This document shows positions 1 to 38,536 of a DNA stretch of 38,536 nt, piece by piece (the first letter of the stretch is position 1; every line of letters begins with the position of its first letter). The stretch covers positions 1 through 38,536 of the IMG/VR virus record IMGVR_UViG_3300031972_003021; one strand, given 5' to 3'. The notes beneath the pieces were generated by a model. The model saw nothing but the letters and a program-made list of their open reading frames with translations, ran no database searches and had not been told where the DNA came from. Origin of the DNA: a virus. A program made the position numbers and the translations under genes.

Positions 1-3000
1 ATCCTTAGGATTCCCAAATTTTGCCCCAAATTTGGTCATATACCCCGCCTCAGCGTTAGCGGTTTCTTTCTTTTTCAAGAAGAATTTTGGTGTTGCACCT
101 AAAAAGTTAGAAATGGCATTTCGATAAAGAGTGTCTTCCGAACCCTCTTTGGTAGACCCTGAAACATCGTTGAACAAATACTCATTAATATCAGACAACA
201 AAATATCAGCGCTATTATTCCTTTTCAAAAATTCTTCAGGATTTAATATTGATTCGAAGGGGAATCTTTCGGACCACCAAAAAGCAGCCAAATCACTGCC
301 AGTAAGATTATCAGCAAAATTCCACTGGGCATAGGCATCTGTTGCCGACGGTCGGCGAGTGTTGCCCGGAATATTACCCGCAGTTATAGCAGAACTCAAG
401 GATCCACTCTTAATCCCCGAAAGTGGCTGTGTAGCAGGGATAGGGTATATTGTCTGGCTTTGATTTCCATCTCGAAGCACTGGATAATCAACTGCTATAC
501 CCGACTTGATTGAATTATACATAATACCAGGGGCAAAGAATGGTCTTAGAAGAGTCCGCCAGCGCATACCAGAACTGCCGGAAGCCCCCGAGAATATAGA
601 GGAGGGACTATAAGAAGAAGAAAACAAAGTAGCGATTTGCAAAGATCTATCCTGAGGATAAAAACCATCGTAAGGCAGGAACTTTATTAGGGCATCTGAG
701 CTTATCTCTAGGTGTTTAGGATACTTGTTAAACAGCAAGTCAATCCCATGATCCATAAAGTCTTCCAAATTCTCGACGTGATCGGTATAGACATACCTTT
801 CATAAAAATCATCAAAAGAACTGTTATAATTGTCGTGATTAGAGCCAGTAATAGACAAGGTTGATGTTACTCTATTTAGAGGATCCCTGTTTGATAAGTA
901 AGTTGGGTAATGTTCGCTAACCCTGTATTCTGGAACTATTGTATATTCTTGTCCGGCGAGGCGGGTATCTTTATGATACTCCTCATAAGAATTGTAAAAA
1001 GGATATTGTCGAGCGACCGCATTTCCATAGATACCAACTCGGCTTCGACCCGCTGACCAAAATGGTCTAGATATTGGTCCGCCAGGTGCATGCCACGCTG
1101 GAGAGTAATCATAACTCTTGCCTGTGTTGATAAGGCGAGAAGGAACGGTGTAAACATACTGACTGCTCACTGTGTTTGCTCGGGTTACCTGCTGCGGAGA
1201 AGTGAGTGGTGCTGCGGTATTGTACGCTGTGCCATAATGTGTTAACAGCAATTCTCCGCAAGGCAAACCACCAGCAGCACCTGCCAAATCCAAATATAAG
1301 GATGTGCCATCAATATTGTTAAATTCAGAAAACAACCAACTGTCTAATGGCCATATTGAACCTGTCCCAGCCCCTGTCGGCACAATGCTACCATAAGGCT
1401 GTTGTTCCGAGTTTTGAAGCACGTATCCTTGAGAAGTTGTGAAGGCAGATTTCCAGCGATTTTTATTTCTGCTAACAATTGTCTGGTTTCCCACAGAGGA
1501 AAGGTCAGTGACACTTGTGAATCCTGCCATAAGAGAGGTAGCATAAGAAGTATTTATGTTTACATCATCTTTCCAGAAGTTTATTTTGAAATTTTGTCTA
1601 GCCCTAGACTCTGAAAAATATGTATATATTTCTCTTGGATAAATTGTTTCCTTATAACTGTTCATTTGAACTGTCTGAACACCATCTACAACAGCCAATA
1701 CATTTTGCACATAGTGATCTCTTAAGATCTCATAAGGTCTTTTTATTTCCCCGTGCTGCCACTTCCATCTCTTGAAATGACGGTTGAGTGGGCGATTTGC
1801 AAACCCCATCAAAACGTTACCGTAAGAATAATCCACAGAAACATTTACTTCATCTTGCCTCCCGTATTGAGTTTGTGCAGCGGTACCTGGGTTTGTTTTT
1901 ATGAAACTTCTCATTGGTTTATAGCGAGAGGTTATTGGCGTTTCCTTGTAAGAATTTGCGAAACGGCTAATAACAGAACCACCTACTCGATTAACATAGG
2001 TGCTTTTTTTCGCCCCTTCTACTACAACAATCCCCCCGTTATCTGGATTTTCATCCGGTCGAAGTCTTCGAGGATTTAAAGGCAGACGGTACATAAGGTT
2101 TTTATTTAAACGTCGAGCAGCCTTTATTTCTCCAGACCTAAGTTGAGAAAAGACTGAATAAAAAGGCTGCCGAGCCCACAAATATCTAACAGATCCTGCG
2201 GAGCCAGTAAATGCACTTCCAGGGAACCCAGGAGAGGTTCCAAGACTACTAGTATAAACAGTTAAATTTTCAGGCAACATAGTGCCGGATAGGATGTATT
2301 CTTGGTAACTTGGATTATTGCTGCCAGATATTGACCATAGCCACAACATATTATCTGCCGCAGGGATAGGACGAGTAACAAAACCATTATCCCTTACAGA
2401 TCCAGTCTTATACAACCAAGGGTCTGAGGCAGGAGTGCCCTGCCAGACATCTATAACTCGTCGAAGAGTGGTATTTCTTTGTGTTTTATGTAGGGCTGCT
2501 AGCCCTCCGCCATTCATAGGAAATTTAGCAGAAAATCTATAATAACCATCACCACGAGAAGCATTTATTATATTGGGCTCTGATATAGGAGGAGTAAATG
2601 TTAGAGAATATCCTCCATTATTAAACCAAGATAGTGTATTGCCGCCTTTTACCGCACTAGTAAAATTAAATTCTGTGGTAGAACTCCCTATTGTTGAGTT
2701 AACTAAATTTTGCTGGAATCCACCCCACCCCGTATAAATTTTAAGGTATCCTTGTAGTCCAGCACCGCCCCCAAGTGACTGCCCCATTGTTCTATTTGTT
2801 ATGTTTCCAACTCGTCTGACTGCTTCATTTCTAAAGGGCAGGGCATTATTGGGAGAAAATTGATCTGTTGGTATATCACGAGTCTGTTGGCTTGAGTCCT
2901 GCTTACTGCCGGGCGAAGCAAACTGGTTAGCAATAATACTCTTAGTTATACGACGACCCGTTTTTTGGCGAGGAGAAGAGTATATAAATGCACCAAAAAT

Positions 3001-6000
3001 ACCAGAACCAGAAGGGGATGCGGTCAACAGTGTCCTAGAAGATGGTGGCGTAACAAATATTGTAGGCATCGCAGAAGCCGTAGTTGGAAGCGATGACTGA
3101 TCTAAAGAATAATCAGAGGTTTGATAGATAAAATCAACATTGGCTAAGGTTCTGTCTCCGCCTTCAATGACTTCATAATTTTCAGAAAAGTTGCCGACTG
3201 GGAGAGCACCCTCCCAGGCTTGAATAGAGCCTGTAAAAGTTCTAATGTTCTCTATATTTACAGGGGACTTTGAGGCTAATCCTCGAAGATAATTGCCCTT
3301 GGGCGTAATCCCGGTCGTAATGCGATTTAAAGCAATCTGGTCTGTGCTAAGTGCGAGTGTATGTGACTCAAGTCGAGGAAACGTAGAAATAAACTTCCTC
3401 ATTGGATTCGCATGGCGTGCCTGAATTCCACCAACGTGCTGTTGGGTAAAAGGACCCTGCATAGGAACACTATGCTCTACAGGATGAATACTATCTTCGT
3501 GAAGGTTTGTTAATTCTACATTTGTTATCCCGTGAGATACCAAGGCTGCTTTGTAGTCGTTGACGTTTCCTACAGTTGCCGAAGAGGAAAGTGCAGTAAA
3601 TGGAGACAACAGTTGTCCTTTATAATTCTGATATCCATCGGACGCCTTAAAAGATACGCTCTTTTTTTGAAGTTCGGGTGGTGTCAGTGGATCGTCACAT
3701 GCTTCTTGGTCAAAGGCAAACTCAGTATAGATAACGTCTTTGACGTTTCTTTTTTTGTTAAGATATTGGTTTATTCCACCTACTATTGGGGTCTCGAATT
3801 CTCCACTAAAACAGTAGACATTACTGGCGGTGTGGAGTGTCTTAACCGCTCGTAAAATAGAAGTCTTATCTGAGTTGACCCCCGTTACCGAAGATGATAT
3901 ATTAATGTTATTTCTTTTTGCTTTTGTTCTCCACCACCAACAATTTTCAGACTGACTTTGTATTCCGGCAGTATTTGGCAAAGGTGCGTGATTATATTTC
4001 CAGCCTGGAACGTCCGGGCATACACTGCCGTCATTATTTTCTATGGTTGCTGTTGGGCTCTTAACATTTCTTTTAAATTGTCCTGGGTATCCAAACCGAA
4101 CTTTTGGTCTCTCCAGTACGTGGCTTTCTACGACTGTCCGAACCTCTTTAGCAAAACGAGCGGAAGCAGGGAAAAGTTGCTCAATCAATTCCGACATCGA
4201 TGTATCGATCCACTTATAGAAATTAACATATTTTTCAAAATCTATTATACGAGTATCAGAATTGCGGAAAAATATTTCCCTCATTTTTTCTAGAGACTTA
4301 TAGTCTTGTCGATATTTGTATACGGGCTCACCAATTAAATTGTTCATCTCCTCAATGGATGCGAAAAGTTGTAACATTCTTTCAGATATGTTTTTGTAGA
4401 GGCTCTTTTCTACTGCATAAAAGTAAGATACAGGTCGTTGACTACGGTTAAATACTTCATCATCACTTACTACAATATTTACCATATCGCTGCTGACACC
4501 GTATTCTGGGACCTGAAGTTTTTGAGAATAGGTATATTGTTTTAAAGCCGTAGTTGAGTTGGGTTGGAAAAAGTCTCCACGACCCGTGTGCTGCCTGAGA
4601 TTTAACTTAGAGAAATTGTCTCCCTGATAGTTACTCAAATAATCAGTGGAGTTTGAACCAGATGAAAAATCGTCTACCCAAAATCTACCAGATGCGTCAC
4701 TTCCTGTTACATTATTAAAATCCCAATTTAAAGCAAGTGTTTGAATCTCTGGAACAAACACGCCTGGAGCGTTGTTTTGAAATTTATAAGCGTTTCTGTA
4801 CGGATTTAGTCTACCAAAACTATCTGTTTCTTTTGCGTGTAGGTCCACTGTCCCAGTCGGAAGGTAATCTGTCCAATACCTGACACTAGAGACTCTTACA
4901 TCACTTGTAACGAGATAAGATCCTGTAAAGTCTGTTCTTTCGGCTCCCGCATAAATTCTTTTAGCAAGGTTAAGATACTGAGAGCCTGAAATATAACTTA
5001 CTTGCTTTTGTTCTGTGAAGCTATTTCTTAGTAACCCAGTGTTATAATTATAGCCGCACAACTCTACAGTATAAGAACTTGAGGCAATAGAAGACCCATC
5101 GCTAATATCTGTACCAAAAACTCTTTGAGCGAAAGGATATTTTGGGGCTCTAACACTGAGTGCTAGGTTCCATTTTTCATTTTCATACACGTTTTGGAAA
5201 ATACTACTAGTAAGGATTACATTATTGTTTCTGTCCAAAACCGCAAAGTAAACATCTTTTACCTCGCTTGTAGGCGAAAAAATCTCAGCATATGTACTTG
5301 GTGACCTAATTGCTTGAACTCTTAGACCGAAGTCCATATATTGTGTCGCCCATTGTAGGGCTGTAGATTTGGGGGAATTATATTGGGGTGTATGAAACCC
5401 AAAAAGCGACGAAGTTTCAACAACTGGTACAGTGTATGATAATGTGTCTTTGGTGCTCTTATCGGGAAAAACAACTTCGCCTTCAAGGGTAAACGCAAAT
5501 TCATTAAAAGTGGTTTCGTGACTTCCAGTGGGAGATGATCCAGAAATTAACCCAAAAGAAGATTGTGGTCTAGAAGAATCATAATACTGATACACTGTGC
5601 CGAAGGCATCTTGCTGGTTTCTCAGCCCAGAAAAGTCAACATACTTTTTATTACTTACACCATCCAAATAATTGCTTCGAAGAATAAAATCTTCATTGTT
5701 TGGGTAGATGTTAACTGCTACAATATTTTCACCAACACCGAGACATCGAATAAAGTTACGAATAGCCTTCTCGGTGCCCTTTGATTTGTAGATATAAACT
5801 AAGTTATTATATATGTTTTTGTAGATTGAGTTTTTTATGGAGAACAACGCCTGGTCAAAATTGATTTGCTCATCTCTTTGAATAAACTGTCCTAAAGTTC
5901 CAATGTTTTCGAAAAGTTCTGGTGCTTCTGTCCCTAGTGTTTCGATGAGTCTGTCATTATAAGGAAATTCGTTAAGACTCCCCGTTTGACTCCCGCTTGC

Positions 6001-7539
6001 ATATGTGTTGTTTCTTAACTTTGAAACCGCACTTATTTGAGCATGTAAAACATCAAAATAGTTCGATATAACCTGAACCAAGTCTCCTAGTTCTTGAGAG
6101 TTTTGATTGTCTTGTTCTCTAATCCACTTTGGAAAGGTGTTAATAAGACCGGCTGAGTTGTTCAAGTCATAATAATTTCCGAGGCTTATTAGTGAATTTT
6201 TGTTGGTGTCATACGGGATAGTTTGACGAACCGCCGGGTCCTTAGTTTCGAATTTAGATGTCAGTGACATCTGATCAATAGCGGAAGAGGTGTTACGAGT
6301 CAGCGTACTGCTATAACCTGTAAAGGAGCCATTTGATATACGACCCGAATAATCGAGAACAACCTTATCTACACTTCCAGTTCCCGTAATGCCTTCATTA
6401 AACTTATAATATAGACCTAAAGCAACGTTTGCGTCATACTTGTTTGTGCCGCCATTTACGTGCGTAAACCAATATCTACCGATATCTTCTGCGCTTCGAT
6501 TGGTCTTCCAAAACCTGAACTCGTCTAAAGACGCAGATAATTTACCTTGACCCACCTGATCGGCGGCGGCACCAAATTGATCTGCTAGCGCATAAGTTGT
6601 AGACGAAGTGACAAGTGCTCCAAGGTTTGCCCTTAAGGATCCTGTAACTAAGCCTATTTCAGCACCGGCAACAATATCCTTTTGAAAACAAACACCATCA
6701 ACATAAAAGTCAAGTTTTGGCTGTTTCAGACTTGTGTCAAAAGCAAAAGCATAATGATGCCAACTACCACTCGATAAATCAAGCCCACCTGTGGTCGGAA
6801 CTGGAGTAGAAAAATAAGGAGCCGGTGCTGTTGCACCAGACTGAACAGTTACATAAAACCTATCTTGTGCCCCGCCATTACTAGCAGATATATAAATCTG
6901 AAAACGACCATAAGAATTTGAACTAGCAGTAACTCCGTTCCATAGGTCAAGTATGACCTGGCGGTCGGAAGAAACTGTGGTGTCAGTAATCGCATCTTTT
7001 TTAAAGAAAAATTCAACAGTAGACCCGCTAGGACCGCCAAATTCTAAGTTGTTTGTCCTATCCTGAGCAACACTGTAAATGGTGCTTTTTTGAGGTCCGC
7101 CCTTAACGTTAATATACTCAGGATTAGAAGAAATGTCATACCCGTTTACTCCCGCAGTTATAGATTCCGCCGCCGAGTTGGCTCCAATAGTAACAAATCC
7201 TGTAGATCCTGGGTATTGTTCGTCGAAAATGTATTTTTCAAACAAATTTAAATCATTATAAAATTTTTCTTTTTCGAATGCCGAGCCATCATAAGGGTAA
7301 TATCCTTGGATGTATTCAAAAGAATCTTTATAATATTTTTCTGCTGATCCAAACTTAGCAAAATTTTCTGGCTTTGAATAATCGACAGAAGGGATGAAAG
7401 TTTCTCTCTTTTTAAAACTTTCAGAAAGATGCCCGGCTGATTCCATACCGGGACCTGGGCTCCCAATGTCACTTTTCTTCAGATATTTACTAACAACAGT
7501 AGTTTGTTTGTTTTTCTCAAATAACCTTTTTATGGTCAT
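1..7539 (-). CDS. Giant virion protein with LamG-like domain and gpI-like segment, partial (stop lies beyond left edge)
   Basis: The minus frame starting at the ATG at 7539 stays open to base 1, giving 2513 codons with no stop in the window. The ATG overlaps the stop of the 502-residue gene as ATGA. Residues about 165-362 look like a LamG/concanavalin-type jelly roll: WHHYAFAFD, then YVDG, then SLDEFRFWKTNRSAEDI near its end. Around residues 572-605 the text YIYKSKGTEKAIRNFIRCLG resembles the KGT-x-x-A-(I/L) segment of P2 tail protein I. The rest is rich in Ser, Gly, Thr, Asn and Tyr, typical of beta-structured fibres. It lies directly downstream of the gp6/J-like and 502-residue genes, where wedge and fibre-attachment proteins usually sit. 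I infer an extended baseplate or fibre protein; the binding target is unknown. The coding frame is certain, the role moderately so. Confidence 0.85.
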   Translation of the reverse strand, partial: MTIKRLFEKNKQTTVVSKYLKKSDIGSPGPGMESAGHLSESFKKRETFIPSVDYSKPENFAKFGSAEKYYKDSFEYIQGYYPYDGSAFEKEKFYNDLNLFEKYIFDEQYPGSTGFVTIGANSAAESITAGVNGYDISSNPEYINVKGGPQKSTIYSVAQDRTNNLEFGGPSGSTVEFFFKKDAITDTTVSSDRQVILDLWNGVTASSNSYGRFQIYISASNGGAQDRFYVTVQSGATAPAPYFSTPVPTTGGLDLSSGSWHHYAFAFDTSLKQPKLDFYVDGVCFQKDIVAGAEIGLVTGSLRANLGALVTSSTTYALADQFGAAADQVGQGKLSASLDEFRFWKTNRSAEDIGRYWFTHVNGGTNKYDANVALGLYYKFNEGITGTGSVDKVVLDYSGRISNGSFTGYSSTLTRNTSSAIDQMSLTSKFETKDPAVRQTIPYDTNKNSLISLGNYYDLNNSAGLINTFPKWIREQDNQNSQELGDLVQVISNYFDVLHAQISAVSKLRNNTYASGSQTGSLNEFPYNDRLIETLGTEAPELFENIGTLGQFIQRDEQINFDQALFSIKNSIYKNIYNNLVYIYKSKGTEKAIRNFIRCLGVGENIVAVNIYPNNEDFILRSNYLDGVSNKKYVDFSGLRNQQDAFGTVYQYYDSSRPQSSFGLISGSSPTGSHETTFNEFAFTLEGEVVFPDKSTKDTLSYTVPVVETSSLFGFHTPQYNSPKSTALQWATQYMDFGLRVQAIRSPSTYAEIFSPTSEVKDVYFAVLDRNNNVILTSSIFQNVYENEKWNLALSVRAPKYPFAQRVFGTDISDGSSIASSSYTVELCGYNYNTGLLRNSFTEQKQVSYISGSQYLNLAKRIYAGAERTDFTGSYLVTSDVRVSSVRYWTDYLPTGTVDLHAKETDSFGRLNPYRNAYKFQNNAPGVFVPEIQTLALNWDFNNVTGSDASGRFWVDDFSSGSNSTDYLSNYQGDNFSKLNLRQHTGRGDFFQPNSTTALKQYTYSQKLQVPEYGVSSDMVNIVVSDDEVFNRSQRPVSYFYAVEKSLYKNISERMLQLFASIEEMNNLIGEPVYKYRQDYKSLEKMREIFFRNSDTRIIDFEKYVNFYKWIDTSMSELIEQLFPASARFAKEVRTVVESHVLERPKVRFGYPGQFKRNVKSPTATIENNDGSVCPDVPGWKYNHAPLPNTAGIQSQSENCWWWRTKAKRNNINISSSVTGVNSDKTSILRAVKTLHTASNVYCFSGEFETPIVGGINQYLNKKRNVKDVIYTEFAFDQEACDDPLTPPELQKKSVSFKASDGYQNYKGQLLSPFTALSSSATVGNVNDYKAALVSHGITNVELTNLHEDSIHPVEHSVPMQGPFTQQHVGGIQARHANPMRKFISTFPRLESHTLALSTDQIALNRITTGITPKGNYLRGLASKSPVNIENIRTFTGSIQAWEGALPVGNFSENYEVIEGGDRTLANVDFIYQTSDYSLDQSSLPTTASAMPTIFVTPPSSRTLLTASPSGSGIFGAFIYSSPRQKTGRRITKSIIANQFASPGSKQDSSQQTRDIPTDQFSPNNALPFRNEAVRRVGNITNRTMGQSLGGGAGLQGYLKIYTGWGGFQQNLVNSTIGSSTTEFNFTSAVKGGNTLSWFNNGGYSLTFTPPISEPNIINASRGDGYYRFSAKFPMNGGGLAALHKTQRNTTLRRVIDVWQGTPASDPWLYKTGSVRDNGFVTRPIPAADNMLWLWSISGSNNPSYQEYILSGTMLPENLTVYTSSLGTSPGFPGSAFTGSAGSVRYLWARQPFYSVFSQLRSGEIKAARRLNKNLMYRLPLNPRRLRPDENPDNGGIVVVEGAKKSTYVNRVGGSVISRFANSYKETPITSRYKPMRSFIKTNPGTAAQTQYGRQDEVNVSVDYSYGNVLMGFANRPLNRHFKRWKWQHGEIKRPYEILRDHYVQNVLAVVDGVQTVQMNSYKETIYPREIYTYFSESRARQNFKINFWKDDVNINTSYATSLMAGFTSVTDLSSVGNQTIVSRNKNRWKSAFTTSQGYVLQNSEQQPYGSIVPTGAGTGSIWPLDSWLFSEFNNIDGTSLYLDLAGAAGGLPCGELLLTHYGTAYNTAAPLTSPQQVTRANTVSSQYVYTVPSRLINTGKSYDYSPAWHAPGGPISRPFWSAGRSRVGIYGNAVARQYPFYNSYEEYHKDTRLAGQEYTIVPEYRVSEHYPTYLSNRDPLNRVTSTLSITGSNHDNYNSSFDDFYERYVYTDHVENLEDFMDHGIDLLFNKYPKHLEISSDALIKFLPYDGFYPQDRSLQIATLFSSSYSPSSIFSGASGSSGMRWRTLLRPFFAPGIMYNSIKSGIAVDYPVLRDGNQSQTIYPIPATQPLSGIKSGSLSSAITAGNIPGNTRRPSATDAYAQWNFADNLTGSDLAAFWWSERFPFESILNPEEFLKRNNSADILLSDINEYLFNDVSGSTKEGSEDTLYRNAISNFLGATPKFFLKKKETANAEAGYMTKFGAKFGNPKD

Positions 7540-9044
7540 GGCTCTTCTTCACTTATCCTAAACTTGAAAATTTCTGGCTGTATGACGTATTGTCCGTTTA
7601 ATTTGTACGCCACTTGAATCCCATATGAGTATCCCTTGTCTAGATATGAAGTATCTAGATCAAAATAATTACCACTAACGTCATAAGACATAAGGGTTGA
7701 GTTCGTGCTCCCTGTACCAAAAGCAATCACGTCACTCTTGTCTATTGTCCTAAAAACTCGATAATACGCATTTTTTATAACCTCTGGCTTTACAGTGGCT
7801 ACAGCGATATTGTATATATTTGGGTTCCAGTCATACGGTCGAACAAAAACACGAAGTCGAGGTTGCTGTCCTTGTGTGTATGTGGTATCTAAATTAGTTA
7901 TAGCAGAAACTTTTCGGTCTTCGTAAATCACAGCCGAAGCCTTTACAACTTTCGGCTCATATGACCCCGTAAAATATTGAACAGGAGAGGAAGAAAAATC
8001 AGGTCCTCCAGAGCCTGTGTACCACACATCATACAGTACATCTTGGGTGCCCGTGGAAGCAAAAGAGGCTGTGTAAATTCCTGCAACATCGTTACCTCCT
8101 TCGTGGAGGAGACTTGCTGTTACATACGTTACACTATTGTTATTTGAGTCCACCAGTAATGTAGGCGTGGCAGAGTTACTCAAAGCCGTATAGACTGCTA
8201 CTCGGATGCGATTTCTCTTAATGTGTGGAATGTTTGTCAATTGTCCGTTGATAACATTGTAGAGGTACAGGGTGTTAAGGTTATCGGGTCCTGTTAACAA
8301 ACTGCTGCTAACAAAAAACCTTCCTCTGTCATCCTGCCTACTACTATTCCACTCGGCTTGAATGTAAGGTCTTTTAAGAAAGTACTCACTTGTTCTTCCA
8401 AAGAATTTCTTAGTATAAAATGTCCCCAAGGCACCTGATATGGCTTGGTCACTGTTCTTAATTAAGAATCCGTAGTTGTTTACTCCACCGCCTCGCCAGC
8501 GATCCATAGCAAAACCAACATCAACTGTCAGGTCTTCTACGCCCCCTGAGAAAAAATAACTTGCTGATCTTGGGACATTTGTGAAATCTGTGTCTCTATA
8601 ATAATCTCCGCCAGCGGTGGTCCAGCTTGTATTTACTTTTCGTTGCCCCCAGTTAGAAGCCCCGATATCAGTATAATTATCCATATCAAGTCCACGACCC
8701 TCACTCCACTCTGTTTTGGCTATAGCAACGTCCAAACTGTAGCTCAAAGGGGTTGTTCCTGCGTGAGGGGCATTGAACATTTTCAATGTATATGTAACAC
8801 TCGAAGAAGGAACGATACCATTAGAGATATCGCTGATTATTTTATCTACAGGAAATTGTATTAGGACTCTAGATTGTTCTGCATTGGTCGCATTAATTGA
8901 AGCCGAGGTTTGACCGTGTATGACAAAAGCCTCTAGAATATCAGCAGCGCCCATATTAGAACCTGTACCACGGGTAATTAAATTGTTCTTATACGCATTG
9001 GTTATCGTATTGTCAATAGTAGCATAATATCTTTTTATAGCCAT
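7536..9044 (-). CDS. Beta-rich virion protein with DNRLRE-like domain
   Basis: 502 residues with an ATG that shares one base with the stop of the gp6-like gene (TAATG). The N-terminal 210 residues run MAIKRYYATIDNTITNAY, then VLIQFPVDKI, then AIAKTEWSEGRGLD. This pattern of 'fibre-like beta sheet, R-V-L-I-x-F, then W-x-E-G' resembles the DNRLRE carbohydrate-binding-like fold seen in phage and surface proteins. The second half is beta-rich with Ser/Thr/Tyr and no catalytic motif that I recognise. No signal peptide or membrane segment is present. Position between the gp6/J-like wedge protein and the giant fibre-like protein suggests a baseplate or receptor-contact subunit. The family call is from sequence flavour and is moderate; a structural role is more secure. 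Confidence 0.75.
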   Translation of the reverse strand: MAIKRYYATIDNTITNAYKNNLITRGTGSNMGAADILEAFVIHGQTSASINATNAEQSRVLIQFPVDKIISDISNGIVPSSSVTYTLKMFNAPHAGTTPLSYSLDVAIAKTEWSEGRGLDMDNYTDIGASNWGQRKVNTSWTTAGGDYYRDTDFTNVPRSASYFFSGGVEDLTVDVGFAMDRWRGGGVNNYGFLIKNSDQAISGALGTFYTKKFFGRTSEYFLKRPYIQAEWNSSRQDDRGRFFVSSSLLTGPDNLNTLYLYNVINGQLTNIPHIKRNRIRVAVYTALSNSATPTLLVDSNNNSVTYVTASLLHEGGNDVAGIYTASFASTGTQDVLYDVWYTGSGGPDFSSSPVQYFTGSYEPKVVKASAVIYEDRKVSAITNLDTTYTQGQQPRLRVFVRPYDWNPNIYNIAVATVKPEVIKNAYYRVFRTIDKSDVIAFGTGSTNSTLMSYDVSGNYFDLDTSYLDKGYSYGIQVAYKLNGQYVIQPEIFKFRISEEEP

Positions 9045-10837
9045 TACTTCACAACTCCCTTGACATCCACATCGGGTATCAATATTTCTGCAACTGAGTC
9101 ATGCGGAATAACCACAAATCTTCCATCATCTGAGAGGTTGGAACGAACATCAAAAACATAGTCGCTATAGACTCCTCCAGATTTGTTTTCAAATTCAACG
9201 TTAGTGGTGTCTGTAACACCAGGGACGTCATTTAAGAGCTTGTAAATCTCTGATATATAAACTGGTTCTCCTATATCTCTTTTAACATTTAAATAATTGT
9301 TTTTGAGATATTCGACACAATCTTGCAAAACCTTATAACGATTAACATCTAAATCAGCGAGGATCTCAAAGTTAATCCCAAGATTAATAATCTTTGCATC
9401 TAGGATATCAATTGTATCATTTACCATACGGTATCGGTTGAGCCAAACTTTTAAGTTGTTACGCAAAGTATCATTAGGCGCAACAAAATTTCCTGACGTA
9501 TTCTCGCACAAGGTATAGATATTCAAGTTTCTCTTGAAAGAACTAGGGTCTTGTATCACGTTTACTCTTTTTAGTTTACCAAACTTTGATGGCATGCGAT
9601 AACACAAGTTAATGTAATCGCTGCGAGTAACCGCCCTGTTCTGGGTAGCAAAAGTAGCATACGCTCGGGTCCTAATCTCGTCTCCTGTAAGCGTGCTACT
9701 ATCTCCCAAGATGGGATTCTCGTTATCTACTTCCAGAGAGTCTTGCACTGTAGAAACTAATGTTGGGTCTAAGTTTCCTTGATTTTGAAAAGTAAAACGT
9801 GGAAAAGATGGAGTGACAACAGTTCCGACTGGAGCATTTACATTTTCAGAATCATTGGCAGTATACTCAATGGTTAAGGTAGTGTTTACTGGTACAACAC
9901 CAAACTTATCAGACGTTATTAAATTTGAAGGATCAAAAGTCTCGTCAGCAATATAAGATCGCCCAGTAGTTTTAAGAACCACGTCTGAAGGGTCAGCAAT
10001 AATATCGCCAGTTAAATTATCCGCAGAGCCATAACCAAATTGCAAGGTTGTAGTTCCGTCTACGCCGTGTTCCACTGTAAACCTTCTGGGGACTGGCATT
10101 GCGGTCAAAACATACGGAGTCACACTCATATCAGAATTAAAGTTGGGCTGCTCTTTATAGACAATATCTTCAGTTAGATAGTTGACCTCGAAGTATTCGT
10201 TACCTTGAGAATCTTTAACAGATAATATTTCTGATATGTTTTCTGCTTCTATAAAAACTCGTCTAAATCTTTGATAATCTCCCACCGTGACATTGGTTTG
10301 AAATCTTCTCCCGGAAATGACTTTCCCATATGCCTTGACGGCAAAAGTTAGAGGAGCACCAGTTGTTGTATCGACAGTTGCTACTGTGACCTCGTTTGTG
10401 CTTTTTGCAAAGTCTACATTCTCTATCAGCGTATAGCTAGCACCTCCGTTAGAAGTCAGAATACTACCCCTTTGCAAAATAGGAAAATAAGATAGATCAG
10501 GTCCACGAGATGTAGCATTAGCAGGAACTGTCACATAGAAAGAACAGATTCCTGTAGAAACTGCTGCGCCTGGGTTCTTGTATCCCAATTGTTGTGCAAG
10601 CCGAGAAATATTGGAGAATTCAATGGCACTATCTAAAAAACTTTCATTTGCTTGATAATCTGTATAAAAAGACAACTGGTCGCCGACATACGCCACCATA
10701 TCCAACATCAATGAACCAAAGGATGCTTCATTGAAGTCTTTAAACGTTGTTGGATAGTACCGCTTGGCGTAATTCACCAAGTCATTTTTAATAGTTTCGA
10801 AATCTCGACTAGTATAATTAATAGGTCTTTTGGTCAT
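9044..10837 (-). CDS. gp6: Baseplate wedge protein, gp6/J-like
   Basis: 597 residues. The N-terminus INYTSRDFETIKNDL followed by FNEASFGSLMLDMVAYVGDQ (about residues 6-54) is the classic opening of the gp6/Baseplate_J family, whose members form the inner ring of the wedge in contractile tails. Near the middle, LTGDEIRTRAYATFATQNRAVT fits the family segment 'E-x-x-R...Q-x-R-A-V-T-x-x-D-Y', and RSDYINLCYRMPS follows it. Length is close to T4 gp6 (660 residues). It lies 32 bases downstream of the gp25-like gene, and the next gene overlaps its stop by one base. gp25 and gp6 neighbour each other in most myophage baseplate clusters. No anomaly seen. Confidence 0.92.
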   Translation of the reverse strand: MTKRPINYTSRDFETIKNDLVNYAKRYYPTTFKDFNEASFGSLMLDMVAYVGDQLSFYTDYQANESFLDSAIEFSNISRLAQQLGYKNPGAAVSTGICSFYVTVPANATSRGPDLSYFPILQRGSILTSNGGASYTLIENVDFAKSTNEVTVATVDTTTGAPLTFAVKAYGKVISGRRFQTNVTVGDYQRFRRVFIEAENISEILSVKDSQGNEYFEVNYLTEDIVYKEQPNFNSDMSVTPYVLTAMPVPRRFTVEHGVDGTTTLQFGYGSADNLTGDIIADPSDVVLKTTGRSYIADETFDPSNLITSDKFGVVPVNTTLTIEYTANDSENVNAPVGTVVTPSFPRFTFQNQGNLDPTLVSTVQDSLEVDNENPILGDSSTLTGDEIRTRAYATFATQNRAVTRSDYINLCYRMPSKFGKLKRVNVIQDPSSFKRNLNIYTLCENTSGNFVAPNDTLRNNLKVWLNRYRMVNDTIDILDAKIINLGINFEILADLDVNRYKVLQDCVEYLKNNYLNVKRDIGEPVYISEIYKLLNDVPGVTDTTNVEFENKSGGVYSDYVFDVRSNLSDDGRFVVIPHDSVAEILIPDVDVKGVVK

Positions 10838-10869
10838 ATTTTAAAATTCCAACGAATTATTATTTGTAA

Positions 10870-11271
10870 TTAGTCCCCTGCGGAAGTAATTTGTAGGGTG
10901 TCTTGCAAGTTCAGGCTGCCTATGTTATACTCTATAGAAACCTTCACTTCGTTGGCGTCCAAAAGATAGTCTGTTTCTGCGGTGCTGAACCTTACAGCCA
11001 GTATGTCAATAAATGGCATATATCTTTCTGTTTGCTCGTAAATTCTTGTCGTTATTTCCTGATAAGTCTTGCCTGCCATTGGTTCAAACAACATCTGATA
11101 TAATCCAACCCCAAACTCCGGAAGCATAATCCTTTCGCCTGGTACAGTCAGAATAAGATTTCTAAAATTTTGCCTGACGTTTTCGCCGAGGGTTTTGTTT
11201 AGAGCATAGGGACCATCTTCATTACTATACGAAAGTGGTAATTTAACTGCTATTCCTTCCATTTTACTCAT
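10870..11271 (-). CDS. gp25: Baseplate wedge protein, gp25-like
   Basis: 133 residues, the usual size for T4 gp25 (132). Residues 44-64 carry the family signature: PGERIMLPEFGVGLYQMLFE, matching the 'G-E-R-x-x-x-P-x-F-G-x-x-L' core conserved from T4 gp25 to type VI secretion TssE and P2 gpW. The ATG is preceded by AGGAG at a spacing of seven, just after the stop of the 1817-residue gene. The protein acts in the inner baseplate wedge with gp6 and the sheath initiator machinery, which fits the gp6/J-like gene that follows it. Confidence 0.95.
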   Translation of the reverse strand: MSKMEGIAVKLPLSYSNEDGPYALNKTLGENVRQNFRNLILTVPGERIMLPEFGVGLYQMLFEPMAGKTYQEITTRIYEQTERYMPFIDILAVRFSTAETDYLLDANEVKVSIEYNIGSLNLQDTLQITSAGD

Positions 11272-11285
11272 ATTTTGTCTCCTAT

Positions 11286-14200
11286 TTATATATCACCAAA
11301 AGCTGCCTGTTGCTCTCTTATTGACTGAACTAGGTCCTCTATCTGTTGTACTTCTTTGTTCTCCTTTGCTACCGCCCGACGGAAATCGTCCGGAGTCCTT
11401 GGTTCATCCCCTGGTTCAACCCCTCTAGCCTCGGCGTTAGCGTCTGCCTCCGTATCAATAATAACATCGTAGGAATATTCCACAAAATTTTCCTGCGCTA
11501 ATTTTCTTACACTCGTAGCATATTCTGCATATAACCTAAACTGAGTCATAAGATTTGTGTATAAATCATTGATGGTGTTTTGAACTTCTTCAGGCTCGCC
11601 CAGTCTGGATATATTTCTTCCTGCTTTTACGGTATCACGCAAAATTCCAGAAGTCTGAAATTGGGTCAATTTCCTGTCGTTCCCGATTAGACCTAAAAAT
11701 GCTGCTGGCTCCAGAACTGTATCTAACATATCTTCAATGTCTAATTTTATAATTCTCTTTGCATAATTGTGCCACTGTTGTATAGCAACAATGTTCCCGT
11801 TGGTACCCTGACGGTCTTGATCTAGGACACCGCCGAGGGTGGGGATCCACCGGAGCCACTCCGCAGGATTAACAAGCCTATCAGCGATGCCGGCAGTTCT
11901 TGCTGCTTGATCGACCAAATTTTGTGCTTCCAGGGCTAATCGTGCTAGTTCGGGTCGCTGGGCATTTATCTCGTCTAAAATTTCATCCATACGCTGTATG
12001 GCAGCATTTCCAGCAGCAGCCTCTTGTTGCTGTTCGGCAAGATAATTTTCTAGATCCTCCATAGTATAAAAAGTTATACCCTGAATAAATACTGGGAAAC
12101 CTTGGTATCCGACAGAATATACAGGTAACCGAGTAGGATTAACCGCAGACAAAAAAGAATCGTCAGCAATTGCTATCTTTGAATTTGTTTCGAATTTGTA
12201 TTTTCGATACCTGTCCATTATGTTAGCAATTTTGTCGTACATAATAATTTGTAAAGCCGTAAACAAAGGAACTGGAAGGTAATATAACGCATCGTGAGAA
12301 AACCAGTTTTCTGGGGTGTGGTCAAAAATTGCTTGATTGTTTACAGGGTTTTCTCTCCACCCTGGACCGAGAATATAATCTTTTTGCTCGTCGGTGGCTT
12401 CAACCATTTGTTGCGGAACTGGAAGACCTGCTGCTCCGTAAAGCCATCCGCCCATTCCACGATTGCCAACAATAGAAATTAAATCAGCACCGCTATTCAG
12501 CATATTTTCTTTCAATTGCAGCAGCATAAGTTCTGCCATCTGTCTATATCCGTTCTCTATGTTTTCGAAAAAATTACTATTAATAGCACTATAAGGGGTA
12601 GTATCTTGTCTTCTTATTACAAGGGATATAGACTGGACAATTGTCTCCCGAAATTTATCCTCGGCATTCATGTCGTTTGTGAATATTATTTTTTCGTTAG
12701 AAAATTGTCTCTGTTCATACTCTTGTGTGGAAACACGACCAAAGACTTTTTCTACTTTGTCTATGTTTTGTAGAAATACTCCATATAACTTTTTTTCTTC
12801 AAGCTCTTTTTTGATTTTTTCAAACATATAAGAGCCTATCGCCCGAACAGTGTCTGGAGTGTTCCAAAACAGATACATTCTCATCAAAGGAGCAACGTTC
12901 ATAAAGAATTTAGCCACTCTTTTTTCAATAGAACCCAACAATGCCTTGGCAATTGCCTCCTCAGGAGTTGTAATACAATCATCGTCATTCGCTACAAAAT
13001 AAGGTTGATAAAATGATCTAATAGTAGAAGGCAGACGAGTTCTGCCTATTGGAGAAAAGTAAAAAGTTGATATGTTCTCATAAAGAGTTTCGCTAGCATT
13101 GGCTGCCACTTTTATAGCATTCTGCGAAGCGTCCACATTGGACCAGTTAAAAGTTCTGAGAGTGGTATTAAAAAGTTCAGGGTACACTTCTGGCAAATTA
13201 ACCCTAAGTTCTGGTTGAGGAATTAAAGAGTATCCTGGGGCATCTTGGCTTGGAAGATTTGAAATCTCCAGGGGTGCTTTGAGGATTGTTTCTGTTTCGC
13301 CATCTGGTAGCATAATCTCGTAATCATAATCTTGTTGGAAAAGATTTAATTTAATTCTTCCATCTACTGGTGATGGCTGCCCTTCGGCAAACGGCGTCAG
13401 CATCAGTCGCACGCCAGCGCCTAATTCCACAAATGCATCACCGTCTGTTGCCGCAGTATTGCTTAAAAATGCACGATTCCCATTATTACCGCTAAATAAC
13501 AGATTTTCTGGTATTGCTCTTCTAAACAGACCAAATTTATCTCTTTGGTCGAACAATTCACCCCCAAATGCTGATTGATAAAATGCTGGTGCTCGGGGTT
13601 GTGGAACTCGGTCATCGTCATTAAACATATCGGAAATAGAAGCAGCAGCAGCATTACTTAAATCAGCAATCCACCGAAGAATAGCATCATAAATTCCTGC
13701 GTTTGGAATGCTATCTAGAAAATCCTCAAGCTCAAGTTGAAAATTAAATTTTCCTTCCAACATAGAACAAAGACTAATGAGTTCTAGCCTTTTCGAGTTG
13801 ACTGCCTCTTCCATTTGTTGCTGCTTTTGCACATCTGAAAGGTCAAACTCCCAGCGCAAATCGGGAGGCACAGCCTCCCTATCGTCACAATATGATTGAA
13901 TCGCAGTTATGGGATCTTCTCCGTAGAGTGCCTCTCTTGCTCCCTCTGACAATTGGTTTCCTATTTCACCAAAGTAGTTTACTATATTATCCTTATCAAA
14001 CCCCAACACAGCGTATCGAACATCTGGCTGATCATATGGTGGGTCTGCTCCTCTTCGAGGACTTAAAGATTCTTGATACATGCTAACAACTATTTTATCG
14101 TCCCACTCTATTTGTGGTCTTTCGTTGAATAGTGCCTGGGTATCTACCTCTCCCGCATTTATCATTTCATCAATAGTGTTTATAAGAACTTCAGAGGCTG

Positions 14201-16739
14201 TACCATCAAGAAGTTTTCCTAATTCGGTGGGAGTAACAATAGTAGAAACGTCTCTGTGAAGTTGTAGAAGCTGATCTTGTCGAGGAGGGGAAGTTATTAC
14301 CCGTCGATCCTTATCTTCATTGTAAGAAACTTCTTTGTTTGTGAGATTTAAATCCGTAGCAATTTCTACAACATCAATACCTCTAATAAGATCATTGAGC
14401 ATGATGCGACCATAGTTTACGCCCTTCCTAGAATCTGCTAGTCCAGCAGCGGCATTATATGGATCATCTGGTCCACACCCTAACGCAGCCTTGAAAACAT
14501 CCTTAAGAACACCCAAAATTAACTGCTTTATAAATGCTATAAGCATGAGTTGAATTTGTTTTTTCCAGAGCGACCAAAGATTGCTGTTAAACCCTTTTTT
14601 AAAACTAAATCTTAGTGGGGGATTTACAATTCCTCGTGTTACTAATTTATTAATTTCCTTTGGGGTACCAGCAGGCTTAAGGATTTGATCTTCAATAGCA
14701 GTTCCAATAAGATCAGTGATACAAGATATCTCACTATTAACCCAGTTCTCAGCATCTCTGGCTATAGCAGATGGATCTTCGGCATAGCGAATGGCATCAT
14801 TTAATCTCTCTTGATTTATTTTTTCTTTTATAAGTTCATCACGCACCAACAAGGCAGCATACTTTGTGAGGCTCCAAACTGGCGCTCTACCATTAATTAA
14901 TCTATAGATGGTAAATGCTTCCTTGAGAAGCGTTGATTGCACGCTGTCACACGAGCCCATAGCACTGGTTACAGAATAAAAAAGATCCTTCTGGCTTACC
15001 GCCATCCGAGATAAATCGCCGGGGGGTGGGTTGTCTGTTAACTGATCTATCTTTTGAAAGATATTAGGTGGTTTAGCAATTCTAAAATCTTTTCGGTCTC
15101 TTTTCCTTTGTTGTGTTGTCGGGGAAATCTTAATTTTTGGAATAACATAGGTGCTTAAAAATTCATCCCACAAAGGTCTCTCTGATTGGTTTTGGGTACC
15201 TATTACATTATCAATCAACAAACTGTTAAAAATAAACCCAAAAGTTCGATTTCCAAATGTAGCAAAAACATCAACTGCTTTCTGAGAGGTCAAGGGGGCT
15301 TCTTCATCAACCAAAGACGAGGGAAGAAGAAAGGTGGCACCTAAACCCTTTGAATACAAAACTCCATCAAGAATGATATAAGATATTCTCATATCCTCTC
15401 TAAAAACAAATTCAATTAAATTTGATAAATCATCATCTGTGGTTATATCGTTATACAGAAAAAACGAACTCAAGCTGTCGTAAAAAGTTTCTAGTTTTAA
15501 TATCTCTCTTTCAATGTCAAATCCCGAAACAACATCTGGTGTTATTTGTTCCGCTATCATAATATTTTCATAGTCTTTTAATACTCTAATGGTTCCTCTG
15601 ATTGATTCTTGTAATCCTCTTAGCGTAAACGTACTATGTCTTAGGCTCGTATTTTTATCAGGGTCTATTAAAAGTTCTGCCTTTTGGTACGGCTCAAAAT
15701 CAATATCTTGAGTTGATTCATTCTGCGCCACGTCCTCCAAGAGATCTCCATCGATCATCGCCTTTGGAATAATAACAGCATAAACCCAACGAGAGGATGG
15801 TCTTTTGTTAAGGTATGTTCTCACCTCTACTTCATTGCGAGGAATCAATGTGAAATTTTGGGAGGAAAACTTTCCTACTAGTTTCAGTATTTCTTCAATT
15901 CCTTTCTCTTTAGCAGAGGCAATAGCGTTTCGGGTCGCTTCGCTTGAGTCTAAGAGTCCAAGGTCATATGTTTGTTTGTTGCGAGTATTTGTTCTTTTTA
16001 CAAAATAATAGTTTTCATCATTGGGGTTATAATAATATGTTTGGGATGCTTCGCCAGGCAATGCATTATTGTACCAGTTGTAAAGATCGATCGTATCAGA
16101 CTGCCCCCTAAAAGGTATGACATTTTGGTCTTCGACTGTAGAGACCGTTGGTTCAAGTAGCGATGTGATAGGGTTCCCAAAGGAGGCTCTTATTTTTCTT
16201 CGGCGAGATATTGAAAAAGTATAAGGAATAGAAATCAATTGAGAAGTGGTTTGTTTTAATAGGTTCTCTTCAGAGACATTGAATGGAACATCTGCTCTGT
16301 TTAGATCGTCGTCTATTAGGTGTTCAACCCCACTAGATCCAGTGATGGCTGCTTGGTTTTCAGGATCTTGAGCCTCCTTGGATGTTGGAGATGTGTAGGC
16401 TTCCTCTCCACCGATGTTTAAAATTGCGCTAGAAATACGATTGAGTTGATTTATTGCTTCATTGTCTGATAGCATGTCCAAAGAAGAGTTTCCAACTCTG
16501 GCGTTTTGCGGGTAAACAGAAACATACGCTTGTATGTCTTGTATTTTTATAGAATCACCTTCGGGGATAATTCCTGGCTCCGCAGAAATTTCTAGACCGA
16601 CTTCTGGGAAAAAACCAAAGTTAAGATAAGTGTCTTGAATGCCTGCCAAAACCCATTGGTTTCTAACATTAGACCAATCATATTCAAATTGGCTGTAGAA
16701 TGGGTTTATGATATTTTTTTGTCTGTTGGTTAGTGCCAT
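11286..16739 (-). CDS. Very large virion-associated protein of unknown family
   Basis: 1817 residues encoded between the spike gene and the gp25-like gene. I do not recognise the family. The N-terminus (KNIINPFYSQFEYDW) lacks a signal peptide. There is a hydrophobic amphipathic stretch near residue 730 (QLMLIAFIKQLILGVLKDVF), a probable helical or coiled-coil segment near 1560-1620 (LAEQQQEAAAGNAAIQRMDE), and a Glu/Asp-rich charged C-terminus. The acidic, Asn/Gln-rich mixed alpha-beta text and its place inside the baseplate cluster suggest a structural component, perhaps a baseplate hub or wedge scaffold. It is not a tape measure by appearance: it lacks long uninterrupted helix repeats. No clear ribosome-binding site precedes the ATG, which lies 11 bases after the upstream stop. 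Coding is certain from length; function unknown. Confidence 0.85.
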   Translation of the reverse strand: MALTNRQKNIINPFYSQFEYDWSNVRNQWVLAGIQDTYLNFGFFPEVGLEISAEPGIIPEGDSIKIQDIQAYVSVYPQNARVGNSSLDMLSDNEAINQLNRISSAILNIGGEEAYTSPTSKEAQDPENQAAITGSSGVEHLIDDDLNRADVPFNVSEENLLKQTTSQLISIPYTFSISRRRKIRASFGNPITSLLEPTVSTVEDQNVIPFRGQSDTIDLYNWYNNALPGEASQTYYYNPNDENYYFVKRTNTRNKQTYDLGLLDSSEATRNAIASAKEKGIEEILKLVGKFSSQNFTLIPRNEVEVRTYLNKRPSSRWVYAVIIPKAMIDGDLLEDVAQNESTQDIDFEPYQKAELLIDPDKNTSLRHSTFTLRGLQESIRGTIRVLKDYENIMIAEQITPDVVSGFDIEREILKLETFYDSLSSFFLYNDITTDDDLSNLIEFVFREDMRISYIILDGVLYSKGLGATFLLPSSLVDEEAPLTSQKAVDVFATFGNRTFGFIFNSLLIDNVIGTQNQSERPLWDEFLSTYVIPKIKISPTTQQRKRDRKDFRIAKPPNIFQKIDQLTDNPPPGDLSRMAVSQKDLFYSVTSAMGSCDSVQSTLLKEAFTIYRLINGRAPVWSLTKYAALLVRDELIKEKINQERLNDAIRYAEDPSAIARDAENWVNSEISCITDLIGTAIEDQILKPAGTPKEINKLVTRGIVNPPLRFSFKKGFNSNLWSLWKKQIQLMLIAFIKQLILGVLKDVFKAALGCGPDDPYNAAAGLADSRKGVNYGRIMLNDLIRGIDVVEIATDLNLTNKEVSYNEDKDRRVITSPPRQDQLLQLHRDVSTIVTPTELGKLLDGTASEVLINTIDEMINAGEVDTQALFNERPQIEWDDKIVVSMYQESLSPRRGADPPYDQPDVRYAVLGFDKDNIVNYFGEIGNQLSEGAREALYGEDPITAIQSYCDDREAVPPDLRWEFDLSDVQKQQQMEEAVNSKRLELISLCSMLEGKFNFQLELEDFLDSIPNAGIYDAILRWIADLSNAAAASISDMFNDDDRVPQPRAPAFYQSAFGGELFDQRDKFGLFRRAIPENLLFSGNNGNRAFLSNTAATDGDAFVELGAGVRLMLTPFAEGQPSPVDGRIKLNLFQQDYDYEIMLPDGETETILKAPLEISNLPSQDAPGYSLIPQPELRVNLPEVYPELFNTTLRTFNWSNVDASQNAIKVAANASETLYENISTFYFSPIGRTRLPSTIRSFYQPYFVANDDDCITTPEEAIAKALLGSIEKRVAKFFMNVAPLMRMYLFWNTPDTVRAIGSYMFEKIKKELEEKKLYGVFLQNIDKVEKVFGRVSTQEYEQRQFSNEKIIFTNDMNAEDKFRETIVQSISLVIRRQDTTPYSAINSNFFENIENGYRQMAELMLLQLKENMLNSGADLISIVGNRGMGGWLYGAAGLPVPQQMVEATDEQKDYILGPGWRENPVNNQAIFDHTPENWFSHDALYYLPVPLFTALQIIMYDKIANIMDRYRKYKFETNSKIAIADDSFLSAVNPTRLPVYSVGYQGFPVFIQGITFYTMEDLENYLAEQQQEAAAGNAAIQRMDEILDEINAQRPELARLALEAQNLVDQAARTAGIADRLVNPAEWLRWIPTLGGVLDQDRQGTNGNIVAIQQWHNYAKRIIKLDIEDMLDTVLEPAAFLGLIGNDRKLTQFQTSGILRDTVKAGRNISRLGEPEEVQNTINDLYTNLMTQFRLYAEYATSVRKLAQENFVEYSYDVIIDTEADANAEARGVEPGDEPRTPDDFRRAVAKENKEVQQIEDLVQSIREQQAAFGDI

Positions 16740-16750
16740 ATTGTTATATA

Positions 16751-17647
16751 TTAATTTGTCGTGTTGTGGTCACTATTAATATATCCCTCTCCCCAGGGAA
16801 ATAAGTAATTATTTACCCAATTGAATAGATTCTTTTCGTGGTTTTGCATTTTAGCAGTTAAAATACCTAGACCCACAGATTGTCCTACTGATGCACCTTT
16901 TACTACTGGATCGACTGCACCAGCAGCCATAGGGGTAACCAGTGCTGTATATTGAAGCATAAAATCTGTTAACAAAGAGTGGGTATCAGAAATAAGTTCA
17001 GCCATTTCATAAAGGGCGTGCTGAAGAGAATCTCCTTTAACAAGAGGCTCTTGATTGGAATCATCATTGCCGGCAATAAGATCTATACCCTGAACTGTGT
17101 CGCTAATATTAAACCCTGGGGAATTATAAACATTTCCGCCAGTGACAAGTTTTATCCCCTGTCTTCCCACTATCCTAACTCCATCTGCTTTTATGGCTAT
17201 GCCAGAGCCTCCTCTCATATTCCCAATGTTTCCGTCTACAAGAGAAAAGTTATCATCAATGTTTGTTTTCTGGCTTATGTAAATGCGAGCGGCATCTAAT
17301 TCCGGACTTTTGTCCGTTACAACTGCAATTCCATCTTCTTCCTCACGACACATAATGCCGGTCATTCCTGCCACTATATCAATACAACCAGCATGAGTAT
17401 GTCCATTTCCCCCATAGCCACTGCTTTTTCCTCTTGGTCGGTCTCTGCCTAATATGATAAAAGTGTTATTGTTGCCCTGGAAAACTTTTTCGATGGGCGT
17501 ACTGTTATATATTGGATTTGGTTCGACTATGTTTTGATTATAAAAACCACTGTTATACGAATTGGGAGAAGATTGATCTCTCAATTGAGATCTTTTTTGT
17601 TCGCTTATATTGTCAGGTATGTTTTTTCTTTGTTTTCTGCCGGACAT
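16751..17647 (-). CDS. Probable baseplate spike / central-spike tip protein
   Basis: 298 residues; the ATG shares one base with the stop of the muramidase gene (TAATG). Residues 1-60 are polar and disordered-looking (Asn, Gln, Ser, Pro). From about 64 the text becomes beta-rich: FIILGRDRPRG, then GGNGHTHAGCIDIVAGMTG, then GSGIAIKADGVRIVGRQGIK. Alternating short strands with Gly turns and the phrase 'I-x-A-D-x-V-x-I-x-G-x-x-G-I-K' resemble the beta-helix of gp5/gpV spikes. The clustered HTHAGC could bind a metal, as some spike tips do, but this is a guess. The C-terminal 90 residues are helical. Placement next to the hub/lysin gene supports a spike role; a specific family is not established. 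Confidence 0.7.
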   Translation of the reverse strand: MSGRKQRKNIPDNISEQKRSQLRDQSSPNSYNSGFYNQNIVEPNPIYNSTPIEKVFQGNNNTFIILGRDRPRGKSSGYGGNGHTHAGCIDIVAGMTGIMCREEEDGIAVVTDKSPELDAARIYISQKTNIDDNFSLVDGNIGNMRGGSGIAIKADGVRIVGRQGIKLVTGGNVYNSPGFNISDTVQGIDLIAGNDDSNQEPLVKGDSLQHALYEMAELISDTHSLLTDFMLQYTALVTPMAAGAVDPVVKGASVGQSVGLGILTAKMQNHEKNLFNWVNNYLFPWGEGYINSDHNTTN

Positions 17648-19053
17648 TACCTATTTTTCCTCCAGAAATTGTACATCTTTACGTCATAAGCATTGACTGC
17701 ATAATTTGGACCATTATAAATCTTTGCAAATGCCGCAAAATTAGGAGGACTACTGTTAGCAGCTCGTTTGGCACGGGGATTCTTGTTCATCCAAGCAATC
17801 AGCATCAAATCTGATGCTTCGGCAGGATTGTTTCGGAACCCGTCCCAGGCTTTTTGAGGGTCTCCACCATATGCATCTAAAAGAGCCCAACCCATAACCT
17901 GATACAATCCAAACGATGTACATTCTATCGCCATTGCTGGATCAAGTTCGAATGCCCGAGCGAATGCTAATTTTCCCGTCTCTGACGCTGTAGTAGAAAA
18001 TCCTTTTGATGGGTTTCGAGTATAAGGAATCCTATCCCTTAAATCTGGGCGGCGGCGGTGCCATAAATGTGGCTCAAACCTAAGAGCGCCGGGATTTCCT
18101 CGGCTTTCTACATGACGAACTGCTGCCAAAACTGCACAAGGAATCCCTGCTTTTTCACAAAGCTGATCATCGCTCAAGGACCGTTTTGCGCTTTCAGAGA
18201 CAGTATATTTAGGACCACACCCAGGAATCTCAAGTTGTGGTAACGGAGTTGGAGACTCAAGGGGCGCTTTTTTAGTTTTTTGCCCAGGCTCTGGGGTAGA
18301 AGCCTTAGCAACTGTAGTTGTTCGAGGGGGTGAATCGGAGTATGAGGAGGGTGTCTTTTTGGGTGTTTTTGGTAATATGCCCCAAAATTCTCCTGCTGTT
18401 TGCACGATATCAGCAGTTACTTCCGATGCAGAATCAAAAGCAGAAGAGGCAGCGTCTAGAGCAGCAGAAGTTTTTTCTAGCGTCCATTCGGCTACACTAG
18501 GTTCCGGCTTTGTATCCTCGCAAGGGTTTTTGAAAACTCCTTTCGAGGTTTTTTTATTAGTGCCGTTAACACTATCATTTTCTAACCCCGCTACACCAGT
18601 TTTTATAACCTCAACAACCCGACCACCAATGGCTGGGTTGTGTTTATCATACAGGGTAACTACCACATAATCACCGGGCTCCGGTGTTTCTAGCCCTACT
18701 CCTGAAAACTCTCCGGGCATAGTATCTTTTATACCTGAAACGTTTTTTATTCCTGGCGGCAAATCATCGGGAGACAGCAAATGAGGAAATAAAGCCCTAA
18801 GATCTATTTTTACAGAATACGCTTTAGTTGTAGGTGGAAGAAAAGAAGCATACCAAGGAGAACTAGCAACTTGAGAGTCAATAACTCTTGCTCTAAATTC
18901 TTGTGTACCCTGGTGAACAGTGCTTACGTGTGTTTTTGCTTGCGCTAATTTTGAAGCGTGGGCGTTACTAGATAAACCAGGGACGTATGCCGGTTTGGAC
19001 GCTGGGCGGTTAGGATTAATTCTCTTTCTGGTATTGTACTTGGGGACTGCCAC
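17647..19053 (-). CDS. Baseplate hub (gp5-like OB fold) fused to N-acetylmuramidase
   Basis: 468 residues from the GTG at 19053. That start has AAGGGGG at a spacing of six and lies one base past the upstream stop; a TTG at 19077 gives 476 residues but lies inside the previous gene. Residues about 55-152 look like the gp5/gpV OB fold (TQEFRARVIDSQ, then PEPGDYVVVTLYDK, then GGRVVEVI). A Ser/Thr/Pro/Lys linker spans about 160-280. The last 180 residues match the N-acetylmuramidase family (DUF3380 type): VRHVESRGNPGALRFEPHLW, with E316 the likely catalytic acid, then TSFGLYQVMGW and KIYNGPNY. The enzyme would cut peptidoglycan during DNA injection, as T4 gp5 lysozyme does, but with a different lysin fold placed at the C-terminus. 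Confidence 0.9.
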   Translation of the reverse strand: MAVPKYNTRKRINPNRPASKPAYVPGLSSNAHASKLAQAKTHVSTVHQGTQEFRARVIDSQVASSPWYASFLPPTTKAYSVKIDLRALFPHLLSPDDLPPGIKNVSGIKDTMPGEFSGVGLETPEPGDYVVVTLYDKHNPAIGGRVVEVIKTGVAGLENDSVNGTNKKTSKGVFKNPCEDTKPEPSVAEWTLEKTSAALDAASSAFDSASEVTADIVQTAGEFWGILPKTPKKTPSSYSDSPPRTTTVAKASTPEPGQKTKKAPLESPTPLPQLEIPGCGPKYTVSESAKRSLSDDQLCEKAGIPCAVLAAVRHVESRGNPGALRFEPHLWHRRRPDLRDRIPYTRNPSKGFSTTASETGKLAFARAFELDPAMAIECTSFGLYQVMGWALLDAYGGDPQKAWDGFRNNPAEASDLMLIAWMNKNPRAKRAANSSPPNFAAFAKIYNGPNYAVNAYDVKMYNFWRKNR

Positions 19054-19054
19054 T

Positions 19055-19351
19055 TTAGTCCCCCTTAATGAGATCAAAAAGTTCTTTCTTATCTAAGTCA
19101 CTAAGAGAGCCATCTTTTGCGGCGGACTCTTTTTTATAGACAAGGGTGGCTAACTTAACCAATTGTTCATTGCTGCGCTGTAAAGTTTCTACGTACTTGG
19201 CAGCAATAGGTCCAGAGTCTGAGTATCTATCTTGGTTTCCTGGGACTCCCATATACTCTTTTAATTCTTGGAGCAAAATCTCTGTTTCTTGACGGTCATT
19301 TTTTATGTTGTCAAGTGCCTGCTCTATGAGTGATTCTAAATCTTTACGCAT
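19055..19351 (-). CDS. Small helical protein of unknown function
   Basis: 98 residues from the ATG at 19351, which has a run of seven G (AGGGGGGG) seven bases upstream. An ATG at 19369 would add six residues but has no ribosome-binding site and would encode the G run itself. The protein is charged and predicted helical: LESLIEQALDNIKNDRQETE, then VETLQRSNEQLVKLATLVYK. It has no membrane segment or metal motif. It sits between the sigma factor and the hub/lysin gene and runs to within one base of the hub start, so the two are likely translated together. I do not recognise it; a tail assembly helper or chaperone is possible. Confidence 0.72.
   Translation of the reverse strand: MRKDLESLIEQALDNIKNDRQETEILLQELKEYMGVPGNQDRYSDSGPIAAKYVETLQRSNEQLVKLATLVYKKESAAKDGSLSDLDKKELFDLIKGD
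19060..19066 (-). promoter_or_regulatory. Ribosome-binding site deciding the GTG start of the hub/lysin
   Basis: AAGGGGG on the minus strand inside the end of the 98-residue gene, six bases before the GTG at 19053. It argues against the TTG at 19077, which has no upstream purine-rich site. Confidence 0.65.
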
Positions 19352-19384
19352 ATAGTAGCCCCCCCTCATACAATAAATAGATCG

Positions 19385-20074
19385 TCAGTGAATTTCTCCG
19401 TTGTCCCATTTGTTTTTAAACGTTTTGTATCTTTGCCGCATTTTATTCAAACAGCTCACTATTTGTTTAGTATTGAGTCCCGTTATTTCTCTCATATAAA
19501 GATAGATTGCTTTCTTGTTAAAGATTTCTATTTGCTCTATGTTTGTCATCAAAGTTAGAACAGCATCTAAAACCTTCTTTTCATTTTCTTTTAGTGCTAG
19601 ACGATCCCAACTTTCAACCTCTCTGAGCAACGTCAACCAAAACTCTTTTTCCTCTTGTTCTTCCAGTGCATCTTTGTTGTTGTCCTGCTCTATGGCTTCA
19701 ACTTCACGTAACATAAGGTCATAATTTATTTCACGTCTATTTTTGACGGCTTGTTTTTTTGCCTTATGTGTGAACCAGTTCTTGGTTACTACCGAAAAGT
19801 AAGAGAATGCTTTTGTCCCTTGGTCCGGATTGAATTTCCCCAATATGGTCGTAAGCCATATTTTACACTCATCCCTAAGTTGGTCAATGTTTTGGAGATT
19901 CGTAAATTTATACGTATAAACAATCTTATCAACTAATTCGTTAAAAGCAGGTTGGATTTCTTCTACGTACAATTTTGTTCGGATAGTATTATCAAGAGTA
20001 GAACAGTATTTTACAATTGCTTCTTCCGTAGCAGTAGTAAAATAGTATTTTTTATTCTTCGCTTTGCGGCTCAT
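19385..20074 (-). CDS. gp55: Late-transcription sigma factor, gp55-like
   Basis: 229 residues with AAGGAGAT seven bases before the ATG. Residues about 58-125 resemble sigma region 2: LRDECKIWLTTILGKFNPDQ, then GTKAFSYFSVVTKNWFTHKA and KNRREINYD. The 'F-x-P-x-x-G-x-x-x-F-x-Y-F-x-x-V-x-K-N-W' pattern is that of T4 gp55 relatives. The C-terminal 40 residues (LYMREITGLNTKQIVSCLNK) form a helix-turn-helix-like segment. T4 gp55 (185 residues) binds host RNA polymerase and directs it to late promoters such as virion genes, which fits its position just upstream of the tail module. The gene overlaps the upstream membrane-protein gene by 23 bases. Alternative: another phage sigma-like regulator. Confidence 0.85.
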   Translation of the reverse strand: MSRKAKNKKYYFTTATEEAIVKYCSTLDNTIRTKLYVEEIQPAFNELVDKIVYTYKFTNLQNIDQLRDECKIWLTTILGKFNPDQGTKAFSYFSVVTKNWFTHKAKKQAVKNRREINYDLMLREVEAIEQDNNKDALEEQEEKEFWLTLLREVESWDRLALKENEKKVLDAVLTLMTNIEQIEIFNKKAIYLYMREITGLNTKQIVSCLNKMRQRYKTFKNKWDNGEIH

Positions 20075-20354
20075 CTAAACTATCTCCTTGGAACAAACTA
20101 AAAATTTGCTTATATTCTCTTATGTCACTCCTCATGTCCTTTGTGTGGCGTAGTAAATTTTCTAAGGTACCATCCCCGTAATACGCTTCCATATTATAGA
20201 CAACATCTAGGTGATCATGATATTGGGTTACTACAGACAACAATTTGTCTGAGATTTGTGAATGATAGCGGAAGCGAACCAAAAGTTCACGGATATACCA
20301 AACACAAAATATGTTCAAAAAAACGCTTACACAAAAAATTCCCCACCAAATCAT
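20052..20354 (-). CDS. Small membrane-anchored protein of unknown function
   Basis: 100 residues. The start overlaps the zinc-ribbon gene stop as ATGA, and the end overlaps the sigma gene by 23 bases. Residues 2-20 (WWGIFCVSVFLNIFCVWY) form one hydrophobic transmembrane helix; the following RELLVRFRYHSQ is basic and the remainder is a charged helical domain (LENLLRHTKDMRSDIREYKQ), predicted to lie in the cytoplasm. This N-terminal anchor plus soluble tail recurs in small phage proteins next to replication and late genes. I do not recognise a family. Confidence 0.72.
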   Translation of the reverse strand: MIWWGIFCVSVFLNIFCVWYIRELLVRFRYHSQISDKLLSVVTQYHDHLDVVYNMEAYYGDGTLENLLRHTKDMRSDIREYKQIFSLFQGDSLDEPQSEE

Positions 20355-20611
20355 TTCTTGTAAACTCTCTTTTTCAAGTTCTTTTTCAAACCAGATAGGG
20401 CGTGACGATTATCCTCAATGTGTTCTTCTACAACTTCCCCAGTTTTTTTGTTTTTTGTTTGATTTTTTTTGTTTATTTTTATAGGGGACATAATCTTCTT
20501 AAGCGAACCAGAAGTTTCACATTTTTCACAATCCGTAAGCGTGTCACGATATGAGTGCGTTTTTTCAAGCACTATATCACAACTTATACACCTGTAGGAA
20601 TATCGAGGCAT
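20351..20611 (-). CDS. FmdB-type zinc-ribbon protein
   Basis: 86 residues; the ATG shares one base with the upstream stop (TAATG). The first 31 residues, MPRYSYRCISCD followed by DCEKCETSGS, carry two CxxC pairs (C8/C11 and C28/C31) in the spacing of FmdB-like zinc ribbons, with the typical 'M-P-x-Y-x-Y-x-C-x-x-C' opening. The C-terminal half is basic and Lys/Asn-rich (KINKKNQTKNKKTGEVVEEH), which could contact nucleic acid. FmdB-like proteins are described as regulatory or of unknown function. It immediately precedes the membrane protein and sigma factor; a role in transcription is only a guess. Confidence 0.82.
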   Translation of the reverse strand: MPRYSYRCISCDIVLEKTHSYRDTLTDCEKCETSGSLKKIMSPIKINKKNQTKNKKTGEVVEEHIEDNRHALSGLKKNLKKRVYKK

Positions 20612-20808
20612 TATTCAGTCTCAAAGACTGGCTTCGTATTATTTGTATTCAATTCAAAGGCTGGTGGATTAGTCACAATGATTTCAGAAGTATTGTCATC
20701 TACTTCAAGGTTCCAGTCTTTTAACAATTCTGTAATATCTGTTTGTTCCGCCAAACACTTTTGCAGAGTCATCAGGAGTGCCCCGACTGCTTGATTAGAT
20801 AATTTCAT
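20611..20808 (-). CDS. Small protein of unknown function
   Basis: 65 residues (MKLSNQAVGALLMTLQKCLA, then ITELLKDWNLEV, then EIIVTNPPAFEL). It begins two bases after the nucleotidyltransferase stop and its own stop shares a base with the zinc-ribbon start, so it is clearly part of the transcript. The N-terminal half is helical, the C-terminal third acidic and Asn/Thr-rich. From memory, similar short 'M-K-L-S-N-x-A-x-G-A' proteins occur in T4-like phages, but I cannot confirm the family or function here. Confidence 0.75.
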   Translation of the reverse strand: MKLSNQAVGALLMTLQKCLAEQTDITELLKDWNLEVDDNTSEIIVTNPPAFELNTNNTKPVFETE

Positions 20809-20809
20809 T

Positions 20810-21214
20810 TTATTCCTCCAATAGGTATTTTTGAACTAAAGTGTGGATAGAACCATCAACAATGTTCTTCCACGAATCATCCTCATTGATAATTTTTTCC
20901 CTGATACTTGTCGCTGAAATAAATCCTATGTCCTTGGGTGGTACATGTTCATTGATTGCATACCCAACCCCTCTTCCATAGTTTACGCTGGAAATATCTG
21001 GGATAGCCATAACGACAACATCTTGGTCTCTATAGACTTGCTCAATCATTTCAATAGTTTGTTCTGTGGTGAAGGGGTTTTTCTCATCGGGCGGAATATC
21101 TCGAACAGCAATAAGAACAGGGTCGCCCTCGGATAGCCTTTGTTCTATTAGCCATTTATGCCCATCATGAAAAGGTTGCCACCTTCCCACAAACATTGCT
21201 CTTTTAGTAGTCAT
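20810..21214 (-). CDS. HxGH-family nucleotidyltransferase
   Basis: 134 residues. GRWQPFHDGH at 10-19 is the phosphate-binding HxGH motif and ISATSIR at 99-105 is the second nucleotide motif of the adenylyl/cytidylyltransferase superfamily. The nearest described relatives by motif are NMN adenylyltransferases of the NadM type, with ISGT-x-(V/I)-R. The whole protein is one Rossmann unit, far shorter than ATP sulfurylase (about 390 residues), so it is unlikely to make APS by itself although ATP sulfurylase shares these motifs. The start has AGGAG upstream and overlaps the CysC-HAD gene by 11 bases. Substrate options are NMN, a cytidylyl alcohol or sugar phosphate, or sulfate; I cannot choose. 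Confidence 0.85.
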   Translation of the reverse strand: MTTKRAMFVGRWQPFHDGHKWLIEQRLSEGDPVLIAVRDIPPDEKNPFTTEQTIEMIEQVYRDQDVVVMAIPDISSVNYGRGVGYAINEHVPPKDIGFISATSIREKIINEDDSWKNIVDGSIHTLVQKYLLEE

Positions 21215-22157
21215 TTCTTTCTTCTCCTAAGATATCGGTAAGTGTCTTTTTCCAAGTTTTAAATGTATATCCTCGATCATCAATATAGATGTCAGCAGGT
21301 ATTTTGAAATTAGATATTTCATCAAAATAGTGGAGCATATCATTGTCCTCAAGCCACTTCTCAATAACAACAGCGGGTCTGGATGACATAACCACAAGAC
21401 GCTTACCAGCGAGTTTTAACTTTTCGAAGGACTCTCTGGCATTTTCCATTGGCTCATCATAGGCATTGAACAGACCCTTAAAACCTTGACTATATTTGTG
21501 GATAACTCCATCAAAATCTACAGCGATAGTTCTTTTCTTTTCGAGCACGTTAACTTCATTTACACTTGAAAAATAATTATTTTTTTCCAAATAATCAACA
21601 ATCATTGTAGCGCATTGTTCAATTGTATTAAGCGACGTATTCACAGTTATTTCCGGATCATACGGTTGTTCATAAGGAGCACTAACTCCTGTAAAACTTG
21701 GTATTTCGCCAGACCTAGCCTTTTTATAAAGTCCTTTAGGGTCACGCTCCTCGCAAACTTCTAGCGGCGCATCCACATAAACCTCTATAAAACAATCACC
21801 GATTACTTCACGAGCGGCGAGCCGGTCCTCAATATAAGGGGATATAAACGCTGTACAAACAATATCGCCGGATTGCGCAAAAAGATTAGCAACTTCAGAA
21901 ATACGGCGAATATTTTCTTTTCTATCCTCTGGTTTAAATCCTAAGTCTTTATTAAGACCCATTCTTACGTTGTCTCCATCCAACAGGTGTGTCTTGCACT
22001 TCTTCCTATGAAGCAGGACTTCAACAGCGTTTGCCAGCGTTGATTTACCTGAACCGGACAGTCCAGTAAACCACAACACAGCGGGCTTATGCGTGTTTTG
22101 CAGGATCTTGTCTTTAAGGGATACCGAAGTTTTGTGATAATGCAGATTTTTGTTCAT
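21204..22157 (-). CDS. cysC: Adenylylsulfate (APS) kinase fused to a HAD-like phosphatase domain
   Basis: 317 residues from the ATG at 22157, which overlaps the DUF2061 stop as ATGA; a longer 329-residue form from 22193 is less likely because CysC proteins begin like this one, with LHYHK then WFTGLSGSGKST. Residues 1-195 are a full APS kinase: P-loop GLSGSGKS (32-39), LDGDNVRMGL (59-68), GFKPEDRKENIRR (73-85), AFISPY and LYKKARSGEIPSFTGVSAPY. It makes PAPS from APS and ATP. Residues 209-317 are HAD-like: DFDGV (214-218), MSSRP (257-261), and IPADIYIDDRG (286-296). A kinase joined to a HAD phosphatase recalls T4 PseT, though the kinase here is CysC. The sulfotransferase at 29425 is the likely PAPS user. 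Confidence 0.92.
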   Translation of the reverse strand: MNKNLHYHKTSVSLKDKILQNTHKPAVLWFTGLSGSGKSTLANAVEVLLHRKKCKTHLLDGDNVRMGLNKDLGFKPEDRKENIRRISEVANLFAQSGDIVCTAFISPYIEDRLAAREVIGDCFIEVYVDAPLEVCEERDPKGLYKKARSGEIPSFTGVSAPYEQPYDPEITVNTSLNTIEQCATMIVDYLEKNNYFSSVNEVNVLEKKRTIAVDFDGVIHKYSQGFKGLFNAYDEPMENARESFEKLKLAGKRLVVMSSRPAVVIEKWLEDNDMLHYFDEISNFKIPADIYIDDRGYTFKTWKKTLTDILGEERNDY

Positions 22158-22363
22158 TTTTTTTCTACCCCGAACTTGGATAGATTGTACCATAATCTTT
22201 CATGTCCGTAATATAAAATTATTTTAGTTATCAATTCTACAGCACCTATCTTAACTCCAACCATAGGATCTCCAGAGATTAGCCAACCCAAAAGAATCGT
22301 GTCGAGCGTACCAACTATGCGCCAACTTATTGCTTTTGCTAAATGTCTTTTACGAGCAACCAT
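22154..22363 (-). CDS. DUF2061 small membrane protein
   Basis: 69 residues from the ATG at 22363, which shares its A with the dehydrogenase stop (TAATG). A TTG at 22399 would add 12 residues inside the upstream gene and is not favoured. The protein shows the DUF2061 signature: KAISWRIVGTLDTILLGWL, then GVKIGAVELITKIILYYGHE and RLW. Two hydrophobic helices are separated by a short polar loop (ISGDPMV). Function is unknown. It sits directly before the APS kinase with overlapping start and stop codons, so a link to sulfate activation is suggested by position only. Confidence 0.85.
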   Translation of the reverse strand: MVARKRHLAKAISWRIVGTLDTILLGWLISGDPMVGVKIGAVELITKIILYYGHERLWYNLSKFGVEKK

Positions 22364-23196
22364 TATTCTGTAACCGCCCTTCCTTTTAAATTTTCCCAAT
22401 CTTTCTGCGGTCTTACCTCAAGATTTTTTTCCCAGACCGCACTCATAACCAATGGATTAATATCACAGTCTCTCATTACCTTAATGATGGCATTGACATC
22501 TTTAGGAAAACAAGATCCCCCAAAACCATACTTTCCATCTGGTCCCGGCGTAGATAAGTGTGTTTTCCCGATTCTATTGTCATAAAGCGAATACTCCACC
22601 ACCTTATCATAATCAATGTTTTTTTGTTCGCAGATTTGTCTCATTTCGTTAGCAAAAGAAACCTTGGTAGCCAAAAAACAATTACAAAAATACTTTACCA
22701 TTTCTGCTGTTTTTGATCCAGTCTTTAAAATAGGTGTTGACGGGAATCTTTTGCGATACAGATTTTTAACGATCGTTGTTGCAGGTCGTGGTCCCCCTAC
22801 TATAATTCTGTCTTGATTTTTAAAGTCTTCAATAAAGTTAGCCTCAGTTAAAAATTCAGGGTTAAAAACAATTGAGAGGTTTTTGTAATTCAAGGATAGC
22901 CGTTCAGTAGTTCCAGGGGGGATAGTTGACTTAATCACAGCAATATGACCTTTAGAGAGGTGGTTTAGGTCTTTTAACACACTTTCTACAATGCTTGTGT
23001 TACATCTACCGTCTTTGTCCATCGGGGTTGGAACACAAACAAAAATAACTTTAGATTTTTTGCACAACTCTTCTAGTGTGCCACAAGTAGATTCTTTACT
23101 GATATCATAAGTATGAACATTAAATACGCCCTCAAAACCAACTCGCACAGCAGTACCGACAAAGCCCTGACCTACAACTCCAATGTCATTTTCCAT
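22363..23196 (-). CDS. UDP-sugar 6-dehydrogenase (UGDH/WbpA-like), short form
   Basis: 277 residues from the ATG at 23196; AAGGA lies upstream and the longest-frame GTG/TTG/ATG at 23244 lies inside the epimerase gene. Motifs: GVVGQGFVGTAV (Rossmann, 6-17), VPTP (55-58), NPEFLTEANF (112-121), the invariant Lys in MVKYF and LATKVSFANE, and the catalytic Cys229 in GFGGSCFPKD (224-233). These are the NAD-binding and central domains of UDP-glucose/UDP-N-acetylhexosamine dehydrogenases, which oxidise C6 to a uronic acid. The C-terminal UDP-binding domain, normally bringing the length to 390-450, is missing. In the WbpA/B/E/D scheme it would act first. Confidence 0.9.
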   Translation of the reverse strand: MENDIGVVGQGFVGTAVRVGFEGVFNVHTYDISKESTCGTLEELCKKSKVIFVCVPTPMDKDGRCNTSIVESVLKDLNHLSKGHIAVIKSTIPPGTTERLSLNYKNLSIVFNPEFLTEANFIEDFKNQDRIIVGGPRPATTIVKNLYRKRFPSTPILKTGSKTAEMVKYFCNCFLATKVSFANEMRQICEQKNIDYDKVVEYSLYDNRIGKTHLSTPGPDGKYGFGGSCFPKDVNAIIKVMRDCDINPLVMSAVWEKNLEVRPQKDWENLKGRAVTE

Positions 23197-24064
23197 CGAT
23201 CTCTTCCTTAAGTTTTTTAAAACATTGATGAATTCCGTCCACAATATTTACTTCGGTTTCCCAACCGATTGATTTTAAAGAACTAGGTTGGGCTTTTGTT
23301 TCCATAACATCCCCAGGTCTATCCTCCACGTAGTCAAAAACAATATCAGGAAAATATTGCTCAACTATTTTTCTCATCTCATTTAAGGAAATATTAGTTC
23401 CAGTCCCGGTATCATAAACAGCGCCTGAGAAATTGCCCTTATATTCCATAGCAAAAATATTGGCAGATACGGCGTCCTTCACATTCAACATATCTCTTCG
23501 TTGCTCACCATCACCTGTGATGAATGGATTTTTTCCTTGTCTAATATATTCCATCCAATTTGCCACTGCTGTAGCGTATGCTCCCCCCGCTTTTTGGTCC
23601 GGCGAATAAACGTTAAAATACCTCAAACAAACTGTATCAATACCATACAGTTTAGAATATAGAGTTGTTTCTATTTCCGAGGTTAATTTCTGCAATGCAT
23701 AAGGGCTCTCTGGTCCATCTCCGTTACCCACAACAGAAGAAGAGCTGGAATAAATTACTCTCTTACAGCGTGCCTCTCTAGCAAAATCTAACACAACTGA
23801 AGATGATACCACATTATTTATCATAGTTGATAGCGGGTTCTCAACACTATATGCCACTCTGGGCCAACAAGCAAGATGAAAAATTACCTCTGGCTTGAAC
23901 TTCAAATACTTGTCCCTTTTGCCCGGAGTAAGAATATCTTTGATATCTCCAGAATTTTCATCATCAAGGTCAATTCCTAAAACTTCATAGCCTTTGTTTT
24001 TAAGGGCTGTATAGAGGTGGTTTCCAATATAACCTTTATAGCCAGTTACAAGACATCTAGTCAT
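23186..24064 (-). CDS. NAD-dependent nucleotide-sugar epimerase/dehydratase (extended SDR)
   Basis: 292 residues. GYKGYIG (8-14) is the GxxGxxG cofactor motif; VIYSSSSSVVG (103-113) contains the catalytic Ser and YALQK (122-126) the catalytic YxxxK. FNVYSPDQ and DGEQRRDMLNVKDAV (around 195-220) are typical of UDP-glucose/UDP-GlcNAc 4-epimerases and related enzymes. The gene overlaps the dehydrogenase by 11 bases and the oxidoreductase by eight, with AAAGGA before its ATG. It probably interconverts a UDP-hexose, for example GlcNAc/GalNAc, for the glycan built by this island. Substrate cannot be fixed from sequence. Confidence 0.9.
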   Translation of the reverse strand: MTRCLVTGYKGYIGNHLYTALKNKGYEVLGIDLDDENSGDIKDILTPGKRDKYLKFKPEVIFHLACWPRVAYSVENPLSTMINNVVSSSVVLDFAREARCKRVIYSSSSSVVGNGDGPESPYALQKLTSEIETTLYSKLYGIDTVCLRYFNVYSPDQKAGGAYATAVANWMEYIRQGKNPFITGDGEQRRDMLNVKDAVSANIFAMEYKGNFSGAVYDTGTGTNISLNEMRKIVEQYFPDIVFDYVEDRPGDVMETKAQPSSLKSIGWETEVNIVDGIHQCFKKLKEEIDGK

Positions 24065-24899
24065 TTTGTGTTTCCTTTAGGAGTGTTAAAAACATTTTAT
24101 GTGATTCGTAGGCATCTATAGGAGGGTTATCTCCCAAGAAATATAAAAGCTCTTCCAAGAGAGGAGAGGATTTTTCCACGAATTTTTCCTCTGTTGAATT
24201 TACATATCCCTCAGAGATTGAATATTTCATTACCACCTGTGAAGATAGGTCGGCAACAAGATTGCAGTTTCTTTGCCTAACACATATTTTACGCTCTTTA
24301 TAAAACGTTTCATTGCTCCAAATAAAACGAATAATTTCTCCACTTAACATATTAAGTGTTAGACAAAAAGTGTTCTGATTATTGAGTATATGGGTGCTTT
24401 TGACCTCATCGCCCGAATATAGCTCACAAAAAAGATCTAAATCATGGATACCAACGTCCACAAAACTACTGACATCCATCCGTGAAACTGGTCGTGCTGA
24501 ACATCTTATAAAATCAATACTGATTGCTTCTTTCTTATTCCAATTTTGTACAAGGGTTTTAAAAGAAGGATTAAATCGCTCAACCATCCCAACAGATACT
24601 CTTGGGTCTTTCAATAGTTCTATGTTTTGCGGATGTATGACTCCAGGCTTTTCTACTAATATTTTCCCTCGATAATCACCATCTAATAGCGTCTGTAAAT
24701 ACTCGTCGTGGGTCTCTGTCGGTGAAGCAATGATAATATGAGAAAAATCCTGAACTTCATCAAGACTGTTGATTCTTCCTGATATTCCAGACTCAGGAAC
24801 ATAAGGATCATACCATTTAAACCCTTGACCAATCTTATGTAAATATTTTTTATGAAGTGATCCCATTTTTCCAGAACCAATCAATAAAACGTTATTCAC
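24057..24899 (-). CDS. Gfo/Idh/MocA-type NAD(P)-dependent sugar oxidoreductase
   Basis: 280 residues from the GTG at 24899, which overlaps the deacetylase stop (TAGTG) with GGAGA nine bases upstream; an ATG at 24908 adds three residues but has the same GGAGA with no spacing. IGSGKMGSLH (7-16) is the Rossmann loop, EKPGV (83-87) the hallmark EKP, and VDVGIHDLDL (147-156) the conserved catalytic region with H152/D153. Family members oxidise or reduce a ring carbon of sugars or nucleotide sugars. WbpB, the 3-dehydrogenase of the diacetamido-uronic acid pathway, belongs here. It is slightly short for the family (320-350). Confidence 0.88.
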   Translation of the reverse strand: MNNVLLIGSGKMGSLHKKYLHKIGQGFKWYDPYVPESGISGRINSLDEVQDFSHIIIASPTETHDEYLQTLLDGDYRGKILVEKPGVIHPQNIELLKDPRVSVGMVERFNPSFKTLVQNWNKKEAISIDFIRCSARPVSRMDVSSFVDVGIHDLDLFCELYSGDEVKSTHILNNQNTFCLTLNMLSGEIIRFIWSNETFYKERKICVRQRNCNLVADLSSQVVMKYSISEGYVNSTEEKFVEKSSPLLEELLYFLGDNPPIDAYESHKMFLTLLKETQND

Positions 24900-25555
24900 T
24901 AGTAGCATTCTCCAGGGTTTATATTATACCACCACACAGGATGTGTTAATACATATATTTTATTATGTTTACCTATGTGCTGATGTAAGCACCCCTCTCT
25001 CCAATTACAACTACTGTCAGAGATATATTTGTATTCTTCAAATATCTCACCATCATAAGCATCGTATAAAACATTTTTGTTGTTTTTCAAATGCTGAATA
25101 ACACCGGCTTCAACCTTGTTGTTTCTACTGGGCTCGTGGGGACAAATACACCTAAAAGTATTTTTCCCAAAAACGGTTCTTAGTAAATCTAGAGTATGTT
25201 CCATATACTGTATATAAGACTCGGTATCGTGGATATACCTTTCGTAGTGAAGACCTACTTCGTGCCCCATCTTAAGAATTTTTTTAACTGTGTCTATTCC
25301 CTCCCAAGAAAGCAAGTTGTAGTTTCTAGCAGAGATTCTAAAGAAGTATGTTGAAACAACCCCACGTCTTTTTTCTAGGGATGCCATATTCATAGCCAAA
25401 TCTAATTGATGATCAACATCATGTCTCATCATTAGTGTCTTGGTGTGGTTATTTTTACAAAAAGAGTCAGACATTGTAATAAAAGAATATCCCTGTTCTT
25501 TTGCCTGCAATAAACACTCTTCATAGTGTCTTAGGGTAAAATTACATTCGCTCAC
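24899..25555 (-). CDS. Polysaccharide deacetylase-like protein (NodB fold)
   Basis: 218 residues. The GTG start overlaps the WbqC stop as GTGA and has AAGGAG eight bases upstream. RHDVDHQLDLA (44-54) supplies the motif 1 Asp pair, GHEVGLHYE (97-105) the metal-binding His residues 98 and 103, and LTHPVWWY near 207 a later motif. This is the polysaccharide-deacetylase/NodB family, which removes N- or O-acetyl groups from sugars using a metal. There is no signal peptide or membrane segment, so the enzyme is cytoplasmic, unlike most bacterial members; small-molecule sugar or nucleotide-sugar deacetylation is therefore likely. Exact substrate unknown. Confidence 0.82.
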   Translation of the reverse strand: MSECNFTLRHYEECLLQAKEQGYSFITMSDSFCKNNHTKTLMMRHDVDHQLDLAMNMASLEKRRGVVSTYFFRISARNYNLLSWEGIDTVKKILKMGHEVGLHYERYIHDTESYIQYMEHTLDLLRTVFGKNTFRCICPHEPSRNNKVEAGVIQHLKNNKNVLYDAYDGEIFEEYKYISDSSCNWREGCLHQHIGKHNKIYVLTHPVWWYNINPGECY

Positions 25556-26256
25556 AACAGATACTCCTTTTGATAGTCTTTACATATGGAGTGAAATTGT
25601 TCTGGCGTATCGTCACCGTAGATCGATATAAAATCTAGAATGCCAGACTTGCCGGGGTCCAGATCAATCTCTGCAAGTCCAATGGGTCTATAGTTGTACT
25701 CTTCAAGTGATTCAGAACTCATATAATTTGCAGCACCGCTTCCGCTAATATACTTTGTAATATTTAGAGAATCACACAGGTACCTTATAAGTTCTTCGCC
25801 AGATTTTTCACCTAAATTCAGGATATCTGATGATTTTATAGTTTTGGTATTTGTGCCTAAAAAACTACAAATTTGATCTACAAGTTTAATATTGACAGAA
25901 CACAAACTTTCTGTTTCTAGGCAAAGCGCCTCTACATTTTCCAAAATATTCAAAACATTTTTAAAACCATCCCTTTTGGACCACTTATGATGAAGTGTTG
26001 TTTTTGTTTTTCTGAAAACAGATTTCCAATTCTGGGATATTCTTACTCTATGAATGGGCAAAGAACTATCCTTTTTAACAACGGGCATTGTTATGTATGT
26101 GTGCTTCTCAGAGTCTAAAGAAACAGAGCACCTATTTGTCCAGCCATTCTTAGAATACTCTACATGATCTAAGTGAATATGGAGATCTGCAACGGCAATC
26201 TTTACAAAGTAAGGAACCCACGGGAGAAAGTTAGGTTGGTGGATGGAGCCGATCAC
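25552..26256 (-). CDS. WbqC-family protein
   Basis: 234 residues from the GTG at 26256, which overlaps the aminotransferase stop as GTGA. The longer frame to 26304 begins at a TTG within the aminotransferase and would add an unrelated 16-residue head. The protein opens IGSIHQPNFLPWVPYFVKIA, then HVEYSKNGWTNRC, and later ITKYISGSGAANYM, all hallmarks of the WbqC family. Members occur in O-antigen clusters beside amino-sugar genes and are thought to act in acylation or glycyl modification of amino sugars, but the reaction is not settled. Its place between DegT aminotransferase and deacetylase supports amino-sugar processing. Confidence 0.88.
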   Translation of the reverse strand: MIGSIHQPNFLPWVPYFVKIAVADLHIHLDHVEYSKNGWTNRCSVSLDSEKHTYITMPVVKKDSSLPIHRVRISQNWKSVFRKTKTTLHHKWSKRDGFKNVLNILENVEALCLETESLCSVNIKLVDQICSFLGTNTKTIKSSDILNLGEKSGEELIRYLCDSLNITKYISGSGAANYMSSESLEEYNYRPIGLAEIDLDPGKSGILDFISIYGDDTPEQFHSICKDYQKEYLL

Positions 26257-27107
26257 TTTTTCATATTCCGAATATCTCTTGCTGCCTTTTCTGCATTGGG
26301 GCAATCTCCAGTTATCCCAAGTCTTTTATAAGCAGGCTGCTCATAAACAACATTGGGATAATGTCCGTGAGACTCGTCCCTCATTCCAAGTTCGGCAAGA
26401 TATGCTTTTTCGTGAATTTTTAAATTCTCTAGTCCTAAAAGGCACAGCGGTTCAGCCAACCTAAAATTGAAACCCACATATTCATGGTTATATTTACCAA
26501 CTTGCCCCTGGTCGCAGATGGAACGTATTTTATCGCCATCCAGCATAGAATTTTCATTAATAGTTATCATACCCCCTTCAAACGTAGAAAAGTTCTTTGT
26601 CTTGTAGAAACTAAAGCACCCAACATCACCCATAGTTCCTGCCAATTGTCCATCGGGATCCTTGCAGGGGTAACATTTTTGTTGTCCTGTTTCAAAACAA
26701 AAATTACATCTGGCTCCTAAAGCCTGTGCTGTATCTTCAATAACTACCAAATTATGCCTCTTGGCTACTTCCATTATTTTGGGCATGTCACAAACCCGAC
26801 CATACAAATGTACTGGTATGATTGCTTTAGTTCTCGGAGTTATGGCTTCTTCTATTTTGTTGGCGTCTATCAATTTAGTAACGGGATCTATGTCCACAAA
26901 AACAGGTGTTGCACCAGCGATAAGAATAGCATTAGAAGTTGCTATAAAAGTAAATGGTGTTGTAATAACCTCATCCCCAGGCTTTAAGTCCATAGACCAC
27001 AAAGGGGCGATCAGCGCACTGGTTCCATTGTTAACCGCAATAGATTGCTTAACTTTAAACCTTTTTGTAAATTCTTCCTCAAATATTTTTCTAACTATTG
27101 CTGGCAT
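26253..27107 (-). CDS. DegT/DnrJ/EryC1-type PLP sugar aminotransferase, shortened
   Basis: 284 residues with GGAGAGG six bases before the ATG; the start lies inside the acetyltransferase end. AVNNGTSALIAPL (24-36), PGDEVITTPFTFIATSNAI (43-61), VIEDTAQALGA (122-132, D125 for the PLP ring) and SFYKTKNFSTFEGGM (166-180) identify the fold; K171 is the likely Schiff-base lysine. The family is normally 360-400 residues. The first 30-40 residues are absent, about 80-100 residues between LENLKIHEKA and YPNVVYEQPAY are missing, and the C-terminus stops soon after CPNAEKAARDI. The enzyme adds an amino group to a keto sugar; WbpE is the matching step. Whether this short version is active is uncertain. 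Confidence 0.88.
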   Translation of the reverse strand: MPAIVRKIFEEEFTKRFKVKQSIAVNNGTSALIAPLWSMDLKPGDEVITTPFTFIATSNAILIAGATPVFVDIDPVTKLIDANKIEEAITPRTKAIIPVHLYGRVCDMPKIMEVAKRHNLVVIEDTAQALGARCNFCFETGQQKCYPCKDPDGQLAGTMGDVGCFSFYKTKNFSTFEGGMITINENSMLDGDKIRSICDQGQVGKYNHEYVGFNFRLAEPLCLLGLENLKIHEKAYLAELGMRDESHGHYPNVVYEQPAYKRLGITGDCPNAEKAARDIRNMKK

Positions 27108-27564
27108 CTTTTACCTCTCCTTGAATCTTAGCTGGGTTGCCATAAACTAAAGTGTTTTTTGGTATACTTCTAGTGACTACACTGCCGGCACCTACTAAGG
27201 ATTTAGAACCTATCGTAATTCCACACAAAATCGTGCTGTTTGCCCCAATACTAGCACCTCTACATATTAGAGTTTTACGAAACCGATCTTTCCAATCTCC
27301 AACTGCTCTGGGATATATGTCGTTTGTTGTTACAACATTTGGACCGATGAAAACGTCATTTTCAACTTTGACACCTTCATATATTAAGGAGTGGTTTTGA
27401 ATTTTTACATTATCCCCGATGACCACATTTGGACCAATGTATACACCTTCTCCAATCACACAATTTTTACCGATTTTTGCCCCTTGGCATATATGAGAAA
27501 AAGCCCAAATTTTAGTGTTGTTTCCAACTTGTTCTGTTTCTACGATAGCAGTTTGGTGTATCAT
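27091..27564 (-). CDS. WbpD-like hexapeptide N-acetyltransferase
   Basis: 157 residues; ATG overlaps the formyltransferase stop as ATGA. The sequence is a chain of left-handed beta-helix hexapeptides: KIGKNCVIGEGVYIGPNVVI, then KVENDVFIGPNVV, GASIGANSTILCGITIG and SLVGAGSVVT. The layout and phrases such as HICQGAKIG, GDNVKIQN and GNPAK match WbpD of Pseudomonas, which N-acetylates UDP-2-acetamido-3-amino-uronic acid with acetyl-CoA, and its dTDP-3-amino-sugar relatives. It follows the formyltransferase and precedes the aminotransferase, so acetylation of the newly made amine is the natural reading. Confidence 0.9.
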   Translation of the reverse strand: MIHQTAIVETEQVGNNTKIWAFSHICQGAKIGKNCVIGEGVYIGPNVVIGDNVKIQNHSLIYEGVKVENDVFIGPNVVTTNDIYPRAVGDWKDRFRKTLICRGASIGANSTILCGITIGSKSLVGAGSVVTRSIPKNTLVYGNPAKIQGEVKDASNS

Positions 27565-28307
27565 TTTCTCTCTCCATTTAGAACTTGATATATTCTTTCT
27601 GCCTTCTCAAGACTTACAGGATACGAAAGTTTAACTTTTTTTTGCTGTTCTGTATAGTAAAAAGGTCTAGGCCACGGAGGGGGAAGAGCCCTTGATAAAT
27701 TATAGATGTCAATGGGGTTCATATTTTTAGTTATTTCTCCATCTTTATCCGACCTTTTTGAGCATTCAAAAATTATTTTTTTTTTGCTTTGTTCCACGGG
27801 ATGTAAATCGTTGTCTCGATATTTTTTTAAAAACACGTCCCACATTTTACAAGATGTTGTTACCCCTTTTCTTAAAACATCGTTAGCATCCTCGTCAAAT
27901 TCTATTTGAAAATCTTTCTGTAAGAAGATCTTTCCCCCGTCTATTTTATTTGTTAGTTCGTGAATAGTTACGCCACTAACATTCTCTCCGTTTATTAATT
28001 GCCAATTCAAAGCATGGCTTCCAGCATAATCAGGTAGCAACGATCCGTGAAAGTTTATTGATAAACGGTGTTTATCTAGAAGCGTACTTTGTATGACCCT
28101 GTTATAGTAAAAAGATACTAAAATATCGGCAGAAAATTTAATACACTCTTGTTTAAAATTTTCAAACCCCTTGTCTTTGATGCGTGGGTGATTATTAGGA
28201 TAAACTATTTTGAGAGTGCAATCTTCTTTTAACTTATCAATAAAAGGAAAATAATGCTCATTATTTTTGGTAAATAAAAGTACTTTTATGGGATCATTTT
28301 TAGGCAT
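27561..28307 (-). CDS. Sugar N-formyltransferase (formyltransferase N-domain family)
   Basis: 248 residues. SINFHGSLLPDYAGSHALNW (83-102) and GVTIHELTNKIDGG (112-125) hold the catalytic Asn85, His87 and Asp123 in the same spacing as methionyl-tRNA formyltransferase. The protein lacks the tRNA-binding C-terminal domain and instead has a short tail (RALPPPWPRPFYY), a form seen in sugar formyltransferases such as VioF and QdtF that use N10-formyltetrahydrofolate on dTDP-4-amino-4,6-dideoxyglucose. The gene includes a ten-A homopolymer (27776-27785). A nearby WbqC and aminotransferase fit an N-formyl amino sugar. Confidence 0.88.
   Translation of the reverse strand: MPKNDPIKVLLFTKNNEHYFPFIDKLKEDCTLKIVYPNNHPRIKDKGFENFKQECIKFSADILVSFYYNRVIQSTLLDKHRLSINFHGSLLPDYAGSHALNWQLINGENVSGVTIHELTNKIDGGKIFLQKDFQIEFDEDANDVLRKGVTTSCKMWDVFLKKYRDNDLHPVEQSKKKIIFECSKRSDKDGEITKNMNPIDIYNLSRALPPPWPRPFYYTEQQKKVKLSYPVSLEKAERIYQVLNGERK
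27776..27785 (-). repeat. Homopolymer tract of ten A on the coding strand
   Basis: Ten consecutive A on the minus strand, inside the formyltransferase gene at its Ser-Lys-Lys-Lys-Ile-Ile codons. A run of this length is prone to polymerase slippage, which could give frameshifted products; nothing in the sequence shows that this happens. Confidence 0.9.
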
Positions 28308-29428
28308 CTTTTTAACACATATTCACAATGATCCTCCATTGAATATGATCCCCATTTAAATGTATTGATATAATCAGGACTTCTAACTATATCGATACAT
28401 TTTTTTAGTTGTTTGTTTAAGTCCTGCTGTTTTTCCTCGTCGTAAATTAAACAAGATTCTTGATAGTAAGATGGTACTGTAACTGGCTTATTGCATAAAG
28501 TAATACATTTTGCGGCGATGCTTTCTCCCAATGTTCTTGGGTACCCTTTTGGCTGACCATATACTCGCATATCCATTGGTATAACAGAAATTTTTGAAAG
28601 GTATTTAACTTCACGAGCAAATTTTTTGTTGACTTGTCCAAGTATAAAGTAATCTATTTTTTTCTGCTCGCATATGCTTATTATGTCTTTTACATATTCG
28701 GCGTCCCGCAAAGGACCCATAAAAACTAAGACATAATCACTACACAATGTTTCATCGAGGTCTTTTATCATTTGTAATTGATTCTTTACATACCACATTG
28801 TCCCGCTGACTAAAATGATGTTTTCTTTTTTGTGTTTCGATAAAAATTCTACACACTGTTCTACGTAATCCGGACTTGCCGGAGGACACATATCTTCTTC
28901 TTCGAAATAGTAATCGGCATTTTTCAAGTTAGGTGCATAGGACATTGTTTTTATATTGACTCTGCAACCGCTTTTCTCCCAAACTTTATTATCATACGGT
29001 CTGCTCTTCATCGTATTAAAAACCGCTGATCTTCCGATGATAATATCATACGCTTCATTTAATGTTTCTATGGGGTTGATTTTTGTTTCTTGTATTTCAT
29101 ACCTGAATACATTTGTACCCCCTTTATCGTAGGTAAAATGTATCTTTGAATTTGGCAATACCTTAGAAGCATACAGCGGCAAACCCAAGGCTTCCATCTC
29201 TGCGTCCAGTGGGGAAAAGTGAGCAAATAACAGGTTGTATTTATGAAGGGATATTGTCTCTGCTGTGATACTGTTTAATAAATCAGAAACACAAAAAGAG
29301 TTGCAACCAAGCCTCTCTTGATTATATTGGCGAGGAGTTAATCTAAGTTCTGGTGAGTTTTTCCAATGATGTAAGGCGGCATACTTATTAATGAACGCCG
29401 ATAAATTATTAGAAGTGTTTATTCTCAT
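28286..29428 (-). CDS. Probable GT-B glycosyltransferase
   Basis: 380 residues; ATG overlaps the sulfotransferase stop as ATGA, and the end overlaps the formyltransferase start by 22 bases. The C-terminal half reads as a GT-B nucleotide-sugar domain: NIILVSGTMWYVKNQ, then VLVFMGPLRDAEYV, IDYFILGQVNKKFA and RTLGESIAAKCITLCNKPV. The last phrase is the donor-binding 'G-E-x-x-A' helix region typical of GT4-like enzymes. The N-terminal half (HHWKNSPELRLTPRQ, FAHFSPLDAEMEALG) would bind the acceptor. No canonical EX7E is evident, so family assignment is tentative and the sugar is unknown. Confidence 0.75.
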   Translation of the reverse strand: MRINTSNNLSAFINKYAALHHWKNSPELRLTPRQYNQERLGCNSFCVSDLLNSITAETISLHKYNLLFAHFSPLDAEMEALGLPLYASKVLPNSKIHFTYDKGGTNVFRYEIQETKINPIETLNEAYDIIIGRSAVFNTMKSRPYDNKVWEKSGCRVNIKTMSYAPNLKNADYYFEEEDMCPPASPDYVEQCVEFLSKHKKENIILVSGTMWYVKNQLQMIKDLDETLCSDYVLVFMGPLRDAEYVKDIISICEQKKIDYFILGQVNKKFAREVKYLSKISVIPMDMRVYGQPKGYPRTLGESIAAKCITLCNKPVTVPSYYQESCLIYDEEKQQDLNKQLKKCIDIVRSPDYINTFKWGSYSMEDHCEYVLKRCLKMIP

Positions 29429-30183
29429 ATTGTTGTGAAATATCTCTTAAAAATATTCTTTGTATCATCAGACAGCATAATTTCCTTTGCCCTGCGTAGG
29501 TCATCCATATCGGTCTCAGAATCATTCTTGTTTAAGGTTTTTTGAATATGGAGTAACCATTCGGGATCTGTCTCTAATCCAAGCCAACTGTTTATGTTCT
29601 TGGTGGTTATGCTAAAATCGTCTAAAAGGTCCTCATAATAAACCCTTAAATACAAATCAGGGTCAATATAATCTTCCACAGTAGAAGCAAGAATAGAATC
29701 ATCTAAAACTTTTTTACAAGCCTTTTCATAGGTTTCAAATCCGTGAGATTTCATATAAGAACGAGCAGCAACAGCAGGGTTTCTAATCAGATGCAAAAAA
29801 TAGAATTTATTTTTCGTGACAAAATCTAAGAATTCTTGCTTATGTTCCCTAAAGATAGAAGTGGTGCCGCCGGCTTTTTTGTCTCCTATTACCATGATTT
29901 CTTTTTTATTGAATTCTGGTAGTTCTGACAAGTGTCCCATCTCTTTCCATCTTTTTTGGTACTGGGACATTTTATACCCTGTGTTTTCTAATCCACTCTC
30001 AAACTGCCTTGTTGCCTCTTCATATAGATGACTAAAAGCCAAATCAGTAGAACACTTTTGTTTTACAACTTTGTCTAAAAATCGAGACTCGTTGGAGATC
30101 AAACAATTTGGGTGATAGTTTAGTACTTGACCGAGGAAGGTGCTTCCCGTTCTTCCGCTCCCTATAAAAAACAAGTACTTCAT
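29425..30183 (-). CDS. PAPS-dependent sulfotransferase
   Basis: 252 residues. FIGSGRTGSTFLGQVLNYHP (6-25) is the 5'-phosphosulfate loop of PAPS sulfotransferases, and FLHLIRNPAVAARSYMKSH (129-147) the 3'-phosphate-binding segment, with R134 and S142. VYYEDLLDD follows at about 206-214 as in the Sulfotransfer_1/3 families. It transfers sulfate from PAPS to a hydroxyl or amine, most likely on a sugar here, given seven glycosyltransferase genes around it. It starts directly after the GT-A glycosyltransferase and overlaps the next GT by four bases. APS kinase encoded 7 kb further along the same strand would supply PAPS. Confidence 0.9.
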   Translation of the reverse strand: MKYLFFIGSGRTGSTFLGQVLNYHPNCLISNESRFLDKVVKQKCSTDLAFSHLYEEATRQFESGLENTGYKMSQYQKRWKEMGHLSELPEFNKKEIMVIGDKKAGGTTSIFREHKQEFLDFVTKNKFYFLHLIRNPAVAARSYMKSHGFETYEKACKKVLDDSILASTVEDYIDPDLYLRVYYEDLLDDFSITTKNINSWLGLETDPEWLLHIQKTLNKNDSETDMDDLRRAKEIMLSDDTKNIFKRYFTTI

Positions 30184-30921
30184 TTAATACTCCATAAAAT
30201 TGTTTTTACAAAACATCAGCGCCTCTTCCAAAGATCCTACCTTGTACTGTCCTTGGTTTATTTTGGGGTCAGCGTGCATATGATATATTCTTGGTTTTAG
30301 ATGAGATTCTCCGAATTCATGTTTGAATTTGTTTTGTTTTTCCCTATTGCCTCTACTTCGGATGTTATATTCAACAGGAAGTATATAATACCTCATATTT
30401 GAATGCCACAGTGCCGTTCTAAAAGTTGGTTGCTCGTAAGGCCATCGTGAAAAATAATGATAAAATAAATCCCTCCACGATTGGAAAAAATCCATAACTG
30501 GCTTTGATTTTTTAAATACCATAACACCAGGGTTAACTTCAGGGAAAGCGTATGGAATCGCAGCATATTCCGGTATTTTAGCAGAGATACTTTCTCTTTT
30601 TCTGGCTAAATCGTGACAAATGGCAAAATCAAATTTCTCTAGTATACCAAACATCTCCTCTATATTGTGATCAACAATAGTATCAGTATCTAGAAAGATA
30701 GTTTCATCGTAAGGTGTTTGATCTACATAATCTACTTTTGCTCGTATATGATTAACACTAATAACTCGACAGTCATCTACAAATTCTGAATCTACTAACC
30801 TGTCGCTATAAAAGGTTACTGGAAGATCTGGGCAGTTCTTTTTGACAGATTCCGCAGAGATTAATGCCTCTTTAATAAACGGCTCGTTGAAAGCAATATA
30901 TAATACTCCTCTAGATGTCAT
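30184..30921 (-). CDS. GT-A fold glycosyltransferase (GT8-like)
   Basis: 245 residues with AAGGAG seven bases before the ATG. YIAFNEPFIKEALISAESVK (8-27) is the N-terminal strand-helix of GT8-like transferases; TIFLDTDTIVD (74-84) carries the DxD motif (D78, D80) that binds metal and nucleotide sugar. VNPGVMVFKKSKPVMDF (about 148-164) is the conserved 'N-x-G-x-x-x-F' segment, and HMHADPKINQGQYKVG the C-terminal His region. It transfers a hexose from a nucleotide sugar; donor and acceptor unknown. Confidence 0.82.
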   Translation of the reverse strand: MTSRGVLYIAFNEPFIKEALISAESVKKNCPDLPVTFYSDRLVDSEFVDDCRVISVNHIRAKVDYVDQTPYDETIFLDTDTIVDHNIEEMFGILEKFDFAICHDLARKRESISAKIPEYAAIPYAFPEVNPGVMVFKKSKPVMDFFQSWRDLFYHYFSRWPYEQPTFRTALWHSNMRYYILPVEYNIRSRGNREKQNKFKHEFGESHLKPRIYHMHADPKINQGQYKVGSLEEALMFCKNNFMEY

Positions 30922-31906
30922 TCCGAATCTCCTTTATATTATCATACAGTTTTTTTGCCCATTTTATAGGGTCATATTCTTGGTCAAATTTATTTTTAGC
31001 GGCTGTTGCTATTTTATTTCTTTTGTTTGCACTCGACAGAGATCTTAAAGCATTCAACCAACTGTCTGTATTATGGGCTACATAGCCGCAATTTTCGTCA
31101 CCAAGAATATGAAAATTACTTGGTGTAATATCTGCCACAACAGGGATCCCTACTTGGTGAAAAACAAACGATCTTCCTGCATTAGACTTATTTTTAAACC
31201 TAATAATGAAGTCTGTTTCATATAGTCCCATTTCTGGGTTTGTTTTTATACCCATAAACTGGTTTGGGGTTATAGATGTTATATTGGGGACTAACCCAAT
31301 GTCGCACTTCTTTATTTCTTCTACAATAGTATCTTTGTTCCAGTGAGATAGTTGTATATTTTTTATTCGTGGAACGCCAATAGACCACCCATTATAGCCT
31401 GGGGATGTTATTACCTTCAATTCAAAAGGCTGCTCTTTTTCAAAGGATTCAAGTGCTAACGATAAATACGGTGAAAATTTACTTAAATGAGTAAAACTAC
31501 CATGATACCCAAGAGTTAAAATTTCTTTGTCTGTATGTTTTTTAATCTCAATATTTTGAAACATATCTTCAATCAAAGGGTAATAAAATACATTTGGATA
31601 ACGAGAAAGACTTATTTTTTCTTCTAAGGATCCTACGATTACAAAATCACACAAGATGTTTTCTTTATCCGCTGCAAGATTTGTAACTCCTATAATTTTA
31701 TCTGGATATTTTCTCTTTAAAATGTCTGCCCACTGCCAATCATTCTTGGATAAAATGATTACGTCTGCCTCTTCTATGTTGTCAAGAGATTCAATAAATT
31801 GTGCATCTATTCCTGCAATTTTAAAGTAGTTACATAAATCATTACACCAAATACGATAAGAACCAACCTTAATATCCCTCACGGTACTGTAAAAACGAAT
31901 ATTCAT
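30911..31906 (-). CDS. Probable GT-B glycosyltransferase
   Basis: 331 residues starting three bases after the methyltransferase stop. Two Rossmann halves are evident: the N-terminal part (MNIRFYSTVRDIKVGSYRIW, VIILSKNDWQWADIL) and a C-terminal part beginning TLGYHGSFTHLSKF, with IKKCDIGLVPNIT, then SNAGRSFVFHQVGIPVVAD and ENCGYVA. These resemble GT4/GT1-like donor domains, including the 'G-R-S-x-x-F-x-x-G-I-P-V-V' phrase. There is no clear EX7E. It follows the double methyltransferase and overlaps the GT-A gene by 11 bases. Confidence 0.75.
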   Translation of the reverse strand: MNIRFYSTVRDIKVGSYRIWCNDLCNYFKIAGIDAQFIESLDNIEEADVIILSKNDWQWADILKRKYPDKIIGVTNLAADKENILCDFVIVGSLEEKISLSRYPNVFYYPLIEDMFQNIEIKKHTDKEILTLGYHGSFTHLSKFSPYLSLALESFEKEQPFELKVITSPGYNGWSIGVPRIKNIQLSHWNKDTIVEEIKKCDIGLVPNITSITPNQFMGIKTNPEMGLYETDFIIRFKNKSNAGRSFVFHQVGIPVVADITPSNFHILGDENCGYVAHNTDSWLNALRSLSSANKRNKIATAAKNKFDQEYDPIKWAKKLYDNIKEIRNDI

Positions 31907-31909
31907 ATC

Positions 31910-33151
31910 TTACATACGACCAAAAATAATCACTTGATGAGTGGGATTTCCAGATGCTGTTTTTCCAACATTGTGGACTCGATAGTTTTTCTTCATCTTA
32001 CAAATTCTTTCAATATCATAATAGCATCCAAATCTTTCATCATAATCATCTAAAACCCAGATAGGGTTTTCGGATTGGAATTGTTTAAGGTTGATTATGT
32101 CTGCTATAACGGCTCCCTTATCGTGAGAGGCATCAATATAAAATAAATCTACATCTTTAACGTTGTGTGATTCAAGATGTTCTTTCAGGTCTTTTGAAGT
32201 CCCGCTAACAAAAGTTGTATTGTTTTGAAATTTTTCAACATATTTTTCATTTCTAACATCTCTAATATCAGCACTCCAAACATGCCCTTCTGTATCTGAC
32301 AAACCCTCAGCAAAAGTGTAAAATTGCCAACCTTCGGCTGTTCCCATTTCTACTATTTTTTTACACCCTGCTATCTTAGCCAAAGATGACAAATAAAATC
32401 CACGTTTTGGCAGAATCTCTAAACACTCTTTTGCGGTTTCTTCAGTAAGTTTATAATTTTTTGTTTTTTGTATCTGTATGAGAAGATTAATATCATCCCA
32501 TATTTGTTTATATTCTGAAGGAACTGTGAGTTCTTTTATTTTTCCAACTTTTTCATATGTTTTTGAAAGTAAATCGTTTTTTTCCAGGACTATTTCCCAG
32601 TTCATACCAAAAACATTTCGAGGTATTGATTCGTTTTTGATACATAAACTCTGATGAAACAAGGGCAACAGATCATGATCTGGCTTATTAACATAAAATT
32701 CTGTATATTCATCTTGGTCTACGTCTATCTGAAACTGGAAGAGTGCCTTGCCTCCAACTTTTAACACTCTTTCAATTTCAGATGCTTTTTTTTCAGGGTA
32801 AAGCGAATGATCATAGACGTTGCTAAATACAAAATCAAATTCGCCGTCTTTATATTGAAGATTGTGCATATCCCCCTCGACGACGTGCGGAGGACACGGG
32901 ACAATATCTATACCACAAGCGTCTACGCCCAATTCTTTTAATGCTACCACTTCTTGACCAGTTCTAGCACCTATACATAGTGCTCTTTTGTTTCCCGTGT
33001 CAAGACCGTGGCGTACAAACAACTCCTTAAATCCCTGTAACTTGAGGTTCCATTCTTCGTTGAGCCATTTTTGGCGACGGACTGGATCTTCTGTTTTTGT
33101 TTTTTGAAACCTTATATACTCTTCATAAGATTTATGCCTACCTGTCGTCAT
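31910..33151 (-). CDS. Tandem class I SAM-dependent methyltransferase
   Basis: 413 residues with GGAG eight bases before the ATG, overlapping the GT4 end by 14 bases. Domain 1 (about 50-145): RALCIGARTGQEV (56-68), GIDIV, VEGDMHNLQYKDGEFDFVFS (91-110) and RVLKVGGKALFQF, a Methyltransf_11-type fold. Domain 2 (about 240-413): KIVEMGTAEGWQFYTFAEGL (265-284), SADIRD, LFYIDASHDKGAV (336-348) and WVLDDYDE (365-372), resembling Methyltransf_24. Two complete SAM sites in one chain are unusual; one may act on a sugar (O- or N-methylation) and the other be specific to another hydroxyl, or one may be structural. Substrates unknown. Confidence 0.85.
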   Translation of the reverse strand: MTTGRHKSYEEYIRFQKTKTEDPVRRQKWLNEEWNLKLQGFKELFVRHGLDTGNKRALCIGARTGQEVVALKELGVDACGIDIVPCPPHVVEGDMHNLQYKDGEFDFVFSNVYDHSLYPEKKASEIERVLKVGGKALFQFQIDVDQDEYTEFYVNKPDHDLLPLFHQSLCIKNESIPRNVFGMNWEIVLEKNDLLSKTYEKVGKIKELTVPSEYKQIWDDINLLIQIQKTKNYKLTEETAKECLEILPKRGFYLSSLAKIAGCKKIVEMGTAEGWQFYTFAEGLSDTEGHVWSADIRDVRNEKYVEKFQNNTTFVSGTSKDLKEHLESHNVKDVDLFYIDASHDKGAVIADIINLKQFQSENPIWVLDDYDERFGCYYDIERICKMKKNYRVHNVGKTASGNPTHQVIIFGRM

Positions 33152-34049
33152 TTGTTTGCTCCGTTATAAATTTCAAATACGCTTGAGATACTTTTTTCAT
33201 ATCATACTCACTATCATAAGAATTTTTAAGTTTTTGTGAAAAGTCTATCTGTGGGGGAGAATAGAGACGAACAGGCTCTAGGTCCCATTCATCTTCTTTT
33301 ATGACAACGGCACCAATCCCAGCAATCTCTTTTGTTCCTCCAGAAGAGGAGCAAATAACTTGCGCACCGCACGCCCTAGCATCAACTACAACATTTGGAC
33401 AATGATCAAGCCACGCTAAATGGATAAAATAATCAGATGCCTTCAATATAGTTAAAACATTTTCATATTTTAAATTCCCTAAATATCTTATCCTAGGGTC
33501 ATCAATTGGTTTGTCATCGGTTTTCCCCATTACAAACAAAACGTCATTATCGTGACTGTGTTCTAGGAAATACCTTATATTCTCTTGTAGTCTTTTGTGG
33601 GGTCTCCAATGAGAAGCACAGGACCATATTTTGTTGTGTTTATTTTTTATGTGTTCTGGGACATCTGGAATTGATTGTATCAGCTCAAGACTGGCACCAT
33701 TGTGAATAATCGTGCTGCTCTTATGTTCGCCAAAATATTTGGTCACTAATCTTTTATTAAAATCACTCTGAAAGATTACACCATCTGCAACCTTATACGT
33801 TTCTAATATTGGTTTGTTTTGTTGGGTATAGTTTTGTTCTGAATTAAAATATATCCCATCTAGTCTTTGGAATAGTTTTCCAGATGATGGAACTTTGATT
33901 TTCTGAATAAACGCCAACGTTGCCACTGGGTCCTGTAAGGCGTTGAATGTAATTCCCTGGTTCCTCAGGCAATCAAAAAGTTTCCTTCCAAAACAATTGG
34001 GACCGGAGTTGCTCGTAAGATCTACGTTCTGGAGATGAATGTTTGTCAT
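33138..34049 (-). CDS. GT4-family glycosyltransferase
   Basis: 303 residues; ATG overlaps the 543-residue gene stop as ATGA. GVIFQSDFNKRLVTKYFG, then IHNGASLE, CASHWRPHKRLQENIRYFLE, KASDYFIHLAWLDHCPNVVV and DARACGAQVICSSSGGTKEI follow the order of a GT4 enzyme. In the donor-site 'E-x7-E' helix the second Glu is replaced by Asp (VVVDARACG), a common variant. The protein is short because the N-terminal acceptor domain is reduced. It would transfer one sugar to the growing glycan. Confidence 0.87.
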   Translation of the reverse strand: MTNIHLQNVDLTSNSGPNCFGRKLFDCLRNQGITFNALQDPVATLAFIQKIKVPSSGKLFQRLDGIYFNSEQNYTQQNKPILETYKVADGVIFQSDFNKRLVTKYFGEHKSSTIIHNGASLELIQSIPDVPEHIKNKHNKIWSCASHWRPHKRLQENIRYFLEHSHDNDVLFVMGKTDDKPIDDPRIRYLGNLKYENVLTILKASDYFIHLAWLDHCPNVVVDARACGAQVICSSSGGTKEIAGIGAVVIKEDEWDLEPVRLYSPPQIDFSQKLKNSYDSEYDMKKVSQAYLKFITEQTNDDR

Positions 34050-35677
34050 AGGCTTGCCCGAGAGTATTTGTTTTTTGCTCTAATTTCTAGCATATTCTTG
34101 TGCTGTTGCTCTTGGGCAGTCTTATTAACAGCATTCGGATTTCCTACGTTATAAACGCACAACACCTCTTTAACATAAGAAGATTTTTCTCCTGCCATTT
34201 CTAGTGCAGGTAACATTATGGCTTGATCATAGGATGATTTAAAATATTCACCAGTTGAATTTAAAAAATCTCTTTTATCTATATTTTTCCAGACCTTAAA
34301 CTTTAGCGTCTTTAGGTGAGATGCTCTCCAAGTATCGTCTCTAAAACTATTCTCGACAACAACCTCATCGGCGTATTTACTTGATTCTTGTCCTACTCTG
34401 CCAGTTGGAAACTCAATAAAACTCCCATAAGTCACCAAAGACCCATTATCATAATGCTTATCTAATACATCCAGTACATATTTATTAGACAACCAATCAT
34501 CACCATCTAAAATAACAATAACCTCATCATCTTCAGGGGCGGCTAGATCTACTAGATCACTAATATTTTTCAGTGCATATTTCTTTTCTTCGTTTTTAAC
34601 TAACACAAAGCGAGGATCGTCTCCTATCAACTCTTTGGCATTATTAAACGTTTTATCCGTGGATATATCGTCCCCTACATAACATCTCCAACGTTGCTTC
34701 TTCTGATCTTTTATGCTTTTGAGTGCGTGAGATATCCAAGACTCAGAATTATAGACAGGCACAATGAAGACATATTTTGTATTACTGTCTTCTTCACTAG
34801 GCTTTGGGACCAAGGATGCATTTGTGTTTTGGTGTAATATTTCCCAAAAATAGTCTGCTCTGCTTCCCAAGTAATTACATATCTTTGATGGATCTGTATC
34901 CTTAAACCAATCTTCATTTTTGTGTTGAACATTGTTATTAAGTCTTAGATCACATCCGAGCAAAGCTGCCTCAATCACTAGTCTTGGGCAAGTATCTGAC
35001 CCTTTGGGTAAAAAAATCAACCCTTTATGTTGAGATATTTTTTGTAGCATATTGTCATAAGGAATACCTTGTACCACTTCATATTCTAAGTTATTTTCTG
35101 TAGCATACAATATAGCGTCCTCAGTTCCCTTGATCCAAGACTGTGAACCCATTATAAGGTAAGAATTTTTCTTATCTTTGGGCGTCTCTCTGAGGGTGCT
35201 TAACTTGTCTAGCAAATCATCATTAAAAATAGAACTCAAAACATAATTTTGCTTGTTTCTCAAAACTGGAAACCTGCTAAAGTATTTTTCGCTTTGGTTT
35301 TTGCTCATCCAAAAAACACTTGATGCTTTTGCTAAAAAAACAGCAAACAACTTTCCAAAAGAGCTATTTTCACATCTACATTCGCCTTCTACTTCTTCAT
35401 GTTTCTCAACAGATCTCATAGAGCAAAATTTATAATCAAATTCAACTACAGAGTAATTTAATGTTTTTATTGCTTCCAAATAACAATTTTTTGCCATAAA
35501 CGAAGTGTTAGTAAAAACCCAATGATAATCTTTCAGAGAATTTATTATGTCGGGAGTTACTTGTGCAGAATACAAATTAATTATCGGGCTCCAAGCCTTA
35601 TCTAGAAGACCCTGTGTTGAAAGTTCTGCCCCTCCAGTGTAGTCTTTTAAGAAGGCATCCGAAACAAATACATACAT
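34046..35677 (-). CDS. Two-domain glycosyltransferase: GT-B-like domain fused to GT2 domain
   Basis: 543 residues; TAATG overlap with the upstream GT4. Residues 1-290 look like a GT-B half: SYLIMGSQSWIKGTEDAIL (172-190), GLIFLPKGSDTCPRLVIEA (219-237). Residues 301-543 are GT2: VFIVPVYNSESWISHALKSI (303-322), YVGDDISTDKT (333-343) and VILDGDDWLSNKYVLDVLD (388-406), with D391/D393 as the metal-binding DxD. The two domains may add two different sugars in sequence. Both have most of their core motifs. The junction near residue 291-300 is a Pro/Ser/Glu-rich linker (PKPSEEDSNT). Donors and acceptors unknown. Confidence 0.87.
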   Translation of the reverse strand: MYVFVSDAFLKDYTGGAELSTQGLLDKAWSPIINLYSAQVTPDIINSLKDYHWVFTNTSFMAKNCYLEAIKTLNYSVVEFDYKFCSMRSVEKHEEVEGECRCENSSFGKLFAVFLAKASSVFWMSKNQSEKYFSRFPVLRNKQNYVLSSIFNDDLLDKLSTLRETPKDKKNSYLIMGSQSWIKGTEDAILYATENNLEYEVVQGIPYDNMLQKISQHKGLIFLPKGSDTCPRLVIEAALLGCDLRLNNNVQHKNEDWFKDTDPSKICNYLGSRADYFWEILHQNTNASLVPKPSEEDSNTKYVFIVPVYNSESWISHALKSIKDQKKQRWRCYVGDDISTDKTFNNAKELIGDDPRFVLVKNEEKKYALKNISDLVDLAAPEDDEVIVILDGDDWLSNKYVLDVLDKHYDNGSLVTYGSFIEFPTGRVGQESSKYADEVVVENSFRDDTWRASHLKTLKFKVWKNIDKRDFLNSTGEYFKSSYDQAIMLPALEMAGEKSSYVKEVLCVYNVGNPNAVNKTAQEQQHKNMLEIRAKNKYSRASL

Positions 35678-36924
35678 TACTCTAATTGAGAGAAAAGATT
35701 CTCTATTTCCTCATCGGTGGTATCGACCTCTAAAACAGAATCTACATACTTTTTATAGATATTTTCTTCTGAAAACTCTTCATCTAAATATTCTTTGAGT
35801 TGTTGAGCCATCTTCTGCTTGGAGTTAATTGCTTCATAAGAGTTTCTCAGTGCTTTTTTGTAAGAGTCTTCTTCAACATAACACCACTTTGTACCTTCAT
35901 TGATAACGCCTTTCCAAACAGCCGCCGGCTCAACTTCTTTCAAATCATATTTGATTTTTGTAAAGAGGGGCGTTTTTTTGACTTTTCCAGATTTTTCATT
36001 TTTAACAGGAGCATATAGAAAATCTACCTGCCCTGACCATGCCGGTGCAACAACTGGTAAGCCACTATAAGCCGCCTCAAAAATAGGCAACCCGTACCCC
36101 TCTCCGTGTGTCGTAGTAATATAGGACTTAATCCCAGGATGTTTATAGAGAGAATGTATTTCTTCCTCAGAGAGATTACCGTGAATTAGATAAACTTGAC
36201 ACTTACGGTCTGGATATTTATCACACCAGCCTTTGACTTTTTTTGTTGTCATAGCATCATCAATGATCGAGTGGTTTCCTGTGTGAAACTTCAAAACAAG
36301 ACCAATCTCTTCGTCATCGTGAAATTCCTCAATAAATTGTTTTACAAGGACACCAACATTTTTCCTTGGCGATATTTGGGCTATAGCAAGAAAGTTAAAA
36401 TCAGTATCTAGCTTTATGTCAATATCTACTGTATTTTTTTCTTTTACTGGGTATCCAATAACTTCTACAGGTGTTTCTAAATTAAGAATTCCTGATTCAC
36501 CTGTTTTGGTGTTTTGATAAGGGTATGAAACATTCATCGATGTCTTGGAGTGCTCAGAAACTACAATAATTTTATCAACTTTGTTGCACGCCTGGAGCCA
36601 TTCCGGAGATATTTTGTCCGTTTCAATACCAGCCGTTACACCGATATTAACTGTAGCATGATTCTCCCATTCTGTTGGCACAGTTACCTGCAACGACACA
36701 TCAAACTGACCGTTTGTATGTGCCATTTTATTCATACACTGCAATATGTCCTGTACTTCTGGGTCAGAAACGTTTATGGGCCAATTTGAAACGCCCCATT
36801 CAATAGGCACCACATACAAGTCAAATTTGTCTGGTCGGCTCTTTAATGCTCTATACACTAATCGAGCGTGTTCACCGTACCCGCTTTTACTTAGGATTGG
36901 TCCTTTTAATAAAACTCGAATCAT
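35677..36924 (-). CDS. GT4-family glycosyltransferase
   Basis: 415 residues; ATG overlaps the next upstream GT4 stop as ATGA. KGPILSKSGYGEHARLVYRA near the N-terminus is the usual GT4 'G-x-G-x-x-x-R' loop; VSEHSKTSM, then FLAIAQISPRKNVGVLVKQF and THGEGYGLPIFEAAYSGLPV follow. The last contains EX7E at about residues 275-283, the donor-binding signature of retaining GT4 enzymes. The sequence ends with a charged helical tail (DTTDEEIENLFSQLE). Cytoplasmic; no membrane segment. Confidence 0.9.
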   Translation of the reverse strand: MIRVLLKGPILSKSGYGEHARLVYRALKSRPDKFDLYVVPIEWGVSNWPINVSDPEVQDILQCMNKMAHTNGQFDVSLQVTVPTEWENHATVNIGVTAGIETDKISPEWLQACNKVDKIIVVSEHSKTSMNVSYPYQNTKTGESGILNLETPVEVIGYPVKEKNTVDIDIKLDTDFNFLAIAQISPRKNVGVLVKQFIEEFHDDEEIGLVLKFHTGNHSIIDDAMTTKKVKGWCDKYPDRKCQVYLIHGNLSEEEIHSLYKHPGIKSYITTTHGEGYGLPIFEAAYSGLPVVAPAWSGQVDFLYAPVKNEKSGKVKKTPLFTKIKYDLKEVEPAAVWKGVINEGTKWCYVEEDSYKKALRNSYEAINSKQKMAQQLKEYLDEEFSEENIYKKYVDSVLEVDTTDEEIENLFSQLE

Positions 36925-38186
36925 AACTTTTTAAATCTCCATTTAATGTGATTTTTTCTATTCTCCCAAGAACCATGCTGCTCGTATATATTAAGCATAC
37001 ATTGGACCCACTTATTGCCAAAATCAGAGAAATTATAGTTTTCCTCAACGTGTTTCCTGCCGGCTTTTCCAAGTTTTTGGCGCTCCTCAGAGGATAAATC
37101 ATAAATTTTCTTAAGGGAGTTAATAAAATCTTCTTTAGAAATCCGGTCCTCGTAGATCCAAGGCACCTGCTGTGATCCGATTACTGATTTTGAAGTTGGC
37201 TCAATACCTACACCAAACCAGTCTGTTCCGTTTGTGACCTGCTCTTGAAGTCCTCCAGTCATATTTACAATAATTGGAGTTTCGCACGATAACGATTCAA
37301 GAGTTGCTAAACCAAAACCCTCAGCATCTGATATGTTAATAGTACAATCTGCAAGATTATAGAGCATCGACAAGTCTTGAGGAGACATCTTGTTTATAGA
37401 AAACCCTATCTGACCATCTCGCAGACCTAAGTGTTCAGCAATAACGCCCAGTGGCTGTCCGTGGGGATCATCTAGATCTGTGTGCATCAAAAGGGTGGCT
37501 TTATCATGACCTACTTCATCTAGAAATTCTTTAAACCAATAGATAAGCGTTCCAGACTGTTTTCTTCGGGCGTTACGATTATTCCAAAAAAAGACGACCT
37601 TGTTTTCCATATTATATTGTTTGCGAATATTTGAAATAATGTCTCGGTCTTCTTGGGAAAACCTTCTCTTGAAGATGCTTAAGTCCACAGCGTGAGGAAT
37701 ATATTGTTCATCCACGTTAGGACTAACAGTTTGTACAATATCGCTAGTGACCTTAGAGATGGTCACTATTTTATCATTCGAGTTATATTTTGACTGATTA
37801 AACGTTGGGTAAGGGTAATTGTCCCAAACGTGATAATAAACCATCGGGACATTCTCTCTAATTTCATCCTCCATATGCCACAACCACTCATAAAAACGAG
37901 GATCAGTCATAAAATATAAAATGTCGGGCTTAAACTGTAGCATAAAGCGGCGAACATCCTGCTGGGTTCCATACCCTTTTACAGGGAAAATTAGCCAATC
38001 TTCGCCGTATCCATCTACCTTAGTAGGTTCATATGATGGGTGGTCTACAGCACCACCAAGAGATATAACTTGAAACTTTCCAGACTTTAGAAGTGCCTCA
38101 ATTACATACTTTGTTTGTGTTCCAACCCCAGATGGCAAAAGAGGGTGGTCACTAATCGTTAAAACTTTTATTTTCTTGTCGGACAA
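36921..38186 (-). CDS. GT4-family glycosyltransferase, TTG start
   Basis: 421 residues from the TTG at 38186, which has AGGAGG at a spacing of seven. A TTG at 38231 gives a 436-residue frame, but its first 15 codons lie in the nuclease gene and encode no GT-like sequence, whereas the GT4 fold begins right after, at KVLTISDHPLLPSGVGTQTK. Further motifs are DKIVTISKVTSDIV, HAVDLSIFK, FFWNNRNARRKQSGTLIYWF and NISDAEGFGLATLESLSCET (EX7E near residue 295). It is the first gene of the glycan island after the nuclease. Function: transfer of a sugar from a nucleotide donor; identity unknown. Confidence 0.9.
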   Translation of the reverse strand: MSDKKIKVLTISDHPLLPSGVGTQTKYVIEALLKSGKFQVISLGGAVDHPSYEPTKVDGYGEDWLIFPVKGYGTQQDVRRFMLQFKPDILYFMTDPRFYEWLWHMEDEIRENVPMVYYHVWDNYPYPTFNQSKYNSNDKIVTISKVTSDIVQTVSPNVDEQYIPHAVDLSIFKRRFSQEDRDIISNIRKQYNMENKVVFFWNNRNARRKQSGTLIYWFKEFLDEVGHDKATLLMHTDLDDPHGQPLGVIAEHLGLRDGQIGFSINKMSPQDLSMLYNLADCTINISDAEGFGLATLESLSCETPIIVNMTGGLQEQVTNGTDWFGVGIEPTSKSVIGSQQVPWIYEDRISKEDFINSLKKIYDLSSEERQKLGKAGRKHVEENYNFSDFGNKWVQCMLNIYEQHGSWENRKNHIKWRFKKL

Positions 38187-38193
38187 AATTGTT

Positions 38194-38199
38194 CCTCCT
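38194..38199 (-). promoter_or_regulatory. Strong ribosome-binding site AGGAGG deciding the TTG start of the first glycosyltransferase
   Basis: AGGAGG on the minus strand, overlapping the nuclease stop codon and seven bases before the TTG at 38186. This is the best Shine-Dalgarno match I noticed in the window and it selects the shorter 421-residue reading. Confidence 0.8.
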
Positions 38200-38536
38200 A
38201 CGAACAGTATTCCGTCTGGTAAAACTCGCAAGTACCGAATCGGTCTTTACAGTTCGTACAAGCAGCACGGTTTTTAATATAGTTCTCTTTGTTAATATTA
38301 TGCAACGCTTTTGTTAAGGCGTTAAGAGCATCTGTTGTTCTTTTTTTCGCTGCCGTCACCCGCACGAACTCGGCTTTCTTTCCAGCCTTCGCAGTTCGTT
38401 TGAGCAAAACGAAGTGACAGTCAACGTCTTTCGGGTCAACTTCATACTTCTGGGCATAGAAGTGTTTATAGAATACGAGTTGGTAGGCGAGGATCTTGTC
38501 GCTCTTCTTTTCACGACGCCATCCCCAGGAGCAGGT
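38198..38536 (-). CDS. C-terminal end of PD-(D/E)XK (Cas4/RecB-like) nuclease, partial
   Basis: The frame ending at the stop at 38198-38200 is open to the right edge; no start is needed inside the window, and the TTG at 38407 is internal. The 112 visible residues read SWGWRREKKSDKILAYQLVF, then YKHFYAQKYEVDPKDVDCHF and VLLKRT, then a helical part and ACTNCKDRFGTCEFYQTEYC. The 'S-D-K...Y-Q-L-x-x-Y-x-x-x-x' segment matches the Q-x-x-x-Y motif region of RecB-type PD-(D/E)XK exonucleases of phages. The four Cys at the end recall the metal/Fe-S cluster of Cas4 and AddB. The catalytic D and ExK residues should lie just beyond the edge, so the call is from the tail only. It may act in recombination or DNA degradation. 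Confidence 0.75.
   Translation of the reverse strand, partial: TCSWGWRREKKSDKILAYQLVFYKHFYAQKYEVDPKDVDCHFVLLKRTAKAGKKAEFVRVTAAKKRTTDALNALTKALHNINKENYIKNRAACTNCKDRFGTCEFYQTEYCS

Follow-up and report, generated by a model that had tools for sequence, protein, structure and literature searches.

A probable gp7-type baseplate wedge protein of giant size, with a LamG domain and a large extension, in uncultivated T4-like phages

The stretch of viral DNA analysed here, which we call the window, is a 38.5-kb IMG/VR fragment (38,536 nucleotides) with a giant minus-strand gene at its left end. This gene is encoded after gp6 in a gp25–gp6 wedge cluster. The minus-strand order is gp25, a gp6-type gene, one conserved gene for a protein of about 500 aa (502 aa in the window) and the giant gene, the last two overlapping by 4 nt. 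The features of the cluster and of the giant protein are as follows.

10870..11271, minus strand: gp25 sheath-initiator wedge protein (Pfam GPW_gp25, 8.4e-14; phrog_261)
9044..10837, minus strand: gp6-type baseplate wedge protein (phrog_219, E 2.8e-21)
7536..9044, minus strand: conserved 502-aa protein between gp6 and the giant; homologues occupy this position in Mel-JY01, immuto and LR756508
1..7539, minus strand: giant gene, with the first 2,513 of its roughly 3,176 codons inside the window; the 3′ end lies past the left edge and the full gene is found in the near-identical L002
6481..7197, minus strand: LamG/concanavalin A-like lectin domain, residues about 115-353 (Pfam, AF2, Foldseek)
5704..6216, minus strand: putative helical gp7-type wedge domain, residues about 442-612 (T4 gp7 and S-PM2p084 windows above the null; homology to core-only proteins from residue 443)
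5737..5784, minus strand: KGT motif SKGTEKAIRNFIRCLG, residues 586-601, mostly near-invariant in the family
4516..5670, minus strand: second, beta-rich domain of the core, residues about 624-1008 (AF2, pLDDT mostly 85-94)
4102..4422, minus strand: end of the core, conserved and largely helical, residues about 1040-1146 (conservation)
1093..4044, minus strand: variable first half of the extension, residues 1166-2149 (conservation falls off past residue 1150; a gene starts here in split relatives)
1..1092, minus strand: start of the predicted C-terminal fold of the extension, residues 2150-2513, continuing to about 3176 outside the window (AF2)

The original prediction described a minus frame of 2513 codons without a stop, in a protein of more than 2500 residues whose stop was to be sought in neighbouring sequence, and all of this was borne out. 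The frame opens with an ATG at 7539 and runs to the window edge. A second IMG/VR record, L002 (IMGVR_UViG_3300031957_003334), is 99.98% identical to the window over 17,539 bases, with 1 mismatch in the 7,539 bases of the giant gene, and it holds the complete gene of 3,176 codons, ending in a TAG stop 663 codons beyond the window edge. The giant protein has 3,188 aa in L005, an 80% identical relative, and 3,596-3,631 aa in five other relatives that are about 47% identical; the longest relatives with a single open reading frame reach 4,037 codons, stop to stop. Substitutions between the window and L005 are mostly synonymous, with a pN/pS of 0.11-0.21 along the gene. This purifying selection shows that the frame is not a chance one.

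Relatives of the giant protein were found in at least 323 IMG/VR stretches; the counts of relatives given here are minimum values, obtained with pattern-seeded searches. A tblastn search of 50,697 public phage records returned no match, and whole-protein searches of PHROGs, the PDB and the phage collection gave nothing useful. The lineage is one of uncultivated, T4-like, mostly aquatic viruses of bacteria. A T4-type Gp23 capsid protein is encoded in 8 of 12 relatives' contigs, and these eight are all the contigs of 160-204 kb; the window, for its part, is a fragment.

The closest known neighbourhoods are those of Microcystis phage Mel-JY01, Flavobacterium phage immuto and the 484-kb phage LR756508, whose gp6-type proteins are the nearest to that of the window (32-35% identity over the length). 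All three have the same order, i.e. gp25, gp6, a homologue of the 502-aa protein of about 370-420 aa (hhalign 2e-19 to 2e-12) and then a large protein in the wedge position of the giant, although immuto and Mel-JY01 carry one extra gene ahead of it. The Mel-JY01 homologue of the 502-aa protein has a CBM96 match below the cut-off, so a carbohydrate-binding module is possible in the 502-aa protein. The identity of the 502-aa protein with gp8 was tested and rejected.

Further genes lie upstream on the same strand. Ahead of gp25 is a 1,817-aa protein (11286-16739) with no Pfam or PHROG match. A 476-aa protein (17647-19077) has a C-terminal N-acetylmuramidase domain (E 1.2e-16) and is likely a tail lysozyme or endolysin, judging from this match. 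A 229-aa protein (19385-20074) is common to immuto, Mel-JY01 and LR756508 (E to 3e-30) and weakly matches the late sigma factor phrog_234. Positions 21204-38536 are taken up by a large surface-sugar cluster beside the baseplate genes, with UDP-glucose dehydrogenase, nucleotide-sugar epimerase, phosphoheptose isomerase/kinase-like proteins and several glycosyltransferases.

A LamG-like domain had been proposed near the N-terminus of the giant protein, and this assignment is secure. Pfam Laminin_G_3 matches the N-terminal piece with E 2.7e-10 (41 bits versus a cut-off of 27.6) and is present in 19 of 25 relatives. AF2 models the region as a beta sandwich, for which Foldseek returns pentraxin/neurexin-type matches to 4e-6 and a putative carbohydrate-binding protein at 7e-8. 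In phage Vp4 of the Herelleviridae, carbohydrate-binding modules inside a baseplate wedge protein, Gp119, bind host cells (PMC11406892), which makes it plausible by analogy that the LamG domain of the giant binds glycans. Gp119 is a different wedge protein and its modules are of CBM16 type rather than LamG. In the literature we found no direct precedent for giant baseplate proteins or LamG phage proteins of this kind.

Behind the LamG domain lies a core that the giant shares with much smaller proteins. The proteins in its wedge position in immuto (KNV73_gp109, 1,265 aa), Mel-JY01 (WWT39511, 1,336 aa) and LR756508 (1,400 aa), which we call core-only, are homologous to residues 443-1150 of the giant. 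Their family profile matches these residues with E 6e-28, and comparisons of the core with single isolate proteins give hhalign values of 2e-13 to 4e-12. The end of the core (1040-1146) is matched in Mel-JY01 and LR756508, and weakly in immuto. Unlike the giant, the core-only proteins have N-terminal regions of about 400 residues that do not align and carry no LamG match. The AF2 model of the core has a pTM of 0.46 with low confidence around residues 509-563, and the Foldseek matches listed for it were of LamG type.

The KGTEKAIRN segment, originally likened to tail protein I, is real and falls inside the helical domain of the AF2 model. We compared residues 430-660 with 132 profile windows, including reversed controls as an empirical null. 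Among the 132, the S-PM2p084 family gave the top two windows, which overlap (E about 2e-4), and T4 gp7 the next two (0.008 and 0.014); noise starts at 0.043, and all four align at a KG(T/I)E-type motif. The reciprocal search with the S-PM2p084 N-terminus recovered T4 gp7 (2e-5), the core-only family (3e-5) and the giant's core (1.6e-4), with noise from 0.022. The motif SKGTEKAIRNFIRCLG aligns to T4 gp7 residues 732-751 and, weakly, to P2 gpI residues 63-96 (hhalign E 0.078, sixth of 87 in a test with single sequences). Pfam finds no Tail_P2_I in the giant protein. The statistical support thus belongs to T4 gp7 and S-PM2p084, and the resemblance of the segment to P2 gpI is only suggestive.

T4 gp7 (1,032 aa) is the partner of gp6 in the (gp6)2-gp7 wedge module. 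Orthologues of gp7 come in very different sizes, e.g. 242 aa in XM1 (PMC10457771). Like the giant, T4 gp7 is encoded after gp6 and has the KGT/KGIE region. Unlike the giant, it follows gp6 directly and has no extension; the sequence similarity is short (about 20-40 residues) and modest, with no wider similarity found, and a PDB profile search with the giant did not find gp7. From the gene order, the match of the KGT region to T4 gp7 and S-PM2p084 and the variable size of gp7 orthologues, we read the core as gp7-type. The assignment to the gp7 family depends on the order of the genes together with a short region around the motif.

Cyanophages are already known to have giant proteins in the gp7 position. 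In the S-PM2p084/S-H34 gp052 family (1,942-3,644 aa) a giant protein with a KGT domain likewise comes next after gp6, but there the domain is N-terminal (motif at residue 197), whereas in our giant it lies behind the LamG domain. The remainder of S-PM2p084 has no detectable relation to the giant's extension. S-PM2p084 (L176:2273-11416) is annotated only as a virion structural protein, and it carries the gp7-type KGT region in the gp7 position. In a survey, pelagimyophages and cyanomyophages were stated to lack gp7 and to use VrlC instead (PMC7029224). The matches above suggest that S-PM2p084 retains a gp7-type region in cyanophages where gp7 has been called absent. What is new here is the architecture, the orphan extension and the evidence for a gp7-type domain persisting in cyanophages.

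The extension comprises about 2,000 aa behind the core and was found only in the giant-protein lineage. In profiles built from 69 full-length proteins the core is well conserved to about residue 1150, the linker that follows is poorly conserved and the extension is less conserved than the core. Most sampled relatives have the extension fused to the core. In a ten-row clade (support 100), and again in a second clade (L115, L130 and L168; support 99), core and extension are adjacent genes, each with a stop and a start codon of its own; other members have breaks at other points inside the extension. The core/extension boundary is therefore a gene boundary in two separate clades, and the giant is modular: it joins two units that some relatives encode separately, a point missed by the original prediction. 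Sequencing errors were considered as the source of the split genes; the spacers, the separate start codons and the clustering by clade all argue against them. L054 has an additional break, within its core, that may itself be erroneous.

A conserved element, GACTAGTTAYTAAATG, sits at the start codon of the extension gene in the split-gene clade (L028:6367-6382, L030:6691-6706, L031:6307-6322, L040:6307-6322, L099:13759-13774 and others). It occurs once in each of eight split-gene loci, was absent from the other loci compared, and is perhaps a translation-initiation element, given its position. In the window the upstream motif of the split genes occurs at chance level.

Using the three core-only proteins as seeds, we identified at least 573 IMG/VR stretches. 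The complete open reading frames in the core-only loci fetched from these encode 1,191-2,217 aa, one short piece aside, and the extension is absent from all of these loci. The core-only outgroups suggest that the extension was gained. A profile of the extension found no match in the full genomes of immuto, Mel-JY01, LR756508, S-PM2 and S-H34 or in three core-only IMG/VR contigs, in a search that detected 4 of 4 positive controls. There were no relatives of the extension in GTDB genomes.

The original prediction saw in the protein an extended side structure of the baseplate with a long Ser/Gly/Tyr-rich body. The association with the baseplate stands, and the enrichment is present but mild (S 9-11%, G 7-8%, Y 5-6%). 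The word "extended" is not supported, as the last 1,000 or so residues are predicted to form one compact alpha/beta fold (L002 residues 2150-3176, 1,027 residues; AF2 pLDDT 82, pTM 0.87). Foldseek finds no match to this fold in the PDB (best E 1.5), which is not proof of a new fold. In BFVD it finds only seven proteins (E 7e-54 to 2e-21, then nothing below 1.2), one labelled uncultured marine virus and the remaining six unnamed. The motif YNWPYD[YF][CF]SL[VI]E near the C-terminus, at residues about 3107-3118 of the L002 protein (L002:10001-19528), recurs in distant members.

We think it probable that in this uncultivated T4-like lineage the giant serves as a gp7-type baseplate wedge subunit of enlarged size, carrying a LamG domain and an extension that would act as an arm or plate. 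The wedge core would be residues about 440-1150, with the KGT helical domain probably packing on two gp6 copies in the manner of the (gp6)2-gp7 module. The copy number would presumably be one per wedge and six per virion. The N-terminal LamG domain would face outward and could bind glycans, and the fused extension would form an arm or plate that carries or links peripheral receptor-binding proteins. Fusion would guarantee one extension per wedge; some relatives encode the two parts in neighbouring genes.

The size, the LamG domain and the place in a baseplate cluster would also suit a baseplate-attached tail or side fibre, and the protein was indeed first called fibre-like. That label is not supported: a repeat search gave short two-copy pairs only and no repeats of fibre type, residues 443-1150 are homologous to wedge-position proteins encoded after gp6, the gene sits directly within the wedge operon and the C-terminus is predicted to be compact and globular. 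We regard a fibre as improbable. Still harder to credit is that the giant is the large VrlC-type baseplate protein put forward as the gp7 substitute of pelagimyophages and cyanomyophages (PMC7029224). Its size, its baseplate cluster and the published proposal speak for this, but profiles show no similarity to the S-PM2 VrlC family (S-PM2p087; core E 0.33, extension 0.18), so we rejected the identity, and in S-PM2 the KGT domain is in S-PM2p084 and not in VrlC.

Other alternatives concern the extension. It might be a separate structural protein, at the baseplate periphery or as an adhesin carrier, that works independently of the wedge, with fusion a mere convenience of expression. Two clades do encode it as a gene with its own start codon, but it is fused in most sampled relatives and the split genes are still directly adjacent; we consider this unlikely. 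The giant, about 340 kDa when intact, might also be cut after synthesis into core and extension, as the separate genes of relatives and the poorly conserved linker after residue 1150 could indicate, although we give this little weight. Returning to the enlarged wedge subunit, we consider it nearly as likely as not that the extension brings a new fold of about 1,000 residues into the baseplate and is confined to one widespread uncultivated lineage, where it would replace the usual peripheral wedge proteins, having been fused to gp7 and later undergone fissions.

In summary, a likely function can now be assigned to a very large protein that has no public phage match, and a confidently predicted fold without a PDB match has been pointed out. 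The fused and split relatives are a natural series for studying how baseplates gain parts. Finally, the claim that gp7 is absent from cyanophages and pelagimyophages becomes testable via S-PM2p084.
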